Origin: Opitutaceae bacterium
Lineage (GTDB): Bacteria; Verrucomicrobiota; Verrucomicrobiia; Opitutales; Opitutaceae
Assembly (NCBI GenBank): GCA_003151495.1
Contig: PLXR01000005.1
Coordinates: 300-64,299 of the forward strand
Direction of reading: 5' to 3'
DNA length: 64,000 nt
The position numbers were made by a program, and so were the translations under genes. Of this stretch, positions 1-64,000 are shown piece after piece (the first letter of the stretch is position 1; each line of letters starts with the position of its first letter). The notes under the pieces were generated by a model. The model saw only the letters and a program-made list of their open reading frames with translations, made no database searches and was not told where the DNA came from.

Positions 1-1322
1 CCGTAGGTGTTGAGCGGCTTGCCCTTGAGCGCGAACACGGCCTGGGTCTGCACGTCGCGGCATGCCGTGAGGGACCCCGCCGCCGAGTCGCCCTCGACGA
101 TGAAGATCACGCTGTCCTCGCTCCGCTCGTTCTTGTCGCCGAGGTGAAGGCGGCAGTCCCGCAGCTTGCGGTTGTGCAGGGACGCCTTCTTGGCGCGCTC
201 CCGGGCGAGGCTGCGTATCCCGGCCAGCTCCTTGCGCTCGTGCTCGCTCTCCTGGATCCGCTTGATGAGGGCGTCGGCCGTCTCCGGGTTCTTGTGCAGG
301 TACACGTCGAGGGCCTGCTGGACGAACTTGCCGATGAACTCCTTGATCGTGGGCCCGTCGGGCGCGATCACGCTGGAGCCGAGCTTGGTCTTCGTCTGCG
401 ACTCGAAGACCGGCTCCATCACCCGCACGGAGACCGCCGCCACGACCGACTGCCTGACGTCGGAGGCCTCCAGGTCGCGCTTGTAGAAGTTCCTGAGCGT
501 GTCGACGAACGCCTCCCGGAATGCCTGGAGGTGGGTCCCCCCCATGGTCGTGTGCTGCCCGTTCACGAAGGAGAAGTACTCCTCCCCGTAGTGGGAGCCG
601 TGGGTGATCGCGATCTCGATGTCGTCGCCCTCGAGGTGGATGATGGGATAGAGCGGCTCCCCGATCAGGTTCTTCTCGAGCAGGTCCTTGAGGCCGTTCT
701 CCGACTTGAAGGGCCTGCCGTTGAGCAGGAGCGTGAGCCCGCGGTTCAGGAACGCGTAGTTCCAGAGCATGTCCTCGACGAACTCCTCGCGGAACTTCAG
801 GTCGGCACCGAAGAGCTGGGCGTCCGGGGCGAACTCGATCGAGGTCCCGTTGCGCTCCTCGGTCTTCGTCACCCGGTGGTCCTTCTTGAGCTTGCCCTTG
901 GCGAACTCGACGACCTTCGCCTCCCCGTCCCGGAACGCCTGGGCCCGGTACTCGATGGAGAGGGCGTTCACGGCCTTCTGGCCGACGCCGTTCAGGCCCA
1001 CGGCCTTCTTGAAGCTCTCGCTGTCGTACTTGGCGCCGGTGTTGATGACCGAGACGCACTCCAGGAGCTTGCCGAGCGGGATCCCGCGCCCGAAGTCGCG
1101 GACCCGGGCCCGGCGCTCCTCGAGCTCGATCTCGATCTTCTTGCCCGCGCCCATGGTGAATTCGTCGACGCAGTTGTCTATCGTCTCCTTGAGCAGCACG
1201 TAGATGCCGTCCTCGGCGTGGGCCCCGTTGCCGAGGCGGCCGATGTACATGCCGGGCCTGAGCCGGATGTGCTCGGTCGAGGAAAGGGTCTTGATGCTGG
1301 CCTCGGTGTAGCCGGATGCCAT
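1..1322 (-). CDS. parE: DNA topoisomerase IV subunit B (type IIA), partial
   Basis: ATPase subunit of a type IIA topoisomerase, which decatenates and relaxes chromosomes together with ParC. The gene is absent from the ORF track because it has no stop inside the window. Reading the minus strand from the ATG at 1322 gives a GHKL ATPase start ([45 protein letters not shown]) and, near the left edge, the TOPRIM motif EGDSAAGS followed by FALKGKPLN. The KGKPLN form and the MGAGKKIE stretch resemble ParE of Bacteroidetes and relatives more than GyrB. About 440 codons are present and the C-terminus lies outside the window. parC would be expected to the left. The plus-strand ORFs over this region are shadows. 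Confidence 0.88.
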
Positions 1323-1592
1323 TTCTGCCTGAAAGAGCGGCTCGCGAACCGCGTGACAAGCGAATTCAAAATGGGCCGGGCAATTGTTTGCGCACCAACC
1401 GGCTTCAATGCCGGCGCCGGGAAAGTTGAAGGGAGCGCGGCCCCGGCGGTGTTTTCACCTCTGACGCATCCTTACCGAATCGTCCCCGCGGGACGCCTTG
1501 CGCCGCATTCTGGCGCGGTGTGGCCCCTCGCTGGGGACGGACCCGCTGGATGCGCCCCCGGGGGCGCCCCGCGGCCCCCGATCCGCAAACCC

Positions 1593-3092
1593 ATGAAGCC
1601 TACCCTCGCTCCCCTGCCCCGCCTGATCCTGATGTCCGGCCTGCTGGCCGGCGCGCTCCCCTCCCCGGGCGCCCCCTCCGCCCCCGATCCGCTCGAGGGC
1701 ACATGGTCCGGGACCGCGGAGTCCACCGGCGTCACCCCCTCCGAGCAGGCGGCGATCGGAATCCGGTTCCAGGGCGCCGCCGACGGCACGTTCGCGGTGC
1801 TGGGATACTTCCCGAAGGCGCATGTCTCGGCCTCGGCCTTCGGCTCCGTAAAGGCCGACCCCCAGGTCAAAGGCCGCTACGCGGGAGGGGGCGGCCTCGT
1901 GTTTGACCTTAACGGCAACGAGGTGACCGGGGCGTTCTGGGGCGACGCCCGGGTCAGGCTGCACCGCTCGCCGGCGCTCCCGGCCGAGGACGAGGCCCCG
2001 GCCGCGCCGCAGGGACCGGGGCCCCTCTGGACGTACCAGGCGAAGGCCGGATTCTGGACGAGGGCCGCGGTGGCCGGCGCCCTGGCGTACATCGCCAGCG
2101 CGGACGGCGTCCTGCATGCGGTCCGATTGGGCGACGGCCTGCAGGAATGGGAATGCCCGACCGGGGCTCCGGTCTACGACGAGCCCACCGTGCGGGACGG
2201 CGTCGTCTATCTTACGAATGACGCGGGGTTCCTGGTGGCGGTCGATGCCGGGAGCGGCCGTGAGAACTGGCGCGTGGACATCGGGGGCGGAAAGGTGGCG
2301 CGCGACCTGCCCGGCCCCTCCTCGACGCTCTGGGACTACAGGGCCTCCTCGCCCGAGCTCCATGCCGGCGTTCTCTATGTCGGCTCCGCGGACGGGGGCT
2401 GCCATGCGATCGACGCCCGGACCCACGCCACCCTGTGGAGGTTCGCCACGGCGGAGCGGGTGCGCTCCCGCCCGCTCGTCGCGGCGGGGCGGGTCATCTT
2501 CGCCGGGTTCGACGGGTTCGTCCATGCGCTCAACCTGCGCTCGGGCGCGCAGGAGTGGAAGGTCGACACGAAGGGCGCCATCCCGTCCGACCCGGCGCTC
2601 GCCGGCGGCGCCGTGGTGATCGGGAGCCGCGGATGCCGGCTTCACGCGCTGCGGGCGGACGACGGCTCCCCCGCATGGACCGCCTTCCAGTGGTATTCCT
2701 GGGTGGAGTCGACCGCCGTCCCGGCGGACGGCCGCATCTACATCGGCTCGTCGGACCTGCGCAAGGTCCGCGAGCTCGACGGCGCCACCGGCCTCACGAG
2801 GTGGGAGTGCGACGTGGGAGGCTGGTGCTGGGCTGCGCCCGCCGCGTCGGCCGGGAGGGTCTTCATCGGGACGGCCGGAACGGCGGTTCGGTACCCGAGC
2901 TCGGCCCTCCAGCCGGTCGGATCCCTCTGCGCGGTCGACAGGAGCACCGGTCAGCTGAAATGGCGGAGCCCCGCGCCCTCCCGCGCCGACGCCTACCTGG
3001 CCGGCTACGTGGGCTCGCCGGTGGTCGAGGGGGGTCGGGTCGTGGTCGGGGGCCTGGACGGCACCCTGTGCGCGTACCCGGCGGGCGACTGA
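1593..3092 (+). CDS. secreted PQQ-type beta-propeller protein
   Basis: A 499-aa exported protein. The start is the ATG that opens a typical signal peptide (about 27 residues, ending near SPGAPSAP). The track ORF extends far upstream only because the frame happens to stay open across parE. After a roughly 110-residue N-terminal beta-rich region come repeated propeller blades with PQQ-like signatures such as GVLYVGSADGGCHAID and GRVIFAGFDGFVHALN. No catalytic residues of a quinoprotein dehydrogenase are evident, so a structural or binding role is likelier than an enzyme. It is transcribed divergently from parE across a 270-bp gap and converges on the PSD1 gene with 5 bp between stops. The substrate is unknown. 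Confidence 0.8.
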   Translation: MKPTLAPLPRLILMSGLLAGALPSPGAPSAPDPLEGTWSGTAESTGVTPSEQAAIGIRFQGAADGTFAVLGYFPKAHVSASAFGSVKADPQVKGRYAGGGGLVFDLNGNEVTGAFWGDARVRLHRSPALPAEDEAPAAPQGPGPLWTYQAKAGFWTRAAVAGALAYIASADGVLHAVRLGDGLQEWECPTGAPVYDEPTVRDGVVYLTNDAGFLVAVDAGSGRENWRVDIGGGKVARDLPGPSSTLWDYRASSPELHAGVLYVGSADGGCHAIDARTHATLWRFATAERVRSRPLVAAGRVIFAGFDGFVHALNLRSGAQEWKVDTKGAIPSDPALAGGAVVIGSRGCRLHALRADDGSPAWTAFQWYSWVESTAVPADGRIYIGSSDLRKVRELDGATGLTRWECDVGGWCWAAPAASAGRVFIGTAGTAVRYPSSALQPVGSLCAVDRSTGQLKWRSPAPSRADAYLAGYVGSPVVEGGRVVVGGLDGTLCAYPAGD

Positions 3093-3097
3093 CCCGG

Positions 3098-5629
3098 CTA
3101 GTTCAGGAACATCGCCTCGTCGGTCTGGAAGAGGCCGTGGGCGAGCTTCGTCCATGCGTCCAGCGGCGCGCGGCTCTTGAACGCCGCCGCGCCGGGCTCC
3201 ACCTGGGGGGCGTTCTTGCGGCGCAGGTTCTGCATCGCGTTTTCCGCCATCCTGGCCTGGGCCTCCGCGTTGCGGGAGGCACGATCCGACTGCTGGGTCG
3301 AGGCGGGGGCCTCGGTCGAGGCGCCGCCCGGGTTGGACAGGACGTAGCGGATGCACAGGTCGGTCTCGGCGGGCGTCGGCGGACGCTGGAAGAGCGCGAT
3401 GTAGAGCACCGCCACCCGCAGCTCGTCGGTCTTCTGGGCCATGAACTCGTCCGAGTGGACAAGCTTGCGGGCCGTCTCGATCACGAGGGGGCTGTTCATC
3501 AGGAAGAGCTGCTGCTGGGGCACCAGGGTGAGGAAGCGCCTGCCGGTCGGAACGCTGGGGTTCGGGAAGTTGAACTGGGTCAGGATCTCGGCGGGGTTGC
3601 GCCGGTCGATGAACGCGTACACCGCCCGCCTTGTCGCGAACCCCTCGCTCCCGATCGGCACCGGCCTGCCGCCCATCGTGAGGTCCAGCGTGCCCGCGAT
3701 CGCGAGGATCGAGTCGTGCAGCTGCTCGAAGTCGAGCTGGCGGACGCCGTAGCGCCACTGGAGCCGGTCGTCGGGGTCCAGGTCGGCGTATCTCGGGTTC
3801 CCGGCGCCCGCCTCCCGGTAGGTGCTGCTCAGCATGATGAGCCGCTGGAGCCCCTTTATCGACCAGCCCTCGTCCATGAACCGCGACGCCAGGTAGTCCA
3901 GGAGCTCGGGGTTGCTGGGGGCGGCCGACTGGTTGCCCAGGTCGTCCGGCGTCGGGACGAATCCCGTCCCGAAATGCTGCTGCCAGACCCGGTTCACGAG
4001 CACCCGCGCCGTCATCGGGTTCGAGGCGCTCGCGATCGCCCTGGCGAGCTCGAGCCGGCCGCTCCCGCTCCTGAAGGGGGCCGGGTGCCTCGGGTCGGGC
4101 GAGAGGATGCCCAGGAAATGCCTCGGGACGACCGGCCCCTTGTTCTGGGCCTCGCCGCGCAGCAGCACGGGGAAGTCCCTGGGCGAGGCCACGTCGACAA
4201 GGACGTCGGCCTTCGGGGGCGCCGCCGGCGTGAACTCAAGGTCGACGAGCTTCTTGTTCGCGAGGACGAGCTGCTTGAGGAGCTCGCGCCTCTTCAGAAG
4301 CCGCTCGGCCTCGGGCAGGTCCGCGCGGCGCGTCGCGGCGACCTCCATCTCCACGGCGGACTTGGCCTCCCCCGCGGCCTTGACGCCGTCCAGGTACGCC
4401 TGGAGCTCCGGGGTCTTGGGGACCGGGCGGAGCCAGGGATCCTCCTTGGGCTCCGACGAGTCCGCGAAGACCCCGTAGAGCGAGTAGTAGTCGGCCGTGG
4501 GGATCGGGTCGAACTTGTGGTCGTGGCACCGCGCGCAGGAGACAGTGAGCCCGAGGAAGGCCTTCGTCGTCACGTCTATCCGGTCGTTGATGATGTCGTT
4601 CACGCTGTTCTCGAACCGGTTGCCGAGGGTCAGGAAGCCGAGGGCCGCGAGCTTCGACTGGTCGACCGGGGACCCTGTCTGCCGGCTCCTGCGCAGGTCC
4701 TCCGAGACGAGCCTGTCCGCGGCGATCTGCTCCACGATGAACTCGTTGTACGGCATGTCGCTGTTGAAGGCGCCGATCACGTAGTCCCGGTAGGTCCATG
4801 CGAAGGGGAAGCGCGGGTCCTCCCGCTGGGGCGTGTCCCCCTTGGTGTCGGCGTAGCGGGCCACGTCGAGCCAGTAGCGCCCCCAGCGCTCGCCATAGCG
4901 GGGCGAGTCCAGGAGCCGGTCGACCACCTTCGCCCACGCGTCGGGCGAGTCGTCGACGAGGAAGCGCTGCACCTCCGCCTCGGTCGGCGGGAGGCCCGTG
5001 AGGTCGAAGGTCGCCCTGCGGATCAGCGTGTACCTGTCGGCGGGGGAGTTGGGCCTCATCGCGTTCTGCTCGAGCCGGGCGAGGACGAATGCGTCGACCG
5101 GGGTCGCGCACCATGCCCCGTCGGACACGGCCGGGACCGCCTGCCGCTTTACCGGCAGGAACGACCAGTGGTCGCGGCCCACCCCGCCATAGGCCGGAGA
5201 GCTGCCGCGGGCGACGAGCGAACGCGGGTCGGGAGCCCCCCGGCGGATCCACTCGGCGATGTCGGCCACCTGCTGGTCGGAGAGGCGCTCCCCCTTGGGC
5301 GGCATCTGGAGGTCCTGGTCCTTGTAGCCTATCGCGTCGATGATCAGGCTGTCCTCGGGCTTGCCGGGCGCGACCGCGGGCCCGGTGTCCCCGCCGTGGA
5401 GCATCCCCTCCCTGGTGTCGAGCATGAGCCCCCCCTTTATCTTGTCGGCGTCGTGGCTGTGGCACTTGTAGCAGCGGTCGACCAGGACCGGCCTCACCCG
5501 GGCCTCGAAGAACTGGAGGTCCTGCGCCGAGATCGCGGGCGCGGCCGGCGAGACGGCCGCGGGGAGGCGGGCCGCAAAGGCGATCGCCACCCAGGCGAGG
5601 GCCGCCGCCCTGGCCGGCGACCGCGTCAT
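3098..5629 (-). CDS. PSD1 and planctomycete cytochrome C domain protein (DUF1549/DUF1553)
   Basis: An 843-aa exported protein of the family with the order PSCyt1 (c-type haem-like domain, CYKCH at about residues 53-57), PSCyt2/DUF1549 and PSD1/DUF1553. A second CxxCH-like motif (CARCHDH) lies in the DUF1549 part. An N-terminal signal peptide ends near residue 25. The ATG at 5629 overlaps the stop of the upstream DUF1501 gene (ATGA), so the two are an operon; the longer track ORF runs back into DUF1501. These pairs are abundant in Planctomycetes and Verrucomicrobia and are thought to act in periplasmic polysaccharide or sulfated-glycan degradation, but the reaction is not established. Confidence 0.9.
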   Translation of the reverse strand: MTRSPARAAALAWVAIAFAARLPAAVSPAAPAISAQDLQFFEARVRPVLVDRCYKCHSHDADKIKGGLMLDTREGMLHGGDTGPAVAPGKPEDSLIIDAIGYKDQDLQMPPKGERLSDQQVADIAEWIRRGAPDPRSLVARGSSPAYGGVGRDHWSFLPVKRQAVPAVSDGAWCATPVDAFVLARLEQNAMRPNSPADRYTLIRRATFDLTGLPPTEAEVQRFLVDDSPDAWAKVVDRLLDSPRYGERWGRYWLDVARYADTKGDTPQREDPRFPFAWTYRDYVIGAFNSDMPYNEFIVEQIAADRLVSEDLRRSRQTGSPVDQSKLAALGFLTLGNRFENSVNDIINDRIDVTTKAFLGLTVSCARCHDHKFDPIPTADYYSLYGVFADSSEPKEDPWLRPVPKTPELQAYLDGVKAAGEAKSAVEMEVAATRRADLPEAERLLKRRELLKQLVLANKKLVDLEFTPAAPPKADVLVDVASPRDFPVLLRGEAQNKGPVVPRHFLGILSPDPRHPAPFRSGSGRLELARAIASASNPMTARVLVNRVWQQHFGTGFVPTPDDLGNQSAAPSNPELLDYLASRFMDEGWSIKGLQRLIMLSSTYREAGAGNPRYADLDPDDRLQWRYGVRQLDFEQLHDSILAIAGTLDLTMGGRPVPIGSEGFATRRAVYAFIDRRNPAEILTQFNFPNPSVPTGRRFLTLVPQQQLFLMNSPLVIETARKLVHSDEFMAQKTDELRVAVLYIALFQRPPTPAETDLCIRYVLSNPGGASTEAPASTQQSDRASRNAEAQARMAENAMQNLRRKNAPQVEPGAAAFKSRAPLDAWTKLAHGLFQTDEAMFLN

Positions 5630-7050
5630 GCGAGGATCTTCTCGACGACGCTCCCGCCCACGTCGGTCAGCCGGAAGTCGCGCCCATTGAAGCGGTACGT
5701 CAGCCTCGTGTGGTCGAACCCGAGGGTGCGCAGGATCGTGGCGTGCAGGTCGTGCACGTGCACCTTGTCCGTCACGGCCTCGGCCCCGAACGGGTCCGTG
5801 GCGCCGTGGACCATGCCTCCCTTGACCCCGCCGCCCGCGAGCCAGACCGTGAACGCCCGGGCATTGTGGTCGCGCCCGGGGTTGTCGTAGCCGTTGCGGT
5901 CCCGGGTCGGCTTCCGGCCGAACTCCCCGCCCCAGAGGACGAGCGTCGAGTCGAGGAGCCCCCGCTGCTTCAGGTCGGCGAGGAGGGCGGCGACCGGCTG
6001 GTCCACCTCCCTCGCCTTCTTCGTGATCCGCTCCTGGAGGTCCTGGTGGTGGTCCCAGCCGTCGTGCCACACCTGCACGAACCGAACGCCGCGCTCGACC
6101 AGGCGCCGGGCCAGGAGGAGCTGCTTGCCCTGGGGCGTCGAGCCGTAGGCCGCGCGCGTCGCCTCGCTCTCCCGGTTCAGGTCGAACGCGTCCGTCGCCG
6201 CGGCCTGCATCTTGAAGGCGATCTCATAGGACTCGAGGCGCGCCTCGAGGGCCTGGTCGTGCTGGAGGTCCCTGGAGCGCATCGCGTCCAGCTCCTTCAC
6301 GAGGTCCATCTGGCGGCGCTGCTCCGCGCTCCCGATGTACGGGTTGCGGATGTTCTGGATCATCTGCTGCACGGTCGCCACCTGGGTGTTGACGCTCGAC
6401 CCCTGGAACACGCCCGGCAGGAAGGCCGACCCGTAGTTCGCGGCCCCGCCCGAGGGGAGGCCCCCGTTCCGAAGGGATATGAACCCGGGCAGGTTCTGGT
6501 TCTCGGTCCCGAGGCCGTAGACGACCCAGGAGCCCATGCTCGGCTTCACGATCCGGAGCGAACCGGTGTTCATGAAGACGGTCGCCACCTCGTGGGCGGG
6601 GATGTCCGTGTACATCGACCTGACGACGGCCATGTCGTCGACGTGCTGGCCTATCCCCGGGAAGAGCTCGCTCACCTGCGTCCCCGACTTGCCCATCGGC
6701 GTGAACTTGAACGGCGAACCCATGGCGACCCCGCTGTCGCCGATCGCCCTCCCGTCCATGCGCACGAGCTCGGGCTTGGGGTCCCAGGTGTCGATGTGCG
6801 ACGGGGCCCCCTGGGCGAAGATGTGGATGACCGCCTTCGCGGTCGCGGGAAGCGGCGGGGCCCGGGGCGCGAGCGGGTTCGGGCCCCCGGCGACCGGGTC
6901 GGGCCCCGCCGCCAGGTCCCGCGGGTCCAGGAGCGTCGCAAGGCTAAGCGCGCCCAACCCCATCCCCACCCGGTTCAGGAATCTCCTGCGTGTCAGGAAG
7001 TAATCCTCGATGTTCGTGGACACGCCACAGCAGGGGGCATCGCGGGTCAT
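5626..7050 (-). CDS. DUF1501 domain protein, Tat-exported
   Basis: A 474-aa protein with a twin-arginine signal (TRRRFLNRVGMG) and the DUF1501 fold, a member of the alkaline phosphatase/sulfatase superfamily. Typical family stretches are visible: HIFAQGAPSHIDTWDPKP near the N-terminus, VRFVQVWHDGWDHHQ in the middle and LVLWGGEFGRKP and GRDHNARAFT towards the C-terminus. It is the first gene of a two-gene operon with the PSD1 protein (4-bp overlap). The pairing is a recurrent genome signature in Planctomycetes and Verrucomicrobia. The natural substrate is not known. Confidence 0.9.
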   Translation of the reverse strand: MTRDAPCCGVSTNIEDYFLTRRRFLNRVGMGLGALSLATLLDPRDLAAGPDPVAGGPNPLAPRAPPLPATAKAVIHIFAQGAPSHIDTWDPKPELVRMDGRAIGDSGVAMGSPFKFTPMGKSGTQVSELFPGIGQHVDDMAVVRSMYTDIPAHEVATVFMNTGSLRIVKPSMGSWVVYGLGTENQNLPGFISLRNGGLPSGGAANYGSAFLPGVFQGSSVNTQVATVQQMIQNIRNPYIGSAEQRRQMDLVKELDAMRSRDLQHDQALEARLESYEIAFKMQAAATDAFDLNRESEATRAAYGSTPQGKQLLLARRLVERGVRFVQVWHDGWDHHQDLQERITKKAREVDQPVAALLADLKQRGLLDSTLVLWGGEFGRKPTRDRNGYDNPGRDHNARAFTVWLAGGGVKGGMVHGATDPFGAEAVTDKVHVHDLHATILRTLGFDHTRLTYRFNGRDFRLTDVGGSVVEKILA

Positions 7051-7183
7051 CGGGGGGAATGCAGGGGGCGTCGGGGCATGCTTGCAATCCTTTGACGCCT
7101 CGCCGGGGGCGGGGTTTCAAGGCAAATCCGACGATTGCGGTTGATACGCCGGGAAACCCGGCTTACTTGGACCCATCCTCGTT

Positions 7184-9504
<2,321 letters not shown>

Positions 9505-9520
9505 GCCCGGAACCTTCGCC

Positions 9521-10132
9521 ATGCAGATCGCCGTCATTTCCCCCGAGTCCGCCGACCCCCGCGAGGTGGCCGCCATGGAGGGGATGTTCTCGGAGGGCCT
9601 CGGGCGCTACCACGTCCGGAAGCCGGCGTGGACGGAGGCCGGGCTCGAGGCGTGGCTCCGGGCGCTGCCGCGCGCGTGGCGGCCGCGGATCGTCCTGCAC
9701 CGGCACCCCGGGCTGGCGCAAAGGCTCCTGCTGGCCGGAACGCACGCGGGGGACGCCGGCGGGGACGCTGATGCACCGGGCGCCGGCCGCTCGTGCCACG
9801 ACCTGGCCACCCTGCGGGGGCGGATCGGCCGGTACGGGAGCCTGTTCTTCGGCCCCATATTCCCCTCGCTGTCCAAGCCCGGGTACGGCCCGGCCCCGGA
9901 CTTTCCCTGGGGGGAGCTGAGCGCGGCCCTGAAGGGCGACCGGGGCGCGGCGGGCACGCGCGTGCTCGCGATCGGGGGAATCACAGCCCGGGGCCTGGCG
10001 CGCTGCCGGGAACTCGGGTTCGACGGGGCTGCCGCGATGGGCGCCGTCTGGGGCGAGGCGGACCCCGTGCGCGCGTTCGCGGCGCTGCGCGACGCCGCGC
10101 GGAAGCTCGAGGAGGCCCGCGATGCCGCCTGA
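9521..10132 (+). CDS. thiamine phosphate synthase/TenI-like protein
   Basis: A 203-aa TIM-barrel protein of the ThiE/TenI superfamily. It has the phosphate-loop-like GSLFFGPIFPSLSKPGYG and the C-terminal VLAIGGITARGLARCRELG typical of the family. It lacks the clear QLRxK substrate motif seen in its neighbour, so it may be a TenI-like thiazole tautomerase or a diverged ThiE rather than the main synthase. It sits between thiS and thiE and overlaps thiE by 11 bp. Confidence 0.8.
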   Translation: MQIAVISPESADPREVAAMEGMFSEGLGRYHVRKPAWTEAGLEAWLRALPRAWRPRIVLHRHPGLAQRLLLAGTHAGDAGGDADAPGAGRSCHDLATLRGRIGRYGSLFFGPIFPSLSKPGYGPAPDFPWGELSAALKGDRGAAGTRVLAIGGITARGLARCRELGFDGAAAMGAVWGEADPVRAFAALRDAARKLEEARDAA

Positions 10133-10778
10133 CCGACCCGTGCTTTCCCCGGTGATGTGCCTCACCCAGGACCGGGAGGGCCTTTCGCACGCCGAGCAGG
10201 CCGCCCGCCTGTGCGCCGCAGGCGCGCGCTGGATCCAGCTGCGGATGAAGGGGGCGCCCCCGGCCCGCTGGGTCGAGGAGGCGCGGGCCTGCGTGGGCGC
10301 CTGCCGCCTCCACGGCGCGATCCTGGTCGTCAATGACAGCGTCGAGGTCGCGCTCGAGTCCGGGGCCGACGGCGTGCACCTGGGGAGCCTGGACGGCGAC
10401 TGGAGCGGCGCCCGCCGCCGCCTTGGGGCCGGCCGCATCGTCGGGGGCACGGTGAACGGCACGGGCGACGCCCGCAGGGCGGTCGACTCGGGCTGCCTCG
10501 ACTACGCGGGGGTCGGACCCCTGCGCTTCACCTCCACCAAGGAGGGGCTTTCCCCCGTCCTCGGGTTCGAGGGCGTCTTCCGCCTGATCGGGGAGCTCGG
10601 GGCCATCCCCGCCTGGGTCATCGGCGGGGTCGCCGCAGGGGACCTCCCCCGCCTCCGCCGCGGGGGCGCCGCCGGGATCGCCGTGACCTCGGCCCTCCAC
10701 CGGGGCGGCATGATCGAGGAGAACCTCCGCGAGCTCATGTCGTCGTGGGAGGCGTTTCCCGCGGAGGCACCCCTATGA
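10122..10778 (+). CDS. thiE: thiamine phosphate synthase ThiE
   Basis: Joins HMP pyrophosphate and the thiazole phosphate to make thiamin phosphate. The 218-aa protein has the family motifs [53 protein letters not shown] (pyrophosphate and Mg binding) and VIGGVAAGD. It is the second ThiE-fold gene in the operon and the better conserved one. Its stop overlaps the thiG start (ATGA). Confidence 0.92.
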
Positions 10779-11575
10779 GCCCGCGCCCCCTCGTCATCGC
10801 CGGTGTCGAATTCACCTCCCGCCTCTTCCTCGGGACCGGGAAGTTCAGCTCGGGCGAGGCCATGCGCCAGAGCCTCGAGGCCTCGGGAACGCAGCTCGTG
10901 ACGGTGGCGCTCGGCCGCGTGCGCACCGGGGGCGAGCCCGACGACATCCTGGACCAGATCGACCCCGCCCGCTACCGGCTCCTGCCGAACACCTCGGGGA
11001 CCCGCTCGGCCCGCGAGGCGGTGCTCGCCGCGGAGCTGGCCCGCGAGGCGCTGGAGACCAACTGGCTCAAGCTCGAGATCCACCCCGACCCGAAGTACCT
11101 CATGCCGGATCCGGTCGAGACGCTCGAGGCCACCCAGCTCCTCGTCAAACGCGGCTTCATCGTCCTTCCGTACGTCCACGCCGACCCGGTCTTGTGCAAG
11201 CGCCTCGAGGAGGCCGGCGCCGCCGCGGTCATGCCGCTCGGCGCCCCCATCGGGAGCAACCTCGGCCTGGCGTCGCGCGCCTTCCTGGAAATCATCATCG
11301 CCCAGAGCCTTGTCCCCGTCGTGGTGGACGCGGGCCTCGGGGCCCCGTCGCACGCCGCCGAGGCGCTCGAGATGGGCGCGGACGCCGTCCTCGTGAACAC
11401 CGCGATCGCCGCCGCGGACGACCCCGCCGGCATGGCGGCCGCGTTCCGGCTGGCGGTCGAGGCGGGAAGGCGGGCCCGGGAGGCGGGGCTTGCGCGCCCC
11501 GAGGCCGGCGGCGGGCCGGCAAGGGCGCAGGCAACGTCCCCCCTCACCTCCTTCCTCGGGGAGGCGGGCCCATGA
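10775..11575 (+). CDS. thiG: thiazole synthase ThiG
   Basis: Forms the thiazole phosphate ring from deoxyxylulose phosphate, dehydroglycine and ThiS thiocarboxylate. The 266-aa protein shows [12 protein letters not shown] at the N-terminus, the [16 protein letters not shown] segment with the Schiff-base region, [15 protein letters not shown] and [25 protein letters not shown]. The start at 10775 overlaps the thiE stop by 4 bp; the longer track start would intrude 34 bp into thiE. Confidence 0.96.
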
Positions 11576-12717
11576 ACTTCGTCGACGAGTGGCGCCGGCA
11601 CGACTTTGCGTCGGTGTCGCGCAGGATCTCCTCCAAGGCGCCGGCGGACGTGAGGAGGGCCCTGGGCCGCGCCCGCGGCTCGGTGGACCTCGAGGACTTC
11701 GCCGCGCTCCTCTCCCCCGCTGCGGCGCCCTTCCTAGAGGACATGGCCCAGGCGTCGCACCAGAACACGGTCGAGCGCTTCGGCAGGACCATGCGCCTCT
11801 ACGCCCCCCTCTACCTCTCGAACGCGTGCGCGAACGTCTGCACCTACTGCGGGTTCAGCGCCCACAACAAGATCCGGCGGAAGGTGCTCGGCGACGCCGA
11901 GATCCTGGCGGACGCGCGCGTCCTCCGCTCCCACGGGTTCGACAGCGTCCTCCTCGTGACGGGCGAGACCGGCCGGGTCGGCCTCGAGTACCTCTCGAAC
12001 TCCCTCAGGCTCCTGAGGCCGCATTTCTCGGGGCTCTGGATCGAGGTGCAGCCCCTGCCCGAGGGGGACTACGCAGCCCTCGCCGGCGAGGGGCTGAGCG
12101 CGGTCATGGTTTACCAGGAGACCTACGATCCCGGGGCCTACGCCCGGAACCACCTGAGCGGGCCGAAGGCGGACATCGCATGGCGGCTCGAGACCCCCGA
12201 CCGGTTGGGACGCGCCGGGATCAAGAAGGTGGGCCTGGGCGCGCTCTTCGGGCTGAGCGACTGGAGGGCCGACGCCTGGTACACCGGCCTCCACCTGCGC
12301 CACGTCGAGACCGTCCACTGGCGGATGAAGACCTCCGTGTCGTTCCCCCGCCTGAGGCCCCACGAGGGGGCGGAGCTGGCCGTGACCCCTTTCAACGAGC
12401 GCGACCTGGTCCAGGCGACATGCGCGTTCCGCCTGCTCAGCCCGGAGGCCGAGCTCTCGCTCTCGACCCGCGAGAGCGAGGCGTTCCGCAACCGGGCCTT
12501 CCGGCTCGGCTTCACCGCGATGAGCGCGGGCTCGCGCACGAACCCCGGGGGCTACGCAAGCGCGCCCGAATCGCTCGAGCAGTTCGAGATCGACGACGCG
12601 CGCAGCCCGGCCGAGGTCGCCGCTTTCCTCAGGTCGCAGGGCTACGAGCCCGTGTGGAAGGACTGGGACCGGGCCTACGACGGTTCCGCGCAGGCGCCCC
12701 GGGCGCTCGTCTCATAG
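11572..12717 (+). CDS. thiH: 2-iminoacetate synthase ThiH
   Basis: Radical-SAM tyrosine lyase providing dehydroglycine for thiazole synthesis. A route using ThiH rather than ThiO suggests low-oxygen or oxygen-independent synthesis. The 381-aa protein has the CX3CX2C cluster motif CANVCTYC near residue 86 and later family segments such as MVYQETYDP and PRLRPHEG. The ATG overlaps the thiG stop by 4 bp. The longer track ORF starts inside thiG and is not the true start. Confidence 0.95.
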
Positions 12718-12727
12718 GATCCCGACC

Positions 12728-13822
12728 ATGGCCCTCGACCGCCGCGACATTGAGCGCTACCAGCGCCACCTCTCGCTTGCGGGCTTCGGCCCCGCGGCCC
12801 AGGAGAGGCTCAAGGCGGGGTCCGTGCTGGTCATCGGCGCGGGCGGCCTCGGCTGCCCCGCCCTCCTCTACCTCGCGGCCGCGGGCGTCGGCAGGATCTC
12901 GGTCGTCGACCCCGACTCGGTCGACGTCTCCAACCTGCAGCGCCAGGTCCTCTACACGGGCGCGGACACGGGGGCCAACAAGGCCGAGGCCGCCGCCCGC
13001 AGGCTCCGCGCCCTCAATCCCCTGATCCAGGTCGACGCGCACCCGGTCCGCTTCGAGAGGTCCAACGCCCTCGGGCTCGTGCGCTCGTGCGACCTGGTTC
13101 TTGACGGATCCGACAACTTCCCGACGCGCTACCTCGTGAACGACGCCTGCGTGATCGCCGGCAGGCCGTTCGTCTACGGGGCCATCCAGGGATTCGAGGG
13201 CCAGGTGAGTGTCTTCAACCTCAACGGGGGGCCGACCTACCGGTGCCTGTTCCCCGAGCCGCCCGAGCCCGGGACCGTCCCCAACTGCGCTGAGGCAGGG
13301 GTGCTCGGCGCCGTGACGGGCATGATCGGGACCGCCCAGGCCTGCGAGGCCATCAAGGTCCTCTCCGGCGTCGGGGAACCCCTCTCCGGCAGGCTCCTGG
13401 TCTGGAACGCCCTCACGATGGAGGCGTGCACGGTGGCCCTGCGCCCGGACCCGGCGCAGAGGAGGATTACCGAGCTTCCCCCGGAAGGATACGGGGAGAC
13501 GTGCGTGGCGGAGGCCGTGAGCGACGAGATCGACGCAAAGGGGCTCCGCAGCCTGCTCGGGGGCGGAGGACCCCTCCAGCTCCTCGACGTGCGCGAGGAA
13601 TGGGAGCGCGAGATGGCCTCGATCGACCCCTCGGTGCACATTCCCCTCGGGCGCCTGGAGACCCTCCCCCTCTCCGGCCTTGCGCCGCTTGACCCCTCGG
13701 TCCCCACCGTCGCGTACTGCGCGGCCGGCGTCCGCAGCCTGCGCGCGGTCGGGATCCTCCGCAGGCACGGCTTCAGGTCCGCCCTGAGCCTGCGCGGCGG
13801 GATGAGGGACTGGTCCCGGTGA
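12728..13822 (+). CDS. thiF: ThiF/MoeB-type adenylyltransferase fused to a rhodanese domain
   Basis: A 364-aa E1-like enzyme that adenylates the ThiS C-terminus. The N-terminal 250 residues have the nucleotide loop VLVIGAGGLGCPA, the acidic SVVDPDSVDVSNLQRQ and the catalytic-cysteine region NCAEAGVLG. The C-terminal 100 residues are a rhodanese domain (LLDVREEWE, with active-site loop YCAAGVRS) that can carry persulfide sulfur. The zinc-binding CxxC pairs of many E1-like proteins are not obvious. Its position between thiH and thiD supports ThiF. It could also serve MoaD-type carriers. The stop overlaps the thiD start (GTGA). Confidence 0.9.
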   Translation: MALDRRDIERYQRHLSLAGFGPAAQERLKAGSVLVIGAGGLGCPALLYLAAAGVGRISVVDPDSVDVSNLQRQVLYTGADTGANKAEAAARRLRALNPLIQVDAHPVRFERSNALGLVRSCDLVLDGSDNFPTRYLVNDACVIAGRPFVYGAIQGFEGQVSVFNLNGGPTYRCLFPEPPEPGTVPNCAEAGVLGAVTGMIGTAQACEAIKVLSGVGEPLSGRLLVWNALTMEACTVALRPDPAQRRITELPPEGYGETCVAEAVSDEIDAKGLRSLLGGGGPLQLLDVREEWEREMASIDPSVHIPLGRLETLPLSGLAPLDPSVPTVAYCAAGVRSLRAVGILRRHGFRSALSLRGGMRDWSR

Positions 13823-14616
13823 TCTCCCCCCTGTGCATCCTGACGATCGCCGGCTCCGACAGCGGGGGCGGCGCGGGAATCCAGGCCGACCAGCGGACGA
13901 TCCGCGCGATCGGGGGCCACGCCCTGACGGCGGTCACGGCGGTGACCGCCCAGGACTCCCAGCGGGTCAACTCATGGGAGCCCGTCCCGGCCGCCCTCAT
14001 ACGGGCCCAGGTGGAAACGGTCATGTCAGGCTTCAGGGTCGCGGCGGTGAAGACCGGCCTCCTGCCCGGCCCCGGGGCCATCCGCGCCGTGGCCGCGGCC
14101 CTAGCGCGGTTCCCCCCGACGCCCCTGGTCGTCGACCCCGTGCTGGCGTCCTCGGGAGGCACCCGCTTCCTTTCCGAGGCCGGGGTGCGCGCCCTCAGGA
14201 CCCACCTCCTCCCGATTGCCACCGTCGTCACGCCCAACTGGCCCGAGCTGGCCGAGCTCACCGGCATGGCCGTTCGCACCCACGGCCACGCCGCGGCAGC
14301 GGCGGCCCTCCTCGCGCGCGAGTGCGGCCGGCCGGTCCTGGCCAAGGGCGGCCACGCCCCGGGCGGGGTGTGCCGCGACTGCCTTGTCATGCCGGGCATG
14401 AACCCGGTCTGGTTCGAGAACCCGCGTATCGTGACTCCGAATACACACGGCACGGGCTGCGTGCTTTCCGCGGCGATCGCGTGCTGGCTCGGGCGCCGCG
14501 CGGCGCTGCCCGAGGCCGTGAGGCTTGCGAAGTCGTTCCTCCAGCGGGCGCTGACCCGCGGCCGGGGCCTGGGATGGGACGGCGGCAGGGGCACCGCGTT
14601 CTACGGGAGCCGCTGA
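13819..14616 (+). CDS. thiD: hydroxymethylpyrimidine/phosphomethylpyrimidine kinase ThiD
   Basis: Phosphorylates HMP and HMP phosphate to the pyrophosphate used by ThiE. The 265-aa ribokinase-fold protein begins CILTIAGSDSGGGAGIQAD, has VVDPVLASSGG and VVTPNWPELAELTG, and ends with the anion-hole motif NTHGTGCVLSAAIA. It starts at a GTG overlapping the thiF stop by 4 bp and is the last gene of the operon. The 77 bp after it contain a weak GC-rich inverted repeat but no convincing U-tract. Confidence 0.95.
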   Translation: MISPLCILTIAGSDSGGGAGIQADQRTIRAIGGHALTAVTAVTAQDSQRVNSWEPVPAALIRAQVETVMSGFRVAAVKTGLLPGPGAIRAVAAALARFPPTPLVVDPVLASSGGTRFLSEAGVRALRTHLLPIATVVTPNWPELAELTGMAVRTHGHAAAAAALLARECGRPVLAKGGHAPGGVCRDCLVMPGMNPVWFENPRIVTPNTHGTGCVLSAAIACWLGRRAALPEAVRLAKSFLQRALTRGRGLGWDGGRGTAFYGSR

Positions 14617-14693
14617 GGCGAGGCCCCGCCGCTACCCGCTAATTGCGGTTGGAATCCTCCGGGCGGGGGATAGGATCCGGGCCGAACCTAGGC

Positions 14694-16970
14694 ATGAAGA
14701 CGCTTTGCCTCCTGCTTCCCCTGGCCCTGGCCGGCACCGCCCTCAGGGCGGTCGACAAGGTCCCGGACTACGAGATCACCGACACGTTCGTGACCGGCCC
14801 GACGATGCTCCTCAGGGCGGGCCGCAACGGCGAGATCAAGGAAATCTGGTCGGGCATGGACGCCGCGCGCAAGCGCCACGTGCCGCTCTTCCTGGAGACC
14901 TCCGTCTTCGGGAAGGTCCGCAGGGGGGACGACTGGCTGGACCTTCGGACCCTCAGGTACCACCACGCAGGCTCGCGGCCGGGCTACATCCACCTCGTCT
15001 CCGACGACGGTCAGGTCTCGATCGAGGTCACCTCCAGGAAGGGTGCGGACCTGAGCCCGATCTTCGTGAGGTACGCGTTTGCCGCCCCCGTCGACTTCAG
15101 GCTGTCGGCACGGTTCAAGTACCCCGAGTTCACCCGGGATGCGCGGTCGGACGACCCGGCCGGGAGCGCGTCCTTCTCGACCCTGTGGCGGGGGGAGAAT
15201 GCCGTCCTGACGACGACCGACGGGCCGGAGCTCGTCCTTGCGACGGCCCCGCTCGGCCGGACCCTCTCGGTCGCCAAGCTGGGAGTGGAGAAGGAGATCG
15301 ACGCGACCCGCGACGTCCTGCTGTGCATCGACGCGACCGGCCGTGCGATGGCGCCCGGGAAGGGCGAGTCGTATGCAGGGGCGTGGGCCACCCTCCTCGG
15401 GGGGACGTCCGACCCCGCCGGGCCGGACCCGGACCGTGTGTCCGTCGCCACGGACGACCCGAAGCTCGACAGGATGTTCGACTACTCCATCGACGCCATC
15501 AGGGCGTCGCAGTTCGCCTCCGGGGACGTGATGGCGGACGTCTTCTTCTACAGGGACTCCTGGCTGCGGGACGGCACCTACACGATGATCGGGCTCTCCC
15601 TCGCAGGGGACTACCCCTCCGTGGACAGGTACTTCGCGTTCTGGACCGCGCAGAGGGACTTCTCGGTGGGCGGGGAGCGGGAGGCCCAGCAGCCCGCGAT
15701 CGCGATCACCGGCATCTGGTACTACTCGCACCTCAATCCGGACGGCGCCGCGTTCCTCGGTTCGGCGTGGCCGTACGTGAAGTACTACGCGGATTACTAC
15801 GTCGGGCGCGTGGCCCGGGAGGGCATGCTCAACCTTGCCGAGGAGTGGATCTGCTTCATCCCGGCCCCCTCGACATGGCCGAACGCGGAGGTCTACAGCG
15901 GCCTCCGGGCCGCCGCGAAGATCGCGGACTCGCTCGGGCACGGGGACGAGTCGCGCCAATGGAACGGAGCGGCCGACAAGCTCCAGGCCCGGTTCCTGAG
16001 GCAGGCCTACGACCCCGGCAGGGGCCGGATCATACCGATGGCCGGGCCGGCGGGAAAGTCGTTCGTCGACCCCGAGTACCCGAAGGCGGAGAACCGCAAC
16101 GGTCCCCTCAGGGACGAGCGCGTCGACGCCGGCATGCTGATCATCGGGCGGTTCTCCGTGTTCGGCAGGAACCAGGGGATCATCCCCGTCGACGACCCCC
16201 GCTTCGCCTCCACCCAGGCCGAGATCATCCGCGACCTCGAGAACCCCGACCATTCCATCTTCCGGTTCGGCCCCAATCCCGGGAGCCCCCATGCGCCCAA
16301 TGGGGAGCTCGACACATGGCCGATCATCGGCTCGTGGGCCGCGCAGGACGAGTGGCTGCTCGGCAGGACGGACCTCGCATGGAGGTACCTGCTCTCGGGC
16401 ATCGTCCGCAAGAGGGGCTACGACGCGGACGCGATGCTCTGCTACCTGCCCGAGAACTGGGACCGCAGGGGCGTCCCGGACAAGCCCATGATCGTCTGGT
16501 CGCACGGCGACTTCGTGACCTCCACCCTCCTCCTCTTCCTCGGGATCGACCTGGAGGCGCCGCGCGCGGACCTCGGGCTCGCGCCGAGCCTTGCCCCCGG
16601 GATGGACCACGCGCACATCGGCAACTTCCGCTTCAGGGACTGGCGCCTCGACATCGACCTGAGGCGGCGGGGCGACGAGGTCGACGTGGCGCTAGGCGCC
16701 TCGCGCGCCGCGGGGGGAGAGCTCTCGATCCGGCTGCCCTTCGATCGGTTGGTGCGGGTGGCCGCCGGCGCCAAGGTGCAGTTCGCGGTGGACCCCAGCC
16801 GGTACTATCTTGCGTTTGGACGCTCCGCGAACGCACCCGAGCGCGCCCGGATCATCTCCAAGGTGCTCCTCGGGAGGGAGCCGCCGAGCGACCCCGAGAC
16901 CCTGACGCCTGCCGAGCTCGAGGCCTTCATTGTCGCGACCGAGACCGGTTACACCCCCTCCAACGAGTGA
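14694..16970 (+). CDS. secreted six-hairpin (alpha/alpha)6 glycosidase-like protein
   Basis: A 758-aa exported protein with signal peptide MKTLCLLLPLALAGTALRA. The first 250 or so residues look beta-rich, as in the N-terminal domain of GH15, GH94 and GH78-type enzymes. The rest has helical-hairpin signatures (YRDSWLRDGTYTMIGLSL, YYSHLNPDGAAFLGSAWPYVKYY, LAEEWICFIP, YSGLRAAAKIADSLG). The acidic residues around WLRDGTY and LAEEW are candidate catalytic or substrate contacts. The substrate cannot be told from sequence. It converges with the subtilase gene (6 bp between stops) and stands alone after the thi operon. Confidence 0.72.
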   Translation: MKTLCLLLPLALAGTALRAVDKVPDYEITDTFVTGPTMLLRAGRNGEIKEIWSGMDAARKRHVPLFLETSVFGKVRRGDDWLDLRTLRYHHAGSRPGYIHLVSDDGQVSIEVTSRKGADLSPIFVRYAFAAPVDFRLSARFKYPEFTRDARSDDPAGSASFSTLWRGENAVLTTTDGPELVLATAPLGRTLSVAKLGVEKEIDATRDVLLCIDATGRAMAPGKGESYAGAWATLLGGTSDPAGPDPDRVSVATDDPKLDRMFDYSIDAIRASQFASGDVMADVFFYRDSWLRDGTYTMIGLSLAGDYPSVDRYFAFWTAQRDFSVGGEREAQQPAIAITGIWYYSHLNPDGAAFLGSAWPYVKYYADYYVGRVAREGMLNLAEEWICFIPAPSTWPNAEVYSGLRAAAKIADSLGHGDESRQWNGAADKLQARFLRQAYDPGRGRIIPMAGPAGKSFVDPEYPKAENRNGPLRDERVDAGMLIIGRFSVFGRNQGIIPVDDPRFASTQAEIIRDLENPDHSIFRFGPNPGSPHAPNGELDTWPIIGSWAAQDEWLLGRTDLAWRYLLSGIVRKRGYDADAMLCYLPENWDRRGVPDKPMIVWSHGDFVTSTLLLFLGIDLEAPRADLGLAPSLAPGMDHAHIGNFRFRDWRLDIDLRRRGDEVDVALGASRAAGGELSIRLPFDRLVRVAAGAKVQFAVDPSRYYLAFGRSANAPERARIISKVLLGREPPSDPETLTPAELEAFIVATETGYTPSNE

Positions 16971-16976
16971 GGGGCG

Positions 16977-19900
16977 CTACGGCATCAGGTAGACCTCGAC
17001 AAGCCCGACACCCGTCGCACCGCCGGCCCCCCCCAGCTGGACGGTGTAGCTCCCCGCAGGGAGGATGGCCACCATCGCGCTGTCCGCGGAGCCCGCCTGC
17101 AGGGCGAACGCCCCGACGGCGCTCATGTCGGCCGGCGTGGCCAGGCGCAGGGTCGCCGACACCCCGGAGGAGCCGGGGACCAGCGGGTTGCCCCACCCCG
17201 AGTCGCCCGCGATCTGGGTGCTTGTGGAGTCGTAGAGACCGAGGGTCGCCTGCGGGAGCGCCCCCGCCAGGTTGAACGGGGCGGCTCCCAGGGCCGGGCC
17301 CACGCCCCGCAGGAGCAGCTTCACGGGCTGGCTTCCCTGGATCACGAATCCGGCGATCAGCACGTTCGCGCCCGAGCCCACGCTGGCCCTGGCCGAGATG
17401 TTGACGAGGTTCGCCGTGGGGGTGCCCGTGTCGGCGTCGTAGATCTCCGCCAGCCCGATTCCCGTCGTGGAGTTGATGCCCGAGAGTTCCGAGGTGTAGG
17501 AGCCCGGCGAGAGCCGGGTGAGGATCGCGGAGTCGTCCGAGTTCCCGGAAAGGGCGAACGCCCCCACCTGTGCGAAGGCTGTGACGAGCGCGGATCCCCC
17601 GCCCCATGCGCCGTCGCTCGCGAGGGTGGCACCGGCGCCCGAGACCAGCGTGAGCTGCGGCGTGGCGAGCGACCCCGCCAGGTTGAACGGGGCGACCCCA
17701 AGCGTCGGGCCGATGCCGCGCAGGAGCACGGACTTGGACCCCGACCCCTGGATCACGAATCCGGCGATCAGGATGTTGCCGCCGGTCCCCACGCCGCTGC
17801 GCGCCGAGAGGTTCACTATCCTCCCGGAGGCCCCGGGGGGCGGCGGCGGCGCGGCAGCAACGGTGAGCGTGGCCGCGGTGCTCGACACGGTCGACCCGCC
17901 GCTCGTCACGGCCACGGTGTACGAGCCGTCGTTGGAGGCGGTCGCGGAAGCGATCAGGTAGTCCGAGTTGACCGCGCCGGCGATGGCACTGCCGTTGACG
18001 TACCACTGGTAGCTGAGGGCGCCGGGACCGGTCGCGCCCACGGAGAGGGTCACGGAGGACCCCGGGGTCACGGTCTCGGCGGAGGGCTCCGAGGTGATCG
18101 CCAGGGCATCCACGTGGGCGCGGCCGAGCCGCAGGCTGTCGAACTGGTACATGGGCCAGTCCGCCGCGTCCGGACCGACCCCCAGGTCGAAGGCGTAGAC
18201 CTTGTGGTCGTTGCTCCCAAAGTAGAGGGTCGTGCCCGCGATCACCGGCGAGGAACGGATCCAGTCGTCCGCGGCGTAGACGCGGACGAGCGACCCCGCG
18301 GGGCCCACCGCGTAGAGGTTGTGGTCGTAGCACCCGACGTAGACCACGCCGTTCGCGTCCACGGCCGGCGCGCTCGCGCGCACCTGCGCGCCCAGCGCGA
18401 ATTTCCAGTTGAGTCCGCCGCTCGCCGCCGAGAGGGAGTAAAGATAGCCGTCGTATCCGCCGAAGTAAACGGCCCCGTTGGCGAGCGCCGGGGCCGAGGT
18501 GACCGCGTTGCCCACCTTGAACGTCCACCTCAGGCTCCCCGCCGCGTCAATCGAGTAGGCGTTGCCGCTCAGCGTCGCGAAGTAGAGGTTTCCCGACCCG
18601 TCAAGCGCCGCGGCGGTGTAGATCTGCTCCCCGGACACCGGGGTCGCGTACGTCCATTTCACGGCACCGGCAGGAGTGAAGGCGTAGACGCTGCCCCCGT
18701 CCGAGGGCGAGTAGACCGTGCCGTCGGGCGCAATGGTGGGCGCCGCATAGGAGACCCCGGGCACCGAGGCCTTCCACCTGAGGGCCCCCGCCGGGGTGAC
18801 GGCGTAGAGGTTGCCGTCGTCTGCGTGGAAGTAGACCGTGCCGTCCGAGGCAATGGCCGGCGACGAGGAGATGCCCGCGCCCGCGGTCGGGACCGTGTAC
18901 TTCCACTTGAGCCCGCCGGCCGGCGCGAACGCATAGAGGCTGCCGTCGGTCGAGCCCGCGTAGACCGTGCCGTCGGGGCCTATCGCCGCCGAGCTCGTGT
19001 CGAAGGCCGCCGTCGCCGCGTAGCTCCACGCGACGGCCCCGTCCTGGCCGAAGGCATAGAAGGACTTGTCGCCGCTGCCCACGTAGACCGTCCCGTCGGT
19101 CCCCACCGCGGGCGAGCAGGTCACCGCGTCGCCGGTCTGCCCCTGCCACCGCGAGTCCGCGATCGAGAGCGTGAACTCCCCGATGTCATTGGAGGTCGTG
19201 CCGTCGACGCTGATCAGGTACCTCGTGCCGGCGGTCGCGCTGAAGGACGCCAGGCACGAGCTCTCGACGGTCGTCGTGCCCGTGGTGCCGGTCGAGGCGG
19301 CCGACGCGACGAGCCCGAGCGCGTTCACGGTGGTCCCGGTGTACACCGCGACCTCCGGATCAAAATCGTAGCTGTACCCCGACACCTGGGCCCTTCCCGT
19401 GTAGGGCGCGGTCCACGCGTACCAGAGGGAATGACCCCCGGCGTGCCCCTGGATTCTCGGCTCGCCTGCCTCGAGCGTCGCGTTGGGGTTGGCGTCAACG
19501 ACCGACGCGCTCGGCCCGGTCAGCACCCTCGGCTTCGAGGCGGAGTCGTTGTCCGGGTCCGTGTTGATCGCCAGCACGGTCTGGCCGCTCTGCGTGCCCT
19601 GGCCCTGGACCAGGACCTGGTAGGTCGTCCCGGCCGAGGCGTGGAACTTCACCTCGCTGTAGCTGACGGACGTGCCCGGGCTGCCCTCCAGGGGCTCCGT
19701 CCCGAAGCTCGCGTTGTCCGCGACGAGCGTGAGCGCCCCTAGCCCCGGGCCCGTGTAGACGCCGAGGAGCGTCGGGTACGTGCTCCCGCCCGTGATGTAG
19801 GTCCCGCCCTCGGTCCCGCTCGTGTCGATCTCGACGCTGGCGTCCTGGGGGGCCTTCCACTCCCACCACTGGGAATGGGACCCCGCGGTCCCGGCGACGG

Positions 19901-21410
19901 TCGGAGTGCCCGCCTCGCTCGTCGCCGCCGCGTCCGCGTTGTTGGAGCGGGTGTAGGGATCCAGGCCCGCGAGGACGACCCTGCCCGCGAACGTCGCGTT
20001 CGGGGGCGTGCCCGCCGCCGTCGCGAGCGCGGTGGCAAGGTTGAGCCGGCCGCCGGTCTGGGCCTTGCCCGCGAGCGCCGGGATGATGTCGGCGCAGTTG
20101 AGGATGCGGTTGATCGTCTGGCGGTAGGTGTCCCCCGGGTATTTCGCCCTGAGCAGGGCGACCGCTCCGGTGACGAAGGGCGCCGCGAGCGAGGTCCCGC
20201 TGGCGTAGGCGTAGCCGGTCGTCCCGGAATTCGAGGTCGATAGGATGCCCTCCCCCGGCGCGAATATCTCGACCGAGCCCGATCCGTAGTTCGTGAAATA
20301 GACGGGCAGGTCTCGGTTGTCGCTCGCCCCGACGCAGATGATGTTGTCGAGCGGGTAGTCGGCAGGGAAGGCGGGCGAGATGTCGATGTTCTCCGCGTCG
20401 TTGCCGGCGGCGCAGACAAAGACGATCCCGGCCTTGCCCGCCGCCTGGATCGCGTCCATCTCGGCCTGGGACCCGCTGGAGCTGCCGAAGCTTGCGTTGA
20501 TCACCCCGACGCCGTGCTTGATCGCGTAATCGATGCAGGGCAGCTCGTCGGACGTGGAGCCCATGCCCCCGCTGCCCAGGAACTTGAGCTCCATCAGCTG
20601 CACCTTCCAGGCGACCCCGGCCACGCCCTTGGCGTTGTTGCCCACGGCACCGACGACGCCGGAGGTGAGCGTGCCGTGCCCGACGTCGTCGGTCGGAAGC
20701 CCAGTCTTTGCGACCCCGTTCAGCCCATTGAGGCTGTCCGTCTCGGTTACCGAACCCGAGCCCGGCACGGAATAGGAGGTCGTGGTCCCGGGACTCGGGT
20801 TGACCCAGAGGTTCGCCAGCAAGTCCTCGTGGGTCGTCAGGGCCCCGGAATCGAGCATCCCCACGATTACGTTGGGGGCGAGCGACAGGGTGTCCCACGC
20901 CCCCTCCGCGCTGATGTCGGCCCCGGCGACGCCGCCGTTCGCTCCCGTGTTCTTCAGGGCCCACTGGCTTCCGAAATCCGGATCGTTCGGGACGGCGTGG
21001 GTCTGTCTCAGGTAGTCCGGCTCGACGTACTCGTAGCGTCCCGTCGCCATGAGGCGCTTGACCGCCGCCTCAACCGTGTCGCCCGCGGCGAGCTTGATGA
21101 CCCGAACGTTGCCGAACCGCTCGAACCGGGCCCTCAGGCCCAGGCCCTCTCCGCGCTCAATCTGGTCTATGTCGGACGCAAGCAGCGGCTTCGGCTTGGC
21201 GAGGACCACGCCCTCCCTGTACCCCAGGGCGCTCTCCCTGGCGGATGCGAATCCCCGGGCGGAGAAGGGCGAGGCCGGTGCGGGGCACGCGAGCGCCGCG
21301 AGCGCCGCGGCGGCCAGGAGGGCCCGCAGGGCGCGGGCTGGGGAGGGGGGAACGATCGGCACTTCGAGTGTGGGCGAAACAGAGTCTGGCCTCTGGGACA
21401 GGAGACGCAA
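16977..21410 (-). CDS. secreted S8 subtilase with PQQ-type propeller, Ig-like domain and two C-terminal repeats
   Basis: A 1477-aa exported serine protease. The signal segment is ALRALLAAAALAALACPAPA; a GTG at 21362 would give a more usual signal-peptide start than the ATG used in the track. The subtilase triad is visible: Asp in VGMLDSGA (about 187), His in DVGHGTLTSG (about 245) and Ser in GTSLAAPFVTGAVALL (about 407). Two beta-sandwich pre-peptidase-like regions follow, then about seven PQQ-like blades (GTVYVGSGDKSFYAFG type), an Ig-like domain and two roughly 120-aa repeats opening VNLSARSGVGTGGN and VNISARASVGSGAN. The protein ends GLVEVYLMP. The C-terminal repeats are a type I associate with Verrucomicrobia, and a remnant of another copy lies at 37321. 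Confidence 0.88.
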   Translation of the reverse strand: MRLLSQRPDSVSPTLEVPIVPPSPARALRALLAAAALAALACPAPASPFSARGFASARESALGYREGVVLAKPKPLLASDIDQIERGEGLGLRARFERFGNVRVIKLAAGDTVEAAVKRLMATGRYEYVEPDYLRQTHAVPNDPDFGSQWALKNTGANGGVAGADISAEGAWDTLSLAPNVIVGMLDSGALTTHEDLLANLWVNPSPGTTTSYSVPGSGSVTETDSLNGLNGVAKTGLPTDDVGHGTLTSGVVGAVGNNAKGVAGVAWKVQLMELKFLGSGGMGSTSDELPCIDYAIKHGVGVINASFGSSSGSQAEMDAIQAAGKAGIVFVCAAGNDAENIDISPAFPADYPLDNIICVGASDNRDLPVYFTNYGSGSVEIFAPGEGILSTSNSGTTGYAYASGTSLAAPFVTGAVALLRAKYPGDTYRQTINRILNCADIIPALAGKAQTGGRLNLATALATAAGTPPNATFAGRVVLAGLDPYTRSNNADAAATSEAGTPTVAGTAGSHSQWWEWKAPQDASVEIDTSGTEGGTYITGGSTYPTLLGVYTGPGLGALTLVADNASFGTEPLEGSPGTSVSYSEVKFHASAGTTYQVLVQGQGTQSGQTVLAINTDPDNDSASKPRVLTGPSASVVDANPNATLEAGEPRIQGHAGGHSLWYAWTAPYTGRAQVSGYSYDFDPEVAVYTGTTVNALGLVASAASTGTTGTTTVESSCLASFSATAGTRYLISVDGTTSNDIGEFTLSIADSRWQGQTGDAVTCSPAVGTDGTVYVGSGDKSFYAFGQDGAVAWSYAATAAFDTSSAAIGPDGTVYAGSTDGSLYAFAPAGGLKWKYTVPTAGAGISSSPAIASDGTVYFHADDGNLYAVTPAGALRWKASVPGVSYAAPTIAPDGTVYSPSDGGSVYAFTPAGAVKWTYATPVSGEQIYTAAALDGSGNLYFATLSGNAYSIDAAGSLRWTFKVGNAVTSAPALANGAVYFGGYDGYLYSLSAASGGLNWKFALGAQVRASAPAVDANGVVYVGCYDHNLYAVGPAGSLVRVYAADDWIRSSPVIAGTTLYFGSNDHKVYAFDLGVGPDAADWPMYQFDSLRLGRAHVDALAITSEPSAETVTPGSSVTLSVGATGPGALSYQWYVNGSAIAGAVNSDYLIASATASNDGSYTVAVTSGGSTVSSTAATLTVAAAPPPPPGASGRIVNLSARSGVGTGGNILIAGFVIQGSGSKSVLLRGIGPTLGVAPFNLAGSLATPQLTLVSGAGATLASDGAWGGGSALVTAFAQVGAFALSGNSDDSAILTRLSPGSYTSELSGINSTTGIGLAEIYDADTGTPTANLVNISARASVGSGANVLIAGFVIQGSQPVKLLLRGVGPALGAAPFNLAGALPQATLGLYDSTSTQIAGDSGWGNPLVPGSSGVSATLRLATPADMSAVGAFALQAGSADSAMVAILPAGSYTVQLGGAGGATGVGLVEVYLMP

Positions 21411-21493
21411 GGCGGGGTGCCATCGTTTCGGCGGGGGCTCGAGTTCCCGGGCCCTGTGCCGCGCTCAAGGGGCCGAATGACGGGACCCAAATG

Positions 21494-24022
21494 CTATGTC
21501 TCCTGCCTGAGGATCTCGAGCGGCGGGTGGTCGAGGACGCCGCGGCCCGCGGCCAGGCCGGTCGCCACGGCGAGCGCGGAGACGACGGCGACGGCCGCGG
21601 CGACCTGGCCGAGAGGCGAGGAGGCCGTCACGTGGAACACGTACCGGGCGAGGAGGAGGTTTCCCGCGACCGCGAGGGCGGCTCCCACGACGGCCGCCTG
21701 GACGCCCAGCACGGCGTACTCGACGAGCTGGATGAGCGCCAGCTGGCGGCGCGTCGCGCCGAGGGTCCTGAGGAGCACCGTCTCGCGGATGCGCTGGTGG
21801 CGTCCCATGAGGACGGCGCCCGCGAGTACGACAAGGCCCGTCGCAACCGTGAAGAGGGCCATGAACTGGATCGCGAATGCGACCTTCGAGAAGATCCCGT
21901 CGAGCGTCTCCACGACGAGCGCCAGGTCGATCGCGGTCACGTTGGGGAACGCGTCCACGACCGCCCGCTGGACCCTCCCCGACTGGGCCGCCGAGTCCGC
22001 GTGGAGCGCCGCCAGATAGGTCTTCGGCGCGCCCTCGAGCACGCCCTCCGGGAAGACCACGAAGAAGTTGGGCTCCAGGCGGCGCCATTCGACGGTCCTG
22101 ATGCTGCCCACCCGGGTGCGGACGGCCAGGCCCTGGACGTCCCAGTCGACCTCATCGCCGAGGCGCAGCTGCATGTCGCGGGCGAGGCCCTCCTCGACCG
22201 AGATCGGCACGGGGCCGTCGGCAACCGCGGCGCGGCCCGTGAAGGCCCCCTCGACCACCTTCTCCGTCGCGGAGAGCCTCCCGCGGAACGTGGACCTGTA
22301 CTCGCGGCGCAGCGCCCAGGCCGCGATCTTCATGTCCTTCTCCTTGAGCAGCCTCTCGACCCCGACGCCCCTCACCGACGTGATCTTCATTGTCACGATC
22401 GCGGCGCGCTCCCCGACCGGCGAGCCCGCGGAGGAGGCCACCGCCTCGAGGGGGCCGATCTGGTCGTCCTGGATGTCGAAGAAGATGAGGTTAGGCCGGC
22501 CGAGCGCGTCCGCGCCCCGGATCTCATTGAGGAGCGTGGTCCGGACAAGGAGGAGCGTGAGGACGAGGAAGGTCCCGAGCCCGAGCGAGAGCAGGAGGAG
22601 GACCGTGCGGTTGTTAGGCCTGTGGAGGTTCCCGAAGCCCTGCCGCACGACATAGGGCAGGCCCCTGGGGACGAAGCGCCGCGAGGCCCAGGCGACCGCG
22701 CTCCCGAGCCCCGCGAGGATGAGGAATCCCAGCCCGAGCATCCCCGCGAAGCCGAGCCCGATGGACAAGGCGCCCGTCTGCCACACCGCGAACCCGGCGA
22801 CGGACGCTGCGATGACCGCGGCGATCCCGAGCCGCCAGGGGTCCGGGGCGGACGCGGCGCGCTCCCCGACGGCCGACCGGAGGGCGGCCAGCGGCGGGAT
22901 CCGCCGCACGGAAAGCAGCGGGAGGAGCGAGAAGAGGAGGCATATCACCACCCCGGCCCCGGTGCCCCGAAGGAGCGCGGGCCACGACACGAAGAAATCC
23001 ACGTCGATCGGAAGGACGCCCCGGAAGAGCGCGGGGAGCGCCCGCTGCACCCCGACGCCCAGGGCCCCGCCGGCGAAAGCGCCGGCGAAACCGAGTGCAA
23101 GCCCCTGGGCGAGGTAGACGGAGAAGCTCTGCCTCGCGCTCGCGCCAAGGCAGCGCAGCACGGCGACCGTCGGGATCTTGTCGCGTATGTAGGCGTGGAG
23201 CGCGCTCGCCACGCCTATCCCCCCCAGCACCAGGGCCACGAAGCCCACCAGGCTGAGGAATCCGTCCAGGTGGGCCACCGCCTGCCCGAGGTTGCGCTTG
23301 CGCTCGCCGACCGTCTCGAACGAGAGCCGCAGCAGCGGGAAGCGCTCCTTCATCGTGCGCGCGAGCGCATCAGCGTCCGCGCCCTCGGGCAGCCTGACCA
23401 TCGCCCTGTACCTCGCCAGCGCCTCGGCCCCGGCGAGGCCGGTCGCGGCGAGGGATCCCATCGGGATGTACGCGCGGGGCGCCATCATCGCGACCCCGGG
23501 GGATTCGCCGGGTACCTTCCGGAGCGAGCCGGCGATGGTGAAGAGCGTCTTGCCGAGCCTGACCCTGTCCCCCGCCCTGAGCCCGTACTGGGCAAGGAGC
23601 GTCGGCTCGAGGATGACGCGGTCCCCGCCCTCCCTGAGGAGCTGGGCGGCACCGGGGGGGTCAGTCTCGAACCTGCCGTAGAACGGGAACGCCCCCTCGA
23701 CCGCGTGAACCTGGACCAGCCGGAGCCTGCCCTGCGCAGGGAAGGTCATCATGGAGGAGAAGGTCTGCTCCCGGGCAATCTCCCCGCCCTGCGCGGCGAG
23801 GTGGTCCATCACCGCCGCGGGGAGCGGCGCCGGGGCCGTCACGAAAAGGTCGGCTCCGAGGAGGCTCTTCGCCTCGCGGTTGATCGCGCTGCTCACGTTC
23901 GCGCTGAACGAACCGATCGAGACCAGGGCGGCGATCCCGAGCACGACCGAGAGCGAGTACAGGACAAGGCGGCGGCGGGATGCGCGCGAGTCGCGCCATG
24001 CCATGAGGAGGATGAAGCGCAT
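21494..24022 (-). CDS. ybbP: FtsX-like ABC transporter permease (YbbP type)
   Basis: An 842-aa inner-membrane permease with two FtsX-type modules. The N-terminal helix (LVLYSLSVVLGIAALVSIG) precedes a periplasmic domain with SLLGADLFV. Clusters of membrane helices occur around residues 265-370, 410-500 and 720-830. The sequence IPTVAVLRCLGASARQ and its second copy RETVLLRTLGATRRQL are the coupling segments of duplicated FtsX domains. It lies 9 bp after its ATPase partner and the set is divergent from a TesA-like esterase, the same arrangement as tesA-ybbA-ybbP in Escherichia coli. The cargo is probably a lipid or lipoprotein, by analogy only. Confidence 0.88.
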   Translation of the reverse strand: MRFILLMAWRDSRASRRRLVLYSLSVVLGIAALVSIGSFSANVSSAINREAKSLLGADLFVTAPAPLPAAVMDHLAAQGGEIAREQTFSSMMTFPAQGRLRLVQVHAVEGAFPFYGRFETDPPGAAQLLREGGDRVILEPTLLAQYGLRAGDRVRLGKTLFTIAGSLRKVPGESPGVAMMAPRAYIPMGSLAATGLAGAEALARYRAMVRLPEGADADALARTMKERFPLLRLSFETVGERKRNLGQAVAHLDGFLSLVGFVALVLGGIGVASALHAYIRDKIPTVAVLRCLGASARQSFSVYLAQGLALGFAGAFAGGALGVGVQRALPALFRGVLPIDVDFFVSWPALLRGTGAGVVICLLFSLLPLLSVRRIPPLAALRSAVGERAASAPDPWRLGIAAVIAASVAGFAVWQTGALSIGLGFAGMLGLGFLILAGLGSAVAWASRRFVPRGLPYVVRQGFGNLHRPNNRTVLLLLSLGLGTFLVLTLLLVRTTLLNEIRGADALGRPNLIFFDIQDDQIGPLEAVASSAGSPVGERAAIVTMKITSVRGVGVERLLKEKDMKIAAWALRREYRSTFRGRLSATEKVVEGAFTGRAAVADGPVPISVEEGLARDMQLRLGDEVDWDVQGLAVRTRVGSIRTVEWRRLEPNFFVVFPEGVLEGAPKTYLAALHADSAAQSGRVQRAVVDAFPNVTAIDLALVVETLDGIFSKVAFAIQFMALFTVATGLVVLAGAVLMGRHQRIRETVLLRTLGATRRQLALIQLVEYAVLGVQAAVVGAALAVAGNLLLARYVFHVTASSPLGQVAAAVAVVSALAVATGLAAGRGVLDHPPLEILRQET

Positions 24023-24031
24023 GCGGGCAGG

Positions 24032-24730
24032 TCAGGCCGCGGGCGCGGTCCTCTCGTCGGAGGCCACCGAGCCGTTCCGGAGCCTGAGGATGCGCTGGCA
24101 GCGGCCCGCGAGCTCGAAGTTGTGGGTGACAAGGACCAGCGTCGTCCCGCGTTCGCGGTTGAGGCCGAAGATCAGCTCCACCATGGAATCCGCCGTGTCG
24201 CCGTCCAAATTGCCCGTGGGCTCGTCGCAAAACAGGATCTTCGGGGCGTTGATGAACGCCCTGGCAAGCGCCACCCGCTGCTGCTCGCCCCCCGAAAGCT
24301 GCACGGGATAGTGGTCGAACCTGGCCGCCAGCCCCACCCGCTCAAGGAGGGCCCTGGCCTGGGGCTCGCATCCCCGCTCGCCCCGGAGCTCGAGCGGCAC
24401 GAGCACGTTCTCCAGGGCCGTCAGCGTCGGTATGAGCTGGAAGTTCTGGAAGACGAACCCGACGCTCGCGTTGCGGACGCGGGCCCTGGAGTCCTCGTCG
24501 AGCGCGTCGAGCCGCTCCCCGGCGAGCTCCACCGAGCCCCCCGTGGCCCGGTCGAGCCCCGCGCAGAGCCCGAGGAGGGTCGTCTTCCCGCTCCCGCTCG
24601 GCCCCACGACGGCGATGCTTTCGCCTGCCCCGAGCTCAAAGCTCGCCTCGTGAAGGACGGTCAGCGGGCCGGCCGCAGTCGCGTAGGTCTTGGTCAGCCG
24701 GCTCACCCGGAGCATCGCTTGTGCAGGCAT
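24032..24730 (-). CDS. ybbA: ABC transporter ATP-binding protein (YbbA type)
   Basis: A 232-aa ATPase of the LolD/MacB/YbbA group. It has Walker A GPSGSGKTT, Q-loop VFQNFQLIPTLTALEN, signature LSGGEQQRVALARA, Walker B ILFCDEPTGNLD and the switch His in LVLVTHN. The ATG at 24730 (MPAQAMLRV) is preferred to the track start 12 codons upstream. It forms an operon with the permease and is divergent from the esterase gene, with 100 bp between starts. Confidence 0.93.
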   Translation of the reverse strand: MPAQAMLRVSRLTKTYATAAGPLTVLHEASFELGAGESIAVVGPSGSGKTTLLGLCAGLDRATGGSVELAGERLDALDEDSRARVRNASVGFVFQNFQLIPTLTALENVLVPLELRGERGCEPQARALLERVGLAARFDHYPVQLSGGEQQRVALARAFINAPKILFCDEPTGNLDGDTADSMVELIFGLNRERGTTLVLVTHNFELAGRCQRILRLRNGSVASDERTAPAA

Positions 24731-24830
24731 GGCCCCCACGAAACACGCCCTTCTCCCGGAGCGCAAACGCGATCACCCGGCCGTTCGCGCTCGAAAACGC
24801 GGGACCGCCCCGCCACCTTCATGCCCGCCG

Positions 24831-25517
24831 ATGGATTCGCACACGGACACCTGGGCGGGGAATTGGGCCCGCGGACCCTGGAGGCTGCCCCTCGTGGCGG
24901 CGCTCCTGTCCCTGGCGGCCCCGTCGATGGCCGGGGCGCAGCCTCCCGCGCCGCGAACGATCGTGTTCTTCGGAGACAGCCTCACGGCCGGATACGGGCT
25001 CCCCGATCCCGGCACCCAGTCCTATCCCGCGAGGATCCAGGCCCTGGTGGACGCCGAGCACCTGCCCTGGCGCGTGGTGAACGCGGGCCTGAGCGGCGAG
25101 ACGAGCGCCGGCGGCCTGCGCCGGGTCGACTGGGTCCTCAACCAGGGGGTTGATGTATTCTTTCTGGAGCTCGGGGCAAACGACGGCCTCCGGGGAACCC
25201 CCACCTCGGCGACCGGGGCGAACCTTCAGGCGATCGTCGACCGCGTTCGCTTGAAGCGTCCCGGCGCCAGGATTGTCGTGGCGGGCATGCGGATGCCGCC
25301 CAACATGGGACAGGAGTATGCGGACGCTTTCCGCGCCCTGTTCCCGGCCTTGGCCCTGAGGAACCAGGCGACCCTGGTGCCCTTTCTCCTGGACGGCGTC
25401 GCGGAGAAAACCGGGTTGAACCAGAACGATGGAATTCATCCCAACCCTGCCGGGGCTGAGATCGTGGCCCAGGGTGTCTGGAAGGTGCTGGCGCCGCTCC
25501 TCAGGGGGCCGAACTGA
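24831..25517 (+). CDS. tesA: exported SGNH/GDSL esterase (TesA-like)
   Basis: A 228-aa periplasmic lysophospholipase/thioesterase-like SGNH hydrolase. After a signal peptide ending MAGAQ come block I FFGDSLTAGYG (nucleophile Ser), block II with the oxyanion Gly in NAGLSGETSAGG, block III LGANDGLRG and block V DGIHPNPAG, which holds the Asp and His. The ATG at 24831 opens the signal peptide. The track start lies 47 codons upstream in non-protein-like sequence. The divergent pairing with ybbA-ybbP is conserved in many bacteria and suggests work on membrane lipids or fatty acyl products. Confidence 0.9.
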   Translation: MDSHTDTWAGNWARGPWRLPLVAALLSLAAPSMAGAQPPAPRTIVFFGDSLTAGYGLPDPGTQSYPARIQALVDAEHLPWRVVNAGLSGETSAGGLRRVDWVLNQGVDVFFLELGANDGLRGTPTSATGANLQAIVDRVRLKRPGARIVVAGMRMPPNMGQEYADAFRALFPALALRNQATLVPFLLDGVAEKTGLNQNDGIHPNPAGAEIVAQGVWKVLAPLLRGPN

Positions 25518-25642
25518 AGATTCGGGCCCGGCCTGCCATTCGCCCTGCAAACGCTAGGACCATATAAGCCGATAACATGCTTTAATTTAATAATTTACGA
25601 AAATCATGCCCCGCGCCGAATACACGAGAAATTCCGTTGCAG

Positions 25643-25661
25643 TTGCAATTTGATTGTATCA
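25643..25661 (+). promoter_or_regulatory. 19-nt motif shared by the two PEP-CTERM gene leaders, copy 1
   Basis: TTGCAATTTGATTGTATCA lies 10 nt before the ATG at 25672, at the end of an AT-rich stretch in otherwise very GC-rich DNA. It matches copy 2 (29712-29730) at 15 of 19 positions without gaps. It may be a promoter or regulator site; a start point so close to the ATG would give a nearly leaderless mRNA. Confidence 0.5.
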
Positions 25662-25671
25662 GCCTTCGCCG

Positions 25672-28600
25672 ATGATTTGGCGGAAGTTCTGCTCCGTCTG
25701 CGCCGTGCTGTGCGTAGTGGCCTGCGAAAGAGCGCAGGCCCAGACCGAGGTCGACTGGACCTCGACCGGGGACACCACATTCAGCACCTCGGCCAACTGG
25801 GACAACAACATGGACGACGGGGCGGTCCCCGGGTCCGGCAGCCTCGTGTTCTTCACGAACGGGAACGGGACCGTCAACCTCCTCACCCTGGACACCTCCG
25901 CGAGCATGGCGGGGATCGTCTCGCAGGGAACCGGCACGGCGGGCGGCAACCTTTCGATCGTCGGCCCGGGGACCCTCTTCCTGGGCTCGAATGGGATCAC
26001 GCTCAGCGGCGGAACCAGCGAGACCGGGGCGATGGACATCGACGCGGACGTCGTCCTCTGTTCGGACCAGACGTGGGGCCTCAACGACTCGAACATCTGG
26101 GTCAACGGGGCCATAAGCGGCTCGTCCGAGCTCATGATCACCTCCAACGGGGCCGGCTCGGTCGTCCTTAACTCGGGGGCGAGCACCTACAGCGGCGGGA
26201 CCTGGGTCACGGGGGCGGGGACCTACCTCTCGCTGGGAGCCAGCAGCACGATGGACGGCAGCGAGGTGATCTCCGGTCCGGCGGGCACCGGGACGATCTC
26301 CCTCGACAATGGCACGTTCCTCACGACGCCCTCGGGCCTCGGGACGATCTCGGTCGGCAACTCGATCGCGATCGGGAGCGCCGTCACGTTCTCCCCGGAC
26401 CCGGCATCGCCCCTGACGCTCTCCGGAACCATAAGCGACATCGAGGAGGCCGGCTCGCTCATCATCGCCGGGCCCGTGACCCTCACCGGCGACAACACCT
26501 ACTCCGGCGGGACGACGATCAACTGCATGACGACCCTCCAGCTGGGCGACGGCGGGACGACGGGATCCATAATCGGCGACGTGGTCGACAACGGGACGCT
26601 CGTGATCGACCGCTCCAACTGCTACACGTTCTCGGGGAACATCAGCGGCAACGGGGGCGTGACGATCCAGCAGGGGATGCTGACGCTCGGCGGCAGCAAC
26701 ACCTACTACGGCACGACGAGCCTCGCCCCGAACACGAGCCTCTCGGACGCGACCTCCTACGCCTTCTCCCCGAATTCCGACGTGTTCCTCGGCATGGGCG
26801 CCACTCTCAACGTCTACTACAACGAGGCGATCCAGAACCTGAGCGACGCCTCGTGCGGCTCGACGATCAACCTGGGCGAGGAAACCAACCTGACGGTGTA
26901 CAGCACCGGGAACAGCACCTACTACGGGTACATCTCGGGATCGGGCTCCCTGACGGTCGAGGGGAACGGCGGGACTACGCTGACGCTCCTCGGCGACAGC
27001 GACTATTCAGGCGGGACCACGATCGGCTGCATGACGACCCTCCAGCTCGGGGACGGCGGCACCTCGGGGTCAATCACGGGGAACGTGGTGGACCACGGGA
27101 CCCTCTCGTTCGACCGCTCAGACTGCATCACGTTCAGCGGGGTCATATGCGGAAACGGCGGGGTCACCCTCCAGCAGGGAATGGTGACGCTGGGCGGGAA
27201 CAACTCCTACTACGGCCAGACGAACCTCGGCGCGCACACCACCCTCTCCGACTCCACGTCCTACGCCTACTCCCCGAATTCCGACGTGTTCCTCGGCATG
27301 GGCGCCACCCTCAACGTCTACTATAACGAGGCGATCCAGAACCTGAACGACGCCACCTGCGGGTCGACCGTCAACCTCGGCTCCGAGGCGGGCCTCTCGG
27401 TCTTCAATACCGGGAGCAACACCTACTACGGGTACATCACGGGATCGGGCTCCCTGACGGTGAATGGCAACAGCTCCACGAGCCTGACGCTTCTCGGCTC
27501 GAACGACTACTCCGGCGGGACGACGATCGGGTGCATGACGACCCTCCAGCTGGGCGACGGGGGGACAAGCGGGTCGATCACGGGAAGCGTGGTCGACAAC
27601 GGGACGCTCGCCTTCGACCGTTCCAACTGCCTCACCTTCTGCGGGCCCATCTGCGGCGTCGGCAGCCTGAATGTGGAGGACGGGATGGTGACCCTCGTCG
27701 GCGACAGCACCTACTCGGGCGGCACGAACATCGCCTGCATGACGACGCTCCAGCTCGGCAACGGGGGCACGACGGGTTCGATCACGGGCAACGTGGTGGA
27801 CAACGGGACCCTCTCCTTCGACCGCTCCGACTGCATCACGTTCAGCGGGATCATATGCGGCAACGGCGGGGTCACCCTTCAGCAGGGCATGGTGACCCTC
27901 GGCGGGAACAACACCTACTCCGGCCAGACGAACCTCAACCCGAACACCGTCCTCTCCGACTCCACGCCCTACGCCTACTCCCCGAATTCCGACGTGTACC
28001 TCGGCATGGGCGCGACCCTCAACGTCAACTACAGCGAGGCGATCCAGAACCTGAACGACGCCACCTGTGGCTCGACGGTCAACCTGGCGGTGGAGACCGA
28101 CCTGACCGTGTACAATACGGGCTGCAACACCTACTACGGGTACATCACGGGCCCGGGCGGCCTCGTCGTGAACGGGAATGGCGGGACGAAGCTGACGCTC
28201 GTGGGCGACAGTGACTATTCCGGAGGGACGACGATCGGTTGCATGACGACGCTCCAGCTGGGCAACGGCGGGACGACGGGCTCGATCGCGGGCGACGTGT
28301 ATGACAGCGGCACCCTCGCCTTCGACCGCTCCAACTGCATCACGTTCTCCGGGAACATCAGCGGGAACGGGGGCGTGAACGTCGAGCAGGGTATGGTGGT
28401 CCTGAACGGCAGCAACTCCTACTCGGGCGGTACCACGATCAGCAACGCGAGCGTCACGGTCGGGAACGACTGGGGCCTGGGATCGGCCTGGGTCGACGCG
28501 ATCAGCAGCGTCCTGAACCTGGGCAGCGCCTCGCCGTTCGTAAACTCCCTGATGCTCACCGACTCCACGGCGAACTTCACGTCGGACGGCGGCAGCCCCA

Positions 28601-29622
28601 CCCTGTTCAACCTCTCGATGCAGAATTCCACGCTGAACTTCGCGCCGAATTCGATCCCCGCGATCGAGGGCCTCGTGAGCGATGGCCCGGGCTCGACGAA
28701 CGCCATCAACCTGGGCGCGGGCTCGACCCTCTTCTTCTACCTCGGGAGCGACCCGGCCTTCTACGGGACCGTAAACGGTGCGGGCGCGCTCGACGTCGAG
28801 GGATTCCGCCAGGAGCTGGACCTCTTCGGCGCCAACACCTACACGGGAGGGACGACAATCGGCGCAAACATGCTGGTGGTGGCCGGCAATAATTCCGCCT
28901 TCGGGACGGCACCCGTGAGCATGGGCAACGCCGCCGCGCTGGGAATCGGGCCCGGGGTGACGGTGACGAACACCGTCAACACCGGGTCGAACGCATTCGC
29001 GATGGGCGGATTCGGGACCTTCGACCCCGCCGTGCCGCAGAGCATCTCGTTCCAGGGCGGATCCGTCCTCGCGGGGGGCGGCGGCCGGGTCGGGAACGCG
29101 TTCGGGAGCACGTCGACGCCCGTGGTCGGGACCTTCTCCTTCGGTTCCGGCGCCAGCGTCGTCCTGGGGCCGGGCGGCTTCCTTCAGTTCTCCATCATGA
29201 ACGCCGCGGGTACCCCGGGCGTCGACTTCAGCACCATCAACGCGACGGGCAGCGTGGACATCACCGCGACCCCGGGCAGCCCGTTTGAGATCCAGGTCAT
29301 CGGCGTCGACTCCACGAACCTCATCACGGGCACGGCAAACTCCTTCAATTCGTCGCAGTCGTACTCGTGGACCCTTCTTTCGGCGGGAACCCTCACCATG
29401 TCGGGGGGGTTCAACCCGGCGGCGTTCGTGGTGGACGCGGGCAATCTCTCGAATGTCTCCGGTTCCAGCGGGTTCTATGTGACCGATCCCGGCAACTCCC
29501 TGGTCCTCAATTTCACGCCGGTCCCGGAGCCCTCGACGTGGGTCCTCCTGGCGGGCGGCGCACTGGCCCTGGGAATCGCAGGCTGGAGACGGCATAGGGC
29601 CCCCGAAAAGCGGGCTTCCTGA
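25672..29622 (+). CDS. giant autotransporter-type beta-strand-repeat protein with PEP-CTERM anchor (I)
   Basis: A 1316-aa exported protein. It has a signal peptide (MIWRKFCSVCAVLCVVACERAQA) and a long run of YSGGTTI-type beta-strand repeats, expected to fold as a right-handed beta-helix. It ends in a PEP-CTERM sorting signal: PEPSTW, a hydrophobic helix LLAGGALALGIAG and a basic tail. Exosortase would process the tail before surface display or secretion. Residues about 277-916 are large near-identical modules rich in Cys. The ATG at 25672 is used; the track begins at a TTG six codons earlier. No exosortase gene is in the window. It is followed by a second PEP-CTERM gene that looks independently promoted. 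Confidence 0.88.
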   Translation: MIWRKFCSVCAVLCVVACERAQAQTEVDWTSTGDTTFSTSANWDNNMDDGAVPGSGSLVFFTNGNGTVNLLTLDTSASMAGIVSQGTGTAGGNLSIVGPGTLFLGSNGITLSGGTSETGAMDIDADVVLCSDQTWGLNDSNIWVNGAISGSSELMITSNGAGSVVLNSGASTYSGGTWVTGAGTYLSLGASSTMDGSEVISGPAGTGTISLDNGTFLTTPSGLGTISVGNSIAIGSAVTFSPDPASPLTLSGTISDIEEAGSLIIAGPVTLTGDNTYSGGTTINCMTTLQLGDGGTTGSIIGDVVDNGTLVIDRSNCYTFSGNISGNGGVTIQQGMLTLGGSNTYYGTTSLAPNTSLSDATSYAFSPNSDVFLGMGATLNVYYNEAIQNLSDASCGSTINLGEETNLTVYSTGNSTYYGYISGSGSLTVEGNGGTTLTLLGDSDYSGGTTIGCMTTLQLGDGGTSGSITGNVVDHGTLSFDRSDCITFSGVICGNGGVTLQQGMVTLGGNNSYYGQTNLGAHTTLSDSTSYAYSPNSDVFLGMGATLNVYYNEAIQNLNDATCGSTVNLGSEAGLSVFNTGSNTYYGYITGSGSLTVNGNSSTSLTLLGSNDYSGGTTIGCMTTLQLGDGGTSGSITGSVVDNGTLAFDRSNCLTFCGPICGVGSLNVEDGMVTLVGDSTYSGGTNIACMTTLQLGNGGTTGSITGNVVDNGTLSFDRSDCITFSGIICGNGGVTLQQGMVTLGGNNTYSGQTNLNPNTVLSDSTPYAYSPNSDVYLGMGATLNVNYSEAIQNLNDATCGSTVNLAVETDLTVYNTGCNTYYGYITGPGGLVVNGNGGTKLTLVGDSDYSGGTTIGCMTTLQLGNGGTTGSIAGDVYDSGTLAFDRSNCITFSGNISGNGGVNVEQGMVVLNGSNSYSGGTTISNASVTVGNDWGLGSAWVDAISSVLNLGSASPFVNSLMLTDSTANFTSDGGSPTLFNLSMQNSTLNFAPNSIPAIEGLVSDGPGSTNAINLGAGSTLFFYLGSDPAFYGTVNGAGALDVEGFRQELDLFGANTYTGGTTIGANMLVVAGNNSAFGTAPVSMGNAAALGIGPGVTVTNTVNTGSNAFAMGGFGTFDPAVPQSISFQGGSVLAGGGGRVGNAFGSTSTPVVGTFSFGSGASVVLGPGGFLQFSIMNAAGTPGVDFSTINATGSVDITATPGSPFEIQVIGVDSTNLITGTANSFNSSQSYSWTLLSAGTLTMSGGFNPAAFVVDAGNLSNVSGSSGFYVTDPGNSLVLNFTPVPEPSTWVLLAGGALALGIAGWRRHRAPEKRAS
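26500..28419 (+). repeat. in-frame tandem modules of 504 and 204 bp
   Basis: Landmark codons for Y-S-G-G-T at 26500, 27004, 27508, 27712, 28216 and 28420 define modules of 504, 504, 204, 504 and 204 bp (168 or 68 aa). The short modules look like the long ones with 300 bp (100 aa) missing. Modules are highly similar at DNA level. Each carries Cys at fixed places, such as IGCMTTLQLG, SDCITFSG, ICGNGG and, in the long form, DATCGSTVNL. Confidence 0.9.
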
Positions 29623-29711
29623 GAGCGGAACGGGGGATCGGCCCAAAGGGGGCAATTTTAAGCAATTGCCAGTTAATCCCTTGCCGATTGCGTTCGGTTC
29701 GGCCTTGCCCG

Positions 29712-29730
29712 TTGCAAGTGATTTGTATCA
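29712..29730 (+). promoter_or_regulatory. 19-nt motif shared by the two PEP-CTERM gene leaders, copy 2
   Basis: TTGCAAGTGATTTGTATCA, 8 nt before the ATG at 29739, matches copy 1 at 15 of 19 positions with the TTGCAA and TTGTATCA ends conserved. Its position next to the start codon is the same as in copy 1. Confidence 0.5.
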
Positions 29731-29738
29731 ATAAACGC

Positions 29739-32700
29739 ATGCGTGGGCTCCGAATTCGATTGCTGGCGATGGGCGTGATGGCTTCGGCCTGCGCCGCGAA
29801 CGGGCAGGTGGTCACCTGGGTGGGGGGATTCCCCAACGACAACCTGAGCACCGGGACCAACTGGCTCGGGGGGACAGCCCCCACGTCCGACGGCTTCGAG
29901 ACGCTCCTGTTCAATGCGGCCTCCAACTCGGACCTGAAGATGGACGTGACGGCGGACTTCATGGGAATAGTGGTCGACGGGACCGGCGGGAACGGGGCCT
30001 CGGCCAGCCTCTACGGCTCCAACACGCTCACGATCGGGGCGGGCGGCATCTCGCTCGTGAACGGCGGCAGCTGGCAGGACTCACTCTATATAGGTGCCCC
30101 GGTGGCGCTCTCCGCGAACCAGGTCTGGTCCACTGCGAACCCCGGGGGGAACATCACGGTCTCCGGAGCGATCAGCGGCGCCTTCGCCCTCACTCTGCAG
30201 GGGGCCCCCGGCTCCACCTTCGAGCTTGATTCCGGGGCCAGCACCTTCAGCAGCCTTTCCTACACCGGCCAGTACACGGGACTGGTCGTGGGCTCGAGCA
30301 GCACGGGGCCGGCGGGCGCCCCGACGTCGGGCCCTCTGGGCACCGGGGTCGTGACCATGGGCGACGGGACCACGCTCGCGGTCAACACGTCGAACGCCGT
30401 CATGCTCGCCAACCCGTTTTCGCTGGGCGACAACTCGAACGGGGCCGGGATCGCGTTTGGCGGCAGTTCCTCCGGAGGCGACTCGCCCCCGACCACCCTG
30501 ACGCTCTCCGGGCCGGTCACCCTGAACAACAATGACATCGAGCTCGATACCGGCTCGAACACGGTGCTCACGTTCTCCGGGAACCTGATGGGCTACGCCC
30601 CGGGGGTCTGCCTCGACTTTGGAACCAACGGCATGGGCGGCTACGGCCTGGTGATCCTGCAGGGCGGCCTCTCGAACGTCGCCCGCTTCGACCTGGAGGA
30701 CAATGTGTCGGTGATCTTCGACGGGGCCGATGTGACCCAGGTGACCGGCCTCGAGGACATAGGGGTGGGATCCAACAACTACCTCGGCGTCGGGGCCAAC
30801 TACGCGGCGGGGACGAACCTCTCCCAGTTCATCACCTACCTGAACACCTCTGGGAGCGTGGGCTCATTCGCGGGCACGCTGGGGCTCGACACGACCTCGG
30901 GCACGACGCCGGCGCTTTTCAACGACTCGAACGGGATCGACCTCTCGAACTTCACCAACCCGAACTTCGTCGGGCTCGGCTCCGCGACGATGGCGGTCAT
31001 CGGGCCGGCGGCGGTCATCACCCCGCCGAACGACTTCATCTTCAACCTCACAGGCTACGGGGACACCTACCGGTTTGGCGGCGGCGGCGGAACGCTGACC
31101 GTGCAAAGCGCGCTCTCCGACGGGCTTGAGTGGGACGGCTCGATGTTCCTGCCCTTCACCCGCAGCCTCTCGCTGGCGGGGGGCAACGCCCCGCTCACGC
31201 TTGTCCTCAGCGGCCCCCTCTCGTACTCGGGAGGGACCACGATCTCGGGCGCGGCGCTCATCTTCGACACGCCCCTCCCGTTGGCCGGGGGGATCACGCT
31301 CTCGGGCGGCTACGTCGGAAGCACCGAGAACTCCGGCTACGGCGACGACAACTCCTTCTCGATCCAGCAGTTCGTCGACCTGATCGGCGCCAACTCCCCC
31401 CAGGGCGTCATCGGGTTCGACCAGATCGGCAGCACGCGGTCGGTGACGAGCGCCATCGACCTGTCAGGCCTCAGCTCGAACGTCTACCTGGGCACGGCCA
31501 CCTCCGTCAATTACTCAGGGACCATCACCCCCTTCGGGAGCCAGTACCAGTTCGCGGGTGTCAAGGGAGGCCAGGTGGAGGTGTCCTCCAACCTCCTGGC
31601 CGGCCTGTATTCCGTGCTGATCGGACTGCCGAACCCGGGCGAGGCGTTCAACCTGTCTTTCGGCTACGAGCCGCAGTCCTCGGTCACGCTCTCGGGGACG
31701 AACAGCTACTACGGCGGCACGACCCTGAACAGCGGCTACCTCTTTGTCACGAACCCGAGCTCGATCGGCACGGGCACGCTCTTCGTCCCGGACGCGCCGA
31801 ACGGGAGGATCGGCTGGGTCGGGACGCTCACCGCGGCGAACAACCCCGTCACGCTTGCGAACAACATCCAAGTCTCCAACGGGGGGCTGGCCCTCAACAC
31901 GGGCAGCACCGACACGCTCACGCTAACCGGGGTCATCAGCTCCTGGGTCGACGACGCCGGCCAGCTCGGGATCTTCGGCCCGGTCGACCTAGAGGGAAAC
32001 AACACGTTCTTTGGCGGGACCTACGTCAACACCCCGGGAAGCATCGTGACGGTAGGCTCGGACACCGGGCTCGGCACCGGCTACATCAACGCCAACAACA
32101 CCACCTTCAATTTTACGAGCGACAACCCCGTGCTGGGGACCACGGGCAGGGAGGTGTCGTTCGCCAACTCGACGGTGACCTTCTCCGGCACGGGCAACAC
32201 CACGATCTACAACCTCTCGCTCGACACCTCGCGGATCACCTTCAGCGGCGGTACGACCGAGCTGAAGGGGTTCTTCGGCGACACCGGCAGCTCGAACGGC
32301 CTGATCGACATCGACATGGAGGGCTCGCTCCTGATCATCGACCCGAACAAGACCGCGGGCGACGACTCCTCGGACGCCACCATCCACGGGAGGATCACCG
32401 GGCCGGGCGCCCTGGAGGTTACGGGCGTCGGCGGCAGCCTCGAATTGCGCGGCAACAACACCTACACCGGCGGAACGACCATTGACGCGGGATCCGTCGT
32501 CATCGCCAGCAACAACAACGCCCTCGGCTCGCCGGTCGGCGCCGTCGTGGTCAACGGCGCGCTGGCCACGAACACGAATGTCGTCCTCAACAATCCGATC
32601 ACCCTCGGCTCCTCGGGGGTCCTCGCGGGATACGGCAAGTACCAGCCCGGCGGCACCCTTGCGTTCCAGGGCGGGTCGACCGTCGATCCCGGCAGGGCCA

Positions 32701-33200
32701 ACCTGAACAGCTCCGGCGGCGGCACGCTGATCCCGGTCCCGGGGACGCTCTCCTTCGGCTCGAACACGGCCGTCACCTTCGGCGCGGGCGGCAACTTCCT
32801 CTTCTCCATCACGGACGCGAACGGGGCCGCAGGCGCCGGATACGGCACCGTCAGCATGCCGGCGAGCGTGCTCACGATCGCGAGCGGGCCCTTCACCATC
32901 TTCGTCGCCTCGTTTGATCCCACGACCGACCAGCTCGGCCCCATGCTCAATTTCAACGCGGCGAGCACGTACCAGTGGACGCTCGTCTCCGCCCTGTCGA
33001 TCTCGGGGTTCAACCCCGCCCTGTTCAACGTCGACACGTCGCTCCTGCAGAACGGGATCTCGACGGGCCAGTTCTTCGTCTCACAGAGCGGGGGCAGCCT
33101 GCTCCTCAATTTCACTCCGGTGCCCGAGCCGTCCACGTGGGCGCTCATGGCGACCGGGCTGAGCGCCATGGTGGCCGCGGTGCGCCGCCGCCGCCGTTGA
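29739..33200 (+). CDS. giant autotransporter-type beta-strand-repeat protein with PEP-CTERM anchor (II)
   Basis: A 1153-aa exported protein of the same general design as its upstream neighbour. It has a signal peptide (RIRLLAMGVMASACAANGQ), beta-helix-forming repeats (LTLSGPVTLNNN, YSGGTTISG, NNTYTGGTTIDAG) and a PEP-CTERM end (PEPSTWALMATGLSAMVAAVRRRRR). Unlike protein I, it has few Cys and no near-identical modules, so the two are not a recent duplication. The ATG at 29739 is preferred; the track ORF starts 17 codons upstream inside the AT-rich leader. The stop overlaps the start of the OppA-type lipoprotein gene (TTGA). Confidence 0.88.
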   Translation: MRGLRIRLLAMGVMASACAANGQVVTWVGGFPNDNLSTGTNWLGGTAPTSDGFETLLFNAASNSDLKMDVTADFMGIVVDGTGGNGASASLYGSNTLTIGAGGISLVNGGSWQDSLYIGAPVALSANQVWSTANPGGNITVSGAISGAFALTLQGAPGSTFELDSGASTFSSLSYTGQYTGLVVGSSSTGPAGAPTSGPLGTGVVTMGDGTTLAVNTSNAVMLANPFSLGDNSNGAGIAFGGSSSGGDSPPTTLTLSGPVTLNNNDIELDTGSNTVLTFSGNLMGYAPGVCLDFGTNGMGGYGLVILQGGLSNVARFDLEDNVSVIFDGADVTQVTGLEDIGVGSNNYLGVGANYAAGTNLSQFITYLNTSGSVGSFAGTLGLDTTSGTTPALFNDSNGIDLSNFTNPNFVGLGSATMAVIGPAAVITPPNDFIFNLTGYGDTYRFGGGGGTLTVQSALSDGLEWDGSMFLPFTRSLSLAGGNAPLTLVLSGPLSYSGGTTISGAALIFDTPLPLAGGITLSGGYVGSTENSGYGDDNSFSIQQFVDLIGANSPQGVIGFDQIGSTRSVTSAIDLSGLSSNVYLGTATSVNYSGTITPFGSQYQFAGVKGGQVEVSSNLLAGLYSVLIGLPNPGEAFNLSFGYEPQSSVTLSGTNSYYGGTTLNSGYLFVTNPSSIGTGTLFVPDAPNGRIGWVGTLTAANNPVTLANNIQVSNGGLALNTGSTDTLTLTGVISSWVDDAGQLGIFGPVDLEGNNTFFGGTYVNTPGSIVTVGSDTGLGTGYINANNTTFNFTSDNPVLGTTGREVSFANSTVTFSGTGNTTIYNLSLDTSRITFSGGTTELKGFFGDTGSSNGLIDIDMEGSLLIIDPNKTAGDDSSDATIHGRITGPGALEVTGVGGSLELRGNNTYTGGTTIDAGSVVIASNNNALGSPVGAVVVNGALATNTNVVLNNPITLGSSGVLAGYGKYQPGGTLAFQGGSTVDPGRANLNSSGGGTLIPVPGTLSFGSNTAVTFGAGGNFLFSITDANGAAGAGYGTVSMPASVLTIASGPFTIFVASFDPTTDQLGPMLNFNAASTYQWTLVSALSISGFNPALFNVDTSLLQNGISTGQFFVSQSGGSLLLNFTPVPEPSTWALMATGLSAMVAAVRRRRR

Positions 33201-34807
33201 TCCCCAGGCTCGGCGCACTCCTCGCGCTGGGCCTCCTCGCGTCCGCGGGCTGCGCCCGCCACGGAACGGCCGAGGCCAACGCCGTCAAGTCCCAGACGCT
33301 CCTCCTGGGCAACGGGGCGGAGCCCGAGGACCTGGACCCCCAGGTCGTCACCGCCTACACCGACCAGAACATCCTCATCGCGCTCTTCGAGGGCCTGACG
33401 GCGATCGACGAGAAGACCTCGCAGCCCGTCCCCGCCGCCGCCCAGTCGTGGGAGCCGTCGGCGGACGGGCTCACATGGACCTTCCACCTGAGGGAGGGCC
33501 TGCGCTGGTCCAACGGCGAGCCGCTCCAGGCCGGGGACTTCGTCTGGTCGTGGAGGCGGATGCTCTCGCCGGCCTTCGGCGCCGAGTACGTGAACCTGCT
33601 CTACCCGATCCGCAACGCCGCGGCCTACAACCAGGGGTCGATCTCCGACGCGGGCCTCCTCGGGATCTCGGCGCCCGACCCCCTGACCGTCCGGATCGTG
33701 CTCGAGCGGCCGACCCCCTACCTCCCCGCGCTCGTCGCGCAGCCCCCGTGGTTCCCGGTGAACCCCCGGGTGCTCGAGCGCTTCGGGGCCGCCTCGAAGC
33801 GCGGCACGGAGTGGACCCGCGCCGGCAACCTCGTCGGCAACGGGCCCTTCATGCTCGACGAGTGGACCCCAAACGCCCGGATCGTGGTCGCGAAGAACAT
33901 GGACTACTGGAACGCGGACGCCGTCACCCTCCGGCAGATCGTCTTCTTCCCCAACGAGAACCCCGACGCCGAGGAGCGGGACTTCCGGGCGGGCCAGCTC
34001 CATGCAACGTATGCCCTGCCGCTTGCGAAGATCGAGGCCTACAGGCGCGACGCGCCCGGCCTGGTGAGGGTCGATCCCTTCCTGCAGACCTTCTTCCTGC
34101 GCTTCAACACGACCCGGGAGCCCCTCGGCGACCCCCGGGTCCGCCGGGCCCTGTCGCTCGCCATCAACCGGGACATCCTCTCGAAGCGCGTCCTCTCCGG
34201 GGCCTATCCCGCAGCCCATTCGTTCACGCCCGCGGACTGCGGCGGCTACACCCCCGAGGCCCGCGTAGACCTGGACCTCGCGGAGGCCCGCAGGCTCCTC
34301 GCCGAGGCCGGCCACCCCGGCGGCAGCGGGCTGAGGCCACTCGAGGTGCAGGTGCGCAACGACGAGGTGCAGCCCCTTGTCATGGAGGCGATCCAGTCCA
34401 TGTGGTCCAAGGGCCTCGGGATCCGGGTGACGCTCGCCACCCTCGAGCAGAAGACCTGGATCCAGAACCAGCAGACCCTGAACTATGACGTGTCGACCGC
34501 AAGCTGGGGGGCGGACTTCCTGGACCCGGTCACCTTCCTCGACCTGTTCGTCACCGGGGGCGGCAACAACTGGACGGGATGGGGCGACAAGGCCTACGAC
34601 CAGATGATCCAGGGAGCGGCGCAGGCCGCGGACCCCGCGGAGCGCATGAGGATCTTCCAGAGGGCGGAGGCCTACCTGCTCCGGGAGGGGCCGATCTCCC
34701 CCCTTTACCACGGGGCCCACTCGTACCTCATCCGGCCCTCCGTGAAGGGGTGGCCCCCCGCGCTCCTGGGCTACCACCGCTACTCCCTCGTCCGCCTGGA
34801 GGACTGA
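33197..34807 (+). CDS. oppA: oligopeptide ABC transporter substrate-binding lipoprotein (OppA type)
   Basis: A 536-aa solute-binding protein of SBP family 5. The TTG start at 33197 overlaps the previous stop by 4 bp and gives a lipoprotein signal, LGLLASAGC, with the lipidated Cys at residue 18. Family stretches include GAEPEDLDPQVVTAYTD, WTFHLREGLRWSNGEPLQAGDFVWSW, NLVGNGPFMLDEW and DPRVRRALSLAINRD. It probably binds peptides for an Opp permease encoded elsewhere, since no permease or ATPase gene is adjacent. The track ORF begins far upstream in another gene. Confidence 0.88.
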   Translation: MIPRLGALLALGLLASAGCARHGTAEANAVKSQTLLLGNGAEPEDLDPQVVTAYTDQNILIALFEGLTAIDEKTSQPVPAAAQSWEPSADGLTWTFHLREGLRWSNGEPLQAGDFVWSWRRMLSPAFGAEYVNLLYPIRNAAAYNQGSISDAGLLGISAPDPLTVRIVLERPTPYLPALVAQPPWFPVNPRVLERFGAASKRGTEWTRAGNLVGNGPFMLDEWTPNARIVVAKNMDYWNADAVTLRQIVFFPNENPDAEERDFRAGQLHATYALPLAKIEAYRRDAPGLVRVDPFLQTFFLRFNTTREPLGDPRVRRALSLAINRDILSKRVLSGAYPAAHSFTPADCGGYTPEARVDLDLAEARRLLAEAGHPGGSGLRPLEVQVRNDEVQPLVMEAIQSMWSKGLGIRVTLATLEQKTWIQNQQTLNYDVSTASWGADFLDPVTFLDLFVTGGGNNWTGWGDKAYDQMIQGAAQAADPAERMRIFQRAEAYLLREGPISPLYHGAHSYLIRPSVKGWPPALLGYHRYSLVRLED

Positions 34808-34854
34808 GCAATCGGATTGTCGGCGCCGCTCCCGCCCGATAGCCTCGGCCCGTG

Positions 34855-35328
34855 ATGAGATCCCTCCTCGCCCCGCTCGCGCTCCTCCTGGCGTCCGCGC
34901 CCCCCCTGCCCGCCGCCGAGGTGCAGCTGAAGCGCGTGTGGCCCGAGTGGTGCTCGGCCGACTCGTTCCAGAGCCTCTACGAGTACCACACGGGCCGCGA
35001 GCTCACGGGAAAGAGGACGCTCCTGCGCAGCCGCCCGGAGAACCGGGGGGGCCTCTATTTCATGACCCGGGTCGAGAACCCCGGGGCCGCGCTCCCCGGG
35101 GCGACCTTCGTCATTCGCGTGATCTCGCCCGAGTCGACCGACACCCGGGTCTTCACCTTCCCGGCCTCGGTGCCCGCGGGCAGCTGGCTCTTCCAGATCG
35201 GGCTCACCGGGTTGGACTGGGCCGGGGCGCGCGTCCAGCCGGTCGCATGGGAGCTGGAGCTCCACGCGGCCGACGGGCGGATCCTTGCGGAGGCCCACAG
35301 CTTCCTCTGGGAGAAGCCCGGCCGCTGA
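34855..35328 (+). CDS. secreted hypothetical protein
   Basis: A 157-aa exported protein with a signal peptide ending LPAAE. The mature part is predicted beta-rich, with segments GGLYFMTRVENPGAALPGA and GSWLFQIGLTGLDW. I do not recognise a named domain. An alternative GTG lies one codon upstream. It is followed 18 bp later by a DNA-glycosylase-like gene on the same strand, with no evident functional link. Confidence 0.7.
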   Translation: MRSLLAPLALLLASAPPLPAAEVQLKRVWPEWCSADSFQSLYEYHTGRELTGKRTLLRSRPENRGGLYFMTRVENPGAALPGATFVIRVISPESTDTRVFTFPASVPAGSWLFQIGLTGLDWAGARVQPVAWELELHAADGRILAEAHSFLWEKPGR

Positions 35329-35346
35329 CCCCGGCGGCGCGGCCCG

Positions 35347-35943
35347 ATGATCGACCCGAACGACGTGACAGACCCCGCGCGGACGCCCGCCGGGCTCGAG
35401 GAGTTCCTGCTCTTCTGCGTCGTGGTGGCCGGCAAGAACGCGGACCAGCAGGCGGCGAAGCTCGAGCGCTTCCTCGGGGGCCGCAGGCCCTTCGCGCACA
35501 TAAGGTCGAGCGACCGCGAGGGGCTCCTTGAGGCCCGCCTCAGGGAGGTGCGCCTCGGCAAGTACGCCCTCCTCTGCCGCAGCTTCAGGGAGCTTGCCCA
35601 CTCGGGCGCCGACCTGGGGTCGTGCACCTGGGAGGAGCTCACCCGGTTCCCGGGCATCGGGATCAAGACCGCGAAGTTCTTCGTCCTGCACTCGCGCCCC
35701 GCGGAGATGCACGGGGTCCTGGACACCCATGTGCTCGCCTGGATGCGCGAGCACTGGGAGGGCGCCGGCAGGGGCGGCCCCCGGGTGCCGGGGCATTCCC
35801 CGCAGGAACCCCGGGCCTACAGGTTCTGGGAGACCGTCTACTTCGGGATGGTGGCCGCGCGCCGCCACGGCGGCGCGGTCGACTGGGCGAAGTTCGACCT
35901 CGACCTCTGGAGGGAGCGGCGCGGGAGCGGGGAGCCCGCCTAG
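35347..35943 (+). CDS. HhH-GPD family DNA glycosylase-like protein
   Basis: A 198-aa protein with the helix-hairpin-helix FPGIGIKTAKFFVLHSRP followed by the catalytic-Asp region HGVLDTHVLAWM, the core of endonuclease III/OGG-type base-excision glycosylases. No C-terminal iron-sulfur Cys set is present, which argues against EndoIII or MutY. It is probably a base-excision repair glycosylase acting on oxidised bases. The stop shares a CTAG tetranucleotide with the convergent VOC gene. Confidence 0.72.
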   Translation: MIDPNDVTDPARTPAGLEEFLLFCVVVAGKNADQQAAKLERFLGGRRPFAHIRSSDREGLLEARLREVRLGKYALLCRSFRELAHSGADLGSCTWEELTRFPGIGIKTAKFFVLHSRPAEMHGVLDTHVLAWMREHWEGAGRGGPRVPGHSPQEPRAYRFWETVYFGMVAARRHGGAVDWAKFDLDLWRERRGSGEPA

Positions 35944-36317
35944 CCCCTCTGGATCAGCTCGATCTCGTAGCCCTCCGGGGCGTCGATGAACGCGATCACG
36001 GAGCCCGATCCCGTGCGCGTAGGGCCGTCGCTCAGCTTCAGGCCCTTCTTGGCGATGTCGGCCGCGAACGCGGCGATGTCGTCCACCTCGAAGGCAAGGT
36101 GCATGAGGTCAGGCTGGACCACGACCGGCGGGCTGTCCGGAAGCTGGCAGAGCTCGATCTCCTCGTCGCTGTTGGGGGTGCGGATGAACGCGAGCTGGGC
36201 GCCCCTTGGCGAGGTGTGCCTGCGCCCGACCTTGAGCCCCATGATGTCTTCGTAGAACCGCACCGTGCGTTCCAGATCGTTCACGCGCATCCGCGTGTGG
36301 AGGAGTTTCTTGACCAT
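35940..36317 (-). CDS. gloA: VOC family (glyoxalase I-like) protein
   Basis: A 125-aa single-domain vicinal-oxygen-chelate protein. It has the two beta-alpha-beta modules of lactoylglutathione lyases: TRMRVNDLERTVRFYEDIMGLKV, then LMHLAFEVDDI, GSVIAFIDAPEGYEIELIQ. Candidate metal ligands are the N-terminal His, Glu in EIELCQ, His in LMHLAF and Glu in EIELIQ. This agrees with methylglyoxal detoxification, though small VOC proteins have other roles too. It is convergent with the glycosylase gene, both stops using CTAG. Confidence 0.82.
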   Translation of the reverse strand: MVKKLLHTRMRVNDLERTVRFYEDIMGLKVGRRHTSPRGAQLAFIRTPNSDEEIELCQLPDSPPVVVQPDLMHLAFEVDDIAAFAADIAKKGLKLSDGPTRTGSGSVIAFIDAPEGYEIELIQRG

Positions 36318-36505
36318 GGGGCAATGCTGGCGCCCCGACGAGCCGACCGCAAGCGCGGGGCGCGGGGGTCAGCGCCCCAACTCGTGACATTTTCGAGCAC
36401 CGTTCCTCGGTAGCTAGCGCTTTGGGATTCCCGGAAAATGCCGGCGAGGCGCTCAGCACCGCGCCCCCTGCAGAAGGTGCCCAAAACCCACCAGCCCGAT
36501 AAAAT

Positions 36506-36535
36506 TGACAGAGGTGGGATATCCCACCATTGTCA
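36506..36535. promoter_or_regulatory. 30-bp dyad (operator candidate) at the toxin-antitoxin-like pair
   Basis: TGACA-ga-GGTGGGATATCCCACC-at-TGTCA: a perfect 16-bp palindrome flanked by inverted 5-bp arms. A TTGACA -35-like box (36505-36510) overlaps the left arm. The dyad ends 4 nt before the ATG of the AbrB-like gene, so a protein bound here would block transcription. It suits autoregulation by a dimeric antitoxin. Confidence 0.65.
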
Positions 36536-36539
36536 GAAC

Positions 36540-36827
36540 ATGGCAGCAATGACGCTCGATAGGAAACGAAGGCGCTCCACCGCAGTCACTGTACTGGATG
36601 CATACGATGTCGTCGCCGATTCAAAAAGACGCATCAGCTTGCGCCAGGCCAAGGCCAAGTATTTCCACGTCCTCGCGCTCTCCAACGGCTCATATCTCCT
36701 CGAGCCCCGTGTCTTGGTGCCGATGAGCGTCCGCATCGACAAGGTCGAAGCGGTCAAGCCCCCGAAACGCCTCCGGCCGCTGATGCACCGCCTCGGCCAA
36801 GCGCTGGACAGGTTGCCCGTGGGATAA
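36540..36827 (+). CDS. SpoVT/AbrB-like antitoxin candidate
   Basis: A 95-aa basic protein. Its centre, VVADSKRRISLRQAKAKYFHVLALSNGSYLLEPRV, resembles the swapped-hairpin AbrB domain of antitoxins: a short strand, K/R-R-(I/V)-(S/T)-(L/P), then a strand and a charged tail. The ATG at 36540 follows the 30-bp dyad; another ATG lies three codons later. Its stop overlaps the next start by one base (TAATG), a typical translational coupling of toxin-antitoxin pairs. GC content is well below that of the surrounding genes, which suggests transfer. The assignment rests on motif shape and context. Confidence 0.6.
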   Translation: MAAMTLDRKRRRSTAVTVLDAYDVVADSKRRISLRQAKAKYFHVLALSNGSYLLEPRVLVPMSVRIDKVEAVKPPKRLRPLMHRLGQALDRLPVG

Positions 36828-37237
36828 TGGACATCATTGTCCCCTTCAGTATTCGAAAAAGGGAGCTGTCAGGAACCGTTTCGGACGAGGCAAAGAAGAT
36901 ATTCGAGAAAATTAAGGAGCGGCCGGAGCTCGCGATCGGGATTGCAGCCAAGGGTCTCCCAGATCGAACGACGTTGCATAAGGTCTATGCCACTACCCCG
37001 GACGGGGCTCGCCGGTTGCTATTCTTTTGCCGGCACATGCCACCCAGGCTAGCGGGATCGCCGCAGGTCGCAGAGCGCTGGGTGTTGGTCTTTTATCGGG
37101 GAAAAGGCGATCCAGTCGGCGACAACATGAGCCACAAGAATTCAGCCTTCGAGTCGCAGCTCGAGAGGAACATGACACGGGCCCTGAGCGACATTTCAGC
37201 GAGCACACCGGAAAGGCACTTATACGAGATATTCTGA
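36827..37237 (+). CDS. putative toxin of a two-gene toxin-antitoxin-like module
   Basis: A 136-aa protein whose start overlaps the stop of the AbrB-like gene by one base. It has a charged N-terminal half and a central stretch LHKVYATTPDGARRLLFFCRH followed by RWVLVFYRGKGDPVGDNMS. Alternating strands with basic and aromatic residues are reminiscent of small RelE/HigB-type RNases. I cannot assign a family. The neighbours, coupling and upstream dyad support a toxin role; a phage-derived or regulatory role is possible. Confidence 0.55.
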   Translation: MDIIVPFSIRKRELSGTVSDEAKKIFEKIKERPELAIGIAAKGLPDRTTLHKVYATTPDGARRLLFFCRHMPPRLAGSPQVAERWVLVFYRGKGDPVGDNMSHKNSAFESQLERNMTRALSDISASTPERHLYEIF

Positions 37238-37320
37238 TGGACCTGAATGAAGGATCCCGATTTGGCGCCGACCAAGCGATTCTCAAAGGGTCGCTTTTGG
37301 GACACCTCTCTCGGGAAACG

Positions 37321-37437
37321 CTACTGTACTTCGTAAATCTCGACTAGCGCGAGACCCGTATCGCCACTCGCTCCCGACACCTCGGCCGTGTACGCGCCAG
37401 GAACGAGTGTCACAAGCATCGCTGAATCCGCTGACGC
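37321..37437 (-). pseudogene. C-terminal remnant of a subtilase-type surface-protein repeat
   Basis: The last 38 codons, SADSAMLVTLVPGAYT...GLALVEIYEV plus Q and stop, match the end of the 1477-aa subtilase (GSADSAMVAILPAGSYT...VGLVEVYLMP). Upstream in the reading direction the similarity stops abruptly and continues into non-protein-like sequence before the DUF1080 gene. It is therefore a truncated 3' end of a lost large gene. It sits beside the low-GC toxin-antitoxin-like pair, so an insertion-deletion event may have removed the rest. Confidence 0.75.
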
Positions 37438-37555
37438 TGTACGACCCCGGCGGGATGCACACTGGGGCCGCACGGAGGCGCGCCTCGGCTGCGCAGGCTG
37501 CAATCCCGTTCGACTTTCCCCCGGAACCAGACCACGTTTGCGGCTTCCCAACCCC

Positions 37556-38611
37556 ATGAAAACCCCCGCCCTTCTCGCACTTGCCCTTGGCGCCATGGCC
37601 ACGGGCCTCCGCGGCGCCCCCGACCCGAACTGGATAGACCATGACCGGGACCGCCCGATGGCTGCCGTCATCGATCCCGGCACGGCCAGCACCCAGGATG
37701 CCCCCGGCAGGCCCCCATCCGACGCGACCGTCCTCTTTGACGGGAAGGACGTCTCCCAGTGGGTGGGGCTCGACGGGAGCCCGACCAAGTGGATCGTCCA
37801 CGACGGGGCCCTCGAGTGCGTCCCGGGGAGCGGCTACGTCCGCACCCTCCAGTCCTTCGGCGACTGCCAGCTCCATGTCGAGTGGGCCGCGCCGACCCCC
37901 CCGCACGGGGTCAGCCAGGACCGGGGCAACAGCGGGGTCTTCTTCGGCGTCGACCGCTACGAGACCCAGGTCCTCGACTCCTACGAGAGCAAGACCTACG
38001 CGGACGGCGCCGCGGCGGCGGTCTACGGCCAGTACGCCCCCCTCGTCAACGCGGCGCGGCCCCCCGGCGTGTGGCAGACCTACGACATCATCTGGACCGC
38101 CCCCCGGTTCGACGCCGAGGGCAAGCTCGTCTCGAAGGCGCGCGAGACCCTGATCCACAACGGGGTCCTCGTGCAGAACAACGTGGAGCTCACGGGCCCG
38201 ACCGGATGGATCAACCGCGTCCCCTACAAGGCGCACCCCGAGCGCATGCCGATCTCGTTCCAGGACCACGGGCATCCCGTGCGCTACCGCAACGTGTGGG
38301 TGCGCGAGCTCGGCAGCCCCCGGCACAGGGAATTCATGCTTCCGGAGGCCGTCCTCGACTCCTACGCCGGCAGCTTCGGGCACGGGAAATGGAACGCCGT
38401 CGTCATCGGCCGGCTGCCCGACGGCCTCCTCTCGCTCACCCTCTCCGGCCAGGAGCTCGTCATGCACGCCGATTCCATGACCCACTTCTACGCCCTCTCG
38501 ACCGACGTGCAGTGCGAGTTCTCGGACGGCGGAAAGGGCCTGACCGTCACGGTCGGCCAGGACACCGAGCCGATGAAGCTCGAGCACCAGGAAAAGGCGC
38601 CGAATCCCTAG
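37556..38611 (+). CDS. DUF1080 (3-keto-disaccharide hydrolase-like) secreted protein
   Basis: A 351-aa exported protein with signal peptide MKTPALLALALGAMATGLRG. It has the DUF1080 jelly-roll core: VLFDGKDVSQWVG at the N-terminus, GNSGVFFGVDRYETQVLDSY in the middle and ISFQDHGHPVRYRNVWVREL near the end. The family is linked to hydrolysis of 3-keto-glycosides and is expanded in Planctomycetes and Verrucomicrobia. A C-terminal extension of about 80 residues (after REFMLPEAVLDSYAG) is additional. The track start lies 56 codons upstream over the pseudogene. The stop shares CTAG with the convergent outer-membrane gene. Confidence 0.88.
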   Translation: MKTPALLALALGAMATGLRGAPDPNWIDHDRDRPMAAVIDPGTASTQDAPGRPPSDATVLFDGKDVSQWVGLDGSPTKWIVHDGALECVPGSGYVRTLQSFGDCQLHVEWAAPTPPHGVSQDRGNSGVFFGVDRYETQVLDSYESKTYADGAAAAVYGQYAPLVNAARPPGVWQTYDIIWTAPRFDAEGKLVSKARETLIHNGVLVQNNVELTGPTGWINRVPYKAHPERMPISFQDHGHPVRYRNVWVRELGSPRHREFMLPEAVLDSYAGSFGHGKWNAVVIGRLPDGLLSLTLSGQELVMHADSMTHFYALSTDVQCEFSDGGKGLTVTVGQDTEPMKLEHQEKAPNP

Positions 38612-39534
38612 AACATCCTGCTTACGGACATCCTGAACATCACGGGCGCCGCCAGCTGGTAGCCCGTGAAGCGCTGGCAGACGGGCAGCTCGACGTCGAC
38701 GTACCCTTTAAACGGGTGCGCGTCGAATTCGATCCCCGGGGCGAGGACGACCCGCCCGAAGCCCGAGGCCGCCGGATATGCGGCGCCCGCGCCCGTGTCC
38801 CGTCCCCTCAGCGAGAGCTTCACCTGCCCGACGGGCGTCACCCGGACCCGGCCGAGGGACCAGCCGCTGTAGTACGTCCCGACGGCCGCATCCAGCTCGG
38901 CGCCGGGCCGGTACCGGTCCCGCACGAGGAACGGCACGTCCAGCTGGGCCTGCACGAATCCGCTCCACCCGTAGTCGGTCCCCATGTTGAACCTCCTGAA
39001 TCCGCCGAGGAGAAGGTCCGTGCTCCCGCTTCCGATCTCGGTATCGCGGTCGACGTCCCCGTAGGGGTCGTTCCACGTGAAGCTCCCCGTCGGGAGCTTC
39101 AGGCCGAAGGTCAGTCCGCCCGACATGTCGGGCGAGAACCCCGTGTAGATCCCCTCGATCCGCACGTCGCCGAGCCCGCCATAGTCGAGGGAGACGGGAT
39201 CGGTGCCCGTCGCCCCCCCGGTGGTCTCGAAGTGGCGCCGCTCGAGCGGCACCTCGAGGCGGATCCCCCAGCTCCGGCTGAACATGTCCTGGTAGCCGGG
39301 CGTGAGGAAGCTCGTGCGGATGTCCCTGTCGGGATTGTCGGCCGACGGCGCCCGTGAGGACCCGCTCCAGTTCCGGTCCTGGTCCTGGAAGGCATAGTCC
39401 ACGGAGGCCATGGGGCCCGCGCCGGAGGGCAGCATGGAGCTCGTGCCGACCTCAAAGATGCCGCACCCGCACGCGCACGCGCGGGAGAGGCTGGGCGCAA
39501 TGAGCAGGACCACGAAGACAAGGCGTAGCGGCAT
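38608..39534 (-). CDS. probable outer-membrane beta-barrel protein
   Basis: A 308-aa exported protein. A signal peptide (RLVFVVLLIAPSLSRA) is followed by a Cys-rich segment ACACGCGIF, then alternating amphipathic strands (GGLTFGLKLPTGSFTW, TDLLLGGFRRFNMG, GWSGFVQAQLDVPF) ending in Phe, as expected for an outer-membrane barrel. It resembles the phenol-degradation-pathway (MetA-like) transporter barrels. The Cys cluster right after the signal peptide may bind metal, so a metal-related role is possible. The ATG at 39534 is preferred to the longer track ORF. Confidence 0.65.
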   Translation of the reverse strand: MPLRLVFVVLLIAPSLSRACACGCGIFEVGTSSMLPSGAGPMASVDYAFQDQDRNWSGSSRAPSADNPDRDIRTSFLTPGYQDMFSRSWGIRLEVPLERRHFETTGGATGTDPVSLDYGGLGDVRIEGIYTGFSPDMSGGLTFGLKLPTGSFTWNDPYGDVDRDTEIGSGSTDLLLGGFRRFNMGTDYGWSGFVQAQLDVPFLVRDRYRPGAELDAAVGTYYSGWSLGRVRVTPVGQVKLSLRGRDTGAGAAYPAASGFGRVVLAPGIEFDAHPFKGYVDVELPVCQRFTGYQLAAPVMFRMSVSRMF

Positions 39535-39720
39535 GATCAAGAGGAGGGTCCTGACCCCCAAAAAGCATGGCAAGCCTTTCGAATCCAGGGCCCGGTGAAA
39601 CCCCGGCCCCGCTCTGGACAATGCGGGCCGGACGCGCCATCGTGGTATCCCCTACCGGGATCCCGGCGTGCCCCGCGCCGGACGACAGGCCAATCGCCGG
39701 GGCCCATCCCCTCCCACCCC

Positions 39721-40620
39721 ATGGACGAGAACACCCTCACGCGACGCGACGCACTCCGGAAAGCGGCCCTTGCGGGCCTTGCGATCCCCCTCCTTGCCTC
39801 GGTTCCCCGCGCGCGCGCCGGCGGGGTCCCGGAAAAGGGGGCTGCCGCCGGGTTCACCCTCGGCCTGGCCGGGTATTCGCTCAGGAAGTTCTCCACCGAC
39901 GAGGCGATCGCCAGGCTGAAGGAGCTCCAGATCACCTCCCTCTCGGTCTTCAAGGTCCACGTGCCGATCCAGCTGAGCACCCCGGAGGTCTGCCGCGAGA
40001 TGGCGAAGAAGTTCAGGGACGCGGGGATGACGATCGCCGCGACGGGGGTCGTGTACCTGGCAAAGGACGAGGGCCTGATGAGGAGGGCCTTCGAGTGCGG
40101 CAAGGCGGCGGGCCTCTCGACGATGACCGCCTCCTACGCGGCGCCCCCCGACAGGGAGACCCTCCAGATGACCGAGCGCTTCGTCCGGGAATACGACATC
40201 CGGCTCGCCTTCCACAACCACGGCCCCGAGGACCCGATCTTCCCCTCCCCCTATGACGTGTGGAGCGCGGTGCAGCCCTATGACGAGCGCCTGGGGCTGT
40301 GCATCGACATCGGCCACTCTGCCCGGGCCGGGGTCGACCCGACCGAGGCCATCCTCAAGTGCCGGGCCAGGCTCTACGACCTCCACATCAAGGACACCCT
40401 CGCGGGCGCCGGGGAGAAGAAGGACCTGCCCGTCGGCCTCGGTTTCGGGAGGCTCGACCTGCGCTCCGTCCTCTCCGCGCTCATCCAGGTCGGCTACACG
40501 GGCCAGGTCGGCCTCGAGTACGAGGTGGAAACCCCTGACCCCATCCCGGGAATCGCGCAGTCGTTCGGCTACCTCCGGGGGATGGTGGCGGCCCTGGCGC
40601 CGGCGCGCGCGGCCTCATGA
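39721..40620 (+). CDS. Tat-exported xylose-isomerase-like TIM-barrel protein
   Basis: A 299-aa sugar phosphate isomerase/epimerase-type protein. It has a twin-arginine signal (TRRDALRKAALAG) and AP-endonuclease-2/xylose isomerase-like TIM-barrel segments: FTLGLAGYSLRKF, RLAFHNHGPEDP, LGLCIDIGHSARAG, LYDLHIKD and VGLEYEVETP, which provide the metal-ligand His, Asp and Glu. It is the first of three overlapping genes with a DUF1080 hydrolase and a Gfo/Idh/MocA oxidoreductase, suggesting keto-sugar epimerisation or isomerisation in the periplasm. Confidence 0.85.
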   Translation: MDENTLTRRDALRKAALAGLAIPLLASVPRARAGGVPEKGAAAGFTLGLAGYSLRKFSTDEAIARLKELQITSLSVFKVHVPIQLSTPEVCREMAKKFRDAGMTIAATGVVYLAKDEGLMRRAFECGKAAGLSTMTASYAAPPDRETLQMTERFVREYDIRLAFHNHGPEDPIFPSPYDVWSAVQPYDERLGLCIDIGHSARAGVDPTEAILKCRARLYDLHIKDTLAGAGEKKDLPVGLGFGRLDLRSVLSALIQVGYTGQVGLEYEVETPDPIPGIAQSFGYLRGMVAALAPARAAS

Positions 40621-41405
40621 GGACGCGCACCCTAGCGCTGGCGCTCCTGCTCCTGGCAGGGCCGAGGGCGCCCGCCCTCGCCGCGGACCCAGGGCAGACT
40701 GCGCTCCCCGCCTCGGAAACCGGCCAGGGATGGCGGCTCCTCTGGGACGGAAGGACGACGGACGGCTGGCGGAGCGCGCGCCACCCGGGATTCCCCCCGG
40801 GCGGCTGGATGATAAGGGACGGCGTCCTGACGGTGCTCGCCTCCGAGGGCAAGGAGGGAGGGGTCGGGGGGGACATCATCACCGAGGGGGAGTACTCCGA
40901 CTTCGAGCTGAGCGTGGAGTTCAGGATCACGCCCGGCGCCAACAGCGGCATAAAGATCTTCGTCGACCCCGAGATCAACAAGGGGCCCGGGTCCTCGATC
41001 GGCCTGGAATACCAGATCCTGGACGACCTGCGCCACCCCGACGCGAAGCTGGGCCGCGACGGAAACCGCACCCTGGGGGCCCTGTACGACCTCTATCCGC
41101 CCGCGGCCGACAAGCGGGTGAACCCGATCGGCGAATGGAACACGGCGCTCATCGTCTCGCGCGGGCCCCATGTCGAGCACTGGCTCAACGGCCGGAGGAT
41201 CCTCGAGTACACCCGCTTCACCCCCGAGTTCCGCCAGCGCGTCCTGGAGAGCAAGTTCCGGGTGTGGCCGGGATTCGGCGAGCTGAGGAAGGGCCACATC
41301 CTCCTCCAGGACCACGGCAACGAGGTCTCCTTCCGAAACATAAAGATCCGCGTCCCGCCCGCCCCCCCCGGAGGCGAGGCCGCACACCCGCCCCCCTCCC
41401 CATGA
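40617..41405 (+). CDS. DUF1080 (3-keto-disaccharide hydrolase-like) secreted protein
   Basis: A 262-aa exported protein with a signal peptide ending APALAAD. DUF1080 hallmarks include WRLLWDGRTTDGWR, GGDIITEGEYSDFELSVEFRI, ANSGIKIFVDPE, GLEYQILDD and LLQDHGNEVSFRNIKIR. It starts 4 bp inside the upstream gene and ends 4 bp inside the downstream oxidoreductase gene. The context suggests it cleaves a 3-keto-glycoside made or used by its operon partners. Confidence 0.9.
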   Translation: MRTRTLALALLLLAGPRAPALAADPGQTALPASETGQGWRLLWDGRTTDGWRSARHPGFPPGGWMIRDGVLTVLASEGKEGGVGGDIITEGEYSDFELSVEFRITPGANSGIKIFVDPEINKGPGSSIGLEYQILDDLRHPDAKLGRDGNRTLGALYDLYPPAADKRVNPIGEWNTALIVSRGPHVEHWLNGRRILEYTRFTPEFRQRVLESKFRVWPGFGELRKGHILLQDHGNEVSFRNIKIRVPPAPPGGEAAHPPPSP

Positions 41406-42727
41406 CCACACCCTCCGACAGGCGCGATTTCATAAAGACAACCACGGCCGCGGGCATCGCCCTCGCCGCGATGCCGGCGTGGCTGCGGGCCGCGGGGGCC
41501 AACAGCCGCGTGAGGCTGGCCGTCATCGGCACGAACAGCCGCGGCCTCGACCACATCGAGGCCCTCTCCGGGATCGACAACGCCGAGATCGCCTATGTCT
41601 GCGACGTCGAGGACGGCGCGCTCGCCAAGGGCGTCAAGCAGGCGGCAAAATTCCCGGGGGCCCAGCCCAGGGCCGTGAAGGACTTCAGGAAGGTGCTCGA
41701 GGACCCCTTGGTGGACGCCGTGACGATCGCGACCCCCGACCACTGGCACACCCCCATGGCGATCATGGCCCTGGCGGCCGGCAAGCACGTCTACGTGGAA
41801 AAGCCCTGCAGCCAGAATCCCCATGAGGGCGAGCTCCTCCTCAAGGCCATCGCGAGGTACGGGAAGCTCGTGCAGATGGGCAACCAGAGGCGCTCCTTCC
41901 CCAACATGCAGGCAGCCGTGAAGGAGATCCAGGGGGGGGTGATCGGGAAGGCCTACTACGCCCGGGCCTGGTACGACAACAGCCGCCTGTCGATCGGGCA
42001 TGGCGTGCCCGCTCCCGTGCCGTCCGCCCTGGACTACGAGCTCTGGCAGGGGCCGGCGCCGCGCCGCCCGTACACGAGCAACATCATCCCCTACAACTGG
42101 CACTGGTTCTGGCATTGGGGGACCGGCGAGGCGCTCAACAACGGCACCCACGAGATCGACGTGTGCCGGTGGGCGCTCGGGGTCGACTTCGCGACCCGGG
42201 TCACCTCCAACGGGGGCCGCTACCGCTTCAGGGACGACTGGGAGACCCCCGACACCCAGGTGATCGCATGGGACTTCGCCGGGGAGAAGTCCATCTCCTG
42301 GGAGGGCCGCAGCTGCAGCGGGTTCCCGAGCGAGGGATATTCTCGGGGCGCCGTCATCTACGGATCCGAAGGCACCGCCCTCCTCGAGGGCAACAACTAC
42401 ACCGTCTTCGACACCAAGAACAAGAAGGTCCGGGCGACCGCCGAGAAGGCGGAGGGCGACCCCACGAACACGCAGAGCGCGAACGGAGTCAGGCTCGACC
42501 GCCTCCACGTGAAGAACTTCGTGGACGCCGTCGCGACGGGATCCGCCCTCACCTCCCCGATCGAGGAGGGGCACCGGAGCGTGACCATGCTCCACCTCGG
42601 CAACATCTCCCAGCGCGTGGGCCGGACCCTCGTGTGCAACGCCTCCGACGGGCACATCCTGGACGACCCCGAGGCGATGAAGCTCTGGCAGAGGGACTAC
42701 GAGCCCGGCTGGGAACCGAAGGTGTAG
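41402..42727 (+). CDS. Tat-exported Gfo/Idh/MocA family oxidoreductase
   Basis: A 441-aa NAD(P)-type sugar oxidoreductase with a Tat signal (DRRDFIKTTTAAG). The Rossmann start is VRLAVIGTNSRG, the conserved EKP motif is KHVYVEKPCS, and the C-terminal domain has WHWFWHWGTGEALNNGTHEIDVCRW with the family His/Asp pair. Tat-exported members often use a tightly bound cofactor and can interconvert glycosides and 3-keto-glycosides, which fits the neighbouring DUF1080 gene. The ATG at 41402 overlaps that gene's stop; the 824-aa track ORF is an upstream read-through. Confidence 0.88.
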   Translation: MTTPSDRRDFIKTTTAAGIALAAMPAWLRAAGANSRVRLAVIGTNSRGLDHIEALSGIDNAEIAYVCDVEDGALAKGVKQAAKFPGAQPRAVKDFRKVLEDPLVDAVTIATPDHWHTPMAIMALAAGKHVYVEKPCSQNPHEGELLLKAIARYGKLVQMGNQRRSFPNMQAAVKEIQGGVIGKAYYARAWYDNSRLSIGHGVPAPVPSALDYELWQGPAPRRPYTSNIIPYNWHWFWHWGTGEALNNGTHEIDVCRWALGVDFATRVTSNGGRYRFRDDWETPDTQVIAWDFAGEKSISWEGRSCSGFPSEGYSRGAVIYGSEGTALLEGNNYTVFDTKNKKVRATAEKAEGDPTNTQSANGVRLDRLHVKNFVDAVATGSALTSPIEEGHRSVTMLHLGNISQRVGRTLVCNASDGHILDDPEAMKLWQRDYEPGWEPKV

Positions 42728-42818
42728 GGGCCGGCGAGCCGGTCGGAGTCCACGCGCGTGGTCCCTTGCGACCGCATTCGAGGACAAACGCCAGGTCGTT
42801 CTCCAACTAAAAAGCATA

Positions 42819-42894
42819 ATTAGATGTTTTATTCGAGGAACTTACGATTGTTCGATATCTAATCATTGCAATTGATACTATTTGATATCTAACT
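42819..42894 (+). promoter_or_regulatory. AT-rich promoter region with repeated GATATC sites
   Basis: In an abruptly AT-rich stretch before the papain-like/marR pair, TTCGATATCTAA (42851) and TTTGATATCTAA (42881) recur exactly 30 bp apart, each centred on GATATC. A degenerate relative (TTAGATGTTTTATTCGA) starts near 42820. Spacing near three helical turns and the short palindromic core fit binding of a dimeric winged-helix regulator, such as the MarR protein encoded downstream. Confidence 0.55.
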
Positions 42895-42900
42895 GTCCCC

Positions 42901-43560
42901 GTGACCTTCAGGAATCACCTCACCCTTGCCCTTGCCGTCCTCGTCGCCGCCATCACCCCCCATGCCCGCGCCGCCCTCGATGAGGGCACGTACGACCGGG
43001 TCGTCGCGAGCCAGCCCCATATCGGCGACATCGTCTTCACCCGGATCGGGGGGCCGATATTCACCCGGGTGGCCGAGACGACCTGCAGCTGGACGTCCCA
43101 CGTGGGGATCATCGTTGATTTCCGCGATGGCGACTGGATCGTCGCCGAGAGCGCGGTCCCCTTCGTCCGGAAGACGGCCCTCCGGAGATTCCTCGACCGG
43201 TCGGAGGACCAGCAGTTCTCGATCAAGCGCCTGAAGCCCGAGCCGGACGACGCCGCGAAGCGGGAAATGCTGGGGTTTGCGGACTCGCAGATGGGCAGGC
43301 TCTACTCCCTTGGATTCAACCTCGAGTCCCGGAGTACCTTCTGCTCCAAGTTTGTTCATGACGTGGTCCTTGCGGGAACGCACCAGTCAATCGGCGAGAC
43401 CGAGACCTTCGAGCACCTCCTCCACCGCAATCCCGGGGCCCCCCTGTGGTTCTGGCGCACCTGGTTCCTGGGTTTCATCCCGTGGAGCCGGACCACGATC
43501 ACCCCCGCCAGCGAACTCTCGAGCCCCCTCCTCGCCCCCGTCGTCCAGAACAACGTATGA
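42901..43560 (+). CDS. YiiX/YebB-type permuted papain-like cysteine hydrolase
   Basis: A 219-aa exported protein of the NlpC/P60-like permuted papain group. It has a signal peptide ending PHARA, then GDIVFTRIGG, the catalytic-His region WTSHVGIIVDF and, later, the nucleophile in STFCSKFVHDVV. The permuted order (His before Cys) is typical of YiiX-like amidases acting on lipids or peptidoglycan. It starts at a GTG 7 bp after the last GATATC site and overlaps the marR start by 4 bp, so the regulator probably controls both. Confidence 0.8.
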   Translation: MTFRNHLTLALAVLVAAITPHARAALDEGTYDRVVASQPHIGDIVFTRIGGPIFTRVAETTCSWTSHVGIIVDFRDGDWIVAESAVPFVRKTALRRFLDRSEDQQFSIKRLKPEPDDAAKREMLGFADSQMGRLYSLGFNLESRSTFCSKFVHDVVLAGTHQSIGETETFEHLLHRNPGAPLWFWRTWFLGFIPWSRTTITPASELSSPLLAPVVQNNV

Positions 43561-43961
43561 AAACCCTCATCTACGAGATCATTGCCGCAGCCGGGACAAT
43601 TGAGTCCGCCGGAAACCGGATCCTCAAGCCGTTCGGCCTGACGCCGATGACATTCAATATCCTGAACGTGCTGTCCGAGAGGCCGCTTTCCCAAAGGGAG
43701 ATCGGCGACAGGATAATCGTCGCGGCCTCGAGCATCACCTTCCAGGTGCGCCAGCTCCAGAAGAAGGGGCTGATCCAGAGGCGAAGGGCCGACGCCCGGA
43801 CCTGGCAGGTATCGCTGACCCCGCTCGGGGCGGACACCCGGAGGCGCGCCGAGAGGCGCATGGACGAGGTGATCGGCCAGATCCGGATCGAGCCCGGTCT
43901 CGTGGCGAACGCCGAGTCCGCGCTCCGCGAGGTCCGCCGGCACCTTCCGGTCCTGGTCTAG
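43557..43961 (+). CDS. MarR family winged-helix transcriptional regulator
   Basis: A 134-aa regulator with N- and C-terminal dimerisation helices around a winged helix: FNILNVLSERPLSQREIGDRIIVAASSITFQVRQLQKKGLIQRRR, in which the second half is the recognition helix and wing. The ATG at 43557 overlaps the stop of the papain-like gene, giving a two-gene operon. The repeated GATATC sites upstream of the operon are the obvious candidate operators. The ligand is unknown. Confidence 0.88.
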   Translation: MKTLIYEIIAAAGTIESAGNRILKPFGLTPMTFNILNVLSERPLSQREIGDRIIVAASSITFQVRQLQKKGLIQRRRADARTWQVSLTPLGADTRRRAERRMDEVIGQIRIEPGLVANAESALREVRRHLPVLV

Positions 43962-43990
43962 CCCGCAACCCCGGGTCCCCCTTCCCTCCC

Positions 43991-46900
43991 ATGAGCATGC
44001 TGACCTCCCGCCGGTTCCTGCCCCTCTTCGTGACGCAGTTCATCGGCGCCTTCTGCGACAACGTCTTCAAGAACGCGTTCGTCCTCCTGGCGACCTACGG
44101 CCTGGCCCTTGAGCACGGCTGGAACCCCGCGTACGCCGTCTACATGATCGGGGGGCTGTTCATCCTTCCCTTCGTCCTCATCTCGGGCTGGGCGGGCTAC
44201 GTCTCGGACATATGGCCCCGGCACACGCTCGTCCGGAGCCTCAAGACCTTCGAGGCGTTCGTGATGCTCGGCGCCGCGGCGGCGCTGTACTTCGACAGCT
44301 TCTACGGCATGTGGGCCATCATCGTCTCGCTGGGATTCATCTCGGCGCTGTTCGGCCCGTTGAAGTACGGGCTCCTGCCGGTCTACCTGCCGTCCGACGA
44401 GCTCGTAAAGGGAAACGCTTGGTTCGAGGCGGGGTCCTTCATCGCCATCGTCACCGGGACCCTCGTGGGAGAGCTCGCGACCGAGAACCCTCCCCACGGC
44501 CGGGTTCTCGTCGGGATCCTTCTCCTCGCACTCGGGGTGATCGGCTGCGTCTCGACCTATTTTCTCCCTAAGGCTCCCGCGGCGGCCAAGCGGACCATCT
44601 CCCCGTGGAGCCCCCGGTCGCTGCGGGTCTGCACCGTCGACGCCGTCCGCACGATCCGCCGGATCCCGGTCCTCTGGAGGAGCGTCCTCGGCGTCTCGTG
44701 GTTCTGGTGCCTCGGGGCGGTGCTCCTTTCGTTCCTCCCGATCTACGTGAAGGACACGCTCCACCAGGACGCCGCCGGGGTCACCCACTTCCTCCTGTAT
44801 TTTGCCCTGGGGGTCGGCCTCGGCTCCTTTCTCGGGATGGTGCTCAGCCACGGCAAGATCCGCGCGACCTACGTCCCGCTGGCCGGGCTCGCGATCAGCG
44901 CCTTCCTCTTCCTCTGGGTCCTCGCCGACCGGTTCGGCGGGTCCCACCTCGGGCTCTACCTGACGGTCATCACCCTCGGGATCGGAACGGCCGGCGGCGT
45001 CTACTCGGTTCCGCTCTACGCACTCATGCAGCACCGCAGCCCCGAGGACCAGCGCGGGCGCGTCATATCGGCCAACAACATCATGAATGCCGTATTCATG
45101 GTGGCGGGGGCACTCGGGGCGGTGGGCATCGCCGCCATCGACCCGGGTCCGAGGGTCCTCCTCACGGTCCTCGGCGCCACGAACTTCCTGGTCTCACTCT
45201 ACATGGTCTGGCTGATCCCGGAGTCGGTCATACAGACGGTCGTCCGGCTCGTCCTGCGCCTGGTATTCAGGGTCCGGGTCCGCGGGATCGAGAACTTCCC
45301 CGCCTCCGGCCCCAGGCTCGTCGTCGCGAACCACACCTCCTGGCTGGACGCCGCCCTCCTCGCGGCGTTCCTGCCCGAACCGCCGATCTTCGCGGTCGAC
45401 AGCCGCATAGCCCGCCTGCCGTGGGTCAGCCCCTTCCTCAAGTGGACCACGGCCTATGCGATCGACCCGATGCACCCGATCAGCCTGAAGACGCTCTGCG
45501 GCGCCGTGGAGAAGGGGGGCGTGGTCGCTATCTTTCCGGAGGGCCGGCTCACGACGACCGGCGGCCTGATGAAGGTCTACGACGGGGCCGGGTTCATCGC
45601 GCAAAAGACCGGGGCGCAGATCGTCCCCGTCCACATCGACGGCGCCCAGCTGTCCGTCCTGACGCGCCTCGGGGGAAAATACCGCCGGCAGTGGTTCCCG
45701 AGGATCACGCTCACGGTGGGGGCTCCAGCGGTGATGCCGGAGAGCGTCGACCGGAGGGGCCGCTCGCCCTTCATTTACGCGCTCCTGAGCGAGAGCGCCT
45801 TCCGCGCCCAGAGCTGCGGCCATTCGCTTTACCGCGAGCTCCTGGACGCGTCCAGGCGCCACCGGGGCGGGGAGCTCTGGGTGGGGCACGATGGGCGCAC
45901 CGCGACCTACTCCCAGATCCTCGGGCGATCGGCCTACCTCGGGACGCGCCTCGCGGCCGAGACCGCCCCGGGCGAGGTCGTCGGGATCATGATGCCCACG
46001 AGCATGGGGGGCGGGCTGGCCTTCTGGGGGCTCCAGTTCGCCCACCGGGTGCCGGCGTGGCTCAACTTCTCGATGGGGAGCGCAGCCCTGACCTCTACGC
46101 TCAGGACGGCCGGGGTCCGCACGGTCGTCACCTCACGGGCCTTCATCGCCGAGGGCCGGCTCGGTGAGAAGCTTGAAGCCCTCGAAGGCGCGGGGGCCCG
46201 GGTGATCTACCTCGAGGACCAGCGCCCGTCGCTCGCGGGGAAGGTGCGGGCCGCGTGGATGGGCCTGCGCGTGCGCTCGGCCTACGGCGCGCAGGAGGCG
46301 CGCTGGACGGCGGCGGGGGCCGATCCCCGCTCGACCATCCTCTTCACCTCCGGCTCCTCCGGGCTCCCGAAGGCCGTCGTCCTCTCCCACGCCAACCTCC
46401 TTTCAAACGTCGCCCAGCTGCGCGCGCGGATCGACTTCTCCCACAAGGACTGCGTCTTCAACGCGCTCCCGCTCTTCCACGCGTTCGGGTTCACGGGGGG
46501 CATGCTGACGCCCCTCTTCTCCGGCGTGCGCACCGTCCTCTACCCCACCCCCCTCCACTACGGGATCATCCCGGAGTTCATCTACAGCGCGAACGCGACC
46601 ATCTTCTTCGCGACGAACTCCTTCCTGAACGGCTACGCCCGCAAGGCGAACGCCTACGACTTCTATTCGCTTCGCTACGTCTTCGCGGGCGCCGAGAAGC
46701 TCCAGCCCTCGACCCAGAAGCTGTGGAACGAGCGCTTCGGCATCCGCATCTTCGAGGGCTACGGGACCACGGAGGCCTCCCCGGCCCTGGCGATGAACAC
46801 CCCCCTCTGCTGCAAGGCGGGGACCGTCGGCCAGTTCCTTCCCGGGATCAACTACCGGCTCGAGCCCGTCCCCGGGACGGCGGGCGGCCGCCTCTTCTTC

Positions 46901-47353
46901 AGCGGCCCGAACCGGATGATGGGCTACTACCTGCCGGAGGCGCCCGGAATCCTGGCCGAGACGGACGCGTGGTACGACACGGGCGACATCGTGTCCGTCG
47001 ACGACCAGGGCTTCGTGAGCATCCTCGGGCGCGCGAAGCGGTTCGCCAAGATCGCGGGCGAGATGGTTTCCCTGTCGGCCGTGGAGGAGGCCGTCTCCAC
47101 CTCTGCAAACGGGATGGTGGCCGTGGTCTCCAGGCCGCACCCCACCAAAGGCGAGGAGCTCGTCCTCTTCACCTCGGACACCGCCCTCACGGTCGAGGCC
47201 GTCCGCGACTGCATCCGCGCGCGCGGGCTCTCGGACCTGAGTGTCCCGAGGCACGTCCGCGCCTGCAAGCCGTTCCCGCTCCTGGGCTCGGGAAAGCCCG
47301 ACCTTCCCGCACTCCAGCAGCTGGCAACCCTGGCTGAGCCGGCCCACGCCTGA
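43991..47353 (+). CDS. aas: MFS transporter-acyltransferase-acyl-ACP synthetase fusion (LplT-Aas type)
   Basis: A 1120-aa three-part membrane protein. Residues about 1-410 are an LplT-like MFS lysophospholipid flippase (RRFLPLFVTQFIGAFCDNVFKN). About 430-620 are a PlsC-type acyltransferase with ANHTSWLDA (HX4D) and IFPEGRLT. About 640-1110 are an AMP-forming acyl-ACP synthetase with the P-loop TILFTSGSSGLPKAV, EGYGTTEASP and YDTGDIV. The whole would take up lysophospholipids and reacylate them. Fusions of this kind are known in bacteria. It heads a run of lipid genes on the same strand, including HMG-CoA reductase and CDP-lipid enzymes. Confidence 0.92.
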   Translation: MSMLTSRRFLPLFVTQFIGAFCDNVFKNAFVLLATYGLALEHGWNPAYAVYMIGGLFILPFVLISGWAGYVSDIWPRHTLVRSLKTFEAFVMLGAAAALYFDSFYGMWAIIVSLGFISALFGPLKYGLLPVYLPSDELVKGNAWFEAGSFIAIVTGTLVGELATENPPHGRVLVGILLLALGVIGCVSTYFLPKAPAAAKRTISPWSPRSLRVCTVDAVRTIRRIPVLWRSVLGVSWFWCLGAVLLSFLPIYVKDTLHQDAAGVTHFLLYFALGVGLGSFLGMVLSHGKIRATYVPLAGLAISAFLFLWVLADRFGGSHLGLYLTVITLGIGTAGGVYSVPLYALMQHRSPEDQRGRVISANNIMNAVFMVAGALGAVGIAAIDPGPRVLLTVLGATNFLVSLYMVWLIPESVIQTVVRLVLRLVFRVRVRGIENFPASGPRLVVANHTSWLDAALLAAFLPEPPIFAVDSRIARLPWVSPFLKWTTAYAIDPMHPISLKTLCGAVEKGGVVAIFPEGRLTTTGGLMKVYDGAGFIAQKTGAQIVPVHIDGAQLSVLTRLGGKYRRQWFPRITLTVGAPAVMPESVDRRGRSPFIYALLSESAFRAQSCGHSLYRELLDASRRHRGGELWVGHDGRTATYSQILGRSAYLGTRLAAETAPGEVVGIMMPTSMGGGLAFWGLQFAHRVPAWLNFSMGSAALTSTLRTAGVRTVVTSRAFIAEGRLGEKLEALEGAGARVIYLEDQRPSLAGKVRAAWMGLRVRSAYGAQEARWTAAGADPRSTILFTSGSSGLPKAVVLSHANLLSNVAQLRARIDFSHKDCVFNALPLFHAFGFTGGMLTPLFSGVRTVLYPTPLHYGIIPEFIYSANATIFFATNSFLNGYARKANAYDFYSLRYVFAGAEKLQPSTQKLWNERFGIRIFEGYGTTEASPALAMNTPLCCKAGTVGQFLPGINYRLEPVPGTAGGRLFFSGPNRMMGYYLPEAPGILAETDAWYDTGDIVSVDDQGFVSILGRAKRFAKIAGEMVSLSAVEEAVSTSANGMVAVVSRPHPTKGEELVLFTSDTALTVEAVRDCIRARGLSDLSVPRHVRACKPFPLLGSGKPDLPALQQLATLAEPAHA

Positions 47354-47367
47354 ACCCATCGCCACCC

Positions 47368-48417
47368 ATGAATGTCTCCCAAGCCGATCTCCGCACCGCA
47401 GGAAAAACCGCCGGGTTGACGAACAGCCAGCTTGACAGCCTCTGGGCCGCCCTCCTGGGCGACGCCCGGGCCTCGGGCAGGCCGAGGTTCGACACCGCCA
47501 ACGTGGCCTACTACCTCGGTGCCCTGATCGTAATCGGGGCAATGGGGTGGTTCATGAACAGGGCGTGGGACGCACTTGGCGGCGAAGGGCTTTTTGCAGT
47601 CTCCGTTGTCTATGCAGGCTCGTTCCTCGTCGCGGGCCGAATCCTGTGGAACAGGTCCCTCCGGGTCCCGGGAGGCCTCCTCCTGACAATCGCCGTCGGC
47701 ATGGCGCCGCTGGCAACCTACGGGCTCGAGCGCTGGACGGGCTACTGGCCGGCCGGGGATCCCGGCTCCTACACCCGGTTCCACCCCTACATCCACGGGA
47801 GCTGGATCATCATGGAGGGTGTGACGATCGCCGCCGGGCTCACCGCACTCCGGTTCTGGCGGTTCCCGTTCCTCACGGCGCCGGTCGCCTACGCGCTCTG
47901 GTACCTCTCGATGGACCTGGCCGAGGTGCTTCTCGGGCACCCCTATTTCAACTGGAATGAAAGGGCCTTCGTGACGATGGCGTTCGGGGCGGTGATGCTC
48001 GCAGCGACCTACGCCGTGGACCTCCTCGGGAAGCCCGAGGACTTCACGTTCTGGGGCTACCTATTCGGCCTGGCCTCCTTCTGGGGCGGGCTCTCGAGCA
48101 TGGAGAGCAACAGCGAGCTTTCGAAGTTCATCTACTGCCTCGTGAACCTGGCGCTCATCCTGGCCTCCGTTGCCCTGCGTCGAAAGGCGTTCATCGTCTT
48201 CGGCTCGCTCGGCTTCTTCGGCTACCTGTCCCACCTGGCCTACCGTGTCTTCCAGGACTCCTTCCTCTTCCCGGTCGTCCTGAGCCTGGTCGGCGTAGCC
48301 GTCATCTACCTCGGCCTCCAGTACCAGAAACGGCGCGAGGCGATCGAGGAATACCTTCGCCGGGAGGTCTTCCCCCACATCCGCTCGTTCATCCCGGCGC
48401 GCGTCCTCGCCGAGTAG
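47368..48417 (+). CDS. polytopic membrane protein of unknown function
   Basis: A 349-aa protein with a soluble N-terminal segment of about 45 residues (LTNSQLDSLWAALL) and then about nine hydrophobic helices, such as YYLGALIVIGAMGWFM and LFAVSVVYAGSFLVAGRIL. The tail is charged (YQKRREAIEEYLRREVF). The N-terminus plus helix bundle recalls DUF2157-type proteins, but I cannot place it firmly. It lies 14 bp after the aas-like gene and 21 bp before HMG-CoA reductase, so a role in the same lipid locus is plausible. Confidence 0.72.
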   Translation: MNVSQADLRTAGKTAGLTNSQLDSLWAALLGDARASGRPRFDTANVAYYLGALIVIGAMGWFMNRAWDALGGEGLFAVSVVYAGSFLVAGRILWNRSLRVPGGLLLTIAVGMAPLATYGLERWTGYWPAGDPGSYTRFHPYIHGSWIIMEGVTIAAGLTALRFWRFPFLTAPVAYALWYLSMDLAEVLLGHPYFNWNERAFVTMAFGAVMLAATYAVDLLGKPEDFTFWGYLFGLASFWGGLSSMESNSELSKFIYCLVNLALILASVALRRKAFIVFGSLGFFGYLSHLAYRVFQDSFLFPVVLSLVGVAVIYLGLQYQKRREAIEEYLRREVFPHIRSFIPARVLAE

Positions 48418-48438
48418 GCCCCGACCCCCACCCACTCC

Positions 48439-49728
48439 ATGTCAGCCACCCAGAAGGACGCGCAGCGGCAGATCGAGCGCATCACCGCCGGGCTTTCACC
48501 GGACGAGATCGAGCGGCGCCTGGCGCCCAAGTCGGGCACCCCGCCCCGCCGGGTTCCGGGCGCCACGCGGACCGATCCGCAGACTGTCGCGAAACGATGG
48601 GCGGCCATTCCCCATTCCATCCCGGGAATGGCCCAGGTCGCGGACTCGGCCTCGCTCGCCGAGCACGCGGGCTACGCGAGAAACATCGAGAACTTCGTCG
48701 GGACCGTGAAGGTCCCCGTCGGGCTCGTGGGCCCCCTGAGGGTCAATGGTCTGTCCGCACAGGGGGACTACTACCTGCCGCTCGCGACCACCGAGGCGGC
48801 CCTCGTGGCAAGCTACCACCGCGGGGCGTCCGTGATCACCGAGTCGGGCGGCTGCTCCGTCCTGACGATGAACGAGGGCGTGAGCCGGGCGCCCGCCTTC
48901 GCCTTCCGCTCGCTCCTCGAGGCCGGCCGGTTCGTCCAGTGGTGCATCGAGCACGACGCCGAGCTCCGCTCGGCGGCCGAGGCCACGACCCACCATGGGC
49001 GCCTCGAGAACCTCCGCTTCAACCTCGAGGGGAACCACGTGTACCTCCTCTGCGAGTTCACGACGGGCGACGCGTCCGGCCAGAACATGGTGACGATCGC
49101 GGCCCAGGCCATCTGCACCGTCCTTGAGACGCGGTGCCCCGTGAAACCCGCCTACGGCTTCGTGGAGTGCAACTTCTCGGGGGACAAGAAGTCGAGCGCC
49201 CAGTCGTTCCAGGGCGTCCGGGGCCGCAAGGTGTCGGCCGAGGTCCGCATCCCGCGGGACGTCGTCCGGAGGTTCCTCCACACGACGCCCGAGAAGATGC
49301 TCGAGTACTGGAGGATCTCGGCGATGGGGGGCATCCTGAGCGGCACGATCGGGATCCAGGGCCACTATGCGAACGGGCTTGCCGCGCTCTTCATCGCCTG
49401 CGGGCAGGACGCCGCCTGCGTCTCCGAGGCCGCGGTGGGGGTGACCCGCCTCGAGGTCGAGCCGGAGGGCGACGGCTTCCTCTACGCGTGCGTCACCCTT
49501 CCCAACCTGATCGTCGGAACGGTCGGCGGGGGCACCGGTCTCCCCAGCCAGAAGGCCTGCCTCGACATCGTCGGCCTGGCGGGCCCGGGCAAGGCGCGGG
49601 CGTTCGCGGAGGTGTGCGCCGCGCTGGTCCTCGCCGGCGAAATCTCGATCACGGCCGCCCTCAGCGCCAACCAGTTCACGAAGGCGCATTCGCGGCTTGC
49701 GCGCGGCAGGCCGGCCGCCGGGGCCTAG
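48439..49728 (+). CDS. hmgA: hydroxymethylglutaryl-CoA reductase
   Basis: Reduces HMG-CoA to mevalonate, the committed step of the mevalonate isoprenoid pathway. The 429-aa soluble protein has ENFVGTVKVPVGLVGPL, ATTEAALVASY (catalytic Glu), TGDASGQNM, NFSGDKKSS (catalytic Lys), CGQDAACVSEAAVG (catalytic Asp), GTVGGGTGLPSQ and a C-terminal KAHSRLARG with the catalytic His. Motif wording is closer to class I (archaeal/eukaryotic) than class II enzymes. No other mevalonate gene is in the window. It is followed within 15 bp by a lipid kinase gene, so the product probably feeds a polyprenyl or ether-type lipid. Confidence 0.92.
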   Translation: MSATQKDAQRQIERITAGLSPDEIERRLAPKSGTPPRRVPGATRTDPQTVAKRWAAIPHSIPGMAQVADSASLAEHAGYARNIENFVGTVKVPVGLVGPLRVNGLSAQGDYYLPLATTEAALVASYHRGASVITESGGCSVLTMNEGVSRAPAFAFRSLLEAGRFVQWCIEHDAELRSAAEATTHHGRLENLRFNLEGNHVYLLCEFTTGDASGQNMVTIAAQAICTVLETRCPVKPAYGFVECNFSGDKKSSAQSFQGVRGRKVSAEVRIPRDVVRRFLHTTPEKMLEYWRISAMGGILSGTIGIQGHYANGLAALFIACGQDAACVSEAAVGVTRLEVEPEGDGFLYACVTLPNLIVGTVGGGTGLPSQKACLDIVGLAGPGKARAFAEVCAALVLAGEISITAALSANQFTKAHSRLARGRPAAGA

Positions 49729-49742
49729 CACCGGCCGCCCCC

Positions 49743-50414
49743 ATGAAAGCGACCCTGCCCATGTCCGCGGTCGTCGCCGTCCTTGGCGCCCTCTTGCTCG
49801 CAGTCCGTTCGCTCCAGGCCCGGGGATGGATCGGTGCGGAAGCCGGGCGGAAGCTGGTCCATGCCGGAATGGGCACGGTCGCCCTCCCGTTCCCCTGGAT
49901 CTTCCGGGACACGTGGCCCGTCTGGACCCTCGCGGTGATCGCCGCCGTCATCCTCGGGTCAATCCGGTCCGTGCCGACACTCTCAAGGAGGTACGGGTCG
50001 ATCCTCGGTGGCGTCGAGCGCTCCTCGCTCGGCGACCTTTTGTTTCCGCTTGGGGCGGCCCTGGCCTTTCAGCTGGCGGGGCGGGACAGGGCTGCCTACT
50101 GCGCCGCCATCGGGGTCCTGGCATTCGCGGACACGGCGGGCGCGCTTGTCGGCACCCGATGGGGGCGCCTCAGATACGCTGTCGCCGGCGGGCACAAGAC
50201 ACTTGAGGGTTCGCTCGCGGTTCTCTTTGTTTCGGCGCTCTGCGGCGCAGCGGGATACTATGTCCTCGGGCGATCCCTGCCAGGGGAGGCCGTGCTCGGC
50301 GGCCTCGCCGTCGGCGCCGCGGCCGCGGCCGTCGAGGCGGTCGCGGGATTCGGTCTCGACAACCTATTCATGCCGACGGCGGTCGTCGCAATCATGGTGC
50401 ACTGGCATCCCTAG
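49743..50414 (+). CDS. SEC59/DGK1/VTE5-type CTP-dependent lipid or polyprenol kinase
   Basis: A 223-aa polytopic membrane protein with the family hallmarks AGRKLVHAGMGTVALPF near the N-terminus, LGDLLFPLGAA, LAFADTAGALVGTRWG and GHKTLEGSLAVLFVSAL. Relatives are dolichol kinase, phytol kinase and yeast CTP-dependent diacylglycerol kinase. The substrate here is open: a polyprenol, phytol-like alcohol or diacylglycerol. Its place between HMG-CoA reductase and a CarS-like cytidylyltransferase suggests it makes a lipid phosphate for CDP activation. The ATG at 49743 is used; the track ORF begins inside the reductase. Confidence 0.85.
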   Translation: MKATLPMSAVVAVLGALLLAVRSLQARGWIGAEAGRKLVHAGMGTVALPFPWIFRDTWPVWTLAVIAAVILGSIRSVPTLSRRYGSILGGVERSSLGDLLFPLGAALAFQLAGRDRAAYCAAIGVLAFADTAGALVGTRWGRLRYAVAGGHKTLEGSLAVLFVSALCGAAGYYVLGRSLPGEAVLGGLAVGAAAAAVEAVAGFGLDNLFMPTAVVAIMVHWHP

Positions 50415-50420
50415 GCCGCG

Positions 50421-50999
50421 ATGTACCCCCCTCTTCTCACCGCCCTCGGAATCGTCGTCCCGGTATCCCTCGCGGGACTGACACAGGTCGCGGTCATCCG
50501 CCTCAACTGGCTTCGGGGCCTGGCCGCGATGCCGCTCGATTTCGGGGCGAGGATTCGGGGAACGCGCCTCTTTGGGGACAACAAGACCATGCGCGGCCTC
50601 GTGGTCATGGTGGCGGCCACCGCCGCATGGGTCCTGATCCAGCATGCCTTCCTCGTCGGAATGGGATCCAACGAAGCCGCCCTCCCCGCCTTCCAGCGCC
50701 TGCATCCCCTGGAATGGGGCGCCCTTGCGGGCCTGGGGTACGTGATCGGCGAGCTTCCGAACAGCTTCATCAAGCGCAGGCTCGGGATCTCGGCTGGAGC
50801 CGCCGCAGGCGGCGGCCTCGGCGTTCTCTTCTGGACCATCGACCAGGTGGACAGCGTCGGCGGCGTCCTATTGATCCTGCTGCTGGTCTGGACACCCAGC
50901 CTGCAGGTCGTGGCCGCCCTCCTCGGCATAACGCTCCTGGTCCACCCGCTGGTTGCCCTCGTGATGTTTTGCCTGGGTCTAAAGGACCGGATTGGATGA
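50421..50999 (+). CDS. carS: CarS-like CDP-archaeol synthase (DUF46 family)
   Basis: A 192-aa membrane protein of the CTP:2,3-di-O-geranylgeranylglycerol phosphate cytidylyltransferase family. Diagnostic segments are PLDFGARIRGTRLFGDNKTMRG in the first cytoplasmic loop and LGYVIGELPNSFIKRRLGIS followed by TIDQVDSVGGVL. In archaea CarS makes CDP-archaeol; bacterial homologues exist with untested substrates, so CDP-diacylglycerol or a CDP-ether lipid are both possible. It lies 6 bp after the kinase gene and just before a CDP-alcohol phosphatidyltransferase that would use its product. Confidence 0.87.
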   Translation: MYPPLLTALGIVVPVSLAGLTQVAVIRLNWLRGLAAMPLDFGARIRGTRLFGDNKTMRGLVVMVAATAAWVLIQHAFLVGMGSNEAALPAFQRLHPLEWGALAGLGYVIGELPNSFIKRRLGISAGAAAGGGLGVLFWTIDQVDSVGGVLLILLLVWTPSLQVVAALLGITLLVHPLVALVMFCLGLKDRIG

Positions 51000-51015
51000 T
51001 CTGCCCAACGCCCCC

Positions 51016-51576
51016 GTGAACCTCCCCAACTCTATCACCGTCTGCCGAATCATCCTTGCCCCCGTCATGCTGGTCCTTGCCCGCGCGGGAATGGAGCACG
51101 CCTTCCTGGCCTGCCTGATCGCGTCGCTGATTTCCGACATTGTCGACGGACAGATCGCGCGCCGCATGAACCTCACCTCGGAGTTCGGCTCAAAGCTGGA
51201 CAGCTGGGCGGACATGCTGACGTACGGCTTGGTGCCGATCGCTGCGTGGTGGCTCCGACCGGACCTGATTTCCAGCGAAAGGGCCGCGTTCTTCACCGCG
51301 GTTGGGAGCTACGCCATTCCGGTAGCGATCGGGTTTGCCAAGTTTCGCAGGCTGACGAGCTACCACACCTTCATGGCGCGGGTTTCCGCCTACCTCGTGG
51401 GGGCATCGGTGGTCCTGCTCTTCGCCCACGGTCCGACGCTGCCATTCAGGATCTCCGTGGCCGTCCTTGTGGCGGCGGAGGCCGAGGAGATTGCGATCAC
51501 CCTGGTGTTGCCGGAGCCCCGTTCAAATGTGCGCTCGGTCGCCCGCGCCCTCGAGATCCGGAGGGCCGCAGCCTGA
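51016..51576 (+). CDS. CDP-alcohol phosphatidyltransferase
   Basis: A 186-aa membrane enzyme with the full CDP-alcohol transferase signature DGX2ARX8GX3DX3D (DIVDGQIARR, then GSKLDSWAD). It moves a phospholipid moiety from a CDP-lipid to an alcohol such as glycerol phosphate, serine or inositol phosphate. I chose the GTG at 51016, giving the family-typical NLPNSITVCRI start; the track uses a TTG eight codons upstream that overlaps carS. It is the last gene of the lipid run, 195 bp before a tRNA gene. Confidence 0.88.
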   Translation: MNLPNSITVCRIILAPVMLVLARAGMEHAFLACLIASLISDIVDGQIARRMNLTSEFGSKLDSWADMLTYGLVPIAAWWLRPDLISSERAAFFTAVGSYAIPVAIGFAKFRRLTSYHTFMARVSAYLVGASVVLLFAHGPTLPFRISVAVLVAAEAEEIAITLVLPEPRSNVRSVARALEIRRAAA

Positions 51577-51770
51577 GCCAATCGATGCAGCCCGAAGCCG
51601 GTTCGCATCCAGTCCACCTAGATTGGTCTGCAAGCCGGCACCATGCCGGCACTTTCACCGTGTGGTTTCAAATGGTGTCGCTTTTTTCCGCGAATATTGA
51701 AGGACTACCTCTCGCGGTACCTCAATCGGGCGGATCATTGCCCATCGGTTCACCGCAGGAGAAATTTTAA

Positions 51771-51846
51771 GGGCCTATAGCTCAACGGTTAGAGCAGAGG
51801 ACTCATAATCCTTTGGTTCAGGGTTCGAATCCCTGTGGGCCCACCA
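51771..51846 (+). tRNA. tRNA with CAU anticodon (Ile2 or elongator Met)
   Basis: A full cloverleaf: acceptor GGGCCTA/TGGGCCC with one G-U pair, D arm AGCTCAACGGTTAGAGC, anticodon loop CTCATAA on an AGGA/TCCT stem, T arm with GGTTCGAATCC, and encoded CCA. CAU could be isoleucine-2 (lysidine-modified) or elongator methionine; sequence alone does not decide. Accessory DNA of lower GC begins right after it, so it may be the attachment site of an integrated element. Confidence 0.95.
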
Positions 51847-52011
51847 TTCATAATCAGCATTTTATAAGATAATAAGTGACCAATCGGGAATGATGCTTGG
51901 CCGTTACTTGGCCACTTTAAGGGCTCTTGAATCGGCGCCCGTGGCGGTCTCTCTCCGCTACTAGACGCCCCGGGGTATCGCAGCCTCGGTAGAGGTCGAC
52001 GCGAAATCGAG

Positions 52012-52470
52012 TTAGATGGTTTTGTTGTAAACGGTCACTGCCTTGCGAACCGAATGGAGGATAGGCGTCGAATCATCATACCCTAGCAGGCGGCACACGA
52101 CCCGAGCAGTAATTCGCGTTGCCCCTTCCGGGGGCGGGCCAGCAAGGATCTTCTCGACCTCGGACATCTTGAATTTGTGCTTCTCCTTTCTTCCCGATCG
52201 TTTGTGGTCACGTAGGACGATTTCCGCATTCTCTCCGTTCCGGGCGCCGGTCCGCCATCGATCGACCCACCTCCGCGCCATTTGCGGTAAACAAGTTGCG
52301 GCGTCTGCGACATCCTGAATGTCCGGATAACGAACTTCGTCAGCGGCATACAATACTATTCGGGCGCGACGACCCGCCGCATCTCGACGTTGTGATCCGC
52401 GGATGCCATTCGAGGCCATCCGTTCCAGGTCACGTCTTTGGGCAGGGGTGATTAAAATACTTCGCGGCAT
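52012..52470 (-). CDS. IS630-like N-terminal HTH protein without a DDE domain
   Basis: A 152-aa protein that begins like an IS630/helix-turn-helix domain: ILITPAQRRDLERMA, RRARIVLYAADEVRYPDIQDVADAA, then MARRWVDRWRTGA as the recognition region. The catalytic DDE domain of the transposase is absent; instead there is a basic stretch (KRSGRKEKHKFK) and an unassigned C-terminus. It is either a transposase remnant or a DNA-binding regulator in its own right. It is divergent from the AlpA-like gene, with an imperfect inverted repeat in the gap. The ATG at 52470 is preferred to the track start. Confidence 0.55.
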   Translation of the reverse strand: MPRSILITPAQRRDLERMASNGIRGSQRRDAAGRRARIVLYAADEVRYPDIQDVADAATCLPQMARRWVDRWRTGARNGENAEIVLRDHKRSGRKEKHKFKMSEVEKILAGPPPEGATRITARVVCRLLGYDDSTPILHSVRKAVTVYNKTI

Positions 52471-52476
52471 CCAATG

Positions 52477-52556
52477 AGGTGAAGACTTGTGCGCAAATGA
52501 ATCAAGCGCATCACCCGCCGGTGAGTGCGCTTTCAAGTGAGAATAAGTCCTCACCT
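52477..52556. repeat. 14-bp imperfect inverted repeat between divergent HTH genes
   Basis: AGGTGAAGACTTGT (52477-52490) and ATAAGTCCTCACCT (52543-52556) are inverted copies matching at 12 of 14 positions, 52 nt apart. They lie between the minus-strand IS630-like HTH gene and the plus-strand AlpA-like gene, where operator sites would be expected. Confidence 0.45.
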
Positions 52557-52645
52557 TTGGAGATCGCCGGGACCGAGTTCATTAATGTGCGAAGCCCAAA
52601 GTGCGCCCGCACCCGGCTCAAGATTCACGACCGACCTCAACACAA

Positions 52646-52864
52646 ATGCTCCTTCGCTCTCCTTCTAGCCACGTCGCCGCCTCTGGCGACAACCTCCCCC
52701 GCTTCAGCCGCGCCAAGCCCCTTGCCGCGAGTCTGGGCCTAAGCGTTCGCACTCTCTTCCGCTGGTCCGAGAAGGGGTTCATCTCCCGCTACCGTGTGAA
52801 CGCCCGAGTGACCCTCTTCCAGGTTGACGAGGTAAACACATATGTGAAGGCGGCGCGCGTGTGA
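52646..52864 (+). CDS. AlpA/excisionase-like small HTH protein
   Basis: A 72-aa protein with a MerR-like winged-helix core: KPLAASLGLSVRTLFRWSEKGFISRYRVNARVTLFQVDEVNTYVKA. This layout (helix-turn-helix, small wing, then a DEV-type C-terminal helix) is that of excisionases and AlpA-like activators of mobile elements. The ATG at 52646 was chosen; the longer track ORF adds Pro-rich low-value sequence. The stop overlaps the next start by 4 bp (GTGA). Confidence 0.7.
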   Translation: MLLRSPSSHVAASGDNLPRFSRAKPLAASLGLSVRTLFRWSEKGFISRYRVNARVTLFQVDEVNTYVKAARV

Positions 52865-53976
52865 GCCTCCTTACCCATCTCTTTATGTACAAAAATGATA
52901 GCACAACATCCAATCCGGGAGCGGTCGACGACGGTCGCATTCCTGCCGACGAGGCCAACATCAACAGCGGCACCAGCCGTTCTAACATCGGAGGCACCCT
53001 CATCGCCGAGGTTGAACCCGGCGCACCCGGCGACACCGGAGCCGCCTTGGTCCTGAAGGGGACCGAAGACGTGATCGACTTTGAGGCTCAGGCACCATTC
53101 GCCCTCGTATACTGGAGGGACCCGGACGACCAGGTTTACATCGTCAAGTCACCCACCGGAGATGTCGGCTACGTGACTGAGGCGGCGTTGGACCTCCTCA
53201 CCCTGGAGGTCACAAGCGGGCTTGGGGAGACGATCCCGGAACCCGACGAGCCGAGCGCCACGTTGACCCTGGGGCCGGAACCCACCCTACCCGACGAGGA
53301 CGGCTCCGAACTGGACACGTCATCGGTCCCCATTCGCAGCCATACCGACGAAATCGCGATGCGGCCTCCCGAGGGTATCGTGGTCCAGGTGACGCCAGGG
53401 GAAGGCGGTCTCCTCTACTTGGTCACGGGCGAGCGCCTGACCCAAGAGAAACTCGACGACGCCCACTACGTCTACAACTTCGAGGGCGGTGGCTGGGCCT
53501 TCGTCCACAAGAACGTCCACGGGCGCGTGGGCCGTGTGAGAGCTTCCGTGGCGAGCATCGACGCTGCAAAGGCCTTGCGCCTCGCCGACACCGATACCGT
53601 CTGCAAGCTCGCGGAGGAGACCCGGGCCATCGTCCTGCCGCGGAAGAATGGACCCTCGGCTTCACTGACCGACTACGCCCGCACGTTCGCCGCCATCACC
53701 CTCTGGCCGAAGATCCTCGACGAGGCCAAGCTTAGCTCGGAGGACCTGGACGGGCTCATCTCTCGGGTGAACGACTGCATCTTCCACCACGGCCTGAAGT
53801 ACGCCAACGGTTCCATCGGAATGCAGGTGCCGACGTCCCAGGTCGAGGTAACCCTTTGTGGGACGGCCGATGCGCCTTGGGCGTGGCCGGGCGACCGGAC
53901 CGCGGAGGAGATCGCTGGTTTGGGCCTTCTTCGGGCCCTTAAGGCGTACCGCCAGGCCAACGGAGGGAGGAAGTGA
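52861..53976 (+). CDS. unknown 371-aa protein of the island replication module
   Basis: Not recognised. The first 60 residues are polar and of low complexity. Acidic, Pro-rich linkers follow (PEPDEPSATLTLGPEPTLPDEDG) and then a globular C-terminal half (YVYNFEGGGWAFVHKNVHGRVGRV, ITLWPKILDEAKLSSEDLDGLISRVNDCIFHHGL). It overlaps the AlpA-like gene (GTGA) and ends just before the primase-helicase gene, whose Shine-Dalgarno lies inside it. Its position suggests a replication or regulatory accessory protein. Confidence 0.75.
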   Translation: MSLLTHLFMYKNDSTTSNPGAVDDGRIPADEANINSGTSRSNIGGTLIAEVEPGAPGDTGAALVLKGTEDVIDFEAQAPFALVYWRDPDDQVYIVKSPTGDVGYVTEAALDLLTLEVTSGLGETIPEPDEPSATLTLGPEPTLPDEDGSELDTSSVPIRSHTDEIAMRPPEGIVVQVTPGEGGLLYLVTGERLTQEKLDDAHYVYNFEGGGWAFVHKNVHGRVGRVRASVASIDAAKALRLADTDTVCKLAEETRAIVLPRKNGPSASLTDYARTFAAITLWPKILDEAKLSSEDLDGLISRVNDCIFHHGLKYANGSIGMQVPTSQVEVTLCGTADAPWAWPGDRTAEEIAGLGLLRALKAYRQANGGRK

Positions 53977-53978
53977 CC

Positions 53979-55910
53979 ATGAATGCGACGCTGAAGGACC
54001 AGGCGGTAAGCATCGTGAGGTCGGACCCCGACGCCGTGCCGGAACTCTCAACAGTCGGCGGCGTGCTCAACGACATCGAGGTGGGCACCTATCGTGAGAC
54101 CGTACTAAAGATGAGGGGCGCCCCTGCCAAGGGCGCCCCTGAGGCCAGCAACAAACTCGAAAGCGAGCTGCCGGGCATCCGTTGGAGCGGCCACTTCGAC
54201 GATCAAGGGGCCGGCGAGCCGGTTGAACACAGCGGACTCATCTGCACCCGCTTCGGCAACCTCGGCGACAAGCGCGCCGACCTTAAGGCCCGGCTGGCTG
54301 CCGACGTCCACGTCGTGTCGGCCTTCGACTCGCTTACCCCGGCGGGTCTGGAGGCGGTGTTCCGTTGCGATCCACATCGTCTCCACTGGGAGTCCTTCGC
54401 TGCACTCCAGCGCCACGTAAGCACGGCCTATAAGATCAACCTCGATCCCGCCTGCCAGGACGTGGCCCAAATGTGCCCCGTATCGTTCGACTCGGACCTT
54501 CACGTCAACTACGAGGCGGTGCCCGTCACATACCCCGAGGCACCTACGCCACCGGAAGCGGCATCCCCCGACGAGGCAGGATATAACGGCGACAGTGGGC
54601 CCGTGATGCCGGAGGCCTACTTCGACCCGGAGCGTTCGGGCTATTGGATTCAAAACAACCGCAGCGAGTGGATCAGCATCAACGAGCGTCAACTCATTCG
54701 GCACCTGAAGGAGTTCAAGTCTTCGAAGGCAGAGTTCGGGGATCTCTCGCAGATGGAGGAGCACCTGAACCACCTCCAGATCGACTGCGACATCAACTAC
54801 GCCGGACCGCTGGCCGGGAAGACCGCTGGCCTCCTTGAGCACCACGGAAACCGAGTGCTCGTCACAAAGTCCCCCGAATTCATCCATCCCGGACCGGGTG
54901 ACTGGCCGATCCTCAGGCGGGTGTTCAACAACCTACTCGTGGATAAGGAGGCCGATCAAACCTCGTTCCTATTTGGATGGTTAAAATTGGCGCGATCTGC
55001 GCTCATCTCGGGCGTCTTCCGGCCTGGACAGGCGCTAGTGATCGCGGGACCGCGTGACTGCGGAAAGTCTCTCGTTCAAAGGCTGATCACGCCTCTGCTT
55101 GGAGGACGGATGGCCAAGCCCTACGGCTGGATGGTGGGGAAGACCGACTTCAACTCCGACCTGTTCGGAGCCGAGCATCTTGTGATTGAGGACGAGGTCG
55201 CCTCGACCGACCTCAGGTCACGGCGGATCTTCGGGTCAAAACTGAAGGAGGTCACCGTCAACGCCGACCAGGAATGCCACCCGAAGCACCGCCCTAAGCT
55301 GACGTTGCCCCCGTTTTGGCGGACGACGATTACCATCAATGACGAGCCGGAAAACCTTATGGTTCTGCCAGTCCTTGATGAGTCCGTGCTCGACAAGGTC
55401 ATCCTACTCCGCGCGAACAAGCGCCCGATGCCGATGCCGACCACCACCGAGGCGGAGCGTGTAGCCTTCATGAACCGCCTGCACTCCGAGCTTCCCGCAT
55501 TTTGCGCCTTCTTGGAAGCGTGGGAGATCCCGGACGAATTGAGCTCTCCCCGCTTCGGCATCACCCATTATCACCATCCCGACCTCCTGAGCGCGATTGA
55601 TTCCATGGCACCAGAAACCCGCCTTTGGGAGATGATCGAGACCGGTATCTTGCCAAGACACTCGGAGTGGGAAGGTACCGCCGCCGACTTGGTGAAGGAG
55701 CTCACGAGGAGGGGGGTACTGGCGGAGCACGAGGTAGACAAGGTATTCCCCTTCAACACGGCGTGCGCCGTCTACCTCGCTCGCTTGATGAAGGATTACC
55801 CAGACCACATCTCGAAGGGCCGCAACCGCCATGCCCATTATTGGGTAATCAAACGCGGCCCCGACTGGACCGGCCCGGAGACCGGGTTCAGCGAGGAGGA
55901 TGACCGGTAA
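53979..55910 (+). CDS. VirE_N/VapE-type primase-helicase of a mobile element
   Basis: A 643-aa replication protein. The N-terminal part has a VirE_N (BT4734-like) primase-type segment: HSGLICTRFGNLGDKRADLKARLAADVHVVSAFDSLTPAGLEAVFRC. The C-terminal half is a VapE/D5-like P-loop ATPase with Walker A VIAGPRDCGKSLVQ, Walker B EHLVIEDEVAS and later RTTITINDEPENLMVLP. Such proteins start replication of plasmids, satellites and integrative elements. I chose the ATG at 53979, which has GGAGG 8 nt upstream; a GTG at 53973 overlaps the previous stop. The clear Shine-Dalgarno contrasts with most chromosomal genes in the window. Confidence 0.83.
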   Translation: MNATLKDQAVSIVRSDPDAVPELSTVGGVLNDIEVGTYRETVLKMRGAPAKGAPEASNKLESELPGIRWSGHFDDQGAGEPVEHSGLICTRFGNLGDKRADLKARLAADVHVVSAFDSLTPAGLEAVFRCDPHRLHWESFAALQRHVSTAYKINLDPACQDVAQMCPVSFDSDLHVNYEAVPVTYPEAPTPPEAASPDEAGYNGDSGPVMPEAYFDPERSGYWIQNNRSEWISINERQLIRHLKEFKSSKAEFGDLSQMEEHLNHLQIDCDINYAGPLAGKTAGLLEHHGNRVLVTKSPEFIHPGPGDWPILRRVFNNLLVDKEADQTSFLFGWLKLARSALISGVFRPGQALVIAGPRDCGKSLVQRLITPLLGGRMAKPYGWMVGKTDFNSDLFGAEHLVIEDEVASTDLRSRRIFGSKLKEVTVNADQECHPKHRPKLTLPPFWRTTITINDEPENLMVLPVLDESVLDKVILLRANKRPMPMPTTTEAERVAFMNRLHSELPAFCAFLEAWEIPDELSSPRFGITHYHHPDLLSAIDSMAPETRLWEMIETGILPRHSEWEGTAADLVKELTRRGVLAEHEVDKVFPFNTACAVYLARLMKDYPDHISKGRNRHAHYWVIKRGPDWTGPETGFSEEDDR

Positions 55911-55912
55911 AC

Positions 55913-56054
55913 GTGACAGGGTGGCGGGGCATTGCCCCAAACCCCTCATGAGTTCCCGTATTGGATCTCACCCGCTTAAAGTATTAAACACCCTGTCACC
56001 CCGTCACGCTCCGGTTGCCAGCTTATTGCCCTCAATACCCCGCCACCCTGTCAC
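55913..56054. repeat. 22-bp inverted repeat with internal third copy; origin candidate
   Basis: GTGACAGGGTGGCGGGGCATTG (55913-55934) and CAATACCCCGCCACCCTGTCAC (56033-56054) are inverted copies with one mismatch, 98 nt apart. A third partial copy, CACCCTGTCAC, lies at 55989-55999. The left arm continues into the hairpin GGGGCATTGCCCC. It directly follows the primase-helicase gene and lies between convergent genes. Either an iteron-type replication origin or a large bidirectional terminator would fit. Confidence 0.6.
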
Positions 56055-56070
56055 ACGGCCCCAAGGGCGC

Positions 56071-56589
56071 CTAAGGTGAGATTCCGTGTGCCAGAAGCCA
56101 TTCGCGGCCAGCGGAGTTGATCCGGTAGCGGGCCTGACGCATGTGTCGGCCACCCAAAACACCCGGCTCTCGCACCACAAGTTTCCTGCCCCGTAGTATT
56201 TCCAAGTAGAGCTCAGCGTTACCCGGGGAATGGTTGAAATGATCGGCTACTTCAGCAAGGGTTGCGCTTCCTCTAGCGAGCATCGTCAGGATGGCCTTGG
56301 AATCGTTGGGTAGCTCGACCGCCTCGCTCGAGGCGACGTCGCGATGCCTATCGGTCTTGCCGGCGTCGTCCTCGAGCTTCATCACATGCCGCTCCAATTC
56401 CTCGATCTTCTGCTTGGAGGTATTCTCAAGGACCCTTAGTCCGTTGCTCAACCTCACCTTGTCCTCAAGGAGGGCTTCAATCTGTTCGCGGATGAGCGAA
56501 GCCTGATTCCTAAGGTTTGCGGCCTGAGATTCCTTTGCGTGCCTAAGGATCAGCTTATCCAGCTTATCTAGGTCATCGATGAGACTCAC
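56071..56589 (-). CDS. coiled-coil plus winged-helix protein
   Basis: A 172-aa protein. Residues about 1-75 are a long charged coiled coil (ASLIREQIEALLEDKVRLSN, IEELERHVMKLEDD). Residues about 95-170 look like a winged helix: SKAILTMLARGSATLAEVADHFNHSPGNAELYLEILRGRKLVVRE. It is probably a DNA-binding regulator or partition-like protein of the element. It converges on the primase gene across the inverted-repeat region. Confidence 0.68.
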   Translation of the reverse strand: MSLIDDLDKLDKLILRHAKESQAANLRNQASLIREQIEALLEDKVRLSNGLRVLENTSKQKIEELERHVMKLEDDAGKTDRHRDVASSEAVELPNDSKAILTMLARGSATLAEVADHFNHSPGNAELYLEILRGRKLVVREPGVLGGRHMRQARYRINSAGREWLLAHGISP

Positions 56590-57443
56590 GCGTTGACGGA
56601 CTATGGAAGTTTTCCGCCGCTGGCGAGACTGTCCTGCCGCTCCCCATGACGTAGACAGCGAGGGCCGGAGCCCGCTTGGACCCCGGCCCTCTAGGTGGTG
56701 CGACGCTTCTCTCGTTAGCCCGCCCTCGGCGCAGGGCGGTGTTCATCCAGTTCAGGTTGTCGCGCCATAACTACCAGCCTCCCTCAGTAGAACTGATGGA
56801 ATTGATAGGCGTTTCGCGTGCGGCTGAGCGGGGCAGGTAGATAAGGAGGCAGGGTTTCATCCAGTTCATTGACAGACGACGGCGGGTAGCGGGAGACATC
56901 CCTCTCAACCAGCCTGGATTACCAGCGAGGTAGCGTCGGGGTTTCATCCGCGTAGGCGCCCTTCGGGGACGCGGACGGGTCGTGGACCATGGAACCCCTG
57001 GGTCAAAACAACATTAGACCGTGACGAATTACAGCCGCACCAGTTTCGTGACCAGGGGCAGCCGGATTGCGCCGGGACCGCTAGGGCACGTTGTGGAAAC
57101 TCTGGGTAACAGGCGACGGGCTCCGGCGACGGGGTTCCAACCGAGGGGGACAGGCCGCTAAAGCATCTGGGAAGCCGACTAGCTCTCGTTGATACCCACC
57201 GTCGCAGTACCGCCACGCCGAAGCTCGAATAGCCGCCGACCGCGCCGTGGTACGCGTCAACCGAACACCTTATCAGGAAGTAGCAAAGGATTCATCACCC
57301 TTATTCGGGGTAATCCTATTCCGGGAGATATGTGTCCACTCGGCGGGGCTCATGGACACCAGGCATGTTCGCTTCGCTCACCTACAGGTCTATTGTCGAC
57401 GCCTTCGCTTCGCTCAGGTCGCCGGTAGGTTAGTTCGCTTCGC
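56590..57443. other. 854-bp stretch without a credible protein gene
   Basis: ORFs here (for example 56944-57216) have Arg/Ser/Pro-rich translations unlike proteins. TTCATCCAGTTC occurs twice (near 56742 and 56856) and GTTTCATCC a third time at 56941. The part from about 56940 to 57200 is rich in short GC stems. It could be a structured RNA, decayed coding sequence or a recombination region; none can be shown by reading. Confidence 0.4.
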
Positions 57444-57446
57444 TCA
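57368..57446. repeat. three direct copies of a 13-bp repeat
   Basis: TTCGCTTCGCTCA occurs at 57368-57380, 57404-57416 and 57434-57446, spaced 36 and 30 bp. The last copy overlaps the 3' end of the small membrane-protein gene. Function unknown. Confidence 0.75.
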
Positions 57447-57779
57447 CGCTTTACCGGGAGCACTGTCCTTAGGCTCATCCATGTACCCAAACAGTACCTC
57501 CGTTGCCAAACCCTTCTCAACCACCACGGAGGTGAAGATACGGTCGCTAGCAAAACCTGCCTGGTAAACCTCGTCCTCAGTGAACTTCAGCTTGGACATC
57601 AGGTGGACCACGGTACGTTGCGGGTGTCCGGTGTTCCGTTGCTCCCGCAGGTAACTCTCCATCAGCTTCCGTTTTCGGCGTTTCCGCCACCGGAATTGAA
57701 AGTAAAAGAAGGAAGCAAAACCTCCCGTGAAGATGGCGACGACGTCGGCGGCAAAGCTAATTATTCCCCTCATATTCAA
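57444..57779 (-). CDS. small single-pass membrane protein
   Basis: A 111-aa protein with one N-terminal membrane segment (IISFAADVVAIFTGGFASFFYF) followed by a basic patch (RWRKRRKRK), so the tail is probably cytoplasmic. The tail has VVHLMSKLKFTEDEVYQAGFAS, which could be a small helical domain. I do not recognise a family. It lies between the non-coding stretch and a divergent P-loop protein gene. Confidence 0.6.
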   Translation of the reverse strand: MNMRGIISFAADVVAIFTGGFASFFYFQFRWRKRRKRKLMESYLREQRNTGHPQRTVVHLMSKLKFTEDEVYQAGFASDRIFTSVVVEKGLATEVLFGYMDEPKDSAPGKA

Positions 57780-57922
57780 AGGCAGCCTATGCGGTACATC
57801 GGGCGTGGATTCAAGTGACTAGGCCAGCGGGCGGCAATCCCCATCAAGAAGAACAGCTCACGAGAAGGCTGTCGCTGTGATTCGGTGTTGTCGGCGAAGG
57901 CAACTCGATTACGCTGACCGAT

Positions 57923-58315
57923 ATGGGCAACAATAAGAAAAAGGCCGTGATCGTTACTGGCACCCATCATGCCGGTAAGAGCCGGACGATTAATGACCAT
58001 CTTAAGCCATTGCTGGGAATCCGACGCAGGGCTCGCTTGTTTACGCTGGGAGGACGAAGCGGTTGTGTCCTGTCACAAAGTTTCGAGGAATCGCGCAAAG
58101 ATCCACGAACTTTGATTCTGAAATACGTCAACCGTGAATTGCTCGTACTCGCCGCACGCCCTGAAAATGAAACACCGTCTTTGGTGCGAGATATCAGGAG
58201 GATACTTGCAGATGCCGGGTACTCCGTTGCCGAAGTTAGCATCTCCCCGGACGAAGCGGATAGATATTACGAGCAGCGAGCACACGTAATTTTTGATATC
58301 TTAAAAGCTAGATGA
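57923..58315 (+). CDS. small P-loop NTPase-like protein
   Basis: A 130-aa protein opening with a Walker A-like loop, VIVTGTHHAGKSRTIND, then a mixed alpha/beta pattern (RTLILKYVNRELLVLAARPENE, SVAEVSISPDEADRYY). The size and pattern suggest a truncated or minimal kinase-like fold with no visible partner domain. It may be an accessory cargo or defence-related gene; no evidence decides. Confidence 0.6.
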   Translation: MGNNKKKAVIVTGTHHAGKSRTINDHLKPLLGIRRRARLFTLGGRSGCVLSQSFEESRKDPRTLILKYVNRELLVLAARPENETPSLVRDIRRILADAGYSVAEVSISPDEADRYYEQRAHVIFDILKAR

Positions 58316-58362
58316 TCGATCTCGATTGCCGCCCGTGAGGTCTTCCTAGGCATAAGCACAGC

Positions 58363-58656
58363 GTGATTTCTCTGTGCGACATTCCGGATGCGGTACTGGA
58401 GCGTATAAGCGAGCGCGGCAAGAATACGGACGGTTTGTGGCTTGTTGAGCACCCCGCCGATCCCAACGATTTCATTCTTTGCCCGATTAATCGTCTTAAA
58501 CGTATTGCTGGATTTGTACGCGGCAGGCGGCGCCTTCCCCTCCCAAAGCACCGGATCTTTGCCGAAGTAGACGAGGACGGGAAAATTACACCTTATGTAG
58601 ATAGTCGCTTCGAGCCTACCCATAGGGAAGACACCCACCGCGTAGCCGACGAATGA
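58363..58656 (+). CDS. hypothetical protein
   Basis: A 97-aa ORF from a GTG, with a protein-like tail HRIFAEVDEDGKITPYVDSRFEP. No family is recognised. It is favoured over the overlapping minus-strand ORF (58267-58722), whose translation looks less protein-like and which crosses the P-loop gene end. Start uncertain. Confidence 0.4.
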   Translation: MISLCDIPDAVLERISERGKNTDGLWLVEHPADPNDFILCPINRLKRIAGFVRGRRRLPLPKHRIFAEVDEDGKITPYVDSRFEPTHREDTHRVADE

Positions 58657-58811
58657 GTCGATACCAGGGTCGGCCAGATGCGGTCCTCGAATAGATTCAC
58701 TTCGATCTGCTTGCAGAAGCAAGTCCTGATTGGCTCCTCAGCGGCCATGAACCGCGTAACTTATCGTGCAGCGCGCCGACTTAGGTCGGTTTGCTCAAAT
58801 GCCTTGCACAG

Positions 58812-59213
58812 TCATCGGTCTGTCACGAGGAACACTTCGCCCGTGGCGGCGACCCGCGCCAGCACCGACTCCTGCCCCAAATCCCGGGCGAGCACGGTGG
58901 CGAGCTTGACCAGGTCATGCTTGGCCATGCTCGTGATCTGGATGGTCAACGACCGGTCATCGTAGGTGCCGCCCGCCGGGTTCCGGTACCGTCCGCGGAA
59001 GGTGCTGCCCAAGGAGAAGCCGGACGTGATGCCCGCGTTGCTCATCGCCTTCTCCACGTCGTCTACCCGGTCAAAGCCCATAGGGATCACGATCGTGCTC
59101 ACATCCAAGGCAAGCCGGGCATCGGCAAAGTCAAATCGATACCGGCCCGTCCATTTGAGGTCAAAGGTGGCCTCCACCGGGCGCCAGTTGCTTGCCGTGA
59201 ACATCGTAATCAC
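58812..59213 (-). CDS. hypothetical protein, island cargo
   Basis: A 133-aa protein of alternating strands and helices (WRPVEATFDLKWTGRYRFDFADARL, STIVIPMGFDRVDDVEKAMSNAGI, SLTIQITSMAKHDLVKLATVLARDLG). I do not recognise it. Its ATG overlaps the stop of the upstream membrane-protein gene (59210-59467) by 4 bp, so the two are cotranscribed. Confidence 0.62.
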   Translation of the reverse strand: MITMFTASNWRPVEATFDLKWTGRYRFDFADARLALDVSTIVIPMGFDRVDDVEKAMSNAGITSGFSLGSTFRGRYRNPAGGTYDDRSLTIQITSMAKHDLVKLATVLARDLGQESVLARVAATGEVFLVTDR

Positions 59214-59467
59214 CGGCGGGCAAAGTCCCGCTTGAAAGCGTGCAACGCCTCCACCTTCAGCCGCCGCACACGGTCATCGTGCTCACGGTTCCCGGTGGTT
59301 TGCTCAATGTGGGCGGCGCAGTCATAGGCCTGACCGTCTCCGGCCATCCTAGCGGCAGGAATGGCCCAGAACGCGTGCTCTAGGCGCCGGGTGCCGTCCA
59401 CCTGGGCGTCGCGGTGCCGTTCTAGTCGGAGCCATAGGGCGGCTATCCAGGGGGCGAGGAAGAGCAT
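59210..59467 (-). CDS. small membrane-anchored hypothetical protein
   Basis: An 85-aa protein with one N-terminal membrane segment (MLFLAPWIAALWL) and a charged, helical tail (LEHAFWAIPAARMAGDG, DDRVRRLKVEALHAFKRDFA). The ATG at 59467 is preferred; the longer track ORF reaches back into the DUF2188 gene. It is coupled to the downstream 133-aa gene by a 4-bp overlap. Confidence 0.5.
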   Translation of the reverse strand: MLFLAPWIAALWLRLERHRDAQVDGTRRLEHAFWAIPAARMAGDGQAYDCAAHIEQTTGNREHDDRVRRLKVEALHAFKRDFARR

Positions 59468-59549
59468 GCCCAAGACGGTAACCGGGGCCCGACAAAAGCA
59501 AAGCGGGGGTCCGTCATCATCAACGGACCTCCCCCAATAACGAAGCGGG

Positions 59550-59756
59550 TTAGGCCTTACGCCACTTGTCCCGCCCACCCACGTCGGTATTGCGGACTCG
59601 TTCGACATGAGGGGCTACCCCTGGGTTTAGTTCCCGTGCGCGCTCAATGGCTTTTGCCTGAGTAGGTTCTACTGCGCTTGCCCTCTCAGCTCCGGCTTTC
59701 CTGACGGCATAGTCACCCTCGTGACGTTGCTCCACATATATTCTTTTTTCAGCCAT
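59550..59756 (-). CDS. DUF2188 domain protein
   Basis: A 68-aa protein matching DUF2188: YAVRKAGAERASAVEPTQAKAIERARELN. These small basic proteins are common on plasmids and genomic islands; their function is unknown. A clear Shine-Dalgarno (GGAGG, about 9 nt upstream of the ATG) supports the start. Confidence 0.78.
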   Translation of the reverse strand: MAEKRIYVEQRHEGDYAVRKAGAERASAVEPTQAKAIERARELNPGVAPHVERVRNTDVGGRDKWRKA

Positions 59757-59874
59757 GACTTTTTATCCTCCTGAATGGTTTACTGTTCTGGTTTAGCCAT
59801 CGACGGGAAGAGTCCTTATCCTCCGTGTCGTCCGCATGGCGAAAATTGGGCCGCCGTACATCGCGATAGCCTGG

Positions 59875-60150
59875 TCAGGGGCATTCCGGCAAATTTAGCA
59901 GGTTGTTCGGAGGATACCCATCAGCGCGCGTCTTCAGGTATTTCCGCGTGCCGTGGCTCGCCACTATGACATCCACTGAGACGCCGTTGACGCTGACGTA
60001 AAAGGTCCATTTCCCGGATTCAATTCCTTGGATGGCCTCATCCTCAGCAAGCTTCCACGCTTGGCCGTTAGAAATGCCGCCGATGTTTTTGATGCGCTCG
60101 TGGGGATCTCCACGGTCGTGTTTGTTAATGCAACGTACCTGGTGTGACAT
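59875..60150 (-). CDS. DUF3892 domain protein
   Basis: A 91-aa protein with the DUF3892 pattern: RCINKHDRGDPHERIKNIGG, then AIQGIESGKWTFYVSVNG, DVIVASHGTRKYLKTRADG and the family-typical ending PPNNLLNLPECP. Function unknown; often encoded on accessory elements. Confidence 0.85.
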   Translation of the reverse strand: MSHQVRCINKHDRGDPHERIKNIGGISNGQAWKLAEDEAIQGIESGKWTFYVSVNGVSVDVIVASHGTRKYLKTRADGYPPNNLLNLPECP

Positions 60151-60229
60151 GGTGTATTATGTTTGGGTTTCTTGGTTTCGTTCCTAAAGCCTTATTTGAT
60201 ATGAGTTTTCACCCCTTTTCCTTGGTGAG

Positions 60230-60598
60230 CTAAATTAGCGGCAGCCCACGAGGCGTAACGGCGTCAGCCGCTAAGTGGGCTATGTAGCAAAAGCACCAAT
60301 TGCTAGCCGCTGCCCGCGCATCGGGCGCCCAATTCTTGGTGTGTGGTCCGTGACTCGCGTAGACCGCGGCACCCGCAAAACTCAGGCTGTGAAAGAAATT
60401 CCGGTGATGAGGATCTGTTGCAGGCTCCAATAGGTCGGGGGCCAAGGCGACCACGCCGCCTGCAAGCGTGAACACGCCGAGTTCACCCCAATCGAAACGC
60501 CGCTCGGGATCGGCGAGCATTTGAAGCCCCTGCTTAATAAGGTTGATGCCACCACCTACCAATAAGCCGTGGCGAAAATGAGTGGATGCGTTGGCCAT
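60230..60598 (-). CDS. ydjM: YdjM-like membrane-bound metal-dependent hydrolase family protein
   Basis: A 122-aa protein of the YdjM/LexA-regulated inner-membrane hydrolase-like family. Metal-ligand candidates lie in LAPDLLEPATDPHHRNFFHSL and YIAHLAADAVTPRGLPLI, both family hallmarks. In Escherichia coli ydjM belongs to the LexA (SOS) regulon. Here the leader carries an inverted TGTAAGC pair also seen before the XRE gene, so control by the island repressor is plausible. Confidence 0.85.
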   Translation of the reverse strand: MANASTHFRHGLLVGGGINLIKQGLQMLADPERRFDWGELGVFTLAGGVVALAPDLLEPATDPHHRNFFHSLSFAGAAVYASHGPHTKNWAPDARAAASNWCFCYIAHLAADAVTPRGLPLI

Positions 60599-60618
60599 AG
60601 GAAATTTGTTCCTACACC

Positions 60619-60640
60619 TGTAAGCACACAGTAGCTTACA
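60619..60640. promoter_or_regulatory. inverted TGTAAGC half-sites before the YdjM-like gene
   Basis: TGTAAGC (60619-60625) and GCTTACA (60634-60640) form a perfect inverted pair with an 8-nt spacer, 20 to 42 nt upstream of the YdjM-like start. The same half-site occurs at the XRE gene start. Confidence 0.5.
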
Positions 60641-60654
60641 CGCAAGAGGAAAAA

Positions 60655-61353
60655 TCAGAACATCTCCTGCCCGTTCGCGGGCGGGTACATTTCATCTAGG
60701 CGGATCTGCGCGACAATTGGATTCACGTCAAAAATCTGAGCCAAGGCCGCAATGGCTTCCGCCCGTCGCTTGGGCTGCAGATAATGGCTTCCCGTTACAG
60801 AAGTCTTGTCCACGTAAATGGTTGCCGCCTTCACTAGGAGCGGGCGGGGTATCAGCAGAGTGCCAATCATCCGGTTGGCCTGATATTCCCACCACCGACC
60901 GTCGTAACCCTTTTTTTGCCCAGGCCTGATGTCATTTGCCCGGCATAATATTCGACCGTTCCTCAGGTCGGCATTGTCGATCTGAAAATGTCCTTGCTGG
61001 GCGTCCTGGAGAAACAAAGTGGCGTGGAGTAGCCCATGTCCGGCCTCGTGGGCGACGGTAGAACGAAAAAGTTTGTCGGCCGTTTCGGCGGCGAGTTTAG
61101 AACTGACGACTATGGTTCGCACAGAGCCATCCTTATTGAACACCGTCGCTCCAAGGACGTTGTCTCCCAAGTCTTGGTAGTCGACTTGGCACTTGAATCG
61201 GTGTTCCACGAACCGATCAATGCGAATGGCCGCAGGCTCAGATGGGAGAAATTTGGAATCCCTTAACTCTTGAAGCGCGATCTGATCGAATTCGGTTTCT
61301 TCAAACACGAGTCGTTGGCCGAATGCACTGCCCGAAGCTCGTACAACTTTCAT
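60655..61353 (-). CDS. immA: ImmA/IrrE family metallo-endopeptidase
   Basis: A 232-aa protease-type protein with the zinc motif HEAGH in TVAHEAGHGLLH and a downstream Glu in WWEYQANRMIGTLLIP. In ICEBs1 and Deinococcus such enzymes cleave an XRE-type repressor after DNA damage. It overlaps the XRE gene by 4 bp (ATGA), the standard ImmR-ImmA arrangement. It probably inactivates that repressor to induce the island; use as a toxin-antitoxin pair is an alternative. Confidence 0.9.
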   Translation of the reverse strand: MKVVRASGSAFGQRLVFEETEFDQIALQELRDSKFLPSEPAAIRIDRFVEHRFKCQVDYQDLGDNVLGATVFNKDGSVRTIVVSSKLAAETADKLFRSTVAHEAGHGLLHATLFLQDAQQGHFQIDNADLRNGRILCRANDIRPGQKKGYDGRWWEYQANRMIGTLLIPRPLLVKAATIYVDKTSVTGSHYLQPKRRAEAIAALAQIFDVNPIVAQIRLDEMYPPANGQEMF

Positions 61354-61715
61354 TTCTTCTTTGGATCGTAAAGGCTCCTGAGGGAATTGGCGACATCTTC
61401 GGTTGAAACGGCGCCGTCCTTAACGCGATCGACAAGTGTTCGGAAAGCGAAGCCTAGACTTGGGTTGTTTTCTATCATCTTCTTCATCTCTTGAGCCGCG
61501 TCACGGTGATCGAGTTGTTTTAAAAGGGCCACTGGGACCTTCAGTGCTTTAGAGAGCTTGGCTAGAATTTCATCGGAAGGATAGCGGCGTCCTAATTCGA
61601 TATCCGAAAGGAACGGAGGAGAAATACCCACCTCCTTCGAAAGTTCTCTTAGGGAAATGTCCGCAGCTTCGCGGAGTTCACGGAGACGTTCACCCAAGCC
61701 CTTTTCATTTGCCAT
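61350..61715 (-). CDS. XRE family repressor (ImmR-like)
   Basis: A 121-aa repressor with an N-terminal HTH: LGERLRELREAADISLRELSKEVGISPPFLSDIELGRRYPSDEILAKLSKAL. A helical C-terminal part follows (AAQEMKKMIENNPSLGFAFRTLV), probably the protease-recognised region. It is cotranscribed with the ImmA-type protease. A palindrome abuts its start codon, which fits autoregulation. Confidence 0.9.
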   Translation of the reverse strand: MANEKGLGERLRELREAADISLRELSKEVGISPPFLSDIELGRRYPSDEILAKLSKALKVPVALLKQLDHRDAAQEMKKMIENNPSLGFAFRTLVDRVKDGAVSTEDVANSLRSLYDPKKK

Positions 61716-61728
61716 GTGTAAGCTTACT
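61716..61728. promoter_or_regulatory. palindrome at the XRE gene start
   Basis: GTGTAAGCTTACT covers the 10-bp palindrome GTAAGCTTAC (61718-61727) immediately upstream of the XRE ATG. It is made of the same TGTAAGC/GCTTAC half-sites as the pair before the YdjM-like gene, here overlapping rather than spaced. Confidence 0.5.
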
Positions 61729-62004
61729 TCGGCTGATTGATCGATGTCAACGGGACCGTGAATGGCTGGACGAGTGGTGTACGGGTATTTCGGTCAGGGT
61801 TAGGAAATGCCCGGGGCCAAGGACCCCGCCCTATGACCCTCCGGGCAAGGAGACCGCCCTAGAAGGCCCGGACGCACCGGGGCAGCCCATCTACCCAACG
61901 TAGGGCGTCAAAACATCCGGATTGGGCCCAGAAACAGCAGGAAAGGGCATCCGGATATGTTTGATGAGCACCGGATTGCCACCTTCACGCCCATTTCAAA
62001 CGAC
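61729..62004. other. 276-bp stretch with no gene seen
   Basis: Upstream of the XRE gene. No convincing ORF. It contains GC-rich short repeats (CATCCGGATT at 61914, CATCCGGATA at 61949 and CACCGGATTG at 61969) and should hold the XRE promoter. Confidence 0.4.
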
Positions 62005-62109
62005 CTACTCGGCTTTGAACCTGCAGCCGCAGTGCTTGCACACCCGAGCATCCAGCAGCACGAACTCCGAGCAATCCGGGCAAACCTTGTGCGTCTGCGG
62101 GGAGTAAAG
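62005..62109 (-). pseudogene. zinc-ribbon C-terminal gene fragment
   Basis: The codons before the stop at 62005 read YSPQTHKVCPDCSEFVLL, then DARVCKHCGCRFKAE. This is the C-terminal double-CxxC zinc ribbon found at the end of many small membrane proteins. No N-terminal domain is present; the frame runs back into the methyltransferase gene. A truncated 3' end left at a junction is likelier than an intact 69-aa gene (62005-62214). Confidence 0.5.
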
Positions 62110-62137
62110 TGACGCCAACAACGAAATCTGAAGTCTG

Positions 62138-63109
62138 CTAGGAGGGCGGACGATCCAGTTCACCTGGAGGATAATTCTCCCGCGACGCGACATTAAGTTC
62201 CACTGGCCAGGCAAGAGAGGTTTCCGCGATCTTTCTTACGATGGATGCTGAGCCCAAGTAGGCCGGTGAATCGGGGAGCGAGTAAGTCGCCGGATTTGAA
62301 TGTATAGCGTGAATTCGAGATGGCTCGCCGCATACGGCCTCCTGAACCTCAAAGCCCGACGCCGCGTTAAAGATCGTTCGCCACGAATTGGTAGAGAAAC
62401 GCCAGAAATCCCATGGCTCCTCATGCAACGGCCACGTTTGATGAGAGCTATTGAAAACGAATCCACCGGGTCTCAGAACTTTGTTTAGCTCCAATGCAAC
62501 CTTCCACGGCATCGCTAGGTGTTCAAAAACCGACCTAGAAAATGCGGCTACAAAACGGTGACGCCCGAAAAGGGCTTCGAGCTCATGAGCGTCGCCCACC
62601 AAGTCGACATTTGGTCCGGGCAAAATATCCATACCAACATACTCAAGTTGCTGGGGGATAAACGACCGGTACGTAATCGCAGAACGCGCCCGCGAACCGA
62701 TCTCTAATACAACTCCCGCCTTCAACGTTCTGAGCTGGTCCACAAAATGATCCCAACAGGCGAAATAAGGATCGCCGCGGCACGCATTCTCAAGGGCCGA
62801 CCCACTTTCAAACGTCCTCCCTTTCTCAAAGGTGAAACGCAATGTAAAATCTCGGCCAAGGGCCCCCACTGGAACCGTCAACCATTCATCAAATCGACAA
62901 TGTGTCGCGTTCGGGTCGATACTCCCTGCGACATCCGGACTCGCCTGCCCAAAGCTGACTAGCTGCATAACAGTCGTTTGGGTCGAAAAGACCACATCGA
63001 CTCTAACAATTGGTGAGGAGCTATCGAAACACCATCCACGCACGCGAAGTCGTTCAAAATACGCCGAACATTCATCGATTTTCCATTGGAGCGACATTGA
63101 TTGGGGCAT
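62138..63109 (-). CDS. SAM-dependent methyltransferase
   Basis: A 323-aa protein. Residues about 1-120 are a beta-rich region (RLRVRGWCFDSSSPIVRVDVVF) like the modules sometimes joined to glycan-related methyltransferases. Residues about 135-270 are a class I methyltransferase: motif I VVLEIGSRARS, then YVGMDILPGPNVDLVGDAHEL, FSRSVFEHLAMPWKVALELN and KVLRPGGFVFN. The target may be a sugar or glycolipid; nothing here fixes it. GC content is well below that of the chromosomal part of the window. Confidence 0.8.
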   Translation of the reverse strand: MPQSMSLQWKIDECSAYFERLRVRGWCFDSSSPIVRVDVVFSTQTTVMQLVSFGQASPDVAGSIDPNATHCRFDEWLTVPVGALGRDFTLRFTFEKGRTFESGSALENACRGDPYFACWDHFVDQLRTLKAGVVLEIGSRARSAITYRSFIPQQLEYVGMDILPGPNVDLVGDAHELEALFGRHRFVAAFSRSVFEHLAMPWKVALELNKVLRPGGFVFNSSHQTWPLHEEPWDFWRFSTNSWRTIFNAASGFEVQEAVCGEPSRIHAIHSNPATYSLPDSPAYLGSASIVRKIAETSLAWPVELNVASRENYPPGELDRPPS

Positions 63110-63277
63110 TCACTACCACCTACGCACCAAGAAAGGCAAACTCCAGAACATTGTGATTCGATATCGGCGTCCAGCCGCCCTAGAGGTTCCGACTGGTCGA
63201 CGACAAAACGTGCCCTTGCGCCTCGGCCGATGAATTGGGCCGCTCCCAATTCCTCTCGCTCGGTATTCACCCGCCGC

Positions 63278-64000
63278 TTATGGCGAAGCGACGTTATAGT
63301 AGAGCTGCGACTGGTAAATATTATCAACGGGCATCCCGTTGTCGTTGGACGTCGCATAGACCGAATAGATACCAAAACCTGGCGGGATGAATCCGCTTTC
63401 ATTGCGAAGCAGGCATGGATTGCTCTTAAAATTCATGCCGCTAGAAGCAGGGTTCACTTGGACGAGAGTCCACGTTCCGGTTGTTATATTTGCCGCAGGA
63501 ATTTTGTAGATATCTATTTGGTCGCTGCCAATTGATTCGGAATACACTACGTAATAGTTCCCATTATCGGAGTCGTACGCAACATATGGCATACTTCCCA
63601 AACCGCCCACTTGTGAGAGGAAATTTGGTAGTCCTGCAGTCGACACCAGGGTCGGAGAGTTTGTCCAGTTAATGCCGTCGGCAGAGGTAGTCATGTAGAA
63701 AAGACCTTGCTGGCTGTCGGGAACGTCGAGGTAGAACATCACGTAGCTTGTTCCCGACGTTCGAATTACCGAAGATGCCATGGCACCTATGTTCGCAGTC
63801 ATCGGAGGGGCAAAGGTATTTTTGCTAAATACCACCGCCGTATTGTTGTACCAATTTAGACCATCATTAGAGAATGCGACGGCAATGTCGTTTGGGCCTG
63901 GAGGATTCGTAGGCCGCTCAGTATAATACATAGCGTACGAATAGCCGTTGTTGAATGTGGCTTTGATTACGCATGGATTTGACATCATGTTGGCCCCGTG
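63278..64000 (-). CDS. five-bladed-propeller-like (GH43/sialidase-like) protein, 5' end outside window
   Basis: At least 240 aa, open to the right edge, so the track start is not necessarily the true start. Repeating blades carry SNPCVIKATFNNGYSYAMYYT, AVAFSNDGLNWYNN, SSVIRTSGTSYVMFYLD and TTSADGINWTNSP. The S-x-D-G-x-x-W motif recurs as in glycoside hydrolase-like beta-propellers. No catalytic acid set can be assigned from the visible part. It may be the end of a larger secreted glycan-binding or hydrolysing protein. Confidence 0.62.
   Translation of the reverse strand, partial: HGANMMSNPCVIKATFNNGYSYAMYYTERPTNPPGPNDIAVAFSNDGLNWYNNTAVVFSKNTFAPPMTANIGAMASSVIRTSGTSYVMFYLDVPDSQQGLFYMTTSADGINWTNSPTLVSTAGLPNFLSQVGGLGSMPYVAYDSDNGNYYVVYSESIGSDQIDIYKIPAANITTGTWTLVQVNPASSGMNFKSNPCLLRNESGFIPPGFGIYSVYATSNDNGMPVDNIYQSQLYYNVASP

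What the first reader, a model, noticed from the sequence alone, without database searches (positions are those of the whole stretch)
51771..61715. tRNA-adjacent integrative element with repressor-protease control
Directly after a CAU tRNA gene with encoded CCA, GC falls, Shine-Dalgarno sites appear and the gene set becomes mobile-element-like: excisionase-type HTH, VirE_N/VapE primase-helicase, XRE plus ImmA pair, and small cargo genes. ImmR-ImmA control of ICEs is established; that this is a DNA-damage-inducible satellite or ICE is inference. No integrase or capsid gene is visible.
Basis: partly seen in the sequence, partly recalled or inferred. Interest (0 to 1): 0.65.

Follow-up and report, generated by a model that had tools for sequence, protein, structure and literature searches.

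The report
tRNA-borne genomic island in Opitutaceae
A 20.6-kb mobile DNA island sits in a CAU-anticodon tRNA gene of an uncultured Verrucomicrobium, with its integrase and second attachment repeat lying just past the window; it is a real but ordinary kind of element, and its repressor-protease pair looks like a stress switch for a cargo operon rather than for the island itself.

Summary
The integrative element is real and can be mapped to the base. The 3' part of the CAU tRNA (46 bp, 51801-51846) recurs exactly 20.6 kb downstream, beyond the window (equivalent 72391-72436). An intact tyrosine integrase starts 77 bp inside that repeat. A 23-bp integrase-arm-like repeat occurs only at the two ends. 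The element is 57% GC against 69% for the left flank. Its integrase clade is scattered through Opitutaceae-type Verrucomicrobiota, absent from 12 sister species, and in 17 of 17 named loci lies beside a tRNA 3' half starting at the anticodon loop (14 Asn; CAU targeting arose at least twice). No conjugation or capsid gene was recognised in the complete element, so an ICE is unsupported and satellite or helper-dependent transfer stays open. The XRE-protease pair is CapH/CapP-like and was not found in sampled related elements; its nearest relative precedes a ubiquitin-like operon, so it more likely controls adjacent cargo. The Shine-Dalgarno claim failed. Side findings: the primase active site is lost while the helicase looks intact; a related island carries CRISPR-Cas9; an intron splits this same tRNA anticodon loop in about 30 of 252 family genomes.

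The parts
51771..51846 (+). CAU tRNA gene with encoded CCA (ARAGORN: Met; sequence looks like tRNA-Ile2, inference); regenerated target at the left end
51801..51846 (+). attL core: tRNA positions 31-76, repeated exactly at window-equivalent 72391-72436 (attR, beyond the window)
51801..64000 (.). Part of the element inside the window; whole element 51801 to about 72436 (20,636 bp), integrase at window-equivalent 70941-72314 on the minus strand
51895..51917 (+). Left arm-like repeat GCTTGGCCGTTACTTGGCCACTT; its only partner (21/23) is at window-equivalent 72236-72258 near attR
52012..52554 (-). HTH_28-like ORF, weak
52601..52864 (+). Excisionase-like MerR/HTH_17-type protein
52861..53976 (+). 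371-aa orphan, unique in 250 family genomes
53973..55910 (+). VirE_N primase-like domain (DxD and GLK motifs lost) plus SF3-type helicase (Walker A and B present)
56071..56589 (-). Winged-helix protein, weak HTH_5
57923..58315 (+). Small protein with a P-loop-like GTHHAGKS motif
58812..59213 (-). 133-aa orphan
59210..59608 (-). 132-aa ORF, no family
59550..59756 (-). DUF2188 protein
59875..60150 (-). DUF3892 protein
60230..60598 (-). YdjM-family membrane protein
60655..61353 (-). CapP/ImmA-like metallopeptidase, HEAGH and ExxAN present
61350..61715 (-). CapH/ImmR-like XRE repressor
61718..61727 (.). Palindrome GTAAGCTTAC just upstream of the XRE start; candidate operator, unproven
62138..63109 (-). 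Methyltransferase-domain protein, cargo
63278..64000 (-). 3' part of a 906-aa Gly-rich secreted-type protein running past the window

Best explanation
This is a complete tyrosine-integrase genomic island (20,636 bp) in the anticodon-loop site of a CAU tRNA gene in an Opitutaceae-type Verrucomicrobium. Shown from sequence: the end points, the integrase with its catalytic residues, arm-like sites at both ends, an excisionase-like gene and a helicase module. Inferred: the integrase recombines the island's 3' tRNA half with the chromosomal anticodon loop, regenerating the tRNA at the left and displacing the old 3' half to the right; the excisionase-like protein promotes the reverse reaction and the helicase helps replicate the excised circle. 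Transfer would need a helper (conjugative machinery or phage in trans), because no transfer or packaging gene was recognised. Inferred: the CapH/CapP-like pair silences the gene string downstream of it (YdjM, DUF3892, DUF2188 and two small ORFs) until ssDNA or DNA damage activates the protease; it is a cargo switch and not, on present evidence, the excision switch.
For: Exact 46-bp repeat of tRNA positions 31-76 at 20.6 kb. PF00589 integrase 2.3e-12 beside attR, R-HxxR-H-Y conserved in eight homologues. Arm-like motif exactly twice in 49 kb and at both ends of two relatives' elements. Integrase in 49 of 250 family genomes but 0 of 12 sister species. 17 of 17 named relatives have a tRNA 3' half upstream of the integrase. 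GC 57% against 69%. Pair matches capH 1.1e-12 and capP 9.1e-8; nearest relative heads a Bub-like operon.
Against: No empty site or circle was seen; sister loci have lost synteny. The primase active site is degenerate, so the element may be decaying. In relatives xis and VirE follow int, whereas here they lie at the opposite end, so it is rearranged. Draft MAG contig. Operon structure and the pair's target genes were not shown.
Confidence: 0.9

Rival explanations
1. One reading: a DNA-damage-inducible ICE or satellite whose excision is directly controlled by the XRE-protease pair (ImmR/ImmA logic, as in ICEBs1 and TnSmu1).
For: The pair is intact and lies inside the element; ImmR/ImmA control of ICEs is established (PMC10233336).
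Against: No conjugation gene recognised in the complete element; the pair was not found in sampled related elements; no shared operator was seen between XRE and xis/int promoters; the pair is CapH/CapP-like.
Confidence: 0.15
2. A phage satellite (PICI or tycheposon-like) packaged by a helper phage.
For: tRNA site, integrase, xis, primase-helicase module, variable cargo and no structural genes.
Against: No terminase, capsid-remodelling or cos/pac signal identified; integrase clade not found in the viral contigs and only below 30% identity in phages; no PF03237 terminase in this draft genome.
Confidence: 0.25
3. A helper-mobilised integrative element (IME) moved by a conjugative system in trans.
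For: A TraG-type coupling-protein domain exists elsewhere in the genome (C92); no transfer genes recognised in cis.
Against: No relaxase or oriT identified on the element.
Confidence: 0.3
4. A vertically inherited, normal chromosomal region that merely follows a tRNA.
For: Sister species show little conserved gene order around this tRNA in any case.
Against: Exact att duplication, integrase placement and end-specific arm sites.
Confidence: 0.02

Closest known systems
tDNA genomic islands of the Islander type, anticodon-centred site A (PMC4383910)
   Same: Regenerated tRNA, displaced 3' tDNA fragment in the same orientation, tyrosine integrase inside, 2-200 kb
   Different: Own integrase clade in Verrucomicrobiota; excisionase-like gene and VirE module at the end opposite the integrase
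CapH + CapP regulatory pair (PMC13373217)
   Same: Adjacent XRE repressor and HExxH protease, PADLOC capH and capP matches; nearest relative heads a Bub-like operon
   Different: Here followed by YdjM, DUF3892, DUF2188 and orphans, no known immune operon; activity untested
ImmR/ImmA of ICEBs1 and TnSmu1 (PMC10233336)
   Same: Two-gene repressor-metalloprotease logic on an integrated element
   Different: No conjugation module recognised; pair is CapH/CapP-like and not part of the related elements' shared genes
Phage satellites such as PICIs and tycheposons (PMC11389934)
   Same: tRNA-inserted or integrase-bearing, primase-helicase module, variable cargo, no structural genes
   Different: No packaging genes found; homology to those families was not tested; different host phylum

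Membership tests
tDNA genomic island (Islander definition) | Intact tDNA at one end and its 3' fragment downstream in the same orientation | tested here: met
   46-bp exact copy, same strand, 20.6 kb apart
tDNA genomic island (Islander definition) | Tyrosine integrase gene inside the interval | tested here: met
   PF00589 2.3e-12 at window-equivalent 70941-72314
tDNA genomic island (Islander definition) | Excision restores an empty site | not testable with these tools
   No empty site in relatives; synteny lost
ICE | Relaxase, coupling protein and T4SS genes in the element | tested here: not met
   None recognised by Pfam, PHROGs or NCBIfam among the main ORFs
CapH/CapP pair | XRE repressor next to an HExxH peptidase matching the family models | tested here: met
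   capH 1.1e-12, capP 9.1e-8; HEAGH and ExxAN intact
CapH/CapP pair | ssDNA-stimulated cleavage of the repressor and derepression of the adjacent operon | not testable with these tools
   needs biochemistry
Phage satellite (PICI/tycheposon-like) | Packaging or helper-hijack genes, or cos/pac of a helper | tested here: inconclusive
   None recognised in the element; not found in viral contigs; cos/pac not examined

The most novel reading that the evidence does not exclude
The anticodon loop of this CAU tRNA is a contested site. One integrase clade, using a loose ACT-NNN-AATC core, has moved from tRNA-Asn to the CAU tRNA at least twice, while an Azoarcus-like intron inserted at U33^C34, inside that core, in about 30 of 252 family genomes would split the attachment site. 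The intron may therefore act as immunity against such islands, a bacterial counterpart of Randau and Soll's proposal for disrupted tRNA genes. The exclusion itself was not tested.
Probability: 0.2. Interest if true: 0.65.

Novelty: new member of a known kind. Interest (0 to 1): 0.42.

Why it matters
It documents a precisely mapped family of tRNA-targeting mobile islands in Verrucomicrobiota that is missing from the phage and viral collections searched, and shows repeated target switching by one integrase clade (Asn to Ile2, Lys and Phe). A related island carries a CRISPR-Cas9 locus and this one a CapH/CapP-like stress switch, so the family may carry immune modules between cells. The overlap of its attachment core with a tRNA intron site makes the old idea that introns protect tRNA genes from integration testable in bacteria.

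Tried and rejected
Shine-Dalgarno shift at the boundary: no difference. Sigma-70-type promoters: not above shuffle expectation. Shared operator between XRE and xis/int promoters: none seen. SAM-lyase (anti-restriction) guess for the 133-aa protein: E 0.043 in Pfam, no PDB or phage support, orphan in the family, model pLDDT 45: dropped, no fold search made. PDB sequence hits for protease, helicase and integrase: none. Composite of two unrelated elements: both ends carry the same arm-like motif and an xis of the integrase's family, so one rearranged element is preferred. Empty site in sister species: not found because synteny is gone. Rfam did not recognise the tRNA insert of G006 as a group I intron; that classification rests on splice-site rules, a conserved core, paired changes in the putative P7 and a sequence recalled from memory.

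Full report
1. Boundaries. The window is contig C114:300-64299 of a 4.1-Mb, 80%-complete draft genome. Searching that genome with the tRNA region found an exact 46-bp copy of tRNA positions 31-76 at C114:72690-72735, window-equivalent 72391-72436, same strand. The interval is 20,636 bp at 57.2% GC; the window left of the tRNA is 69.0%. A third, decayed fragment (26-29 bp, 92-93%) lies at C114:78056-78084. From about 42 bp beyond it the sequence is 74-79% identical to sister genomes, starting with a DUF748 gene. So there is one clean element plus a 5.3-kb segment, perhaps an older island, between it and conserved chromosome.

2. Integrase and arms. A 457-aa Phage_integrase protein (PF00589, 2.3e-12) starts 77 bp inside attR and reads away from it. 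The R, HxxR, H and Y residues are conserved among eight sequences 59-66% identical to it. A 23-bp motif with two CTTGGCC units occurs exactly twice in 49 kb at up to six mismatches: 49 bp inside attL and about 130 bp inside attR, 21/23 matching; block shuffles tested at up to five mismatches gave none. The motif is also near the integrase start in several relatives and at both ends of elements in L143 and L166. These look like integrase arm-type sites (inference). G006, a sister species, keeps a 50-bp, 84% copy of the left arm at nearly the same spacing after a tRNA 3' fragment, a trace of a related element.

3. Distribution. Integrase relatives (E<=1e-20) are in 49 of 250 family genomes and in none of 12 same-genus species. 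Named relatives include Opitutaceae MAGs, Geminisphaera, Ereboglobus, Candidatus Didemnitutus and MAGs labelled Verrucomicrobia(ota), Opitutia or Pedosphaera; the host is therefore taken to be an Opitutaceae-type Verrucomicrobium (inference). No relative was found in the viral contigs scanned; phage hits are below 30% identity. In 17 of 17 named loci a tRNA 3' half starting at the anticodon loop lies upstream of the integrase on the other strand: 14 Asn, one each Lys, Phe and Ile2. The tree places the window's integrase among Asn-targeting ones and apart from the other CAU-targeting member of the clade, so CAU targeting arose at least twice in it (three changes counting a distant long-branch row). 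The shared core reads ACT-NNN-AATC in most of them. Relatives delimited by tRNA and repeat: tRNA-Phe about 10.8 kb, tRNA-His 8.1 kb, tRNA-Leu 13.2 kb.

4. Gene content. At the left end: xis-like HTH, an orphan, then VirE_N plus SF3-type helicase. In 14 of 14 alignable VirE_N homologues the DxD pair and the GLK/GVK motif are kept; the window protein has TRFG and GLE instead, while Walker A (GPRDCGKS) and B (VIEDE) remain (for the alignment; motifs read from the sequence). So the primase site is probably dead and the helicase probably alive. Cargo: winged helix, P-loop-like, DUF2188, DUF3892, YdjM, methyltransferase, and beyond the window a Gly-rich protein, a small XRE protein, two metallophosphatases and an HNH-DUF3298 protein. 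No relaxase, coupling protein, terminase or capsid was recognised.

5. The repressor-protease pair. XRE matches capH (1.1e-12) and the protease capP (9.1e-8). HEAGH and the ExxAN glutamate are intact and invariant in homologues. In 250 family genomes only four, including this one, have the protease. In the other three the XRE gene is beside it; the closest (50-52% identical) is followed by Multi_ubiq/Prok-E2 and ThiF/JAB genes, a Bub-like operon. Literature: CapH+CapP control adjacent operons, and CapW or CapH+CapP accompany 219 of 544 Bub operons (PMC13373217). This favours a cargo switch over an excision switch. A palindrome GTAAGCTTAC sits just upstream of the XRE start and nowhere else in the region. 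Which genes the pair controls is inferred, not shown.

6. tRNA intron. Sister G006 has the same tRNA split at U33^C34 by a 226-nt insert, exon ending in U and insert ending in G. Homologous inserts occur in about 30 of 252 family genomes; the 15 examined all lie in a CAU tRNA gene at that position. The core is strongly conserved, and the putative P7 strands change together (GAACAU/AUGUUC in G006, GACCAU/AUGGUC in many others). It resembles the Azoarcus pre-tRNA-Ile group I intron from memory; Rfam gave no group I call. The insert would split the integrase core. Whether it excludes islands was not tested; the idea that disrupted tRNA genes protect against integration was put forward by Randau and Soll (cited in PMC4390854).

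7. Verdict. A well-supported, complete tRNA genomic island; a new member of a known kind. ICE status and element-level damage control are not supported; how it transfers is unknown.

Noticed in passing
L049:6961-7186 (G006); L180-L193: 226-nt intron-like insert between U33 and C34 of the CAU tRNA, with homologues at the same position across the family (about 30 of 252 genomes); Azoarcus-like group I intron by inspection, not recognised by Rfam.
   Followed up: partly
L145:2524-15855 (G119, complete genome): 13.2-kb relative island in tRNA-Leu(UAA) with integrase, xis-like and VirE-helicase genes carries a Cas9-like protein (HNH_4, RuvC_III), Cas1, Cas2 and a repeat array as cargo.
   Followed up: partly
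L173:138-3971 (G217): Closest XRE-protease relatives head a Multi_ubiq/Prok-E2 plus ThiF/JAB operon, a candidate Bub operon.
   Followed up: partly
G006 contig C11, 22-56 kb (L049, L076): At least five 3' fragments and two 5' halves of the CAU tRNA: a serial-insertion array in a sister species.
   Followed up: partly
53973-55910: VirE_N domain lacks the DxD and GLK motifs kept in 14 of 14 alignable homologues; helicase motifs present.
   Followed up: yes
L007:2938-7107 (beyond window, outside attR): 1389-aa collagen-repeat protein ending in a Peptidase_S74 domain, in a 5.3-kb segment between attR and a decayed third att fragment.
   Followed up: partly
48439-51576: HMG-CoA-reductase-like, dolichol-kinase-like and CDP-alcohol-phosphatidyltransferase-like gene run left of the tRNA (names from reading, not searched); the last gene is only a fragment or distant in other genus members.
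   Followed up: no
7175-7290: TPP riboswitch just above the gathering score.
   Followed up: no
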